DNA of 35,961 nucleotides. Origin: Oscillospiraceae bacterium. GTDB taxonomy: Bacteria > Bacillota > Clostridia > Oscillospirales > Oscillospiraceae. The notes under the pieces are model-generated. The model was not told the DNA's origin. It saw nothing but the letters and a program-made list of their open reading frames with translations, and searched no databases. The position numbers and the translations under genes are program-made. The stretch lies in the NCBI GenBank assembly GCA_017405865.1, contig JAFQZN010000019.1:1-35961 (forward strand), in the 5' to 3' direction. Below, piece after piece: positions 1-35,961 of this stretch. The stretch's first letter is position 1; every line of letters starts with the position of its first letter.

Positions 1-223
1 TGCGGCTTCGCCGTCCTTGACCCCGATCTCCCGGCCCACTGTGTGGATGACATGAGGGCTCCCGCCCTCCCGATTATATCAGGATTGCTTCGTTGCTATC
101 AGTTTCTGCAAACTAATTTGCGCATAATACTTGACACTACCCCGCTCGCAGAGCCGACGCTGATCGCCGCCTCGCCCTGCGATTGCAAGTATCGGTTATA
201 TGATGTTCTATTTGCCCCTTCGT
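1..223. other. Left edge, no confident gene
   Basis: I see no recognisable gene in this stretch. On the minus strand there is an extended -10 box (TGaTATAAT, the hexamer at 78..73) and, just downstream, an ATG at 53..51 whose frame stays open to the window edge. The adjacent minus frame is also open and reads more protein-like. This could be the start of a gene leaving the window or the edge of a mobile element. The piece is too short to decide. Confidence 0.25.
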
Positions 224-262
224 AAAAGAATTCCGGCCACAAAGTGACCGGAATTCCTTTTT
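224..262 (-). terminator. Terminator of the T7SS operon
   Basis: A 13-bp stem (GAATTCCGGcCAC against GTGACCGGAATTC, one G-T pair) with an AAA loop begins immediately after the last stop codon of the operon. T-rich tracts flank it on both sides (CTTTTAC on the minus strand, CCTTTTT on the plus strand). It probably ends the long minus-strand transcript and could work in both directions. Confidence 0.75.
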
Positions 263-575
263 AGTCCGATGCCAGAAGCCGCAGATGCCGCATCGTATTC
301 TGATGCGCTTCCAGCAATCGCCGAATTTGCCTTGCTGCGGAATCCGTCTCATCATAGGTTACTTCTGCAGCTTTGCTCATCTGTCTGAAATACTCGGAAA
401 GCGCATCCGTGCGGCGGAGCAGCCAGCAGTATTCCTGCTCGTTCTCCCCTGCAGCGTACAAGCGAGCTCTCCTGAGGTAGGCGCTCAATGCGTCCGCCTT
501 GTTGCGTGCAAGCCTGCATTCATCGGAAAATCTGATGAGTACGGGGCCATTAATGTAAAAGTCGCCTTTTTCCAT
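261..575 (-). CDS. Small helical protein, last gene of the T7SS operon
   Basis: This 104-residue protein is highly charged and predicted by eye to be almost all helix, with no membrane segment and no signal peptide. I do not recognise a family. Its start overlaps the stop of the preceding gene in a TAATG arrangement, there is no clear ribosome site of its own, and a terminator follows at once, so it is probably made by translational coupling with its neighbour. The pairing suggests that the two products act together, for example as a substrate with its chaperone or as two helical-hairpin partners. That role is inferred only from position after the WXG100-like gene. Confidence 0.7.
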   Translation of the reverse strand: MEKGDFYINGPVLIRFSDECRLARNKADALSAYLRRARLYAAGENEQEYCWLLRRTDALSEYFRQMSKAAEVTYDETDSAARQIRRLLEAHQNTMRHLRLLASD

Positions 576-943
576 TAACCGAGCGTATTCATTACGTCAA
601 ACGCCGTCGTAATGCCACTCTTAGCTGCCTCAAACGCAGAATCGAGTGTTCTGCCCACGTTTTCGCCAAAACTTTCCATTTCTTGCAGCGTCTGACGCAT
701 CATCTGGATGCTGGCGTCGCACATTTCTCTTGCCTTCTGCACGGTACGGATGTTCTGCTCGACGCTCTCTCTCATCTTCTGGTAGTTGTCGTCGTCACCG
801 GTCATGAAAGAGTCCAGCTCGGTTTCTTTTTGCTGGTACTGGGAAATCGTATTGTCCAGACGGTTCAGATAACCCTGCAGGAGTTCGATTTGATTCTGAT
901 AAGATTCTCTTGAAACTACTAATCTGACTTCACCACTTGCCAT
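575..943 (-). CDS. Helical WXG100-like/T7SS-associated protein
   Basis: The product is about 122 residues, with two long amphipathic helices: a coiled-coil-like first half rich in Gln, Glu and Asn, and a second half with regular hydrophobic spacing. This fits the helical hairpin common among T7SS substrates, but there is no WXG turn, so membership in the ESAT-6 clan is uncertain. A strong ribosome site (GGGGGTGA) lies 6 bases before the ATG at 943, so I prefer that start to the ATG at 949, which touches the ribosome site. The stop overlaps the next start (TAATG). A secreted substrate or a targeting partner are both possible. Confidence 0.7.
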   Translation of the reverse strand: MASGEVRLVVSRESYQNQIELLQGYLNRLDNTISQYQQKETELDSFMTGDDDNYQKMRESVEQNIRTVQKAREMCDASIQMMRQTLQEMESFGENVGRTLDSAFEAAKSGITTAFDVMNTLG

Positions 944-958
944 TTCCATTCACCCCCA

Positions 959-1285
959 TCAAGTAAAACTGCTGATAATGTTAACTGCGCCCTGGACGAT
1001 ACCCTTGCCGACCTCAAGCACATCCTTCATTGCGTTGAGAATGCTGCCGACCACGTCGAACAGTTGCTTCATGCCGTCAAAGATTTTCTGAGATCCCTCC
1101 ATGATCTGCGTGCCATAGTGAACGATCTCGTCGACGATACTGCTGTCTGCACCGTCCTGAACTTCTTTCAGCGCGTTGCCAACCAAATCCAGCAGTTGTT
1201 TCGTTTCTTCGTTCAAATCGTACACTGCTGCTTTCCACTGCATTGCCGCTGCTTCGCTGGTGATGCTAAGTTTGTTCATTGCCAT
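959..1285 (-). CDS. WXG100/ESAT-6-like protein, likely T7SS substrate
   Basis: At 108 residues this has the size and all-helical character of WXG100 proteins, which travel through T7SS as four-helix dimers. A tryptophan at residue 17 (MQWKAAVYDL) sits near the N-terminus rather than at the mid-protein turn, and the canonical W-x-G is missing. The C-terminal half repeats a glycine-punctuated hydrophobic pattern (GSQKIFDGMKQLFDVVG, then GKGIVQGAVNIISS). No signal peptide is seen, as expected for a T7SS cargo. An AGGAGG ribosome site stands about 12 bases before the ATG. Its place downstream of EssC and EsaB supports a substrate or effector-partner role; the exact family is not certain. Confidence 0.7.
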   Translation of the reverse strand: MAMNKLSITSEAAAMQWKAAVYDLNEETKQLLDLVGNALKEVQDGADSSIVDEIVHYGTQIMEGSQKIFDGMKQLFDVVGSILNAMKDVLEVGKGIVQGAVNIISSFT

Positions 1286-1325
1286 TTGTGTGAATTGCCT
1301 CCTTTTGATTTTTATTTTTATACTG

Positions 1326-1544
1326 TCATTCCAGCGCAGTCATTTCCTGCATCTGCAATGTCAATACCTTGTTGTGGACCTGCTTCGTCACACTTTCCGC
1401 AGCGTCTGTCGCATCCTGGAAGAACCGCAGCAGTTCGCCGCTCAGCATTTCCGGCAGCATTTCTTTCTCCAACCGAATCAGCCGATTCAGTTCCGTCGAA
1501 AGCTGCTCCGCGTACTGCAGCGCACGTATCAATTCGTAGTTCAT
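1326..1544 (-). CDS. Small helical T7SS-operon protein
   Basis: This 72-residue protein is wholly helical by eye, with heptad-like leucines (ELNRLIRLEKEMLPEML) and no membrane segment. I chose the ATG at 1544 because GGAGG (plus-strand 1551-1555) lies 6 bases upstream; an in-frame upstream start would begin before that ribosome site. It sits between the EsaB-like gene and the WXG100-like gene, all in the same direction. Its size and position fit a miniature WXG100-like protein or a substrate chaperone. I do not recognise a specific family. Confidence 0.7.
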   Translation of the reverse strand: MNYELIRALQYAEQLSTELNRLIRLEKEMLPEMLSGELLRFFQDATDAAESVTKQVHNKVLTLQMQEMTALE

Positions 1545-1606
1545 GTTCTGCCTCCATCTCAAGCGTCCGTACTGCGGCAGTCGCCGCCGGTCCGTTCGTT
1601 TCTGCG

Positions 1607-1858
1607 TCAGATCAACACCAATCTTGCTCCATCTTGCAGGTTATATTGTTCCAGCGTGCTCTGCGGATTGAGCAGGAGTTCCGGCCCCTGCGACATCAGA
1701 AGTTCCTTGCCGGAGATACCGAAGCGTCCGTTGGACAGTTCCCTTATCCCTTCGACCATCGTTTCCGTCAAGCGAGAAATCTCCACGTCTGGCGGGACGA
1801 AAGCGTCAAGCTCAACCTGGATCGCAGGGATCGTAATATGAATCATAATTTTTTCCAT
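1607..1858 (-). CDS. esaB: EsaB/YukD-like ubiquitin-fold T7SS protein
   Basis: The 83-residue product fits the YukD/EsaB family: a beta-grasp pattern with MIHITIPAIQVELDAFVPPDVEISRL at the start (strand, strand, PPD turn, helix) and LEQYNLQDGARLVLI at the end. In Firmicutes T7SS this cytoplasmic ubiquitin-like protein is required for secretion and binds the machinery, but is not conjugated. A GTG at 1870 overlaps the essC stop. However, GTGAGGGA serves as a good ribosome site for the ATG at 1858, so I take that start, with translation coupled to essC. The essC-esaB adjacency is a hallmark of T7SSb loci. Confidence 0.82.
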   Translation of the reverse strand: MEKIMIHITIPAIQVELDAFVPPDVEISRLTETMVEGIRELSNGRFGISGKELLMSQGPELLLNPQSTLEQYNLQDGARLVLI

Positions 1859-1866
1859 GGCGTCCC

Positions 1867-4800
1867 TCACGTAACGATTGCCGTATCATCCGGATCTTCC
1901 TCTGCCGTGACCAACGGGCCGCACGGCATCCGCATATCGAAGAACTCTGTCCGGTAGAGGAGCAGATAGCGGTCATAGTTCGGGTCCTGCTTCTCACGGC
2001 GGCGATATTCCATCGGAAGCGTACCAAACAAGCACTGCCTGCCAAGCTGTCCTCCGAAAAACATCACCGTTTTGCTCATTACCAAGCTCTTGATCATTGG
2101 GCTGTTGATCCCCTCGTCCTCCGGATAGAAACCGGCGAAGAAGAACATGGAATAGCCCTTGGCGCGTTCAAACATCGTTTGCAGAACACCTTTTCGGATG
2201 CCGTCCGCAATCTCCGATTGCGGCAAGGTGACGATATCACCGAACCGCTCAAAGAGGATCAGCAGATTGCCGCAGGCGGCGCGAATCTCCTTCTCCGCGC
2301 GGATGGCGCGGTTTTTGGCGGTAGCCAGAATGCCGTTGCGCTCGCAGAATGCGTCGCGTACCTCGTTGCGGCGTAGCGTTTCCTTCTGCAGGATGTCGCT
2401 GAGCTTTCTGAGTCCCTCTTCCGTGCTCTCCAGAATGATTTTTTCTTCCGGATAATTCATCAGCACTGGCACCGTTTCCGGCTTCTCAAAAACGGAAGCG
2501 GACGAGCCGCGCACCAGTACGAGCCGCATGTGCTCCCGTGCCGCCGCATAGAGAACGTTGCTCCAAACCGGCAGTACGCCGTTTTTGTTGCCGAACCAGA
2601 TCGGCACGCAGTAGGTCTGCTTGAGCGGGAGCGCGATCTGCCGCATATCTTTGACCGAGTAGCCGAGCGGGATTCGCCCGGAGCCGAAGGATGCACAGAA
2701 TTCCTCATAGGTCTGCTCCTGGCTTGCCATCGGCAATCGCTGCGCCGTTAAGTTCGGCGGAAGCCGCTCTGCCAAACGTGCCAACCGCTCCCGCAGCGCC
2801 TGCGCCCGCTCGCTGTCGCCCAACGGCGCATCGGGAATCGCCGTTTGGTACTCCAGCGGCTCGCCATTGACTAGGCAAAAGCCACGCCCAGGCGCCGTCG
2901 TTTCGTCCTGCGTGCATCTCACGCCGAGAATGTCAGTGTATTCATAGCGATCCTTTGCCTGGAGGGCAAGGCGGAAGTCGATCTCCTGCCGTGTCCGGGA
3001 ATGGACCTCGTTGATATGATTCGAGCTGAGCAGGAAGCAGACGCCGTAGCCCGCCGCCTCTTTGAGGCGATTGCCGAACGTAGCATATAGATCCGCACCA
3101 TTGCGGAAGTTCTGGATTGCGGAGTAATTGTCCATTACGACCAGAATAAAGGGCAGTTTCCCAACCTCGAGATATGATTTGTAATTCGTGACGCCGGCTT
3201 CCGTAAACAGCTTCTTGCGCATCGCGACGATATTCTGAATCATTTCCAGCAGTCGGCCAAAGTCTGCGTCATTATTCTCCGTAAGGTAAGCGCCGCACCA
3301 CGGCGTGTCCGCCATCGGTCTCAGCGCGCCGCCGGAAAGGTCGAGAACGTAATATGAAAAATCTTCCGGCGTCGTTCGCTCCATCAGCGAGTACAGGATC
3401 GTTCGAATTTGATGGCTCTTGCCGCTGCCGCTCGTGCCGCAGATCCACATATGACGCAGCGACAGGAAATCGACCGTCACCGGGAATTGCTCCTGACGCT
3501 CCAGATCGTCGACCAGTCCGACAACCGCCTCCAGCGGTGAAAGGACCGCAAGGTCGACCTGCTGCTTGAGTGTATCAAATTCCAGCGTCTTCGGCAACGG
3601 TTCCTTCCAGAGGCTGCGCGGGATGATGCCCTCGCGCTTTGCCAGATCGGATAGATACTGCACGACGGCAACGATCTGCTTGCACTCTGCCTTCTTCGAC
3701 GTATCCTTCTTCGGCTTGGCCTCCAGCAGCGTCTGTCCGACACTGTCGATAAAGCGGACGGACTCATCTTTTTCCGTGATGACCTCATCCTGCGGAGTAT
3801 ACCCTGCGCCGCACCATGCCGACTGACCAAGTGCAAACAATTCGTTGTAACCGACTTGCAGATAGAATCTGCCGGTGTTCTTCAGTTCCGCCGCCTCCGG
3901 TCGCTTCAGCATTTCCATGCTGTCGCTCTTGTCCTGTACGCGTAAGCAAGCACGGAACTTCGTGTTTGACCAGATTTGATCGTTGACGACGCCGCCGGGC
4001 TTCTGAGTCGCAAGTATCAAATGTACGCCCAAGCTTCGTCCAATACGTGCCGTGCTGATCAGCTCGTCCATGAACTCCGGCTGCTGCTTTTTCAACTCGG
4101 CGAACTCATCAGAGATGATGAACAGATGCGGCATTGGCTCCTTAACCCGTTTGTTGCGATAGAGCTTCTGATAGTCGTAAATGTCCATCGTGCCTTCGTT
4201 GGTCTCGCTCTTTGCCTTCTTAAAGACTGCCTGTCGGCGTTTGAGCTCGCTTCGGATCGAAACCAACGAGCGGTTGATCGATGCTCCGTCAAGGTTCGTG
4301 ATCGTTGCAACGACGTGGGGCAGGTGGATGTCGCGAGCAGGGTCCACGAATGCATCCGCCAGTCCGCCGCCCTTATAGTCGATGAGCACAAATGCGACTT
4401 CGTCGGGGCTGAAGTTCACCGCCATTGACAGAATATAGGTGATGATGAACTCCGATTTGCCGGAGCCCGTCATGCCGGCAACCAAGCCGTGAGGTCCTTG
4501 CCTTTTTTCATGCAAGTCCAAGTAGAACAGCTTCCCGTCCGTCCCGACGCCGAGCGGTGCAGCCAAGGATTTGACTGGGTTGTTTGCCGCCCACCGAGCA
4601 ATCGGATTCAAATGCTCCACTCTGCCCGCTTTGTACATCTCCAGGAACGAGATCATGTTCGGAAGCGCATACTGTTGAGCCTCCATGCGCAGCTTCGTCT
4701 GCATGATCAACTGCATGCTCTGCTGCATGTTTCCCGGATCGGACGGGTCCATTTCAAAGGGCTGATCCTCAACCTCCGGGTTTACCAAGTCGATATAGCT

Positions 4801-6540
4801 GCAGCCGTTCTTTAGTGAAATCAGCTTGGAGCACTCCTTCGGCGCCCCGTCAAAAGCGGTTACCAGAGAAACTCCGGTGTACTCCTCAGACGAAAGCAGT
4901 TCTTTGAGCATCTCCGTCGCATTGAAGAGTTCTTTGCTCAAAGCGAACACAACATAGGCCGGTTGCTTTTTCAGCTCGGTCTTCAAGTCTTTGGCTGCCT
5001 CGTCTTGTGTTAATAACCATCTGCCGTTAAGATACTTCGCAATCTGCTGCGTATCTTCTCCTGTCGAAGCGATAAAGCGGACGTTTCGTTCATTGTCCCA
5101 AAAATGCGGCAAATACTTAGCAAAATCAAAGGTATCAAGGTCCTCCTTGTCAGCAAGCAGGACCATCTTCAACTCATCAAATGCATGCGTAACCGCAAGA
5201 TAAGCAATCATGTTCCGGACCAATGCCATGGCATACTGATGCTTGCCGATAATTCCGCTGATATAGTCATCCCGCAGCGAAATCATGATCGGAACATTGT
5301 TCAGCATCGTCGGGGCTTCCGCAACCTTGTACATCTCGTCCATCAAGGGGTCGGGCTCCATCTCGAACTTCTTTGGCTGGTACTCCAGCTTTGCCACCAT
5401 CGGACGGCTGCCGCTGCCAAGTCGAACCAGTAAAAAATCGTCGTCAATTTTTCTGCGTTCCCACAGGCGAGTTTTTGTCGTTGTAAAAGCAAGCGTTTGA
5501 TTCAGTGTAGGATATATCTCATTGAGCTGACGTACCTCCTCCGCAATTTCCTTCGCGATCTCCTGTCGCTTTATTTGCAAATACTCTGTATACCTCGCAG
5601 TACGCTTCGCCTCGTATTCCTTTCGGTCTTTCTCCGTCAGGCCCTGCGTCAGCGCAGGAAAAACCAACGAGGTGAGCGCGGACAGGTAGTTGCCGGTAAA
5701 GATTGCCCGGCCGCCCATAACGGCAGGACTGCCCAAACGCAGCGCCAGCGGGATCTTGTTTGCAGTCATCGGAGGAGGCGGCATGTCGATCTCGATCGTA
5801 TCCTCGTTCAGCGTGTATTTTTTTCTTGGCTTCCGATCAAAAAACTGCGGTGGCTGCGGTGACTGCGGCGCAGCAAACATCACGTCGCGCCCTGACTGGA
5901 TCGCATGGATTTTCGGCGACGTCATGAGAATTCGGTTGTCCGCGTTGTTCATCGCAATAAAGCCGGTCCCCATGATGATATATATGCCCATAATATAGAT
6001 CATGTCGCCGAGCGACAGATCACAGCGTCGAACGCTTTTCCCATTGACAAACACACCGTTTTTACTGTCGTTATCAATAATGGTCCAGCGATTCCCTGAC
6101 CAGCGCAGTGTTGCATGCCATCTCGACAAATAGGTGTTTGCATAGCAAATATCGCAGTCCTGCGCGCGACCAATGATTATGTCGGAATGCCGCTCAATGT
6201 AATAGGGGATAAACACGTTCCCCTGCCCGCGATCCGCTTCGGCATAAAGCGTGTAATTTTTGCCTTCGACAACCGCTTTGGCAAGCGATTGGTCCGTTAA
6301 CAGCAGTTTTTTTGCCGGTGCGCCGTCGCGGGACAGAAAATAGCCTTTACGATTCACAACCGCATACCATTCGTTCTTTTCCGCCAGGATGGATATATCA
6401 TCTTCCAATCCATCAAAGGTAAATCTTCCTTCCTTTACTGCTGGCAGCCAAAGATCGTACATGCAGTTGCCGGTCTCCAGCAGAACGATACGCATCGGGA
6501 AGCTTTTCTGTTGTGTCTGATTGAATTCTTCCTGATCCAT
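1867..6540 (-). CDS. essC: EssC-type T7SS motor ATPase (FHA + FtsK/SpoIIIE domains)
   Basis: This is the membrane ATPase that drives T7SS export. Numbering from an upstream TTG at 6561 (1564 residues), the parts are: an N-terminal region with an FHA domain (about 112-200; IIIGR, SRWH, NGKSV); a short hydrophobic stretch with a basic helix (about 285-345) at the usual membrane position; ATPase 1 (Walker A GMTGSGKS near 696, Walker B VLIDYKGGG near 725, SDEFAEL near 817); ATPase 2 (GTSGSGKS near 1042, VVMDN near 1142); and a degenerate ATPase 3 without a P-loop (VLVRGSSASVFEK near 1348). I prefer the ATG at 6540 (1557 aa) because AAGGA precedes it; the TTG has no ribosome site. Length and order match EssC. 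The FHA domain suggests gating by phospho-threonine partners encoded in the same operon. Confidence 0.93.
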   Translation of the reverse strand: MDQEEFNQTQQKSFPMRIVLLETGNCMYDLWLPAVKEGRFTFDGLEDDISILAEKNEWYAVVNRKGYFLSRDGAPAKKLLLTDQSLAKAVVEGKNYTLYAEADRGQGNVFIPYYIERHSDIIIGRAQDCDICYANTYLSRWHATLRWSGNRWTIIDNDSKNGVFVNGKSVRRCDLSLGDMIYIMGIYIIMGTGFIAMNNADNRILMTSPKIHAIQSGRDVMFAAPQSPQPPQFFDRKPRKKYTLNEDTIEIDMPPPPMTANKIPLALRLGSPAVMGGRAIFTGNYLSALTSLVFPALTQGLTEKDRKEYEAKRTARYTEYLQIKRQEIAKEIAEEVRQLNEIYPTLNQTLAFTTTKTRLWERRKIDDDFLLVRLGSGSRPMVAKLEYQPKKFEMEPDPLMDEMYKVAEAPTMLNNVPIMISLRDDYISGIIGKHQYAMALVRNMIAYLAVTHAFDELKMVLLADKEDLDTFDFAKYLPHFWDNERNVRFIASTGEDTQQIAKYLNGRWLLTQDEAAKDLKTELKKQPAYVVFALSKELFNATEMLKELLSSEEYTGVSLVTAFDGAPKECSKLISLKNGCSYIDLVNPEVEDQPFEMDPSDPGNMQQSMQLIMQTKLRMEAQQYALPNMISFLEMYKAGRVEHLNPIARWAANNPVKSLAAPLGVGTDGKLFYLDLHEKRQGPHGLVAGMTGSGKSEFIITYILSMAVNFSPDEVAFVLIDYKGGGLADAFVDPARDIHLPHVVATITNLDGASINRSLVSIRSELKRRQAVFKKAKSETNEGTMDIYDYQKLYRNKRVKEPMPHLFIISDEFAELKKQQPEFMDELISTARIGRSLGVHLILATQKPGGVVNDQIWSNTKFRACLRVQDKSDSMEMLKRPEAAELKNTGRFYLQVGYNELFALGQSAWCGAGYTPQDEVITEKDESVRFIDSVGQTLLEAKPKKDTSKKAECKQIVAVVQYLSDLAKREGIIPRSLWKEPLPKTLEFDTLKQQVDLAVLSPLEAVVGLVDDLERQEQFPVTVDFLSLRHMWICGTSGSGKSHQIRTILYSLMERTTPEDFSYYVLDLSGGALRPMADTPWCGAYLTENNDADFGRLLEMIQNIVAMRKKLFTEAGVTNYKSYLEVGKLPFILVVMDNYSAIQNFRNGADLYATFGNRLKEAAGYGVCFLLSSNHINEVHSRTRQEIDFRLALQAKDRYEYTDILGVRCTQDETTAPGRGFCLVNGEPLEYQTAIPDAPLGDSERAQALRERLARLAERLPPNLTAQRLPMASQEQTYEEFCASFGSGRIPLGYSVKDMRQIALPLKQTYCVPIWFGNKNGVLPVWSNVLYAAAREHMRLVLVRGSSASVFEKPETVPVLMNYPEEKIILESTEEGLRKLSDILQKETLRRNEVRDAFCERNGILATAKNRAIRAEKEIRAACGNLLILFERFGDIVTLPQSEIADGIRKGVLQTMFERAKGYSMFFFAGFYPEDEGINSPMIKSLVMSKTVMFFGGQLGRQCLFGTLPMEYRRREKQDPNYDRYLLLYRTEFFDMRMPCGPLVTAEEDPDDTAIVT

Positions 6541-6603
6541 CAAGCATGATTTCCTTTCCAAAATGACGGGATGTGTTCCGGTGTGGACGCATTCGTTCCT
6601 TCG

Positions 6604-6631
6604 GAGGTGCCGCTGATTTCAGCGGCACCTC
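6604..6631 (-). other. Hairpin between the Ig-repeat gene and essC
   Basis: A near-perfect inverted repeat (GAGGTGCCGCTGA with its complement) fills much of the gap between the Ig-protein stop and the essC start. No T-run follows on the minus strand, so it is not a standard terminator. It may protect an mRNA end, mark a processing site, or set a different level for essC relative to the giant upstream gene. Confidence 0.6.
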
Positions 6632-6642
6632 TGCGGGCGGGT

Positions 6643-9600
6643 TTACTCTACGACAACCTTCTTGCGCCGCTTAAGTTTGAGCAACGCGCCTGCGCCAGCA
6701 AGCAGCGCCACGCCGCCGATGCTGCCAAAGAACAGCGGCTTGTTCGCAAACCAGCGGACGAACAAATTCGTAGATACCGTCACGTCGCGTTCCAACGCAT
6801 ACGGAACTGCAAAGTCAGCCGTGTCGGAGGACGTAACGTTGCCTGCCTTGTCAGTCAGGATGAAGCAAACGTGCTGCGCACTGCTCTTTTCACTGATTGT
6901 GAAGTTGCCGGAGTATTTGCTGGCATCCTCAAACTCTGTGATTTCAACGACAGCCGCACCATCGACCAACACCTTCACGGAAGCAAGACCGCCGGTATCA
7001 AAGACGTCATAGTTGACTGTCAGCTCGGTAGTATTGACAATCTTTTCTTCCAGACCGGCAACGCTCTGGAGCTGCGGCGCTGTGCTGTCAACAATGAACA
7101 AGATGTCGCCGTCAGAGTTTGCTTCTCCGTTCTCGACTGCCTCTCCGCCGGAATCATCCGTGGTAGTGATCGAGATGGTATAAATACCGTCGGCAGCATA
7201 ATTGTCCTTGTTGATCGTAACCAAATAGGTATACCAGCTTTCGCCGTCTGTCGCAACCTCGCTTACGGCGTAGTCGGCTTCAACGGGTACACCGTCGCGC
7301 GTGATAAGTACGACGACGTTGTCCTCATCGATGGGGCTGGCGTTGTAGATCGTGAAGGTCAGATCCTCGTCGATTTTCTGGTTGAACGTTCCGCCGTCCT
7401 CAATCAGCGCGAGCAATTCATCGCTGTATTCGTATACGGAACCGAAACGGTTCATGGTGAAGCGGACGCTTTGCTCATCATAGTTGTCGGATAGGTCCGT
7501 GCTGCGTACGGTGAGGGTGTAAATGCCGTCGAGTTCTACCTTTTTCTCGAAGATATCGAGCAGCGCAGTTGCGGTATTGCCGCTGCGCTCGATGAGCTTC
7601 TCAACCTTGTCGCTCAGATCGATCGTGCCGCCCTTCTGAACGCCGACCAACGTGACCTTATACCCCTCGAGATTGGTGTCCGTGATCGTAAACGACGGAA
7701 TTAGCTCGTCATCATAGATGTACGCCTTGCCGTTCTCAACGCTTTCGGGATCAATGGTAATCATTTTGGTCTTCGTATCGATCGTGAAGCTCTGCGGCGC
7801 GGCAGAACCGCCGTAATCGACGGGGCTGTTGGAGTTCTCTGCAATATCCTTCATGGAGATGTCGAAGGTGTAGTCGCCGTCCGTGGTGTAAGCAACCATA
7901 GCGGTATGGGTGTCGCCGCTGGTCGACCAGCCCGTGAAGGACGCGCCGCCTGCAAGTGACAAGGTGACCTTGCTTTCGTTGAAGTTGTGCTCCACGATGG
8001 TAATGGTCGCCTGACGGTTTGCCTTGAAATACTTGTTGTTCGTTCCGCCGCCGAAGTAATGCTCGTCCGTCAGTTCGTTATTGTCGTAACGGACGCTGAT
8101 CGTCGGCGCGGTCGTATCGATCGTAATGCGTTCCGAGGCATATGATTCCATCTTGTTGTTGCTGCGGTCGGTGTACTCTGCCGTGACGGTATAGTGACCG
8201 TCGCCGCCGCCGTTTGCCAGCGCAGAGATCGTGATTTTCGCAACGTAATTATCGTTTGCGGCGTCATCATAATTCCAAGTTACACTTGCCTGAGAAGGCG
8301 CTGCATTTCCGTCGCCGGTTTCGCGATTGACTGCGATCTTTACATCCTCTTCATAGAAATTCGCCTCATTGAAAATCAGTGTCAAAATCGCATCTCCATT
8401 ATAGTAATGGTCCGAGCCAACCACGGCGCTTTCGCCTCCGTATTCTTCAGTGACGGTAGGCGCCTTGCTGTCAATGACTATGACCGTGCCCTCATCTGTC
8501 ATGGCGTCGCTTGTGTTCTTCTTATTGTCCGTTGCGGTCACATAGATGTTTCCGCGGAACTGATCTGCCACGTCCTGCGGGAGGATCATTGATGCTGTGA
8601 ACAGGGACTTGTCTTCTTCTGCCGCAACCGCCTCATAGTCGAGGATCAACTTCTCTACGTTGATAGTGCTGGCGTCAAGTTCCATCTGATAGCCGAAGTG
8701 GAAGGTACTGATACCGGAGGTAACGTCATTGCCGGTCACCGTGATAACCACGAGAGGCTTCTTATCCGTCTGACCGTCGTTATAGTAATTGTAGTGCTCA
8801 TATTCAGGCGGGAGCTCAGACGGGTCTATGCCCGTCGGCAGGATCGGATCAGAATAAGAAATCGTGAAGGTTTCAGCATCCGGTTTCGTGCGGTCGATCG
8901 TAAAATCGATGGTCTTTTGGTCCGTATTCTTCTGCTTCTCAGCATTCTTATCTTCTGCAAGATCGGAATAGCTGAGCTTCATAGAGTACACGGCATCTTT
9001 AAGTTCCTTATTGAGAACAAGCACGTGAACGTCAGGAGCGTTCTGATCGTCCTGCCAAGAAGTCGGATTTGTCAGCGCGGCAATAACGTCTTTTCTCAGG
9101 GCGTCAATGTCGGAAACATCATTGCCGTTAATGTCCTTTGCTGTCAGGTCGAGCACGATGTCGCCCGCGTTGAAGTTGTGTTCGGTGATCGTGATCGTTA
9201 CCGTCTGCGTGGGCAGGTCTTCCTGTCTGCTTTCCTGAAGCACGATTTCCGGAGGCGTGGTATCGATCACCTTAATACGGGATTCTGTATAATCTTCCTG
9301 AATATTCGTCGAGATGTCTGCACCTGCGATATAGATAACGTAGTCGCCGTCGTTGCTGTGATCCGCATCTGCAGGCAGCGTGAACGTACCTTCGAGAGTA
9401 AGCATCTGGTCATCAACGCCTCTCCATTCACACTCAACCTCCATCGGCTGCTCGTCGTTCTCGTCCTTGACGTAATAGACGCGGTACAGGGATGGGTCGA
9501 AATTGACCTCTTCCAGCGTGATCGTCACGTCGATTGGGCCATTATAATAATCCTTATCGCTCGCTATTCTATTGGCAGCGCTGTAATCCACCCCTGCTAT

Positions 9601-12600
9601 CAAAGGATCCGTGCTGTCGAGTACGAAGAAGCTTAACTTCTCGTCGTCTTCATTCTCCGCATTCTCGCTACGAACGGCAGTCGTTTCGTCATTGCCGTTC
9701 ATAGAGCGGTCGACTGCGTAGAACTCCACGTGTCCGTTCTTGTATTCCTTTTCCCTCACGCCCAGTGACACCGTCGCGGCAAAGCTGCCGTCCTCTTGCT
9801 TTACTACGTCGTCTGCTCGCGCCCATTCAGTGGTCGGTGCGTTGAGCTCGCTGACGCCTTCTCTGCGGACATAACGCCACACAAAATACTCCACGCCAGC
9901 AGTCTCATCCTTCGCCACAAGCTTCACGTCTGCAGTTTCTTGATAGTAGTAATCGGCTTCAATTACCGTGCTGTCTTTATCTGCAGGATCCTCTTTGATC
10001 TCTCTGATGACGACAGGGTCAAGGTAAGCCAGCATTAACCCGCTCGGTGCCTTGGTATCAAGCACCTTGACGTTAGAGTTGATAGTATGATCTGGATCGG
10101 TCAGAGTCTCGCCCGATCTGTCCTTCATCGTGATGCTGAACACATACTCTCCATCCGCCGTATGATTGTTCTCTGCCTGAATCGTAAAGCGGCCGATATG
10201 CTTGCCGTCATCTACCTTCCAGTTAACGGCCAACTTCTGCGGGTCGCCTCCGTCTTTTGTGAAGGTTGCTACAACATCGTCTTCATAGAAGTTTGTTTCT
10301 TCGATCTCGATCGTGCCTTCGATATTACCGTTATAGTAGTCCTTACCGCCCAGTTGCTGTACCGCCTCATTGTAACGAACGCCATTGAGCAGCGGGTCGG
10401 TCGTATCAAGAATGAGCACACAGGTTGTTTCGGAGAGATACTCGCAGGGCTCTTCGGGATACTCTTCCTGCGTGAAATCCTTTGCATACATGCCGTTGCC
10501 GGACAAATCATTGTAGGAAACGCTCACCGTATAAACGCCGTCTGCCGTATGATCCTCCATGTCAGCGGGAATGATAAACGTTCCGGCCCAATTGGTGCTC
10601 GTATTGTCCGCATCCGTGTTCTTCCATTCGATTTCCGGGGCTTGCTCCAGCAGATCGCCATCCTTCTTAACGACAACCGTCAAGTCATCAGGCACAAAGT
10701 CGATTTTTTTGACCACCAACGTGACCTCAATATCAGTAACGAAATACTCAATCGGTAACTCGCCTTCAGGTTTCTTTTCGGCAACAGCTTTTTGATAGTT
10801 TACATCCAACAGCAGGGGCTCACTGTCGAGCATGAAACTGCGGCTCTCATCTCTGCACGCAGTAGAAGCATCGTTGCCATTGTCGGCAAAGTCGACGGAA
10901 TAGAACTCGATCCGTCCGAGCATCTGGCCATAGACGTTCTTTTCCAGCTCTACTATCGCGGCGAAGCTGCCATCCTCTTGCTTTTCTGCGTCTTCTCGCG
11001 CCCATTCAGTAGTCGGAGCATTGCTCGTGCTTGCATCATCCGTTTGGACGTAGCGCCACATGAAGTATTCCACGCCGGCAAGCGAATCCTTTGCACTGAG
11101 CTGAACTTTCGCAGTTTCATTGTAAATGTAGACCGTTTCTTCTTCTGCGATTTCACGGGTATTAACCCAATCGACATAGGCAAGTTGCAGTTCCTCAGGC
11201 GCCAGCGTGTCGAGCACCAAGATGCCGGAGGTATCCGTAAGCTTCACGTTCTCCTTAGTCGGGTCCTGATAGACGACCGTTACGGTGTACTCACTGTCTG
11301 CCGTATGCTCCTCGGTATCTGCCGTGATAATAAACTTTCCAACGTGCTTCCCGTCGACTTCTACCCAGTTGACGGTCAGCTTCTGCTGCGCGCCGTCGCT
11401 TCCGGTGCAGGTGGCCGTCACATAAGACGCAAAGAAATTCGTTTCATCAATCGTGATCTCGCCGCGGATGCTGCTATTGTAGTAGCTCTTTGCATTTGCT
11501 TCCTGGAACGGAGCCAAGTAGCTGACAGAGAGTGCCGGATCGGTCGTATCAATAACCTTTTTGTAGGAAGTGTAGGCAATCTCTTCGTTCCCGGAGCGGT
11601 CCCTGTAGCGGATTGAGATCACATAGGCGCCGTCTCCGCTGTGATCGGTCGGCGCGCCGATCGTAAAGGTGCCGACATAGACCATACCTTCTGCGGTGTC
11701 GGTGCCGACGTCCCAGGTCATCTCCAGGGAACCGGTCAGGCCGTTTTTGTTGTACTCTGCTGCGAAATCGTCCGGTATAAAGTTGTTCTCGCAAATCGTA
11801 ACGGTACCAACGATGGCTTCGTTGTAGTAGGCAGTCGTTCCGTCCGTCCAATGCGGCTCGTTAAAGCTGATTTCACCGTTCAGAAGCTCTGGATCCAACG
11901 TATCAATTACGAATCCGGCTTCACCGGTGCAAGCATTTTCCTCGGAACCGTTACCGGCAATGTCGACGGCATAGAACTCAACATGACCGCGCATCTGACC
12001 GTAGATCTCCTCTGTCAGCGCAATCGTCGCGCTGTACGTTCCGGTCTTTTCGTCATATTCTGCAGGAACCGGATTGCTCCAATCGGTCGCTTCCGAATTC
12101 ACGCCGCTCACTCCGTCTTCACGGACATAGCGCCATACGAAGCAGTCGACGCCGGAGTGTTCATCCTTCGCGCGCAGTTCTACCTGCGCTTCACTCTGGT
12201 AAAAATTCAGCGTGAGAACAGTCAGCAGGCCGTCCTGCGGAAGCGGATCAAGATATATGACTTCAAGATCCGTCGGCAAAACCGTATCCAGCTTGACGTT
12301 AACATTCTCGATCGGCGCAAGGATTTCGCCCTTATCATTGCGCAGATAAACGTCTATCGTCAGATTGCCGTTCTCTTCCAGCAGTACGTTGTTTGCGAAG
12401 TCGCTGCCCTCTTTGTTGATCTTCGTCGCAGCCTCATAGCCGGGTGCGGGGATAAGATAGAGGTTATTGTTATACCAGCCTGCCTTGTTCGGCTCTGCCG
12501 GTTGACTTCCATCCTCATCCGCGTAGAGCGCATAGACGGCGGCTTCATCGGGCAGAGCATAGCCAATTATGAGCGTATAGTTTGTGCTTGCTGCTGCGTA

Positions 12601-14133
12601 TTTGGCGTACCTTTCCCCCGTCTTTGCAGTCGTCCCTTCTACTGCTGCTTTGGCAGCCTGCACGACAAAGCTGAGCTCCGCGCTGCCACGCAGCGCATCA
12701 TTCAGCTTGCTGTAATCGGCAATCGTGATTTTGCCGTTGGAAGCGTCAATTTCCAGGCCGCACGCGGCTGCGTTCTGTGCATCTTCAAATGCATAGGTGA
12801 CCGTGCCGGTGTCCTTTTCATATGCAGTCTTCGCCTGCTGTGCTGAAGCTACGCCGTTTGCTGCGCCAAAGATATAATTGACGTCGTCCATCGGTTTGAG
12901 TAAATTCTGAGTCGCAACGACGTTAAGATAGAAGCATATCTCAGCAGTTGCGTGGTTGTCGTCACCGGAAAGGGCGGCGATTATCTTCATGCTGCCTGCT
13001 GACTTGACTGTCAGCAGGCCATTTCCGCTGATGCTCGCGATTGCGTCGCCATCATCAGCAATCGGCCCGCCGATTTCGTTTTCAAGGCGATAGGTGAGGA
13101 AGAACGTCTCGCTTTCTGTCCATGCGCTGAAATCTAAGGGCTCGGTGATCTCACCCAGCTCGAGCGTCAGTTCGCCCTTATCCTCATATTCAATATTGTT
13201 GAACCCAGGAGGCGTCTGCTGTTTTTTGCCGATAACGGCATCGACCGGCGCCAACTCGAGCGGCTCGTAGTTTTCCTTCTTGGCTGTAACGAGAACACGG
13301 TATTCACCCGCGTTGGTTCTTGTCAGATCCTCTGGATTATGGTAGACCGTTTCCTCTCCTTCCAACCTGATCTCATACTGATAATCAGCCGCGTCGGCGC
13401 CTGTGATCGTAATAAGCTGCTGCGGCTCTCCGGTATATTCCGTGTTGACGCCCTGCACCTTTACATCGGCGCCTTCAATCTGAGCGGGTGAGATCACAGA
13501 GTCCACCGTCGCCGAAAAATCTTCATAATTGGCGCGTTCGACCTTAACCGTGACAGAATAGGTCGCGGCTTTGCTGATGGTCGGCATATTACTGCCTTCT
13601 TCGTTCAGCACGGTTTCCTTGCCGTCAACGGTAATCGTAATCGTATCGCCTTCCTGCGTTCCGCTGACGGTCACAGCAGGATATCCTGCGCCGTCGCTAT
13701 AGGTTTCCGCTGTTGGCGTTACGGTGATTCCGGGAACAACGCTGCGATGCAGTGTCACAATAAAATTGTCCTGATAGGACGTGACCTGTTCGTTCAGCGC
13801 ATCATCCGTTTCGTGGAAGTCGCAGCTCACGTTCGCACGGAGGGAATAGCTTGTCTCGCCAAATTCCTCTGCGCTCAGAATCTCCACGATGCCGTCGCTG
13901 CCGGTAATCATCACATTGCTGATCGCGGCTCCAGTAGCATCGTCCGTCAGAGTGTAAGCGACGGTCGCCCCCTCAAGCGCGCCATCACCGTCCACGACCG
14001 TGATCGTCACAGCATCCGGATGTCCTGTCGTTTCCGCACTGATCTGCGGAATCGGCAGAACGCCCAGCACCATGACACAGACCATCGCCAACGCAAGCAG
14101 TCTGTGGAAGATACTTTTTCTCGCGTTTCTCAT
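6643..14133 (-). CDS. Giant Ig-repeat surface protein anchored by a C-terminal membrane segment
   Basis: The 2496-residue protein starts with a signal peptide (basic MRNARKS, hydrophobic core to about residue 30). Its first third contains MBG/Ig-like beta domains. From about residue 620 come Ig-like modules of 110-145 residues, most joined by a D-(T/S)-x-x-P landmark (near 745, 861, 974, 1240, 1360, 1505, 1622, 1745, 1888, 2005, 2350). It ends in a glycine-rich hydrophobic helix and a basic KLKRRKK tail; no LPXTG is present, so it is membrane-held, not sortase-linked. AAGGAG precedes the ATG. It lies inside the T7SS operon before essC, so it probably spans or crosses the cell wall as part of the machine or as an adhesin exported by Sec. 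EsaA is a topological analogue, but I see no sequence resemblance. Confidence 0.88.
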   Translation of the reverse strand: MRNARKSIFHRLLALAMVCVMVLGVLPIPQISAETTGHPDAVTITVVDGDGALEGATVAYTLTDDATGAAISNVMITGSDGIVEILSAEEFGETSYSLRANVSCDFHETDDALNEQVTSYQDNFIVTLHRSVVPGITVTPTAETYSDGAGYPAVTVSGTQEGDTITITVDGKETVLNEEGSNMPTISKAATYSVTVKVERANYEDFSATVDSVISPAQIEGADVKVQGVNTEYTGEPQQLITITGADAADYQYEIRLEGEETVYHNPEDLTRTNAGEYRVLVTAKKENYEPLELAPVDAVIGKKQQTPPGFNNIEYEDKGELTLELGEITEPLDFSAWTESETFFLTYRLENEIGGPIADDGDAIASISGNGLLTVKSAGSMKIIAALSGDDNHATAEICFYLNVVATQNLLKPMDDVNYIFGAANGVASAQQAKTAYEKDTGTVTYAFEDAQNAAACGLEIDASNGKITIADYSKLNDALRGSAELSFVVQAAKAAVEGTTAKTGERYAKYAAASTNYTLIIGYALPDEAAVYALYADEDGSQPAEPNKAGWYNNNLYLIPAPGYEAATKINKEGSDFANNVLLEENGNLTIDVYLRNDKGEILAPIENVNVKLDTVLPTDLEVIYLDPLPQDGLLTVLTLNFYQSEAQVELRAKDEHSGVDCFVWRYVREDGVSGVNSEATDWSNPVPAEYDEKTGTYSATIALTEEIYGQMRGHVEFYAVDIAGNGSEENACTGEAGFVIDTLDPELLNGEISFNEPHWTDGTTAYYNEAIVGTVTICENNFIPDDFAAEYNKNGLTGSLEMTWDVGTDTAEGMVYVGTFTIGAPTDHSGDGAYVISIRYRDRSGNEEIAYTSYKKVIDTTDPALSVSYLAPFQEANAKSYYNSSIRGEITIDETNFFASYVTATCTGSDGAQQKLTVNWVEVDGKHVGKFIITADTEEHTADSEYTVTVVYQDPTKENVKLTDTSGILVLDTLAPEELQLAYVDWVNTREIAEEETVYIYNETAKVQLSAKDSLAGVEYFMWRYVQTDDASTSNAPTTEWAREDAEKQEDGSFAAIVELEKNVYGQMLGRIEFYSVDFADNGNDASTACRDESRSFMLDSEPLLLDVNYQKAVAEKKPEGELPIEYFVTDIEVTLVVKKIDFVPDDLTVVVKKDGDLLEQAPEIEWKNTDADNTSTNWAGTFIIPADMEDHTADGVYTVSVSYNDLSGNGMYAKDFTQEEYPEEPCEYLSETTCVLILDTTDPLLNGVRYNEAVQQLGGKDYYNGNIEGTIEIEETNFYEDDVVATFTKDGGDPQKLAVNWKVDDGKHIGRFTIQAENNHTADGEYVFSITMKDRSGETLTDPDHTINSNVKVLDTKAPSGLMLAYLDPVVIREIKEDPADKDSTVIEADYYYQETADVKLVAKDETAGVEYFVWRYVRREGVSELNAPTTEWARADDVVKQEDGSFAATVSLGVREKEYKNGHVEFYAVDRSMNGNDETTAVRSENAENEDDEKLSFFVLDSTDPLIAGVDYSAANRIASDKDYYNGPIDVTITLEEVNFDPSLYRVYYVKDENDEQPMEVECEWRGVDDQMLTLEGTFTLPADADHSNDGDYVIYIAGADISTNIQEDYTESRIKVIDTTPPEIVLQESRQEDLPTQTVTITITEHNFNAGDIVLDLTAKDINGNDVSDIDALRKDVIAALTNPTSWQDDQNAPDVHVLVLNKELKDAVYSMKLSYSDLAEDKNAEKQKNTDQKTIDFTIDRTKPDAETFTISYSDPILPTGIDPSELPPEYEHYNYYNDGQTDKKPLVVITVTGNDVTSGISTFHFGYQMELDASTINVEKLILDYEAVAAEEDKSLFTASMILPQDVADQFRGNIYVTATDNKKNTSDAMTDEGTVIVIDSKAPTVTEEYGGESAVVGSDHYYNGDAILTLIFNEANFYEEDVKIAVNRETGDGNAAPSQASVTWNYDDAANDNYVAKITISALANGGGDGHYTVTAEYTDRSNNKMESYASERITIDTTAPTISVRYDNNELTDEHYFGGGTNNKYFKANRQATITIVEHNFNESKVTLSLAGGASFTGWSTSGDTHTAMVAYTTDGDYTFDISMKDIAENSNSPVDYGGSAAPQSFTIDTKTKMITIDPESVENGKAYIYDDELIPSFTITDTNLEGYKVTLVGVQKGGTIDLSDKVEKLIERSGNTATALLDIFEKKVELDGIYTLTVRSTDLSDNYDEQSVRFTMNRFGSVYEYSDELLALIEDGGTFNQKIDEDLTFTIYNASPIDEDNVVVLITRDGVPVEADYAVSEVATDGESWYTYLVTINKDNYAADGIYTISITTTDDSGGEAVENGEANSDGDILFIVDSTAPQLQSVAGLEEKIVNTTELTVNYDVFDTGGLASVKVLVDGAAVVEITEFEDASKYSGNFTISEKSSAQHVCFILTDKAGNVTSSDTADFAVPYALERDVTVSTNLFVRWFANKPLFFGSIGGVALLAGAGALLKLKRRKKVVVE

Positions 14134-14596
14134 TTTTTACGTCTCCTTTTCGGGTTCGTTTTTTCTTTGCAGTAATCGCTCTATAGATTTGTCCGTTGAA
14201 AAATGCGTGCAGATGCAAGCTGAGCCAAAACACAGCAACGGATAGGTAAAAGCAATACGTCGTACGCAGCTTTGTCAGCATCACGATCAGCAGAGAAGCA
14301 GCGCTGACAGCAAAAGCAATGTCAAGATAGCATGCCGGTCGGTTTGACAGAACGCAGAACAAGCCCGGTAAGCGGCGCGCACCTGACGCGCCGTGCTTTC
14401 TTCTCAGCACAGATGCTGCAACGGCAGCGCCGTAACAGCTTAGCACGCTCAGCCAAAACAAAACGCCCAACAGAATAACCCACGTGCTGGTTTGCTTCAG
14501 CGTCGGGATAATCGCTGGAATCAATAACAATATCGTTGCCGAAAGGCAGATGCATCCCACTGCCAGCCAAAAGAACAGCTTGATTCTTTTCTGCAT
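13985..14596 (-). CDS. Multi-pass membrane protein of the T7SS operon (3' end possibly frameshifted)
   Basis: About four hydrophobic helices fill the first 150 residues (LFFWLAVGCICL, WVILLGVLFWLSVLSCYG, IAFAVSAASLLIVML, CFYLSVAVFWLSL), followed by a basic tail (KKKRTRK). The ATG at 14596 and a TTG at 14605 (which overlaps the previous stop) share the ribosome site GAGGTGA. The frame runs about 150 bp into the Ig-protein gene, and those last ~50 residues look like out-of-frame signal-peptide coding. A one-base shift at the A6 run (14159-14164) would end the protein at a TGA overlapping the next ATG (14132..14130), the usual coupling pattern. The family is unknown; a membrane component of the secretion complex is likely from context. 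Confidence 0.7.
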   Translation of the reverse strand: MQKRIKLFFWLAVGCICLSATILLLIPAIIPTLKQTSTWVILLGVLFWLSVLSCYGAAVAASVLRRKHGASGARRLPGLFCVLSNRPACYLDIAFAVSAASLLIVMLTKLRTTYCFYLSVAVFWLSLHLHAFFNGQIYRAITAKKKRTRKGDVKNEKREKKYLPQTACVGDGLCHGAGRSADSADQCGNDRTSGCCDDHGRGR

Positions 14597-14601
14597 CTGG
14601 C

Positions 14602-15138
14602 TCAAATCACCTCTTGCGTGTGGATCAAGAACACCTCATCCAACTTGGTCATCTCAACGCGCGGACGACTTTCCGCGACTTTCGCAACGGTTTGCGGCAG
14701 AATTTCGGTCGCATATTCGGTATCCAGTTCTTCCGTTGCTGCCGACAATTCTGCCTGCCGCTCTGCGGCGGGGTCCAAGAATGCCGTAACATTCTGTTCT
14801 TCGCGCCGTGCGCTCGCTTGAGAGTGTCCGTTCGGCGCATTGCCGCGGAGAATGGGTGCATTCTTCGACAGCGGAGTTGTCTGCTCCGACCCCCTTGCTT
14901 CTACCGGTTCCGTGATCTTTCCGCGTTCCCGGTTTACTTGATCTGTTTGGAAGGATGCATTCTTTGCTCCAGCGCCTCCCACAGTCATCTGACGAATCGA
15001 CTTCTTGGCCGAACGATTGGTGAAATAGTCCAGCACCTTGGGAATTTTCAAAGCGAAGAACAAAACGATTGCGGTCAAAAGGAAGACCCCTGCGAGGATA
15101 TAAGCTATAACGGAAAGTGTAGATAAGGTATCAGCCAT
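14602..15138 (-). CDS. Single-pass membrane protein with a disordered cytoplasmic tail
   Basis: The 178-residue protein has one N-terminal membrane helix (about residues 8-32, VIAYILAGVFLLTAIVLFFAL) followed by a basic stretch (TNRSAKKSIR) and a long polar, probably disordered tail. The charge pattern predicts that the tail lies in the cytoplasm. The tail holds several Thr/Ser sites (EQTTPLSK, TEELDTEYATEIL) that the neighbouring kinase might modify. The gene overlaps the kinase stop by 8 bp and the next gene by a few bases, so translation is coupled. I do not recognise a family. It may be a kinase substrate or a small membrane subunit; EssA is comparable in having few membrane helices, but there is no visible sequence match. 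Confidence 0.75.
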   Translation of the reverse strand: MADTLSTLSVIAYILAGVFLLTAIVLFFALKIPKVLDYFTNRSAKKSIRQMTVGGAGAKNASFQTDQVNRERGKITEPVEARGSEQTTPLSKNAPILRGNAPNGHSQASARREEQNVTAFLDPAAERQAELSAATEELDTEYATEILPQTVAKVAESRPRVEMTKLDEVFLIHTQEVI

Positions 15139-16846
15139 TGTCGCTCCCGCTCCTTTCCTGTGTTGTAAAAGCGGTTTCGATCATTTCTCTGTCATTTTCA
15201 TAGTTCTCTCGCATTCTGTTTTGCAGCGCCTTCGCCTGCTCCTTGTTTGGCGACAGCGCCATTGCGCGCTGATAAACGTTGTCAAAAAGCGACAAGACCT
15301 GCGTCTGACTTATGCCCTGCTGCGCCATGTTCTTCCGTTCCATATACAGGGTGTTGAATACCACGCTGTACAACGACAGCTTATTATACGGGCCTTCTTC
15401 TTGAATGCTTCCGATGCGACTGTTGATCTCTTTGAAAAGCATCTCGTAATCGCCCTTATCTGCCTCGTCATTGTTCAATCGTCCGGTATTTGAGCTCAGC
15501 AAAAAGTTGTTGTAGAAATAGCACACCCAGTAGAAACAGTCAGAAATCGTCTTGTGTTCGTAATCGGCAGTACTGTTGTAGTTTTCCTCAAAGTAATGAT
15601 ATGCCTGTTTTGCTCTTGCTCCATCGCTTTCGCTGCCATCGGCTTCTGTATAGTAATTAAAATACATTGTGCCGATCTTATATCGGAGTTCGCACATTTC
15701 TGCGCTGTCCGAATCAAATCGATCGCTGTATTTGTTATAGAGGGACAGAAATTCGCCGCTCTCCGTAGCGCTGAACTTTCCATTGTCAGCGTAGGCATCC
15801 AGAAGGCGGGTATATCCGCGCAAGTCCTCCGGGTAGATGTTGATCGCCTGTTTGTATCCTTCCACCTTTGTTGCATAAGGGGTGGAATCCGCCACGCCGA
15901 TCAGCGTTTCGTAGTTATTGCTATTGATGCGGTCAGACGCATTTTTCATCACTATACCGCCGATCAGCATCACTATGCTCAATGCCAATACGCAGAGAAA
16001 TGCGCCCAACTTTCGCTTTTCTTTCTTGCGGTAGTCGCGCGTTAGCTTGCTGGGGTCGTACAAATCGCGCAGCAGCTCGTCGCAGTTCTGATAGCGATTT
16101 TCCGGAGCCGGCTGGACGCATTTGTCGACAATGATCTCAATACCTTCTGAAAGCTCGGGGTTCCAGTTGCGAACGGACGCATACTGTCCTCCCTTTCTGG
16201 GATCTATTCCGGTCAGCAGATGGTGCATCGTCATGCCCAGGCTGAAAATGTCGGATCGGACGTCCGTATGGCCCGCATAGTGTTCCGGAGAAGCATAGCC
16301 GCGTGTGCCAAGCACCGTGGTATCTGCCAGATTTTTGTCTTTGAATTCTCTGGCAATGCCAAAGTCTATAATTTTAATGATGCCGTATTCACCCTCCGGC
16401 TTCAGCATCAGGTTTGCAGGCTTCATATCGCGATAGATAATCGGGTGCGGTTTTTGCGAATGCAGGTAATTTAAGGCGTCGCATATCTGCATCGCCCAGC
16501 GGATCACATTCTCTTCCGACTGTGCGCCATGCTCTTCAATAATCTTGTCCAACGATTCGCCTTCGATGTAGTCCATGACAATGTAGATTGTCTGACCGTT
16601 GTCGATGATGTCGACGATTCGAGGGAAGGCAGGGTGATCCAGCCGCTTAATCAGATTTGCCTCGGCCATTAAGCTGTTTACGACGATTTCATCGTTTTTC
16701 GATACGCCCTTCTTTCTGACCTCTTTGACTGCCCACTGCTTGTTAAGGCGCTTATCCATCGCCAAATACACGACGGACATGCCGCCGCGTCCAATTTCAG
16801 TCAGGATTTCGTATTTCCCGTCAATTACGCTTCCGATTTGTGTCAT
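15131..16846 (-). CDS. Membrane Ser/Thr protein kinase (PknB-like) with an extracytoplasmic helical-repeat domain
   Basis: Residues 1-265 form an intact Hanks-type kinase: glycine loop GRGGMSVV (19-26), catalytic Lys41, YRDMKPAN (Asp140, Asn145), DFG (161-163), TTVLGTRGYASPEH activation segment, DIFSLG. A basic juxtamembrane stretch leads into a membrane helix near 281-300, then about 270 residues of helical, TPR-like sequence outside. The usual PASTA repeats are absent. GAGGTGA lies 6 bases upstream of the ATG. The kinase sits 11 bp after the PP2C gene and overlaps the next gene, so kinase and phosphatase are co-expressed. Likely targets are the TSLL motifs of the FHA protein and the membrane tail proteins of this operon. 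Kinase-TM-ectodomain order is also the layout of EssB, whose kinase fold is inactive. Confidence 0.92.
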   Translation of the reverse strand: MTQIGSVIDGKYEILTEIGRGGMSVVYLAMDKRLNKQWAVKEVRKKGVSKNDEIVVNSLMAEANLIKRLDHPAFPRIVDIIDNGQTIYIVMDYIEGESLDKIIEEHGAQSEENVIRWAMQICDALNYLHSQKPHPIIYRDMKPANLMLKPEGEYGIIKIIDFGIAREFKDKNLADTTVLGTRGYASPEHYAGHTDVRSDIFSLGMTMHHLLTGIDPRKGGQYASVRNWNPELSEGIEIIVDKCVQPAPENRYQNCDELLRDLYDPSKLTRDYRKKEKRKLGAFLCVLALSIVMLIGGIVMKNASDRINSNNYETLIGVADSTPYATKVEGYKQAINIYPEDLRGYTRLLDAYADNGKFSATESGEFLSLYNKYSDRFDSDSAEMCELRYKIGTMYFNYYTEADGSESDGARAKQAYHYFEENYNSTADYEHKTISDCFYWVCYFYNNFLLSSNTGRLNNDEADKGDYEMLFKEINSRIGSIQEEGPYNKLSLYSVVFNTLYMERKNMAQQGISQTQVLSLFDNVYQRAMALSPNKEQAKALQNRMRENYENDREMIETAFTTQERSGSDNG

Positions 16847-16857
16847 ATGCAGTCACC

Positions 16858-17619
16858 TCATTCCGCCTTTATGAGAAGAACGGAAATGTTATCTCTCTCT
16901 TTTCGTGCTTTTACCAAGTCAATAAGGTATCTACAGTTGCTATGCATCGTTTCTCTGCTGCTCAATCTGCTGAGATTGAGAGACTCGTACATTTCTTTGG
17001 CAGATATCTCGTGACGGAATCCATCAGAGCATAACATGTACGTTCCGGTTTCCGTCTTCCCATAATACACGGCGGGATTCATGTCAGGAGATGCTCCGAC
17101 ACACTGCAGCAGCATATTTCGCTTCGGGTCCACTTTTGCCTGTTCCGGCGTCATCGCCCCGCGCTTTATCTCGCGCTGTACATAGGTCTGATCCTCGGTA
17201 AGTTGGATCACATTGCCGTTGATGTAATATGCGCGGCTGTCGCCAACATGGACGATAAAGTATTCGGTCCTGAAGAACAGCATTCCGGTAAACGTCGTGC
17301 CAAGATTCGCGCCGATCGTTCTTCCATAAGACATAATCTTTATATTGAGTTCCTTTAACAGGAGCACCCATTTGCTGGCAATAACCTGCATGTTCGGTTT
17401 GGCCAGCTCCAACGGCAGCATCTTATCAAACCATTCCTTGAAAGCGCGAAGTACTGTTGCGCTCGCCAATTCTCCCTTAGAAAGACCGCCCATACCGTCA
17501 CATACTATGGCCATCAGCACCTCGCCGGTCGATGTGCTCGCATGTTCGATCAGGACGCTGTCCTGATTGGTGCTCTTTACGTTGCCGATATCTGAATCCG
17601 CTGTTGCAAGAAATCGCAC
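16858..17619 (-). CDS. PP2C-family Ser/Thr phosphatase
   Basis: The 253-residue product carries the metal-binding motifs of bacterial PP2C (PrpC/Stp) enzymes: STNQDSV (Asp20), VCDGMGG (Asp41, Gly42), HVGDSRAYY, LCSDGFRH and RDNISVLLI. It has no membrane segment, so it should act in the cytoplasm and remove phosphates placed by the kinase encoded next. Start is GTG at 17619 with AAAGGGG 9 bases upstream. Position between the FHA protein and the kinase makes a three-gene phospho-signalling module at the head of the T7SS operon. Confidence 0.93.
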   Translation of the reverse strand: MRFLATADSDIGNVKSTNQDSVLIEHASTSTGEVLMAIVCDGMGGLSKGELASATVLRAFKEWFDKMLPLELAKPNMQVIASKWVLLLKELNIKIMSYGRTIGANLGTTFTGMLFFRTEYFIVHVGDSRAYYINGNVIQLTEDQTYVQREIKRGAMTPEQAKVDPKRNMLLQCVGASPDMNPAVYYGKTETGTYMLCSDGFRHEISAKEMYESLNLSRLSSRETMHSNCRYLIDLVKARKERDNISVLLIKAE

Positions 17620-17650
17620 GTTGTCAGTCCCCTTTCATCTTCATTTTCAA

Positions 17651-19159
17651 TTATCGCTCGTTGCAAAACTCAAACTCTTCATTTGCCAACTGCAACAGAT
17701 CCCCATTGACGATCTGCACTTCATCCTCGGGAATCAGCATTCGCCCGTTGCAATACGTTTTATTGGTGGAATTGCGGTCGCAGATATAGTATCTTCCATT
17801 CCTGCAAATAATGTCCGCATGGCTGCGGCTGATTGCATGATTGTTGGACACAAAATAATCCACATAGCTGCGTTCTTTCCCGATGCGAAATACTGGTTTG
17901 TCAACCGGGATTCTCTCACCGTTTGATCTGCGGATCAAATACGGGTACTTCTGCGCTCTGTTTTCCTGCAAAAGCCCGGTTGCCTCGTCGTCCTGCCAGA
18001 TTTGTGCAGATCGGGCGTCGACATCTCTCTTTCCAAAGGAACTCTGCATAGAGATGTCCGTCTGTCCGTACATACCGCGTGTGTCCAGCCCGAGCAGCGA
18101 GGTGTCGTCTTCCTGCACGGCTTGATCGTTCTCGTGCATCAACTCGTTATAGCTGTTTTTCACTGAACTCTGCCAAGCGCATCCCTGCATTGGTCGTACA
18201 TCCTCGGATTGCCGAGGTATGAAAGCAGAATTTGCGCCGGAAATGAACTGGTTTGGCGGCATTGCGATGTCCCGCTGCATGTGGCGTCCGGAGCCTCCTT
18301 CGCTCAAAAGCGACGTTTGCGGTTCATCGTCTAAGCTCGCCCTCCCCCGGTTTTCGCTGCGATAGTTTCCAGTCAGGGAAAGCAGAGAGGTTTCGTCTTC
18401 CCGTGATACGGCCGAATTCTCCTGCGCAAGCAGTGACGTTTCATCGTCCCGTGCCCAGCCGTGCGCGTTTTGCCCCCGCAGTAATGACGTGGCGTCTGGC
18501 TCGCTGCCGCGAGGGCTGAGTGCTTTCTTTTCATAGTGTTTATAATAATCAGCGCGCTTGTTCGTAATGAATCCGCTATTGGTGACATAACCTCTCTGAA
18601 GCATTTGAGCAACAGCAGCGTCCTCATGTTTGATATACCCGAGAATCCGATCCGGATCATAAGCTTTTAGGTGATAGAGGAATGCCGAAAAACGCGAAAC
18701 ATATTGCATGTCGCCACCAGTCATAATGTTCCAACTGTTTGCAATCTGCTCCATCAACTCGAACACCGTACTGTTTGATTGTTCTTTTGTCAGTGGGAGG
18801 AAGATGAACTGTAATTCCCTCGTGCTGGGATTGATGAAAACATACTGGAGTTCGAGCACAAGTTGCTTTTCCGTTGCGTAGTTTTCTGCAATTCTCCGTT
18901 CAGTCAGTATGATCTGTGCGATGATATAAAAAAAATCATACGATGAACGCGGTTGCCTCATAAATTCCAGCAGAGATACCGCTCTTGGTCCTATATACTG
19001 GATGAGATTTTTCCGAAGAACCGTCGCTTTCAGCAATCCGCGAGGGGTTTTGCCGGTCACAAGGGATAAGATTCGCTCTGCAAGGAACTCGCCCCTCCCC
19101 AACTTTACCCGGATCTCAATTCGTGGATCTTTTGAATTCTTAATCTTAAACTTCGGCAT
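17651..19159 (-). CDS. DUF6382-like/FHA protein with repeated TSLL motifs
   Basis: This first gene of the T7SS operon encodes 502 residues. The N-terminal ~170 residues resemble the DUF6382 domain that precedes FHA domains in Clostridia (family assigned from memory, moderate certainty). The middle (about 205-400) is disordered and holds six acidic-Thr-Ser/Gly-Leu-Leu motifs at Thr224, 241, 257, 282, 353 and 394. The C-terminal FHA domain (about 408-500) has FRIGKE, NNHAISRSH and NSTNKTYCNG, the residues that bind phospho-threonine. AAAGGAT lies 7 bases before the ATG. It probably acts as the scaffold read by its own FHA domain and the EssC FHA domain when phosphorylated. It lies about 70 bp from the recombination site upstream, so its transcription is the likely target of the switch. 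Confidence 0.88.
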   Translation of the reverse strand: MPKFKIKNSKDPRIEIRVKLGRGEFLAERILSLVTGKTPRGLLKATVLRKNLIQYIGPRAVSLLEFMRQPRSSYDFFYIIAQIILTERRIAENYATEKQLVLELQYVFINPSTRELQFIFLPLTKEQSNSTVFELMEQIANSWNIMTGGDMQYVSRFSAFLYHLKAYDPDRILGYIKHEDAAVAQMLQRGYVTNSGFITNKRADYYKHYEKKALSPRGSEPDATSLLRGQNAHGWARDDETSLLAQENSAVSREDETSLLSLTGNYRSENRGRASLDDEPQTSLLSEGGSGRHMQRDIAMPPNQFISGANSAFIPRQSEDVRPMQGCAWQSSVKNSYNELMHENDQAVQEDDTSLLGLDTRGMYGQTDISMQSSFGKRDVDARSAQIWQDDEATGLLQENRAQKYPYLIRRSNGERIPVDKPVFRIGKERSYVDYFVSNNHAISRSHADIICRNGRYYICDRNSTNKTYCNGRMLIPEDEVQIVNGDLLQLANEEFEFCNER

Positions 19160-19192
19160 AGTGTTATCCTTTTACTAAGCACTCCTCACCGG

Positions 19193-19220
19193 AATGTATG
19201 TAATCCATTGACACGCTCAA
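19193..19220 (-). promoter_or_regulatory. Weak candidate promoter for the T7SS operon
   Basis: On the minus strand TTGAGC (19220..19215) and TACATT (19198..19193) are 16 bases apart, each matching four of six consensus positions. The leader would be short but includes the ribosome site of the FHA gene. It lies outside the invertible segment, so it would give a basal level independent of the switch. Low confidence. Confidence 0.25.
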
Positions 19221-19229
19221 GTGTTCTAT

Positions 19230-19256
19230 TTTCGCAGAACTCTTAATTCTGCGAAA
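19230..19256 (+). repeat. Recombination site A (27 bp, beside the T7SS operon)
   Basis: Arms TTTCGCAGAA and TTCTGCGAAA are perfect inverted repeats around the asymmetric centre CTCTTAA. The layout (10-bp arms, 7-bp spacer) is that of a tyrosine-recombinase core site. The same 27 bp occur in reverse orientation at 20600-20626, on the other side of the recombinase gene. It lies about 70 bp upstream of the first T7SS gene. It could also act as a hairpin in the transcript reading from the recombinase gene into the operon. Confidence 0.75.
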
Positions 19257-19273
19257 TTACTATCTTGCTTTTG

Positions 19274-20389
19274 CTAATTGTTGCATTTTGCTTGTTCTTG
19301 ACAAGAAAGTTGACCAAAAACACGCTCCATTCGTTCCATCGCTTCGAGCTTAATTCTATCAGACGAGTGTACGTAGATATCCATAGTGATTTGAATGCTG
19401 GTATGCCCAAGCAGTTCGCTTAACGATTTTACATCGCAGCCACATTCGATCCAACGTGTTGCAAAGGTATGCCGCAGCGCATGAAATTTGATCTGCTGCA
19501 GACCTTGCTTACGCAACAAAGCTCTGAAATGACACTGCAATGTCCGCGGGTTAAAAAACGAGTCGTTTTTGGGAGAAGGAAATACAAAGGCAGATGAAGC
19601 CCGCATTCTTTCACGCTGCAATAACAAAAGTAATGCATCTGTAATCGGAATCGTTCGCAAAGAAGCTTTGCTTTTTGGCGTACCAATTCCAAATTTTCCT
19701 TGCCGTTCGCGAACAGCAGTCGTACGGACATAAATCTGACGTTCAACGAAGTCAACATTTCCCCACTCGAGCGTGCAGATTTCCCCGAGCCGCATTCCTG
19801 TATGTAGCGCAAGATATACCGCAAGATTTGCTCCGTGAGGTTCCTGCAGCAACAGCGCTTCCAGCCTTTGCTGTTCGTGTGCCTTCAATAGGCATACAGG
19901 TGACCGAATAGCCTTTGGTTTTTTGACTGGAATCATTGCAGCCATACCCATGCCGTTACGATAGGCATAGGCTAATACAGCCTGCAATACTACGCCAATG
20001 ATACGAAGCATGCTGCGTGAAAGTCCACATTGCTGCTTTTCTTTCAGATAAAAATCGACGGTTATCGGCGTGATCGCAGAGCATCTTGTGCCTGAGAAAT
20101 ATGGCAATATGTGCTTCTCCAGTATTTGTCGGTATTTTTGAATCGTTTGTATCTTGACTTCCGTCGCTTTCTCATCCAGCCATTGAGCGGCGACATCAGA
20201 AAAAAGGATGTCTTTTCTGCGTGAATTTGTCTGACGCAAAGCATCTCTCCGTTTTTCCTTTACCTCAGCATAACTGGCTGCATACACAGAACGGTATTGG
20301 CTCTTTCCTGTATTGTCTTTACCAGTACAAAACCGTGCTTCCCAGCGGCCATCCTTTCGATGATAGATGCTTTCTCCTCTTCGTCCCAT
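19274..20389 (-). CDS. Tyrosine recombinase (Tn916-type integrase family)
   Basis: The 371-residue protein has an N-terminal arm-binding domain of the Tn916 Int type (MGRRGESIYHRKDGRWEARF), a core-binding domain (about 60-155), and a complete catalytic domain: Arg200 (HTGMRLGE), Lys near 239-241, His303-xx-Arg306 (HALRHTFAT), His329 (LLGH) and nucleophile Tyr339 (MDIYVH). The ATG at 20389 has GGAGG 8 bases upstream; a GTG at 20425 would add 12 residues but lacks a site. No excisionase or other mobility genes accompany it. Identical inverted 27-bp sites flank it, so it is more likely an inversion enzyme than a phage integrase. As it stands it is transcribed toward the T7SS operon with no clear terminator between, so read-through is possible. 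Confidence 0.9.
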   Translation of the reverse strand: MGRRGESIYHRKDGRWEARFCTGKDNTGKSQYRSVYAASYAEVKEKRRDALRQTNSRRKDILFSDVAAQWLDEKATEVKIQTIQKYRQILEKHILPYFSGTRCSAITPITVDFYLKEKQQCGLSRSMLRIIGVVLQAVLAYAYRNGMGMAAMIPVKKPKAIRSPVCLLKAHEQQRLEALLLQEPHGANLAVYLALHTGMRLGEICTLEWGNVDFVERQIYVRTTAVRERQGKFGIGTPKSKASLRTIPITDALLLLLQRERMRASSAFVFPSPKNDSFFNPRTLQCHFRALLRKQGLQQIKFHALRHTFATRWIECGCDVKSLSELLGHTSIQITMDIYVHSSDRIKLEAMERMERVFGQLSCQEQAKCNN

Positions 20390-20525
20390 ATTACAATCCT
20401 CCATTTTGACAAAGTATTTGACCACATATTTTGATGATATTGACAGAATTGACCGTTTGTAATATTGCTTCGTCTCAAAAAAAAGTGGAAATTTGCTGCA
20501 TTTTGTAAATAATTGATAGTTATAA
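20390..20525 (+). repeat. TTGAC direct repeats upstream of the recombinase
   Basis: This AT-rich stretch holds TTGAC at 20406, 20418, 20440 and 20449, and TTGAT at 20431, all on the plus strand. A further TTGAC at 20526 is the -35 box of the outward promoter. The spacing of 9-13 bp resembles the arm-type direct repeats bound by the N-terminal domain of Tn916-like integrases. They could equally serve as operators for autoregulation. Otherwise I see no gene here. Confidence 0.4.
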
Positions 20526-20554
20526 TTGACTTTTTCAGTTAGGTTGCATATAAT
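20526..20554 (+). promoter_or_regulatory. Near-consensus promoter inside the invertible segment
   Basis: TTGACT (20526-20531) and TATAAT (20549-20554) are separated by exactly 17 bases, giving a predicted start near 20561. In the present orientation it fires rightward through site B toward the back of a transposase remnant and a terminator. If the segment inverted, it would lie near 19302-19330 facing the FHA gene, with a leader of about 135 bases. Confidence 0.7.
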
Positions 20555-20599
20555 AAAGTTGTACTTTGTGTATTAGCGCGTTTTTTGCTTAGTTTTTTC

Positions 20600-20626
20600 T
20601 TTCGCAGAATTAAGAGTTCTGCGAAA
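20600..20626 (-). repeat. Recombination site B (27 bp, inverted copy of site A)
   Basis: These 27 bp are the exact reverse complement of site A, including the asymmetric centre (TTAAGAG here). Here the palindrome extends further, to about 16 bp arms (20594-20632), by matching T-rich and A-rich flanks. The inverted relation between sites A and B predicts inversion of the intervening ~1.37 kb rather than its excision. Confidence 0.75.
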
Positions 20627-20764
20627 GAAAAACGCAACATTATCCTTGTAATAATACACTTCCCGACCTTTTATATTGCATATTTTATAGTATTACTCTT
20701 GCTCATCGGTCGTGCAAGTAGTTTATTGCCCCGCTGAGCCAAGTCTCTTCAAAACATCTACCAC

Positions 20765-21619
20765 TTAATCGATGCGCCCTGCTGCTATTGAATAGCGGCA
20801 GGGCACCTTTTTTGAATAAATCTTGTAATTTAAGTGGTAATTCGTGGCAATTGTAAAGCAAGACAGAATCTTCCGATTCAGAAGACTCTCTCTTGTTTTT
20901 GTGTTCGGGTCGGGAGTAACGAACCGCCATTTGGCTGCGAACTCCCGACGCCAACAGTTTTTGGTTTTGAGAAATGGTATGCTTGCTTCTTCGATGCTTT
21001 CTCCTGTTGGTCGCCCGCGATTGACACATCTTGCAATCACATGATAATCTCTGTCCGTTGCGACGCAAACACAGAGCTGCTCACGGGAAATGCCACGAAG
21101 ACTGACGCCTTCGCCGTGGCTTCTCGACTCTCTGTGCGTTACCATACGGCTTTTTTGAGATTCAGGAACATAGGTTTCGTCCGCTTCAACAAGCATATCC
21201 AGAGCTTCAGCGCCGTTCAGGGCCTGTTCCATAAAGACCAGCAGCTTGCGGCGCATGTAGAAAGCTGTAGAACGGCAGACGCCGACGACCCTCGCAGTTT
21301 CCTCCAGGGAATCCAGCCGGAGCGTGGATTCCAAGGCTACGATCCAAGCCTCCAGCGGCTGATGCGAGTGAGAAGTGATTTGGAGCGTGTCGTAGGTGAA
21401 CTTCTTCTGGCAGCACTTACACTGGAAGCGCTGCTTGCCCCTGGAGAACCCCTTCTTGATAAGGGTAAAACCGTTTGCGCCGCAATGCGGGCAGACCTCA
21501 GGCCGCACGTTCTCAAGCTCGCGGTTGAGAAAAAGATAATCCAGAACGATGCTCTGAATCCTGTCAACCTGATAGTTGGTAAGCTGGCTGATCGCTTTCT
21601 TTAACGCTGTCCGGGTCAT
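20765..21619 (-). pseudogene. IS1595-family transposase, 3' third lost
   Basis: The N-terminal part has a zinc ribbon (CPHCGAN, then CKCCQKKF), a helix-turn-helix region and the first catalytic aspartate motif (VEADETYVPES), followed by the family's RGISREQLCVCVATDRDYHV block. After about residue 208 (near plus position 20990) the expected second aspartate motif (TDG-type) and the third acidic site are absent, and the tail is not family-like. I therefore read it as a broken element. The start is ATG 21619 with AGGAGG 8 bases upstream; the TTG at 21625 is less likely. Terminal inverted repeats of the IS were not identified. Confidence 0.75.
20776..20813 (+). terminator. Rho-independent terminator facing the outward promoter
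   Basis: A GC-rich stem (GCCCTGCTGCT with AGCGGCAGGGC, one G-T pair) is followed by ACC and six T on the plus strand. It would end a transcript of about 250 bases started by the promoter at 20526. It overlaps the 3' end of the transposase remnant on the other strand. Confidence 0.7.
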
Positions 21620-21719
21620 CTCCAAGACCTCCTGTCTTTGATGGCCTCATTATAGCCGGTCTGCTGTCCAATAAACCTCCCAGGTCCTCGTTTCTGGACT
21701 AACACATTTTGCAAAAGTG

Positions 21720-21745
21720 GTGGGGTATGAGGATTCATACCCCAC
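21720..21745. other. 10-bp hairpin between the two transposase remnants
   Basis: GTGGGGTATG and CATACCCCAC form a perfect stem with a 6-base loop. There is no T-run on either side. It may be an end structure of one of the flanking insertion sequences. The remaining bases from 21620 to 21865 hold only a possible -10 box (TATAAT, minus strand, near 21650) for the IS1595 gene. Confidence 0.4.
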
Positions 21746-21865
21746 CCGATTCTTTATAATGTAACTTGTAGCGCGCGTATCATTTGAATAGTTGCCAATA
21801 AACCTGCTGACGTTCTGGCCGTTCTTATTTGCTCATTTACTTAATCCATCAAGCGATGTTCGTAG

Positions 21866-22270
21866 TTGCCTTTGCCCGAGTATCCCGTCGTCATGCAATT
21901 GTACGGCGTCGGGCCTTCTCTCGGTCTCCAGCTCATGGCCGAAATCGGCGATGTGCGCCGCTTCCACTCCAAGTCCGCTTTGGTTGCTTTTGCAGGCATT
22001 GACGCTCCCCCGTACCAGTCCGGTACCATCGACGTTCGTAGCCGCAGCATCTCCAAACGCGGTTCCGCTAAACTCCGCAGGACGCTTTTCTTGGTCATGT
22101 CCGTTATTCTTCAAAACTCGCCACTCGACGAACCGATCTACCAGTACATGGACAAGAAGCGTGCCGAAGGAAAGCCCTACAAGGTCTACATGATGGCCTC
22201 AGCCAACAAGTTCCTTCGTCGGTATTACGCCACCGTAAAGGCATATTTGGACGAACTGGACTGCATCTGA
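21866..22270 (+). pseudogene. 5'-truncated IS110-family transposase (Transposase_20 domain)
   Basis: The 134 remaining codons match the C-terminal domain of IS110/IS116 transposases: LYGVGPSLGLQLMAEIGDVRRF (helix-hairpin-helix part), ALVAFAGIDAPPYQSG, the serine-containing SISKRGSAKLRRTLF block and YMMASANKFLRRYYATVKAYL. A full protein is about 400 residues, so the N-terminal DEDD catalytic part is missing. A TAG codon stands just before the first in-frame TTG at 21866. The element is inactive as it stands; it sits back-to-back with the IS1595 remnant. Confidence 0.85.
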
Positions 22271-22532
22271 TTCGTTACAACAGCCTATGGCTGGTCGTCG
22301 CTTCAAAAACGAGGCGCTTAACGGCTTAGTTTGTTATACCATTTTTCACTTGCTCAAAATCTTATTTTCTACTTGACTTTTCTTAGCAGGTCTTGTCTGT
22401 TGTGTTTGTTTACTTCGTACTTATCTGTTTGGCATTTGCCGGTTTGCGCTTGTCGGTTATGTGTCTGCCAGTTCTACGTTTTCCCGTTCTGTGTTTGTCT
22501 GCCTGTGATACACTTTTCCATAGTCGAAATAC
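22271..22532. other. Gene-free stretch with strong T/G strand bias
   Basis: From about 22380 to 22510 the plus strand is rich in T and G with very few A, with many TGTYTG-like words. I see no open frame with family features, no promoter and no tRNA. The first part may be the 3' end of the IS110 element. Confidence 0.4.
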
Positions 22533-22580
22533 AAAAATAATCCGAACCCGTTTCGCAAAGGAAACAAGTTCGGATTATTT
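22533..22580 (-). terminator. Terminator of the tRNA-Met/tRNA-Glu transcript
   Basis: A 12-bp stem (AATAATCCGAAC with GTTCGGATTATT), with further partial pairing inside, ends in a T-run on the minus strand. It lies 5-6 bases downstream of the CCA end of tRNA-Glu. Confidence 0.85.
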
Positions 22581-22585
22581 TCGCG

Positions 22586-22660
22586 TGGTGACCCGTACGG
22601 GACTCGAACCCATGTTACCGCCGTGAAAGGGCGGTGTCTTAACCACTTGACCAACGGGCC
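22586..22660 (-). tRNA. tRNA-Glu (anticodon TTC)
   Basis: The minus strand folds into a standard cloverleaf: acceptor GGCCCGT with ACGGGTC, anticodon stem CCGCC/GGCGG around loop CTTTCAC (anticodon TTC), GTTCGAGTC in the T arm, and an encoded CCA end. It follows tRNA-Met with no spacer and shares its promoter and terminator. Confidence 0.95.
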
Positions 22661-22736
22661 TGGTAGCGGCAATCTGACTCGAACAGATGACACTCCGGGT
22701 ATGAACCGAATGCTCTACCAACTGAGCTATGCCGCC
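22661..22736 (-). tRNA. tRNA-Met (anticodon CAT), elongator type
   Basis: Acceptor GGCGGCA with TGCCGCT (a G-T pair at 1-72), D arm TAGCTCAGTTGGTAGAGCA, anticodon loop TTCATAC (CAT), T arm with GTTCGAGTC, and an encoded CCA. The paired first position and the acceptor sequence match Firmicutes elongator tRNA-Met rather than the initiator. It is the first gene of a two-tRNA transcript. Confidence 0.93.
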
Positions 22737-22763
22737 ATTTCTGCCGCCGAAACAGCAAGATGA

Positions 22764-22792
22764 ATTATATAGGAAGAAGTTCCGTTTGTCAA
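22764..22792 (-). promoter_or_regulatory. Consensus promoter for the tRNA pair
   Basis: On the minus strand TTGACA (22792..22787) and TATAAT (22769..22764) are 17 bases apart, a perfect sigma-A promoter. The predicted start is about 20 bases ahead of tRNA-Met, as expected for a stable-RNA transcript. Confidence 0.9.
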
Positions 22793-22884
22793 GCGTTTTT
22801 CTTGAAATGTGCGAAAATTTCCAGTTTTGTCTGAAAATGCCGCCCGCAGGGCATACTCTCTTTGATTTTACAGGAGGGATCGCA

Positions 22885-23310
22885 ATGAAAAGCAAAGCCT
22901 ATATGGTCTGGAAAGAGACGGTAATTTTCTATCTGGGCGGGATGTTCTACTGCCTGACGGAGCTGTTATGGCGCGGGTGGACGCACGGGAGCATGTTCCT
23001 GCTCGGCGGACTGTGCTTCTATGTGGTCGGCAGTCTGGACCGGTACTTTCACATGAGCATTCTGGCGCAGATCACGCTGGGCGCGCTGATCGTCACGTTC
23101 TTTGAGTTCTGGACGGGAATGCTCGTCAACCGCGTGATGCAACTGAACGTGTGGGACTACTCGCATTTGAAGTTCAATCTTTTGGGGCAGATCAGCCTGC
23201 CGTTCACGCTGCTGTGGATGCCGCTGTGCCTGATCGCGATTTTCTGCGAAAACTATCTGCGGCACACGCTCTTTGACGAGCGCATGCCGCAGGTCCGGTG
23301 GGTGATTTAG
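22885..23310 (+). CDS. CmpB-like putative ABC-transporter type IV membrane protein
   Basis: The 141-residue protein has about four membrane helices and the family pattern of putative type IV ABC-transporter proteins (CmpB, PF06541): GGMFYCLTELLWRGWTHGSMFLLGG, VVGSLDRYF, TFFEFWTGMLVNRVM, NVWDYSHLKFNLLGQISLPFTLLW. The transport role of this family is not well established and no ATPase lies nearby. GGAGGG lies 7 bases before the ATG at 22885; upstream in-frame starts would begin inside the tRNA promoter region. No terminator is evident after it. Confidence 0.85.
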   Translation: MKSKAYMVWKETVIFYLGGMFYCLTELLWRGWTHGSMFLLGGLCFYVVGSLDRYFHMSILAQITLGALIVTFFEFWTGMLVNRVMQLNVWDYSHLKFNLLGQISLPFTLLWMPLCLIAIFCENYLRHTLFDERMPQVRWVI

Positions 23311-23644
23311 CTTATATGCCACAGGGAAAGAGTCCAGTCGGAGGGGCGCCTTCACGTGTGCAGAATGAAAGCCTTCCCCTTCCGAGGGGAAGGTGGCGCG
23401 AAGCGCCGGATGAGGTGGTCGCAGGAACTGCGCGCATGTAACGATGAAGCTCCGATTATGGGCGTCTCCCGTCTTTCGCGGCGGCATGTGGGCATGCCGC
23501 CCTACGCGAGTTCGTTCATCGGGAAAGCGTCCCGCATCGAGACGGACAGATTGCCACGCCGCTTTGCGGCTCGCAATGACATGGAGGATGGTGCGGTGCG
23601 GAATTTCGGCGAAGTGTCCCGTGTTGGGACGCCCGGTGGGTGGT
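23311..23644. other. Gene-free interval with repeats
   Basis: About 330 bases separate the CmpB-like gene from the convergent membrane-protein gene. It contains repeat R1 and, at 23546-23580, a second palindromic repeat (AGATTGCCACG ... CTCGCAATGAC around a GC hairpin) of a kind I remember as common between genes of related bacteria. I see no promoter, terminator or credible gene. Confidence 0.6.
23371..23417 (+). repeat. Intergenic repeat R1 (GGGGAAGG-type)
   Basis: CTTCCCCTTCCGAGGGGAAG is followed by GTGGC, a small GC palindrome (GCGCGAAGCGC) and GGATGAGG. Related copies lie at 31634 (R2), 31729 (R3, reversed) and 35435 (R4, partial). The family looks like a REP- or MITE-type element spread through the GC-rich part of the genome; none was seen in the T7SS region. 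Confidence 0.7.
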
Positions 23645-24520
23645 TTAGATTTCCGGCTTGGCTTCCTCCGGTTCTTCGGCAGGCAGCTCGTTTTCCGGCG
23701 CTGTTTCCGGCGCTGTTTCCTCCGGCTGCGGGAGCGGACCGTCGGTGAACAGGAGACAGGCGCTGCAGGTCGCCATGGCGAGCAGGAGGGCGCCGTTGAT
23801 GAGGACGTTGCTCAAAGCGCCGGAGTGCAGGGTGTCTGCGACGGTAAAGGCGCAGAAGGCGGTTGCGCCAAGCGTCCAGAACAGGCACATGCGCAGATGG
23901 CCGCGGTCAAAGCTGAAGCCCGCGAGCTGGAAGCAGCCGAGCATGCAGCAGATGGCGGCGAGGAGCTGGAAGGCGTAGTCGTGGATGGACGGGTCGGTAT
24001 TCCAGACCTGGAAGCAGACGATCAGCCGGATGATCAGGTAGAGGCTCGCGATCATAAACAGCAGCGGCGTGGGCTTTTTGCCCGCCATGCGCACGACGGC
24101 GAAGATCGCAAAGCAGACCGCGCTGACGACGCCGAGCGGCGGCAGGAGCATGGAAAGCGCTCTGGACACCTCGGGCGACTGCGTGACGACTGCCGCAGAG
24201 GCGGCAGAGCCGCTGCGCCAAAGCAGGACGTTGCCGGCGATCAGACCGATCGCGCTCACCAGCAGAAGAAGATTGGGAACGGCGGCAGTGGGGAAGACCT
24301 GCTGCCAGCTGATCTTTTTGGGCTGCGGATAGAGAAACGCGACCAGACCGACGAACAGGACGCCTGCCAGCGCGGCAAGCAGAAGATGCAGCGAGCTGCC
24401 CTCCGCCAGAGAGCCGTCCGGCATCAGCTCCGCTGCGAGCTGCTGCCTGCGGATCAGAAAACCGGCGACTGCGACGCAGAAGGTCAGGGCGAGCAGCAGC
24501 CAGCGGGATAACTTTCTCAT
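23645..24520 (-). CDS. Multi-pass membrane protein of unknown function
   Basis: The 291-residue protein has about eight hydrophobic helices, beginning with LLLALTFCVAVAGFLI, and ends in an acidic proline-rich tail (PEETAPETAPENELPAEEPEEAK) that is probably cytoplasmic and disordered. I do not recognise a family. GGAGG lies 8 bases before the ATG, and a promoter with an extended -10 box stands just upstream. It is transcribed alone, divergently from the rimP operon and convergent with the CmpB-like gene. Confidence 0.8.
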   Translation of the reverse strand: MRKLSRWLLLALTFCVAVAGFLIRRQQLAAELMPDGSLAEGSSLHLLLAALAGVLFVGLVAFLYPQPKKISWQQVFPTAAVPNLLLLVSAIGLIAGNVLLWRSGSAASAAVVTQSPEVSRALSMLLPPLGVVSAVCFAIFAVVRMAGKKPTPLLFMIASLYLIIRLIVCFQVWNTDPSIHDYAFQLLAAICCMLGCFQLAGFSFDRGHLRMCLFWTLGATAFCAFTVADTLHSGALSNVLINGALLLAMATCSACLLFTDGPLPQPEETAPETAPENELPAEEPEEAKPEI

Positions 24521-24546
24521 GACTGATTCCTCCGTTCTTTCCGCTC

Positions 24547-24552
24547 ATTATA
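24547..24552 (-). promoter_or_regulatory. Extended -10 promoter of the membrane-protein gene
   Basis: TATAAT on the minus strand is preceded by TGC, forming an extended -10 box; no good -35 box is seen. The start of transcription would lie about 20 bases before the ATG at 24520. Confidence 0.6.
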
Positions 24553-24597
24553 GCACATGAGCTGGCAAATTTACATACTGCAGGGAAAATTTTTTTG

Positions 24598-24625
24598 CGC
24601 GGCGGCGGAAATCGCCGCGTTTTTT
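24598..24625 (+). terminator. Terminator insulating the rimP operon
   Basis: A 7-bp all-GC stem (CGCGGCG/CGCCGCG, 8-base loop) followed by six T on the plus strand. It would stop any rightward transcript before the rimP promoter. Confidence 0.65.
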
Positions 24626-24647
24626 CGCAAAAAGTTTCTGAACCCCC

Positions 24648-24676
24648 TTGCATTTCGGATATTCAGGTGGTATAAT
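24648..24676 (+). promoter_or_regulatory. Promoter of the rimP-nusA-infB operon
   Basis: TTGCAT (24648-24653) and TATAAT (24671-24676) are 17 bases apart, and TGG before the -10 box makes it an extended -10. The leader of about 75 bases contains a hairpin before rimP. Confidence 0.85.
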
Positions 24677-24702
24677 ACGGTCAATCTATAGTAGTGCTTA
24701 CT

Positions 24703-24726
24703 AAAGAGAGGGTCGCCCCTCTCTTT
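24703..24726 (+). promoter_or_regulatory. Leader hairpin upstream of rimP
   Basis: AAAGAGAGGG and CCCTCTCTTT pair perfectly around a TCGC tetraloop, followed by a weak pyrimidine tract. It may be a leaky attenuator or mRNA-stability element; NusA, made from this operon, could in principle act on it. That regulation is inference. Confidence 0.6.
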
Positions 24727-24757
24727 CTTCTTGCTTTACGAAAGGTGTTGTTGAAGA

Positions 24758-25210
24758 ATGAAGATCACCGATCAGGTATGGCAGTTTGCAGAGCCGCTGG
24801 TCCGGGAAAACGGCTGCACCCTCTGGGACGTCGAATACGTCCGCGAGGGCGGCGAGTGGTATCTGCGCCTTTACATCGACAAAGAGGGCGGCGTGGACAT
24901 CGACGACTGCGAGAAGGTCTCGCGCGCGGTCGATCCCGTGCTCGACGAGAAGGACCCGATCCCCGAAAGCTACCGCTTCGAGGTCTGCTCGGCGGGGCTG
25001 GAGCGGGTGCTGAAGCGGCCGTCGGACTTTGAACGCTTCCTGGGCGCGGCGGTGCTGGTCAAGCTCTATCAGCCGAAGAACGGCAGGAAGGAATTCCCCG
25101 GCAGACTGACGGGCTATGAGGACGGAGCCGTGACGGTCGAGATGAACGGCAAGTCCTTCACCTTTGAAAAGAACGAGGTCGCGCTGGTACGCCTGCGCGT
25201 AGAATTCTGA
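24758..25210 (+). CDS. rimP: Ribosome maturation factor RimP
   Basis: The 150-residue protein shows both RimP domains: an N-terminal alpha/beta domain (LWDVEYVREGGEWYLRLYIDKEGGVDIDDCEKVSRAVDPVLDE, with YRFEVCSAGLERVL) and a C-terminal SH3-like barrel (from about residue 85). RimP binds the 30S precursor and helps incorporate S12 during assembly. AAAGGTG precedes the ATG. First gene of the translation operon; nusA follows after about 35 bases. Confidence 0.96.
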   Translation: MKITDQVWQFAEPLVRENGCTLWDVEYVREGGEWYLRLYIDKEGGVDIDDCEKVSRAVDPVLDEKDPIPESYRFEVCSAGLERVLKRPSDFERFLGAAVLVKLYQPKNGRKEFPGRLTGYEDGAVTVEMNGKSFTFEKNEVALVRLRVEF

Positions 25211-25246
25211 TCACGATAAAGTAGACATACGATAAGGAGAATAACT

Positions 25247-26305
25247 ATGAACTCTGAAATTTTTGCAGCCCTGCGTCAGCTGGAAAAAGAGCGCGGCATC
25301 CCGGTGGACTACATGGTAGACCGCATCACGCAGGCGCTGGTCGCGGCGTATAAGAAGGACAAGGACGGCTACACCGACAACGTCTTCGTGGAGCTGAACG
25401 AAAACAAGCTCCTCATGTACGCCCAGAAGGAGGTCGTGGAGGAGGTCGTTACCCCCGCGACGGAAATCGCGCTCGACGCCGCGAAGAAGATCAGCAAGCG
25501 CGCGAAGCTCGGCGACATCGTGAACGTCGAGGTGCAGACCAAGAACTTCGGTCGCATTGCCGCCCAGACGGCAAAACAGGTCATCATCCAGGGCATTCGC
25601 GAGGCCGAGCGCGGCATGGTCTTTGAGTCCTTCTCCTCCAAGGAGCATGAGATCCTGACCGGCACGGTGCTCCGCATCGACAACAACGGCGACATGACCA
25701 TCCACATCGGACAGGGCACGGACCGCACCGACGCATTTCTGGCGGTCGGCGAGCAGGTTCCCGGCGAGCATTTCGTCGAGGGCGATCTGATCCGCGTCTA
25801 CGTCATCGAGGTGCGCCGCAGCAACCGCGGCCCGCAGGTGCTGGTGTCCCGCACCCATCCGGCGCTCGTCAAGCGCCTGTTTGAGCTGGAGGTGCCGGAG
25901 ATCGAGTCCGGCGCGGTGGAGATCCGCTCCATTGCCCGCGAGCCCGGCTCGCGCACCAAGATTGCCGTCCGCGCGGCCGAGGAAAACATCGACCCGGTCG
26001 GCGCCTGCGTCGGCGCACGGGGCGCCCGTGTCGGTGCCGTGGTCGACGAGCTGCAGGGAGAGAAGATGGACATCGTCGTCTGGTCGGAGGACATCTGTGA
26101 ATTCGTCGCTTCGGCGCTCAGCCCGGCGGACGTCGTCTCCGTCACCCAGCTGCCCGGCGGCAAGGCCTGCCGCGTGATCGTCCCGGACGATCAGCTCTCG
26201 CTTGCCATCGGCAAGGAGGGGCAGAACGCCCGTCTGGCCGCCCGCCTGACCGGCTGCAAGATCGACATCAAGCCTGCCTCGCAGGCGAGCGAGTTCGAGG
26301 AATAA
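25247..26305 (+). CDS. nusA: Transcription termination/antitermination factor NusA
   Basis: The 352-residue protein has the N-terminal RNA-polymerase-binding domain (1-130), an S1 domain (about 133-200), KH1 (DPVGACVGARGARV near 255) and KH2 (LAIGKEGQNARLAARLTG near 320). Like other Firmicutes proteins it lacks the C-terminal acidic repeats of E. coli NusA. NusA binds elongating polymerase, promotes pausing and hairpin-dependent termination, and takes part in antitermination of rRNA. AAGGAG lies 7-8 bases before the ATG. Confidence 0.97.
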   Translation: MNSEIFAALRQLEKERGIPVDYMVDRITQALVAAYKKDKDGYTDNVFVELNENKLLMYAQKEVVEEVVTPATEIALDAAKKISKRAKLGDIVNVEVQTKNFGRIAAQTAKQVIIQGIREAERGMVFESFSSKEHEILTGTVLRIDNNGDMTIHIGQGTDRTDAFLAVGEQVPGEHFVEGDLIRVYVIEVRRSNRGPQVLVSRTHPALVKRLFELEVPEIESGAVEIRSIAREPGSRTKIAVRAAEENIDPVGACVGARGARVGAVVDELQGEKMDIVVWSEDICEFVASALSPADVVSVTQLPGGKACRVIVPDDQLSLAIGKEGQNARLAARLTGCKIDIKPASQASEFEE

Positions 26306-26336
26306 ACGGGGATCCTGCTGCAAGGGAGGGAGAATC

Positions 26337-26612
26337 GTGCCGAAGAAAATACCGATGCGGCAATGCCTCGGCTGCCGCGAAATGAAGCCGAAGCGGGAGC
26401 TGCTGCGCGTCGTGCGCAGCCCGGAGGGCGCGATCGCCCTCGACCTGCGCGGCAAGGCCTCCGGCAGAGGCGCTTACGTCTGCCGCAGCACGGAGTGCCT
26501 GAAAAAAGCGATCCGATCGAAGGCGATCTCCCGTGCCTTCGACACGGAGATTCCGCAGGAAATCTATGACGCCATGCTGGCGGAAATGGAGGCGGAAACG
26601 AATGGAACGTGA
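26337..26612 (+). CDS. rnpM: RnpM (YlxR) RNA-binding protein
   Basis: The 91-residue product has the YlxR signature: MRQCLGCREMKPKRELLRVVR with its CxxC, and GRGAYVCRSTECL. The family binds RNA, and B. subtilis YlxR has been reported to bind the RNase P RNA and modulate its activity. Start is GTG at 26337 preceded by GGGAGGGAG. It ends 11 bases inside the next gene, so the two are translationally coupled. The order nusA-ylxR-ylxQ-infB is standard in Firmicutes. Confidence 0.93.
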   Translation: MPKKIPMRQCLGCREMKPKRELLRVVRSPEGAIALDLRGKASGRGAYVCRSTECLKKAIRSKAISRAFDTEIPQEIYDAMLAEMEAETNGT

Positions 26613-27021
26613 CAGAAGCCTCGGTCTGCTGTCGATCGCGAAGAAGGGCGGCAATATCGTCCTCGGCGAGGAGCAGGTCGGCGCGGTGGCAAGAGCGGGA
26701 CGGGCGAGACTGATCCTGCTGGCGCAGGACGCAGGAGCGCATACCTTCCGCAGAGCGAAGAGCTTCGTCGCCGGAACGCAGCAGCCCATGCTGCAGCTCG
26801 GCTACGACAAGGACACGCTGGGCGACGCCTTGGGCACGACGGTCTGCGCGATCGCGGCGATCACCGACGTCCGGCTGGCGCAGGCGTTCGTCAAGACGCT
26901 GGGCGAGCCGGAAAAGTACGCCGAACTGCTGCAGGATCTGGACGTCAGGGTGCAGCGCGTGGAGAAACGCCGCGCGGAGGAAAAGAAGCACCAGTACAAC
27001 GTCCGACACGGGAAAAAGTAA
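26602..27021 (+). CDS. ylxQ: L7Ae-family ribosomal-like protein YlxQ
   Basis: The 139-residue product belongs to the L7Ae/L30e/YlxQ kink-turn-binding family: [55 protein letters not shown]. It probably binds kink-turn RNA, perhaps in ribosomes or RNase P. The true start is ATG 26602, which overlaps the rnpM stop by 11 bases. The C-terminus carries an extra basic tail ([14 protein letters not shown]). Confidence 0.92.
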
Positions 27022-27034
27022 TGGAGGTGGCTAT

Positions 27035-29344
27035 ATGAGTTTAGTGAAGTATCGCGTCAAGGAAGTCGCGGCGGACTTCGGCATGCAGCCGAAGCAGATC
27101 GCGGAGATCATCGGGATCTATTTTGACAAGCCGAAGAGCAACACGCAGGTGCTGACGGATGAGCAGCTCAACGTCGTGTTTGACCATATCACGCAGCATC
27201 ACCAGATCGAGTCGATCGCGGAGGTGTTCGCGGTAGCGCCGGCGCCCAAGAAGGAGCAGCCGAAGAAGGAAGAAAAGCCCGCGCCCAAGGCGGAGGACAA
27301 AAAGCCCGCCGCCGCGAAGCCCGGCGAAAAGACCGAAAAGCCGAAGGAGGAGCAGCGCAAGCGTGAGCGCCGCGTGGTCGACACCAAGGCGGTCACGGTC
27401 AACGCAGACCGCTTCGACGACCGCGTGGACAGCCTTGTGTCCGAGCGCGTGCAGAACTATTCCGGCGGCAAGCAGAAGATCGGCAACAAGGGCAAGAACA
27501 AGGGCAAGGACAAGAAGGCTCCCATGGGCAACAAGCGCCGCAACGAGGAGCAGGAGAAGATGCGCCGTCTGCAGCTGGAGATCATCAAGAAGACCCCGCT
27601 GACGGTCAAGATCCCCGACGAGATCACCGTCGGCGAGCTGGCCTCGCGCATGAAGAAGACCGCAACGGAGCTGATCAAGGTCCTGCTCAAGAACGGCGTC
27701 ATGGCGTCGATCAACCAGAACATCGACTTCGACACGGCGGAATTCGTCGCTACCGAGCTCGGCTGCAAGGTCGAGCGTGAGATCGTCGTCACGATCGAAG
27801 AGCGCCTCATTGACGACCATGTTGACACCGAGGACGAGCTGGTCGGCAGAAGCCCGGTCGTCGTCGTCATGGGTCATGTCGACCACGGCAAGACGAGCCT
27901 CTTGGACGCCGTGCGCAAGACAAACGTCGTCTCCGGCGAAGCCGGCGGCATCACCCAGCACATCGGCGCCTACACCGTGTCGATCAACGGCAATCCCATC
28001 ACCTTCCTGGACACCCCGGGTCACGCCGCCTTCACCTCCATGCGTGCGCGCGGCGCGATGTGTACGGACATCGCCATTCTGGTCGTGGCGGCGGACGACG
28101 GCGTCATGCCGCAGACCATCGAGGCGATCAACCACGCCAAGGCCGCGAACATTCCGATCATCGTCGCGGTCAACAAGATGGATAAGCCGGGCGCCAACCC
28201 CGACCGCATCCTCACCCAGCTCACCGAGCACGACCTCACCCCGTCCGACTGGGGCGGCGATACCGAGGTCTGCCGCATCTCCGCGAAAACCGGCGAGGGC
28301 ATCGACGAGCTGCTCGAGACGGTCATTATGACGGCGGAGCTTGCCAACCTCAAGGCAAATCCCAACCGCGCCGCCAAGGGTACGGTCATCGAGTCCCGCC
28401 TGGACAAGAACCGCGGCCCGATCGCGACCCTGCTGGTGCAGAACGGTACGCTGCATAAGGGCGACCTCATTATCGCCGGAACGGCCGTCGGCCGCGTCCG
28501 CGTGATGACCGACGACAAGGGCAGAACCATTTCCGAGGCAGGTCCGTCCATCCCGGTCGAGATCACCGGTCTTGCAGAGACGCCCGCGCCCGGCGACGAA
28601 TTCAACGCCGTCGCCGACGAACGCATGGCGCGCCAGCTCGTTGAGCAGAGAAAGCAGGCCGAGAAGGACGCCGCCGCCAAGAGCGCAAGCAAGGTCACGC
28701 TGGATAACCTCTTTGCCAAGATGCAGGAGGGCGAGATGAAGGAGCTGAACCTGATCGTTAAGGCGGACGTGCAGGGCTCTGCGGAGGCGGTCAAGGCGAG
28801 CCTCGAAAAGATCAGCAACGAGGAGGTCCGCGTCCGCGTCATTCACGCGGCGGTCGGCGCAATCAACGAGTCCGACATCCTGCTTGCCTCCACCGCCAAC
28901 GCCATCGTCGTCGGCTTCAACGTCCGTCCGGACAACGCCGCTGCGGCGTCGGCAAAGCGCGACAACGTCGATCTGCGCATGTACCGCGTCATCTACGACG
29001 CGATCGACGAGATCGAGGCGGCAATGAAGGGCATGCTCGCCCCGAAGTTCCGCGAGGCGGTCATCGGTCACGCCGAGGTGCGCCAGACCTACAAGGTCTC
29101 CGCCATCGGCACGATTGCAGGCTGCTATGTCAAGGACGGCAAGATCACCCGCGACGCGCAGGTGCGCGTCCTGCGGGACAATATCGTGATCTACGAGGGC
29201 AATATCGGCTCTCTGCAGCGCTTCAAGGACTCCGTCAAGGAGGTCGCCGCCAACTACGAGTGCGGTATTTCCATCGAGAAATTCAACGACATCAAGGAAG
29301 GCGACGTCTTTGAGTGCTTCGTCATGGAGGAAGTACCTCGCTAA
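27035..29344 (+). CDS. infB: Translation initiation factor IF-2
   Basis: The 769-residue GTPase brings initiator tRNA to the 30S subunit and promotes subunit joining. It has an N-terminal helical domain, a disordered Lys/Glu/Pro/Ala linker (about 70-170), the IF2_N segment ([21 protein letters not shown]), the G domain (GHVDHGKT near 280, DTPGH near 326, NKMD near 380), then domains II-IV ending in [27 protein letters not shown] lies about 7 bases before the ATG. A hairpin follows the stop codon before rbfA. Confidence 0.98.
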
Positions 29345-29360
29345 ACGCAATATACGAACG

Positions 29361-29387
29361 AAAGTGGGAGCAAAAAGCTCCCACTTT
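29361..29387 (+). other. Strong hairpin between infB and rbfA
   Basis: AAAGTGGGAGC and GCTCCCACTTT form an 11-bp perfect stem with an AAAAA loop. It ends just before the rbfA ribosome site and has no T-run, so it probably acts as an mRNA processing or stability element and may reduce rbfA translation. Confidence 0.7.
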
Positions 29388-29405
29388 CTCAAAAGGAGAA
29401 ATACT

Positions 29406-29783
29406 ATGGCATCGAACCGAATCGGACGCATCAATGAAGAGATTCAGCGCGAGCTGTCCGAGCTGCTGCGCAATCTGAAGGATCCCCGCGTCCACAAGAC
29501 CATGCTTTCCATCACCCGCGTGGAAACGACGCCCGACCTGCGCTATGCAAAGGTCTACGTTTCCCTGCTGGACAAGGAGGCGACCAAGGAAACGCTTGCG
29601 GGGCTCAAGTCCTCGGCGGGCTTCCTGCGCCGCGAGCTGGGAAAGAACCTCCATCTGCGCTATACGCCGGAGCTGCAGTGGCAGATCGACGACTCCATCA
29701 CCCACGGCGCCCATATCCTCGACATCCTCTCCAAGCTGGATATTCCGGAGGACAGCGACGATGAAACAGCGGACAATACCTGA
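29406..29783 (+). CDS. rbfA: Ribosome-binding factor A (RbfA)
   Basis: The 125-residue KH-like protein is a late 30S maturation factor acting on the 16S 5' end. Family motifs are RIGRINEEIQRELSELL, DPRVHKTMLSITRVETTPDLRYAKVYVSLL and FLRRELGKNLHLRYTPELQWQIDDS. AAAGGAG lies 7-8 bases before ATG 29406; upstream in-frame starts would run through the hairpin. It overlaps the next gene by 23 bases. Confidence 0.96.
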   Translation: MASNRIGRINEEIQRELSELLRNLKDPRVHKTMLSITRVETTPDLRYAKVYVSLLDKEATKETLAGLKSSAGFLRRELGKNLHLRYTPELQWQIDDSITHGAHILDILSKLDIPEDSDDETADNT

Positions 29784-30717
29784 AATCGCGGCGTATCTGC
29801 TGCAAAATGACAATTATATTATGTTAACCCACCGCCGCCCGGACGGGGATACCATCGGCTGTGCGGCGGCGCTGTGCGGCGGACTGCGTGCGCTGGGAAA
29901 AACGGCGGCAGTCTGGGAAAACCCGCAGTTTACCGCGAAATTCCGCCCCTATCTGGACGGTCTGACGACGGACGCGATCCCGGAGGACGCAATCATCATC
30001 GTCGTGGATATTGCTGCCGCGCATCTGCTTCCCTACGGAGTGGAAGATTATGTAAACCGAATCGACCTCCGCCTCGACCACCACGGCAGGGACATGGACT
30101 TTGCCCTTGCGGGGTTCGTGGACCCCTCCGCCGCCGCCTGCGGCGAGATCATCCTCGACCTGCTCGAGCAGATGAACGCGCCGGTCGACAAGCGCATTGC
30201 CGAGGCGCTCTACTGCGCGATCGCGACCGACACCGGCTGCTTCCGCTACAGTAACGTCACGGCGAAGACCCTGCGCGCGGCGGCAAGGTGCAAGGACTGC
30301 GGCGCGGACACCTTCGCCGTCAATCAGGTCATGTTCCTGACCAAGCGGCTGGCGCGGCTGCAGCTCGACGCATTTCTCACGCAGACGACGGAGTTTTTAT
30401 CCGGCGGCAAGGTGGCGATCAGCCAGATCCCCGACGCGGTCATCGCACAGTTCGGCGTTACCGAGGACGACATCGACGACATCTCCGGCTTCGGCAGGGA
30501 GATCGAGGGCGTGAAGATCGGCGTGATGCTCCGCGAGACCAGGGAGGGCGGCAAAATTTCCGTCCGCACTGCGCCGGAATACGACGCGGCGGCGATCTGT
30601 GCGGTTTTGGGCGGCGGCGGTCACCGCGCTGCGGCGGGAGCGACCGTGCCCGGCGGCATCGCAGAGGCGAGGGCGGCAGTCCTGCGCGCCCTGAAAGCGA
30701 ACGGGGTGGAGCTCTGA
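29761..30717 (+). CDS. nrnA: DHH/DHHA1 phosphoesterase, NrnA-type
   Basis: The 318-residue enzyme has DHH-domain motifs HRRPDGDTIG (His24, Asp28, Asp30), IIIVVD (about 80-85), LDHHG (about 109-113) and ATDTGCFRYSN, and a DHHA1 domain with GGGGHRAAAG near 290. NrnA enzymes degrade nanoRNA and/or dephosphorylate pAp using Mn2+. It starts inside rbfA (23-bp overlap) and its TGA overlaps the truB ATG, so all three are coupled. A DHH gene in this slot, in place of Bacillus ylxP, is usual in Clostridia. The substrate (nanoRNA, pAp or a cyclic dinucleotide product) cannot be settled from sequence. Confidence 0.92.
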   Translation: MKQRTIPEIAAYLLQNDNYIMLTHRRPDGDTIGCAAALCGGLRALGKTAAVWENPQFTAKFRPYLDGLTTDAIPEDAIIIVVDIAAAHLLPYGVEDYVNRIDLRLDHHGRDMDFALAGFVDPSAAACGEIILDLLEQMNAPVDKRIAEALYCAIATDTGCFRYSNVTAKTLRAAARCKDCGADTFAVNQVMFLTKRLARLQLDAFLTQTTEFLSGGKVAISQIPDAVIAQFGVTEDDIDDISGFGREIEGVKIGVMLRETREGGKISVRTAPEYDAAAICAVLGGGGHRAAAGATVPGGIAEARAAVLRALKANGVEL

Positions 30718-31574
30718 TGGCAAACGGCATTCTGATCGTGGACAAGCCCGCAGGCTGGACCTCGCAGGATGTGGTGAGCAAGCTGCGCGGCGTTTATCAC
30801 GAGCGGCGCGTCGGTCACGGCGGTACGCTCGACCCCATGGCGACGGGCGTGCTGCCGGTGTTTTTCGGCAGAGCCACCCGCGCGGTAGAGTTCTTCGAGC
30901 ACGCGGACAAGGCATATCTTGCCACGCTGCGGCTCGGCACAGTCACGGACACGCAGGACGTGACCGGCACGGTGCTCGAAAGCCATCCCGTGAACGTCGC
31001 CGAGGCGCAGCTGCGCGCCGTTCTGGAGCGGTTCACCGGCGAGCTCGAGCAGATCCCGCCGATGTACAGCGCGATCAAGATCGGCGGCAAAAAGCTCTAC
31101 GAGCTGGCGCGCAGCGGCAAAGAGGTCGAGCGCAAGCCGCGCCATATTACGGTATTTTCCATCGAGCTGCGCGAATTCGACGGCACGGACGCGGTCTTGC
31201 GCATCCACTGCTCCAAGGGCACCTACGTGCGTACGCTCTGCCACGACATCGGCGCCGCCCTCGGCTGCGGCGGCTGCATGGCGGCGCTGCGCAGGGTGCA
31301 GGCGGGCGCGTATTCGATCGGGCAGAGCGTCCCGCTGGAGGAGATTATACAAAATCCGAACGCGGAAGCCCTGCTGCTGCCGACGGACAGTCTGTTTTCC
31401 GCCCATCCTGCTGCGACCCTGAACGCCGCGCAGGAGAAGCGCTGCCGCAACGGCGCGGAGTTTTCCACCCGCCTGCGCGACGGCACATGGCGGCTCTACG
31501 GGGAAAACGGCGAATTTTTAGCCCTTGCCGCGGCAAACGCAGGCAGGGTCAAGACGATCAAGAGCTTCTTTTGA
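30717..31574 (+). CDS. truB: tRNA pseudouridine-55 synthase TruB
   Basis: The 285-residue enzyme makes pseudouridine 55 in the T loop of tRNAs. Motifs: GILIVDKPAGWTSQDVV, RVGHGGTLDPMATGVL with the catalytic Asp, PPMYSAIKIGGKKLYELAR, and HCSKGTYVRTLCHDIG. The usual GHTGTLDP reads GHGGTLDP here, a Thr-to-Gly change beside the active site. Translation is coupled to nrnA by a TGATG overlap. A 235-base gap with two repeats separates it from ribF. Confidence 0.96.
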   Translation: MANGILIVDKPAGWTSQDVVSKLRGVYHERRVGHGGTLDPMATGVLPVFFGRATRAVEFFEHADKAYLATLRLGTVTDTQDVTGTVLESHPVNVAEAQLRAVLERFTGELEQIPPMYSAIKIGGKKLYELARSGKEVERKPRHITVFSIELREFDGTDAVLRIHCSKGTYVRTLCHDIGAALGCGGCMAALRRVQAGAYSIGQSVPLEEIIQNPNAEALLLPTDSLFSAHPAATLNAAQEKRCRNGAEFSTRLRDGTWRLYGENGEFLALAAANAGRVKTIKSFF

Positions 31575-31633
31575 TCATTGCAGATGCGGCAGCTTCGTTA
31601 TGAACGGCGAAGCCTCTGATTATGCGCCGTCTG

Positions 31634-31690
31634 CGCCTTCCCCTTGAGGGGAAGGTGGCACCAGTGCGCACACTGGTGACGGATGAGGTG
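31634..31690 (+). repeat. Intergenic repeat R2
   Basis: CCTTCCCCTTGAGGGGAAGG, GTGGC, a hairpin (ACCAGTG CGCA CACTGGT), then GACGGATGAGGTG. Same family as R1, direct orientation. It lies head-to-head with R3. Confidence 0.7.
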
Positions 31691-31728
31691 TTGACGGATC
31701 CCTCTTTTTTCCGTGCTCGATGAAAGCT

Positions 31729-31789
31729 CCACCTCATCAGTCATCGTCGGCTGAAGCCGCCGCTGACAGCTTCCCCTCAAGGGGAAGCC
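31729..31789 (-). repeat. Intergenic repeat R3 (reversed)
   Basis: Read on the minus strand: GGCTTCCCCTTGAGGGGAAG, CTGTCAGC, a palindrome (GGCGGCTTCAGCC), then TGATGAGGTG. With R2 it makes an inverted pair around about 40 bases, between truB and ribF; both would form hairpins in the operon mRNA. Confidence 0.7.
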
Positions 31790-31808
31790 TTTTCACGAGG
31801 GAGAAAAC

Positions 31809-32687
31809 ATGGATCAATGTATACTGGCGCTGGGCTTCTTTGACGGCGTGCATCTGGGACACGGCGCGCTGCTGCGGCGCACGCGGGCGCTTGCGGACGA
31901 GCTGCGCCTGCCCGCCGCCGCGCTGACCTTCGACACGCATCCGGCGGAGCTGGTGCGCGGACAGCGCGTTGCGCTTTTGAATACGCCGCGTGAGCGCGAA
32001 ATGCTCATGCGCGAGCGTTACGGCATCGACGAGGTCCTGACGCTGCATTTTGACCGCGGAACGATGGCGCAGCCGTGGCAGAGCTTCGTGCGCGACACGG
32101 TCTGCGGGCGCTTCGGCGCGGTGCATACAGTCTGCGGCGAGGATTTCCGCTTTGGCGCGGGCGGCAGGGGAACGGCGGCGCTTTTGCAAGAGGAATGTGC
32201 GCGCCTCGGCGTCGGCTGCGACTGCATCGCGCAGGTGCGCATGGACGGCGCGCCGATCTCCTCCACGCGCATCCGCGCCCTGCTGGAAGCAGGAGAGACT
32301 GCCGAGGCAGTGCGGCTGCTCGGGCATCCGCATCTTTTGACCGGAACGGTCACACAGGGGAAGAAGCTCGGGCGCACCCTTGGCATCCCGACGGCGAATC
32401 TCGTCCTGCCGGACGGCATTCTCGTGCCGCGCTTCGGCGTCTACGCCGCGAACGCGGTCTTTGAGGGGCAGACCCGCCGCGCCGTGGTCAATATCGGCAC
32501 GCGCCCGACCGTGAACGGTCAAAACGTCACCGTCGAGCCGTGGATTCTGGACTTTGACGGCGACCTTTACGGGCATGAACTGTGCTTGGAGCTGTGGGAC
32601 TTCCTGCGCCCCGAGCGGAAATTCGGCTCGCTCGAGGAGCTGAAAGCCGAGATCCTGCGCAACGCGGAGCAGGTCAAACATATGTAA
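31809..32687 (+). CDS. ribF: Bifunctional riboflavin kinase/FMN adenylyltransferase
   Basis: The 292-residue enzyme turns riboflavin into FMN and then FAD. The N-terminal adenylyltransferase half (1 to about 155) shows LGFFDGVHLGHGALL and ISSTRIRALL; the C-terminal kinase half shows KKLGRTLGIPTANL, FGVYAAN, NIGTRPTVNG and LWDFLRPERKF. GAGGGAG lies 6-7 bases before the ATG. It is the last gene of the operon and is followed at once by a strong terminator. I saw no clear promoter in the repeat-filled gap upstream. Confidence 0.96.
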   Translation: MDQCILALGFFDGVHLGHGALLRRTRALADELRLPAAALTFDTHPAELVRGQRVALLNTPREREMLMRERYGIDEVLTLHFDRGTMAQPWQSFVRDTVCGRFGAVHTVCGEDFRFGAGGRGTAALLQEECARLGVGCDCIAQVRMDGAPISSTRIRALLEAGETAEAVRLLGHPHLLTGTVTQGKKLGRTLGIPTANLVLPDGILVPRFGVYAANAVFEGQTRRAVVNIGTRPTVNGQNVTVEPWILDFDGDLYGHELCLELWDFLRPERKFGSLEELKAEILRNAEQVKHM

Positions 32688-32716
32688 AGGACAGGCAGCG
32701 CTGCCTGTCCTTTTTT
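32686..32716 (+). terminator. Terminator of the rimP-ribF operon
   Basis: A 14-bp perfect inverted repeat (AAAGGACAGGCAGC/GCTGCCTGTCCTTT) whose right arm runs into six T. It begins on the ribF stop codon. Confidence 0.92.
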
Positions 32717-32918
32717 CGCGCCGATCATATGCGGTACACTTGACACAGTATGGAGCTTGCACAAAATCGTTTGGCCGCCGATTCCGCATTCGTACGCAAT
32801 GAAAGCAAATTCCTTCCGTGTCCGCCCTTATTTTGCGCAGCCCGGAGAAAAACATGCATCCTTTTTGCGGAATATTTTTTTGTCTGCGTGGAAACCTACG
32901 CGAAAAGGGGCTGAAAGC

Positions 32919-33362
32919 ATGAAACTGACAAAAGCGGAATACGGAAAAATAGTCGATCAATACGCGCCGAAGAGCAAATGCCTGAAGAACTGCCTGAACG
33001 CCTTCTGGGTCGGCGGTCTGATCTGCACCCTCGGGCAGCTCCTGCTGAACTGGTTCACCTCGCTCGGGCTGGACGAAAAAATGAGCGGCGCAGCCGTCGC
33101 CGTCTGTCTTGTCCTGCTGTCGGCGATCCTGACGGGCTTTGCGGTCTATGACGACATTGCCAAGCTCGCAGGCGCGGGTACGCTTGTGCCGATCACCGGC
33201 TTTGCCAACGCCGTGGTCGCGCCCGCGATCGAGTTCAAGACCGAGGGCTTCGTCACGGGTCTGGCGGTCAAAATGTTCACCATCGCGGGTCCCGTCCTCG
33301 TCTACGGCACGGCGGCAAGCGTTCTCTACGGACTGATCCTCTGGCTGATTCTGCAATTCTAA
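32919..33362 (+). CDS. spoVAC: Stage V sporulation protein AC
   Basis: The 147-residue protein is SpoVAC: MKLTKAEYGKIVDQYAPKS, KNCLNAFWVGGLICTLGQLL, FAVYDDIAKLAGAGTLVPITGFANAVVAPAIEFKTEG and a hydrophobic C-terminus, with about four membrane helices. SpoVA proteins form the channel that loads Ca-dipicolinic acid into spores and releases it at germination. AAAAGGGG lies 8 bases before ATG 32919. Unusually, spoVAD and spoVAE do not follow; the gene stands alone between two terminators. A forespore promoter (sigma-G type) was not convincing in the 230 bases upstream, which hold no other gene. Confidence 0.9.
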   Translation: MKLTKAEYGKIVDQYAPKSKCLKNCLNAFWVGGLICTLGQLLLNWFTSLGLDEKMSGAAVAVCLVLLSAILTGFAVYDDIAKLAGAGTLVPITGFANAVVAPAIEFKTEGFVTGLAVKMFTIAGPVLVYGTAASVLYGLILWLILQF

Positions 33363-33365
33363 TGC

Positions 33366-33399
33366 AAAAAGTCCGAAACCAAACGGTTTCGGACTTTTT
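33366..33399. terminator. Bidirectional terminator between spoVAC and rpsI
   Basis: A 15-bp inverted repeat (AAAAAGTCCGAAACC/GGTTTCGGACTTTTT) with an AAAC loop gives a T-run on both strands. It ends spoVAC rightward and rplM-rpsI leftward. Confidence 0.92.
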
Positions 33400-33413
33400 C
33401 TAAATATGATAAA

Positions 33414-33818
33414 TTATCTCTTGCTGAACTGCGGCGCACGACGTGCGGCTTTGAGGCCGTACTTCTTTCTCTCCTTCATTCTCGGGTCACGGGTCAGGTA
33501 GCCCGCAGCCTTGAGGGTGCCGCGATACTCGGCGTTGACGCCGAGGAGGGCACGGGAGATGCCGTGGCGGATGGCGCCTGCCTGTCCGGTCACGCCGCCG
33601 CCCTTGACGGTGCAGATGACGTCGACCTTACCGACCAGCTCGGTGGCGACCAGCGGCTGACGGACGATCAGCTTCAGGGTATCCAGACCGAAGTAGTCGT
33701 CGATCTCACGACCGTTGATGATGATGGAGCCGGTGCCGTTCTCATAGACGCGGACACGGGCGATGGAAGACTTGCGTCTGCCGGTGCCGTACTGATACTG
33801 TCTCTTGCTCTCGTACAT
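33414..33818 (-). CDS. rpsI: 30S ribosomal protein S9
   Basis: The 134-residue protein matches S9 throughout: [60 protein letters not shown], and the basic tail RRAPQFSKR whose final SKR reaches the P-site tRNA. GGAGG lies 9 bases before the ATG. It follows rplM after 18 bases, the usual pair. Confidence 0.97.
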
Positions 33819-33836
33819 AGTCTGTTACCTCCTGCA

Positions 33837-34268
33837 TTAGTCCTGCGTCCAGGCTTCGGGCTTCTGAGCGGCATGGGGATGCTCAGCGCCGGAATAGACC
33901 TTCAGACGGTTGATGGCGTTGCGGCCGAGGGTGTTCTTGGGAAGCATGCCCTTGACAGCCAGCTCGAACGCGAATTCGGGACGGTCAGCCATGAGGGTCT
34001 TGTACTTGACTTCCTTCAGACCGCCGATCCAGCCGGAATGGCGGCGGTAGAACTTCTGATCGAGCTTGCGGCCGGTGAGAACGGCCTTGTCGGCGTTGAT
34101 GACGATGACGAAGTCGCCGCAGTCAACGTTGGGGGTGAAGTCGGGCTTGATCTTGCCGCGCAGGATGTTCGCAGCGATGACGGCGGTGCGGCCCAGGGGC
34201 TTGCCGGCGGCATCGAGAACGTACCACTTGCGCTGCACGTCTTCTTTTCTGACCAGGGTAGTGGACAT
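33837..34268 (-). CDS. rplM: 50S ribosomal protein L13
   Basis: The 143-residue protein matches L13: [97 protein letters not shown] lies about 7 bases before the ATG. It is the first gene of the rplM-rpsI operon and has a strong promoter and a structured leader. Confidence 0.97.
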
Positions 34269-34309
34269 GATGTTTTCTCCTTATATGAAATAATTATTTT
34301 GACAAATCG

Positions 34310-34340
34310 AAGCTGTTCGCGTACAATATACGCACAGCTT
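34310..34340 (-). promoter_or_regulatory. Leader hairpin of the rplM operon (L13-leader-like)
   Basis: On the minus strand AAGCTGT pairs with ACAGCTT and encloses an inner GCGTA/TACGC stem, directly after the transcription start. Firmicutes L13 mRNAs often carry an autoregulatory leader at this place. Whether this is that family or an independent structure cannot be decided by eye. Confidence 0.55.
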
Positions 34341-34344
34341 TTGC

Positions 34345-34373
34345 ATAATAACACGGCAAAAAACGAATGTCAA
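34345..34373 (-). promoter_or_regulatory. Promoter of rplM-rpsI
   Basis: On the minus strand TTGACA (34373..34368) and TATTAT (34350..34345) are 17 bases apart. The predicted start is about 70 bases before the rplM ATG, leaving room for the leader hairpin. Confidence 0.85.
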
Positions 34374-34415
34374 GCGGATTTTTTCAAAAATTTATATTTC
34401 TTCGGAAGAACTCCG

Positions 34416-34455
34416 TTATTCTCTCGTATTCTCTATTATTCTCTTGTTTTCTCGC
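34416..34455 (+). repeat. Short imperfect tandem repeat (2 x 20 bp)
   Basis: Two consecutive 20-bp units built on TTATTCTCTYG and TWTTCTC differ at a few positions. They lie between the divergent rplM promoter and the TtcA-family gene. I see no clear promoter for the latter; the repeat may cover its control region. Confidence 0.45.
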
Positions 34456-34514
34456 TTTTGAATTTACGAACGATCTCCACGCTTTTCCAATCTTTTTTGA
34501 AATCGGGTGATGCT

Positions 34515-35261
34515 ATGCAGCATTTGATGGGACTGGTGCGCCGCTGCGCGGACGACTACCGCATGATCGCACCGAACGACAAGATCGCCGTCGGCGTGTC
34601 CGGCGGCAAGGATTCTCTGACACTATTGTACCTGCTCGCCGCCATGCGCGAGTACTATCCGCAGCCCTATGAGCTGACGGCGATCACGATCGACATGGGG
34701 CTGGAGGGGATGGACTTTTCCCCGATCGGCGCGCTGTGCGAGGAATTGAAGGTGCCGTTCCGGATCGTCAAAACGGAGATCGGGCCGATCATCTTTGACT
34801 ACCGCAAGGAGAAAAACCCCTGCTCCATGTGCGCCAAAATGCGCCGGGGCGCGCTGAACAAGGCGCTGACGGATCAGGGCTTTTCCAAGGTCGCGCTCGG
34901 GCATCACTACGATGACGCGGTAGAGACGTTCCTGATGAGCCTGCTGTTCGAGGGAAGGTTGAGCTGCTTCCAGCCCGTGACCTACCTCGACCGCACGGGG
35001 GTGACGCAGATCCGCCCGCTGCTCTATCTGACGGAGGGCATGGTGCGCCGCTTCGCACAGGAGCAGCGGCTGCCGGTCGTGCATAATGTCTGCCCTGCCG
35101 ACAAAAACACCAAGCGCGAGGAGATCAAGCTGCTGATCCGGCAGCTTTCGCAGACCTACCCCGATCTCAAGGATCGCATTTTCGGCGCGATGCAGCGCCT
35201 GCCCCTGCCCGAGTGGGGCGTACAGCCGCACCGGCGCGGTACAAATGCGGCGGGGGAATAA
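34515..35261 (+). CDS. TtcA/TilS-superfamily PP-loop ATPase, tRNA 2-thiolation type
   Basis: The 248-residue protein has the ATP PP-loop SGGKDS (29-34), the CxxC pair CSMC (103-106) in the TtcA arrangement, GHHYDDAVETFLMSLLFEGR, and RPLLYLTEGMVRRFA. Such enzymes adenylate a tRNA base and add sulfur; TtcA makes 2-thiocytidine 32 with an iron-sulfur cluster. Further cysteines (VHNVCPAD) could complete a cluster site. I place it in the TtcA family by motif order, but the target base in Clostridia is uncertain. The ATG at 34515 has a modest ribosome site (GGGTGA); the long upstream extension of the frame runs antisense through rplM and rpsI and is not real. Confidence 0.85.
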   Translation: MQHLMGLVRRCADDYRMIAPNDKIAVGVSGGKDSLTLLYLLAAMREYYPQPYELTAITIDMGLEGMDFSPIGALCEELKVPFRIVKTEIGPIIFDYRKEKNPCSMCAKMRRGALNKALTDQGFSKVALGHHYDDAVETFLMSLLFEGRLSCFQPVTYLDRTGVTQIRPLLYLTEGMVRRFAQEQRLPVVHNVCPADKNTKREEIKLLIRQLSQTYPDLKDRIFGAMQRLPLPEWGVQPHRRGTNAAGE

Positions 35262-35675
35262 CACCCCTGCAGCGATGCGCAAGGGCTTCGCCGCCGCGGC
35301 ACTCCTGTCATTGCCCGACTTGCTCGGGCTGCGCAGCCAAAGGCTTCCCCTTGAGGCAGCGAAGCGTCCGCGCGGGAGTGAATGACATGCCGGTGGCATG
35401 TCAGAGCCGCGCGGTGACCGAGCCGCAGCGAGACAGCTGTCAGCCGTAAGGCTGACTGATGAGGTGTAACGGATGCGGTGTACCCCCTGCGGGTGCAATC
35501 TGTGCGTATCGGCATGGGACACTTCCCCGTAAAACGGTACAAATGCCATACCGGCAACGGACGGATTCCCTCGCCGATTTTATCGGCGGGGAATGACATG
35601 TTTGGTGGGTTTCCCGTGAAATACGACACGATTCCCAAGCGTGGGCGGATGGATTGGGAAAGAAAATGATAAAAT
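35262..35675. other. Gene-free repeat-rich interval
   Basis: No credible gene is present. The stretch includes a partial copy of the R family (CTTCCCCTTGAGGC near 35344; AGCTGTCAGC, hairpin, TGATGAGGTG at 35435-35466 = R4), a GACATGCCGGTGGCATGTC palindrome near 35386 and a GATTTTATCGGCGGGGAATGACA segment, all like degraded intergenic repeats. Confidence 0.55.
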
Positions 35676-35707
35676 CAGCGCCGCAGTTCCAACGAACTGC
35701 GGCGCTG
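35676..35707. terminator. 14-bp GC-rich hairpin
   Basis: CAGCGCCGCAGTTC/GAACTGCGGCGCTG around CAAC. On the minus strand the stem is followed by ATTTT, so it may end a leftward transcript; on the plus strand there is no T-run. Confidence 0.5.
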
Positions 35708-35708
35708 G

Positions 35709-35740
35709 CAGCGTGTCGAAAAACCCTTTTTGACACGCTG
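35709..35740. repeat. Palindromic repeat CAGCGTGTC...GACACGCTG
   Basis: A stem of about 14 bp with A-rich and T-rich inner halves (TGTCgAAAA against TTTTtGACA). Its ends (CAGnnTGTCnAAAA) resemble the terminal repeats of the adjacent MITE-like element. Confidence 0.55.
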
Positions 35741-35741
35741 A

Positions 35742-35961
35742 CAGGCTGTCAAAAAGTTCGGAAGACAAGCAACTCACGACCGTCGGCGTACATAGGTACG
35801 GTAGGTCGTGAGTTGCGCAGTAAGTCAAAATCCTTGCGAAGCAAGCTTTTTGCAGCCTAAATTGTTAGAAAAACCTGAAAAAACAGAAAAACGTTTAAAC
35901 AGGGAATAATCCAAAAATTGTTTTAATAATTTTGACGGTTACGGACTTTTTTGACAGTCTG
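35742..35961. mobile_element. Possible MITE with inverted ends and an internal hairpin
   Basis: CAGGCTGTCAAAAAGTTCG (35742-35760) is matched, inverted, by the last 20 bases of the window (35942-35961), with two base changes and one length difference. The interior is AT-rich, has no gene, and holds a 12-bp stem hairpin (CAACTCACGACC/GGTCGTGAGTTG at 35770-35815). Size and layout suit a non-autonomous transposable element. The right end touches the window edge, so flanking target duplication cannot be checked. Confidence 0.4.

Follow-up and report, generated by a model that had tools for sequence, protein, structure and literature searches.

A contig of 35,961 nucleotides from an Oscillospiraceae bacterium, analyzed over its whole length and called the window here, very probably carries a self-contained phase-variation switch that inverts its promoter toward or away from a type VII secretion system (T7SS) operon. 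Two inverted sites, the enzyme encoded between them, a promoter-like site, a terminator-like site, and an operon encoding the ATPase EssC are present in the sequence. The features of the switch are as follows.

19230..19256, + strand: recombination site on the T7SS side (10-bp arm, 7-bp core CTCTTAA, 10-bp arm)
19274..20425, − strand: tyrosine recombinase, putatively 383 aa when read from its earliest start (PF00589, E 5.9e-30; PF14659, E 1.6e-11)
20526..20554, + strand: outward promoter by consensus match, TTGACT-17-TATAAT (11/12), with the −10 ending 45 bp from the site
20600..20626, − strand: recombination site on the far side, the exact inverse of the site at 19230–19256
20776..20804, + strand: strong terminator-like hairpin with a T-run in the fixed flank, from a terminator scan and RNA folding, predicted to end the outward transcript of the assembled state

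The site at 19230–19256 reads TTTCGCAGAACTCTTAATTCTGCGAAA, and its exact reverse complement lies at 20600–20626. An initial annotation of this DNA had described a pair of identical, inversely oriented 27-bp sites, each with 10-bp palindromic arms about an asymmetric 7-bp center; the letters bear out both the repeat and its layout, the arms forming a perfect palindrome. Including both sites, the segment measures 1397 bp, and the 1343 bp between them contain the integrase. The inverted-repeat score of the pair is 27, compared with scores of 15 or more in 2 of 1640 Markov-shuffled flank pairs (maximum 16). That annotation had also raised the prospect of a widespread 27-bp repeat. A pattern search of the source draft genome (2,082,433 bases in 83 contigs, 92% complete), allowing up to three mismatches and with the core either fixed or free, found these two copies and no third.

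The recombinase gene is the sole substantial gene between the two sites and, as assembled, reads toward the T7SS. The complete tyrosine recombinase proposed initially is confirmed by an open frame of 383 aa, the PF00589 match, and its conserved residues: R212, K251, H315, R318, H341, and Y351, which we take to be the catalytic residues, are invariant across 28 aligned recombinase sequences (an alignment that leaves out L089, L091, and L099). The N-terminal part is a SAM-like, phage-type domain (the PF14659 match), and the best matches among solved chains are integrases (Int protein 6emy) and XerA. This domain composition and these nearest solved relatives, together with the ability of the site sequences to fold well as RNA hairpins, would suit a standard phage or ICE integrase, with the hairpins close by serving as terminators or left over from attachment sites. 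We find such an origin hard to credit, given that the repeats are inverted instead of the direct repeats of attachment sites, that a terminator scan called no terminator at the site hairpins, and that no other mobile gene lies inside the segment. Two wider comparisons described below argue the same way: the gaps between recombinase and sites are conserved across 100 elements (5′ median 204, 3′ median 89), and a bracketing repeat is lacking in 51 of 57 viral homologues.

The top promoter-like site in the interval 18900–21000 is TTGACT-17-TATAAT, in agreement with the near-consensus promoter first noted within the segment. As assembled, it is directed away from the T7SS operon, which runs leftward from 19159. 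Inversion would move its −10 to 19302–19307 on the − strand, facing the T7SS about 140 bp upstream of the first gene, with an estimated leader of ~136 nt to the FHA start codon in which the site hairpin is included. Since the promoter faces the terminator and not the T7SS, the assembled window is predicted to be the OFF (or low) state for the T7SS. Beyond the far site lies an IS1595-like transposase ORF (20765–21625, − strand; 62.4 bits against a model cut-off of 75), opposed to the promoter. The scan called no promoter-like site between 19230 and the T7SS start at 19159. Inside the segment, a weaker promoter-like site (9/12; 19304–19277, − strand) is aimed at the T7SS; weak sites of this kind mean little, because five sites were called against 3.7 expected in shuffles. 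As assembled, some T7SS expression could proceed from this 9/12 site or by readthrough from the recombinase gene.

In the mechanism we propose, the segment-encoded recombinase would bind the two inverted 27-bp sites, and strand exchange within the shared core would invert the 1397-bp segment, with the recombinase gene carried along. The strong promoter beside the 5′ end of the recombinase gene, pointing out of the segment, would in the assembled state fire into the flank and its terminator, leaving the T7SS OFF or low; in the inverted state, the transcript would cross the 19230 site and the leader into the FHA gene and the rest of the T7SS operon, turning it ON. What we infer from this arrangement is that the segment inverts in cells at some rate and thereby changes expression of the T7SS. 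The cassette might alternatively invert and yet control the recombinase or a far-side gene instead of the T7SS, as could be imagined from the outward ORFs found within 700 bp on both sides of 31 of 100 elements. We judge this improbable for the window, where the far side holds the opposed transposase ORF and the terminator-like site, where no promoter-like site was called between the near site and the T7SS start, and where the arrangement is one of five, among 100 switches, that have a T7SS-type operon beside them.

The operon adjoining the near site has the following composition, read from the switch leftward.

17651..19159, − strand: FHA-domain protein, first gene of the T7SS operon (PF00498)
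16858..17619, − strand: PP2C-type phosphatase (family match)
15131..16846, − strand: Ser/Thr protein kinase (family match)
14602..15138, − strand: 178-aa protein with no family match
6643..14133, − strand: ORF for a large protein of 2496 aa, between kinase and EssC
1867..6561, − strand: EssC ATPase of the T7SS (TIGR03928, 900.3 bits; cut-off 778.4)
1607..1870, − strand: YukD-like small protein (PF08817, 25.9 bits, just under the cut-off of 27)
959..1285 and 575..949, − strand: two small ORFs downstream of EssC, with no WXG100 match

The distance of about 70 bp first given from the site to the first T7SS gene is accurate, the start codon lying at a distance of 71, and an SD-like AAAAGGA was read by eye ~7 nt upstream of the ATG of the FHA gene. 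The assignment of the adjacent operon to a T7SS likewise stands: EssC passes TIGR03928, placing the operon with the T7SSb systems by its EssC. The small ORFs at 959–1285 and 575–949 gave no WXG100 match. The window comprises the entire contig, which ends at base 1, so the last part of the operon may lie outside it. Across the genus, the FHA protein as query matched two other genomes, through the FHA domain only.

Within the genus (17 genomes, the source included), the best full-length integrase match outside the window was 33% identical; none of the 16 other genomes exceeded this value, so orientation comparisons come from more distant loci. Locus L015 (G001:C29, ~1500–1640) holds the N-terminal stretch only of a related integrase, 57% identical over 46 residues, followed by unrelated sequence; from this sequence, it appears to be a broken relative of the switch. 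Homologues were found in at least 37 genomes (source included) of a 400-genome family sample at 1e-45 or better and, by profile search at 1e-75, in at least 93 of 394 order-sample and at least 56 of 391 class-sample genomes. The order and class samples overlap, and all of these counts are lower bounds because at most four or five candidates were scored per genome.

An inverted repeat with a score of at least 15 brackets the integrase in 30 of the 40 family homologues fetched, the best 40 of at least 48 non-window matches, as compared with 2 of 1640 shuffled pairs. At a threshold of 16, based on the family shuffle null, bracketing inverted repeats occur in 63 of 80 order and class homologues (53 + 27, chosen mostly by score order with some skipped) and in 57 of the 70 whose flanks reach 350 bp or more on each side. 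Loci with no bracket at threshold number 10 of 40 in the family and 17 of 80 in the order and class; four in each group have less than 350 bp on one side, and the rest have full flanks. Eighteen further integrases, mostly from the genus, yielded no bracket scoring 16 or more (best, 15). As a viral control, a profile scan kept 80 loci, of which 57 were checked; a bracket was present in six, these being among the closest matches, and two of the 51 unbracketed homologues are identical contigs. A single-protein viral scan gave no match, the corresponding contig scan gave one distant locus without a bracket, and integrase matches in phage and plasmid records were all below 60% identity. On an 81-row tree, which leaves out L076, L089, L091, L099, L128, L161, and L169 and in which the 35 viral rows were chosen by hand, the bracket needs nine changes versus 25.9 for shuffled labels; the bracketed rows do not form one clade. 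By these comparisons, recombinase, sites, and outward promoter form a unit that is conserved well outside the source genome.

The anatomy of this unit was examined in 100 elements, comprising the window, 30 from the family, 63 from the order and class, and six viral, with near-copies included (L069, L285, and L286 are identical). Element length ranges from 1203 to 1864 bp, and the recombinase-to-site gaps have the conserved medians given above. An outward promoter matching at least 10 of 12 consensus positions is present in 79 of 100 elements versus 7.8% of shuffles, and one matching at least 11 in 50 versus 0.5%; an inward promoter of 10/12 or better occurs in eight, and 21 elements lack an outward one of that quality. 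The −10 ends 8 to 60 bp from the site in 63 of the 79. Outward ORFs of at least 100 aa lie within 700 bp on the side away from the promoter only in 42 elements, on the promoter-facing side only in 22, on both in 31, and on neither in 5.

Tyrosine recombinase strand exchange requires identical overlap regions, which are free to differ between elements. In 37 elements placed in a consensus register, the arms follow TTTCGCARAG-N7-CTYTGCGAAA more or less closely; none of 259 core positions differs within an element, compared with a mean of 2.24 of 20 arm positions, and 35 different cores occur. The arms of the Tad switches and of several T7SS switches are of the TTGCGTAGAAC type. In a palindrome register, which misplaces the cores of at least L067 and L335, 99 of 100 elements have identical cores, with 2 of 700 core positions differing versus 341 of 2000 arm positions, and 93 different cores are found among the 100. 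The best unbroken match serves as the anchor of the repeat finder, so core identity is partly built in, whereas core variety is not. Two related loci of one genome, L071 and L097 (G287), share the core TTGGCCC, so recombination between them is conceivable.

Inversion of the promoter alone through a third site near the integrase was considered and set aside, no separate third site being found across 31 elements. The extra repeat hit at L104 overlaps its known site, and L046 (the same locus as L075) has a second right-hand repeat copy that falls below the threshold of the third-site test. At L280, L284, L287, L289, L299, and others, the contig ends ~0.2 to 3 kb from the integrase, as if assemblies break there. 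The same 1411-bp switch with a 4-kb left flank, 100% identical, occurs in three genomes of two families (L069, L285, and L286); at L069, a gene for an rRNA adenine dimethylase (RrnaAD, E 1.9e-82) lies 353 bp away. Most of the right flank is also common to the three, in the same orientation, and the whole looks, on sequence, like a shared mobile region.

In integrase-centered frames, homologous flanks in several sets of loci sit to one side of the recombinase in one locus and to the other side in another, with the strand expected from inversion. The flanks of L071 and L097 match at 80.6% over 1172 bp, starting 89 and 87 bp from the site, and opposite-side matches also relate L083 to L104 and L101; L281 to L282, L283, and L290; L292 to L287, L289, and L293; L325 and L326 to L327; L349 to L350; and L305 to L314, both with T7SS-type operons. 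L072 and L077 form a weaker opposite-side pair (150 bp), and short matches of like kind join L113 to L356 and L315 to L082. Flanks lie on the same side in L067/L105/L309/L335, L070/L088/L098, L069/L285/L286, L300/L302, and the window with L305. The initial annotation had named an orientation fixed in all relatives as evidence against a switch; where related loci can be compared, homologous flanks instead stand on both sides. Since the loci or species differ, the opposite flanks speak of inversion over evolutionary time and not in culture. Comparison shows both a conserved layout and homologous flanks to either side of the recombinase.

These orientation comparisons span other loci and species and not the source species, which leaves room for a decayed or fixed switch, one that flipped once and is now locked as assembled in the window; the broken relative in G001 (46 matched residues, 57%) is an example of decay within the genus. 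We think this unlikely for the window copy, whose sites are identical over 27 bp, whose recombinase gene retains an open frame and the conserved residues, and whose promoter-like site is undamaged. A working switch is the reading we prefer.

Flanks of the 99 other elements, up to ~10 kb a side and often less, were searched with the proteins of the window operon. T7SS-type operons adjoin 5 of the 100 switches, namely the window, L305, L314, L316, and L318. At L318 (G679), 31 bp separate the site from the start of EssC. FHA, PP2C, and kinase genes adjoin the switch at L305 (G687) and L316 (G720), where EssC follows ~17 kb on in G687 and ~13 kb on in G720, on the same contig and strand across a stretch that was partly read. 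In all three genomes, EssC is downstream of the switch and passes TIGR03928. L314 (G748) has FHA, PP2C, and kinase genes and a large ORF with Ig domains on its promoter-facing side, 89 bp from the site, and its promoter matches at 12/12, an ON layout; the window, L305, L316, and L318 have the OFF layout. No EssC was found in the G748 genome at 1e-30, so L314 is counted as T7SS-like only; an open frame reaches nearly to the end of its contig. Large ORFs also lie 3′ of the kinase at L305, where the match to the 2496-aa protein is weak (E 1e-14), and at L314, with its Ig-type domains. The conserved unit in relatives, the flanks on both sides, and the ON-layout T7SS-like operon at L314 together support the interpretation as an invertible switch.

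On a 96-row tree that leaves out L089, L091, L099, and L128, the five T7SS-type recombinases fall in one 12-row group with Tad switches (SH-aLRT 85), the window recombinase sitting on a long branch of unsure place; the 81-row tree joins it with the Tad switches L067 and L105 (99/88). A single recombinase clade for the T7SS switches is not supported, the clustering falling short of significance: four changes are needed versus 4.9 for shuffled labels, with 29 of 500 shuffles as low. Nor do T7SS loci of the family generally bear a switch, none of 17 other EssC loci examined having one in the fetched sequence, coverage of which is partial because several stretches have short upstream parts. At least 17 EssC loci besides the window were found at 1e-150, with at most two candidates scored per genome. 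A profile search turned up integrase-like ORFs at two of the 17, next to a tRNA-rich stretch at L211 and at a contig edge in L221, and neither is bracketed.

The neighbors of other switches were surveyed with Pfam on 50 genes near 30 family elements. Among them are Tad pilus genes (TadZ at L067 and L105, a secretion ATPase at L067), chemotaxis genes (CheW and a chemoreceptor at L086 and L091), SLH proteins of S-layer type (L072, L085, L095), giant repeat or surface-type proteins (L070, L079, L080, L098), and capsule-type genes for sugar transferases, Wzz, or an ABC exporter (L078, L079, L097, L103). Other neighbors show no obvious link to the surface, including CstA (L082), AraC and Rrf2 regulators (L096, L099), Fic (L089), a thiolase (L074), and a helicase (L073), and several have no family match. 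By the tally of these 50 genes alone, a surface theme is frequent and not universal. One switch (L222 in NZ_AP023417.1, probably the same as L081) resides on a plasmid of Vescimonas fastidiosa, whose NCBI lineage is Oscillospiraceae; on the promoter side of L222 come a small hypothetical gene, a dockerin-repeat gene, and a cohesin-domain gene.

Among known systems, recombinases are described as occasionally lying within the invertible segment, with Hin as the example and a Hin segment of 966 bp (PMC5903667), and the fljBA promoter is placed in that segment (PMC9368917). The window resembles Salmonella Hin/fljBA in having recombinase and promoter inside a segment of about 1 kb between two flanking sites, with, as predicted for the window, an adjacent operon switched ON or OFF (PMC5903667, PMC9368917). 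It differs in using a tyrosine recombinase, other sites, and a T7SS in Clostridia, whereas Hin belongs to the serine recombinases and works on hix sites. By analogy, and with its promoter recognized by consensus only, the window switch would work like Hin without being a member of that system. The invertible segments of Clostridioides difficile RecV (cwpV, flgB) are given as 154 to 230 bp (PMC5903667); they share with the window a tyrosine recombinase, an invertible regulatory segment, surface targets, and the Clostridia, but are described there as lacking a recombinase, RecV acting from elsewhere on several switches, in contrast to the enzyme inside the window segment (PMC5903667). Features of fim/RecV-kind invertons are nonetheless present in the window, with a tyrosine recombinase of conserved residues and inverted, identical-core sites bracketing a promoter.

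Inverton group 139 is dominated by Clostridia (32/33) and linked to a tyrosine-type recombinase, invertase group 35 (PMC11892184), a link counted as intersecting or within 5 kb; the same study puts that recombinase type among nearby nonregulatable genes (PMC11892184). The window is alike in joining a Clostridia inverton to a tyrosine-type recombinase, but in the two examples printed there the repeats stand ~205 and 227 bp apart, which leaves no room for a recombinase, versus 1343 bp in the window (PMC11892184); their short spacer with the invertase outside is not the arrangement seen here. Phase variants of ESX-1 in Mycobacterium tuberculosis, as reported, likewise touch a T7SS and arise through homopolymer indels, in a tract upstream of espR and others, with no DNA inversion, unlike the window cassette (PMC11898584). 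We found no DNA-inversion switch of a T7SS in the open-access literature, where absence is not proof, and for invertible phase variation of Tad pili, that literature showed another mechanism only.

Taken together, these elements probably make up a family of self-inverting promoter cassettes spread through the Clostridia, which parallel Hin but use a tyrosine recombinase and have been placed repeatedly before envelope systems (T7SS, Tad pili, chemotaxis, capsule, S-layer, and giant surface proteins), with phase-variable T7SS as a recurring gut trait. Cores that are identical within elements and different between them (93 in 100) would insulate several switches in one cell. Elements of 1.2 to 1.9 kb may exceed the lengths sought by inversion surveys; their conserved layout lets such switches be located, and their state inferred, with little effort in ordinary genomes. 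If the segment flips, DNA inversion would turn type VII secretion on and off in single cells, and the family would lead to a testable prediction of the surface and secretion systems on which gut Clostridia place their bets.
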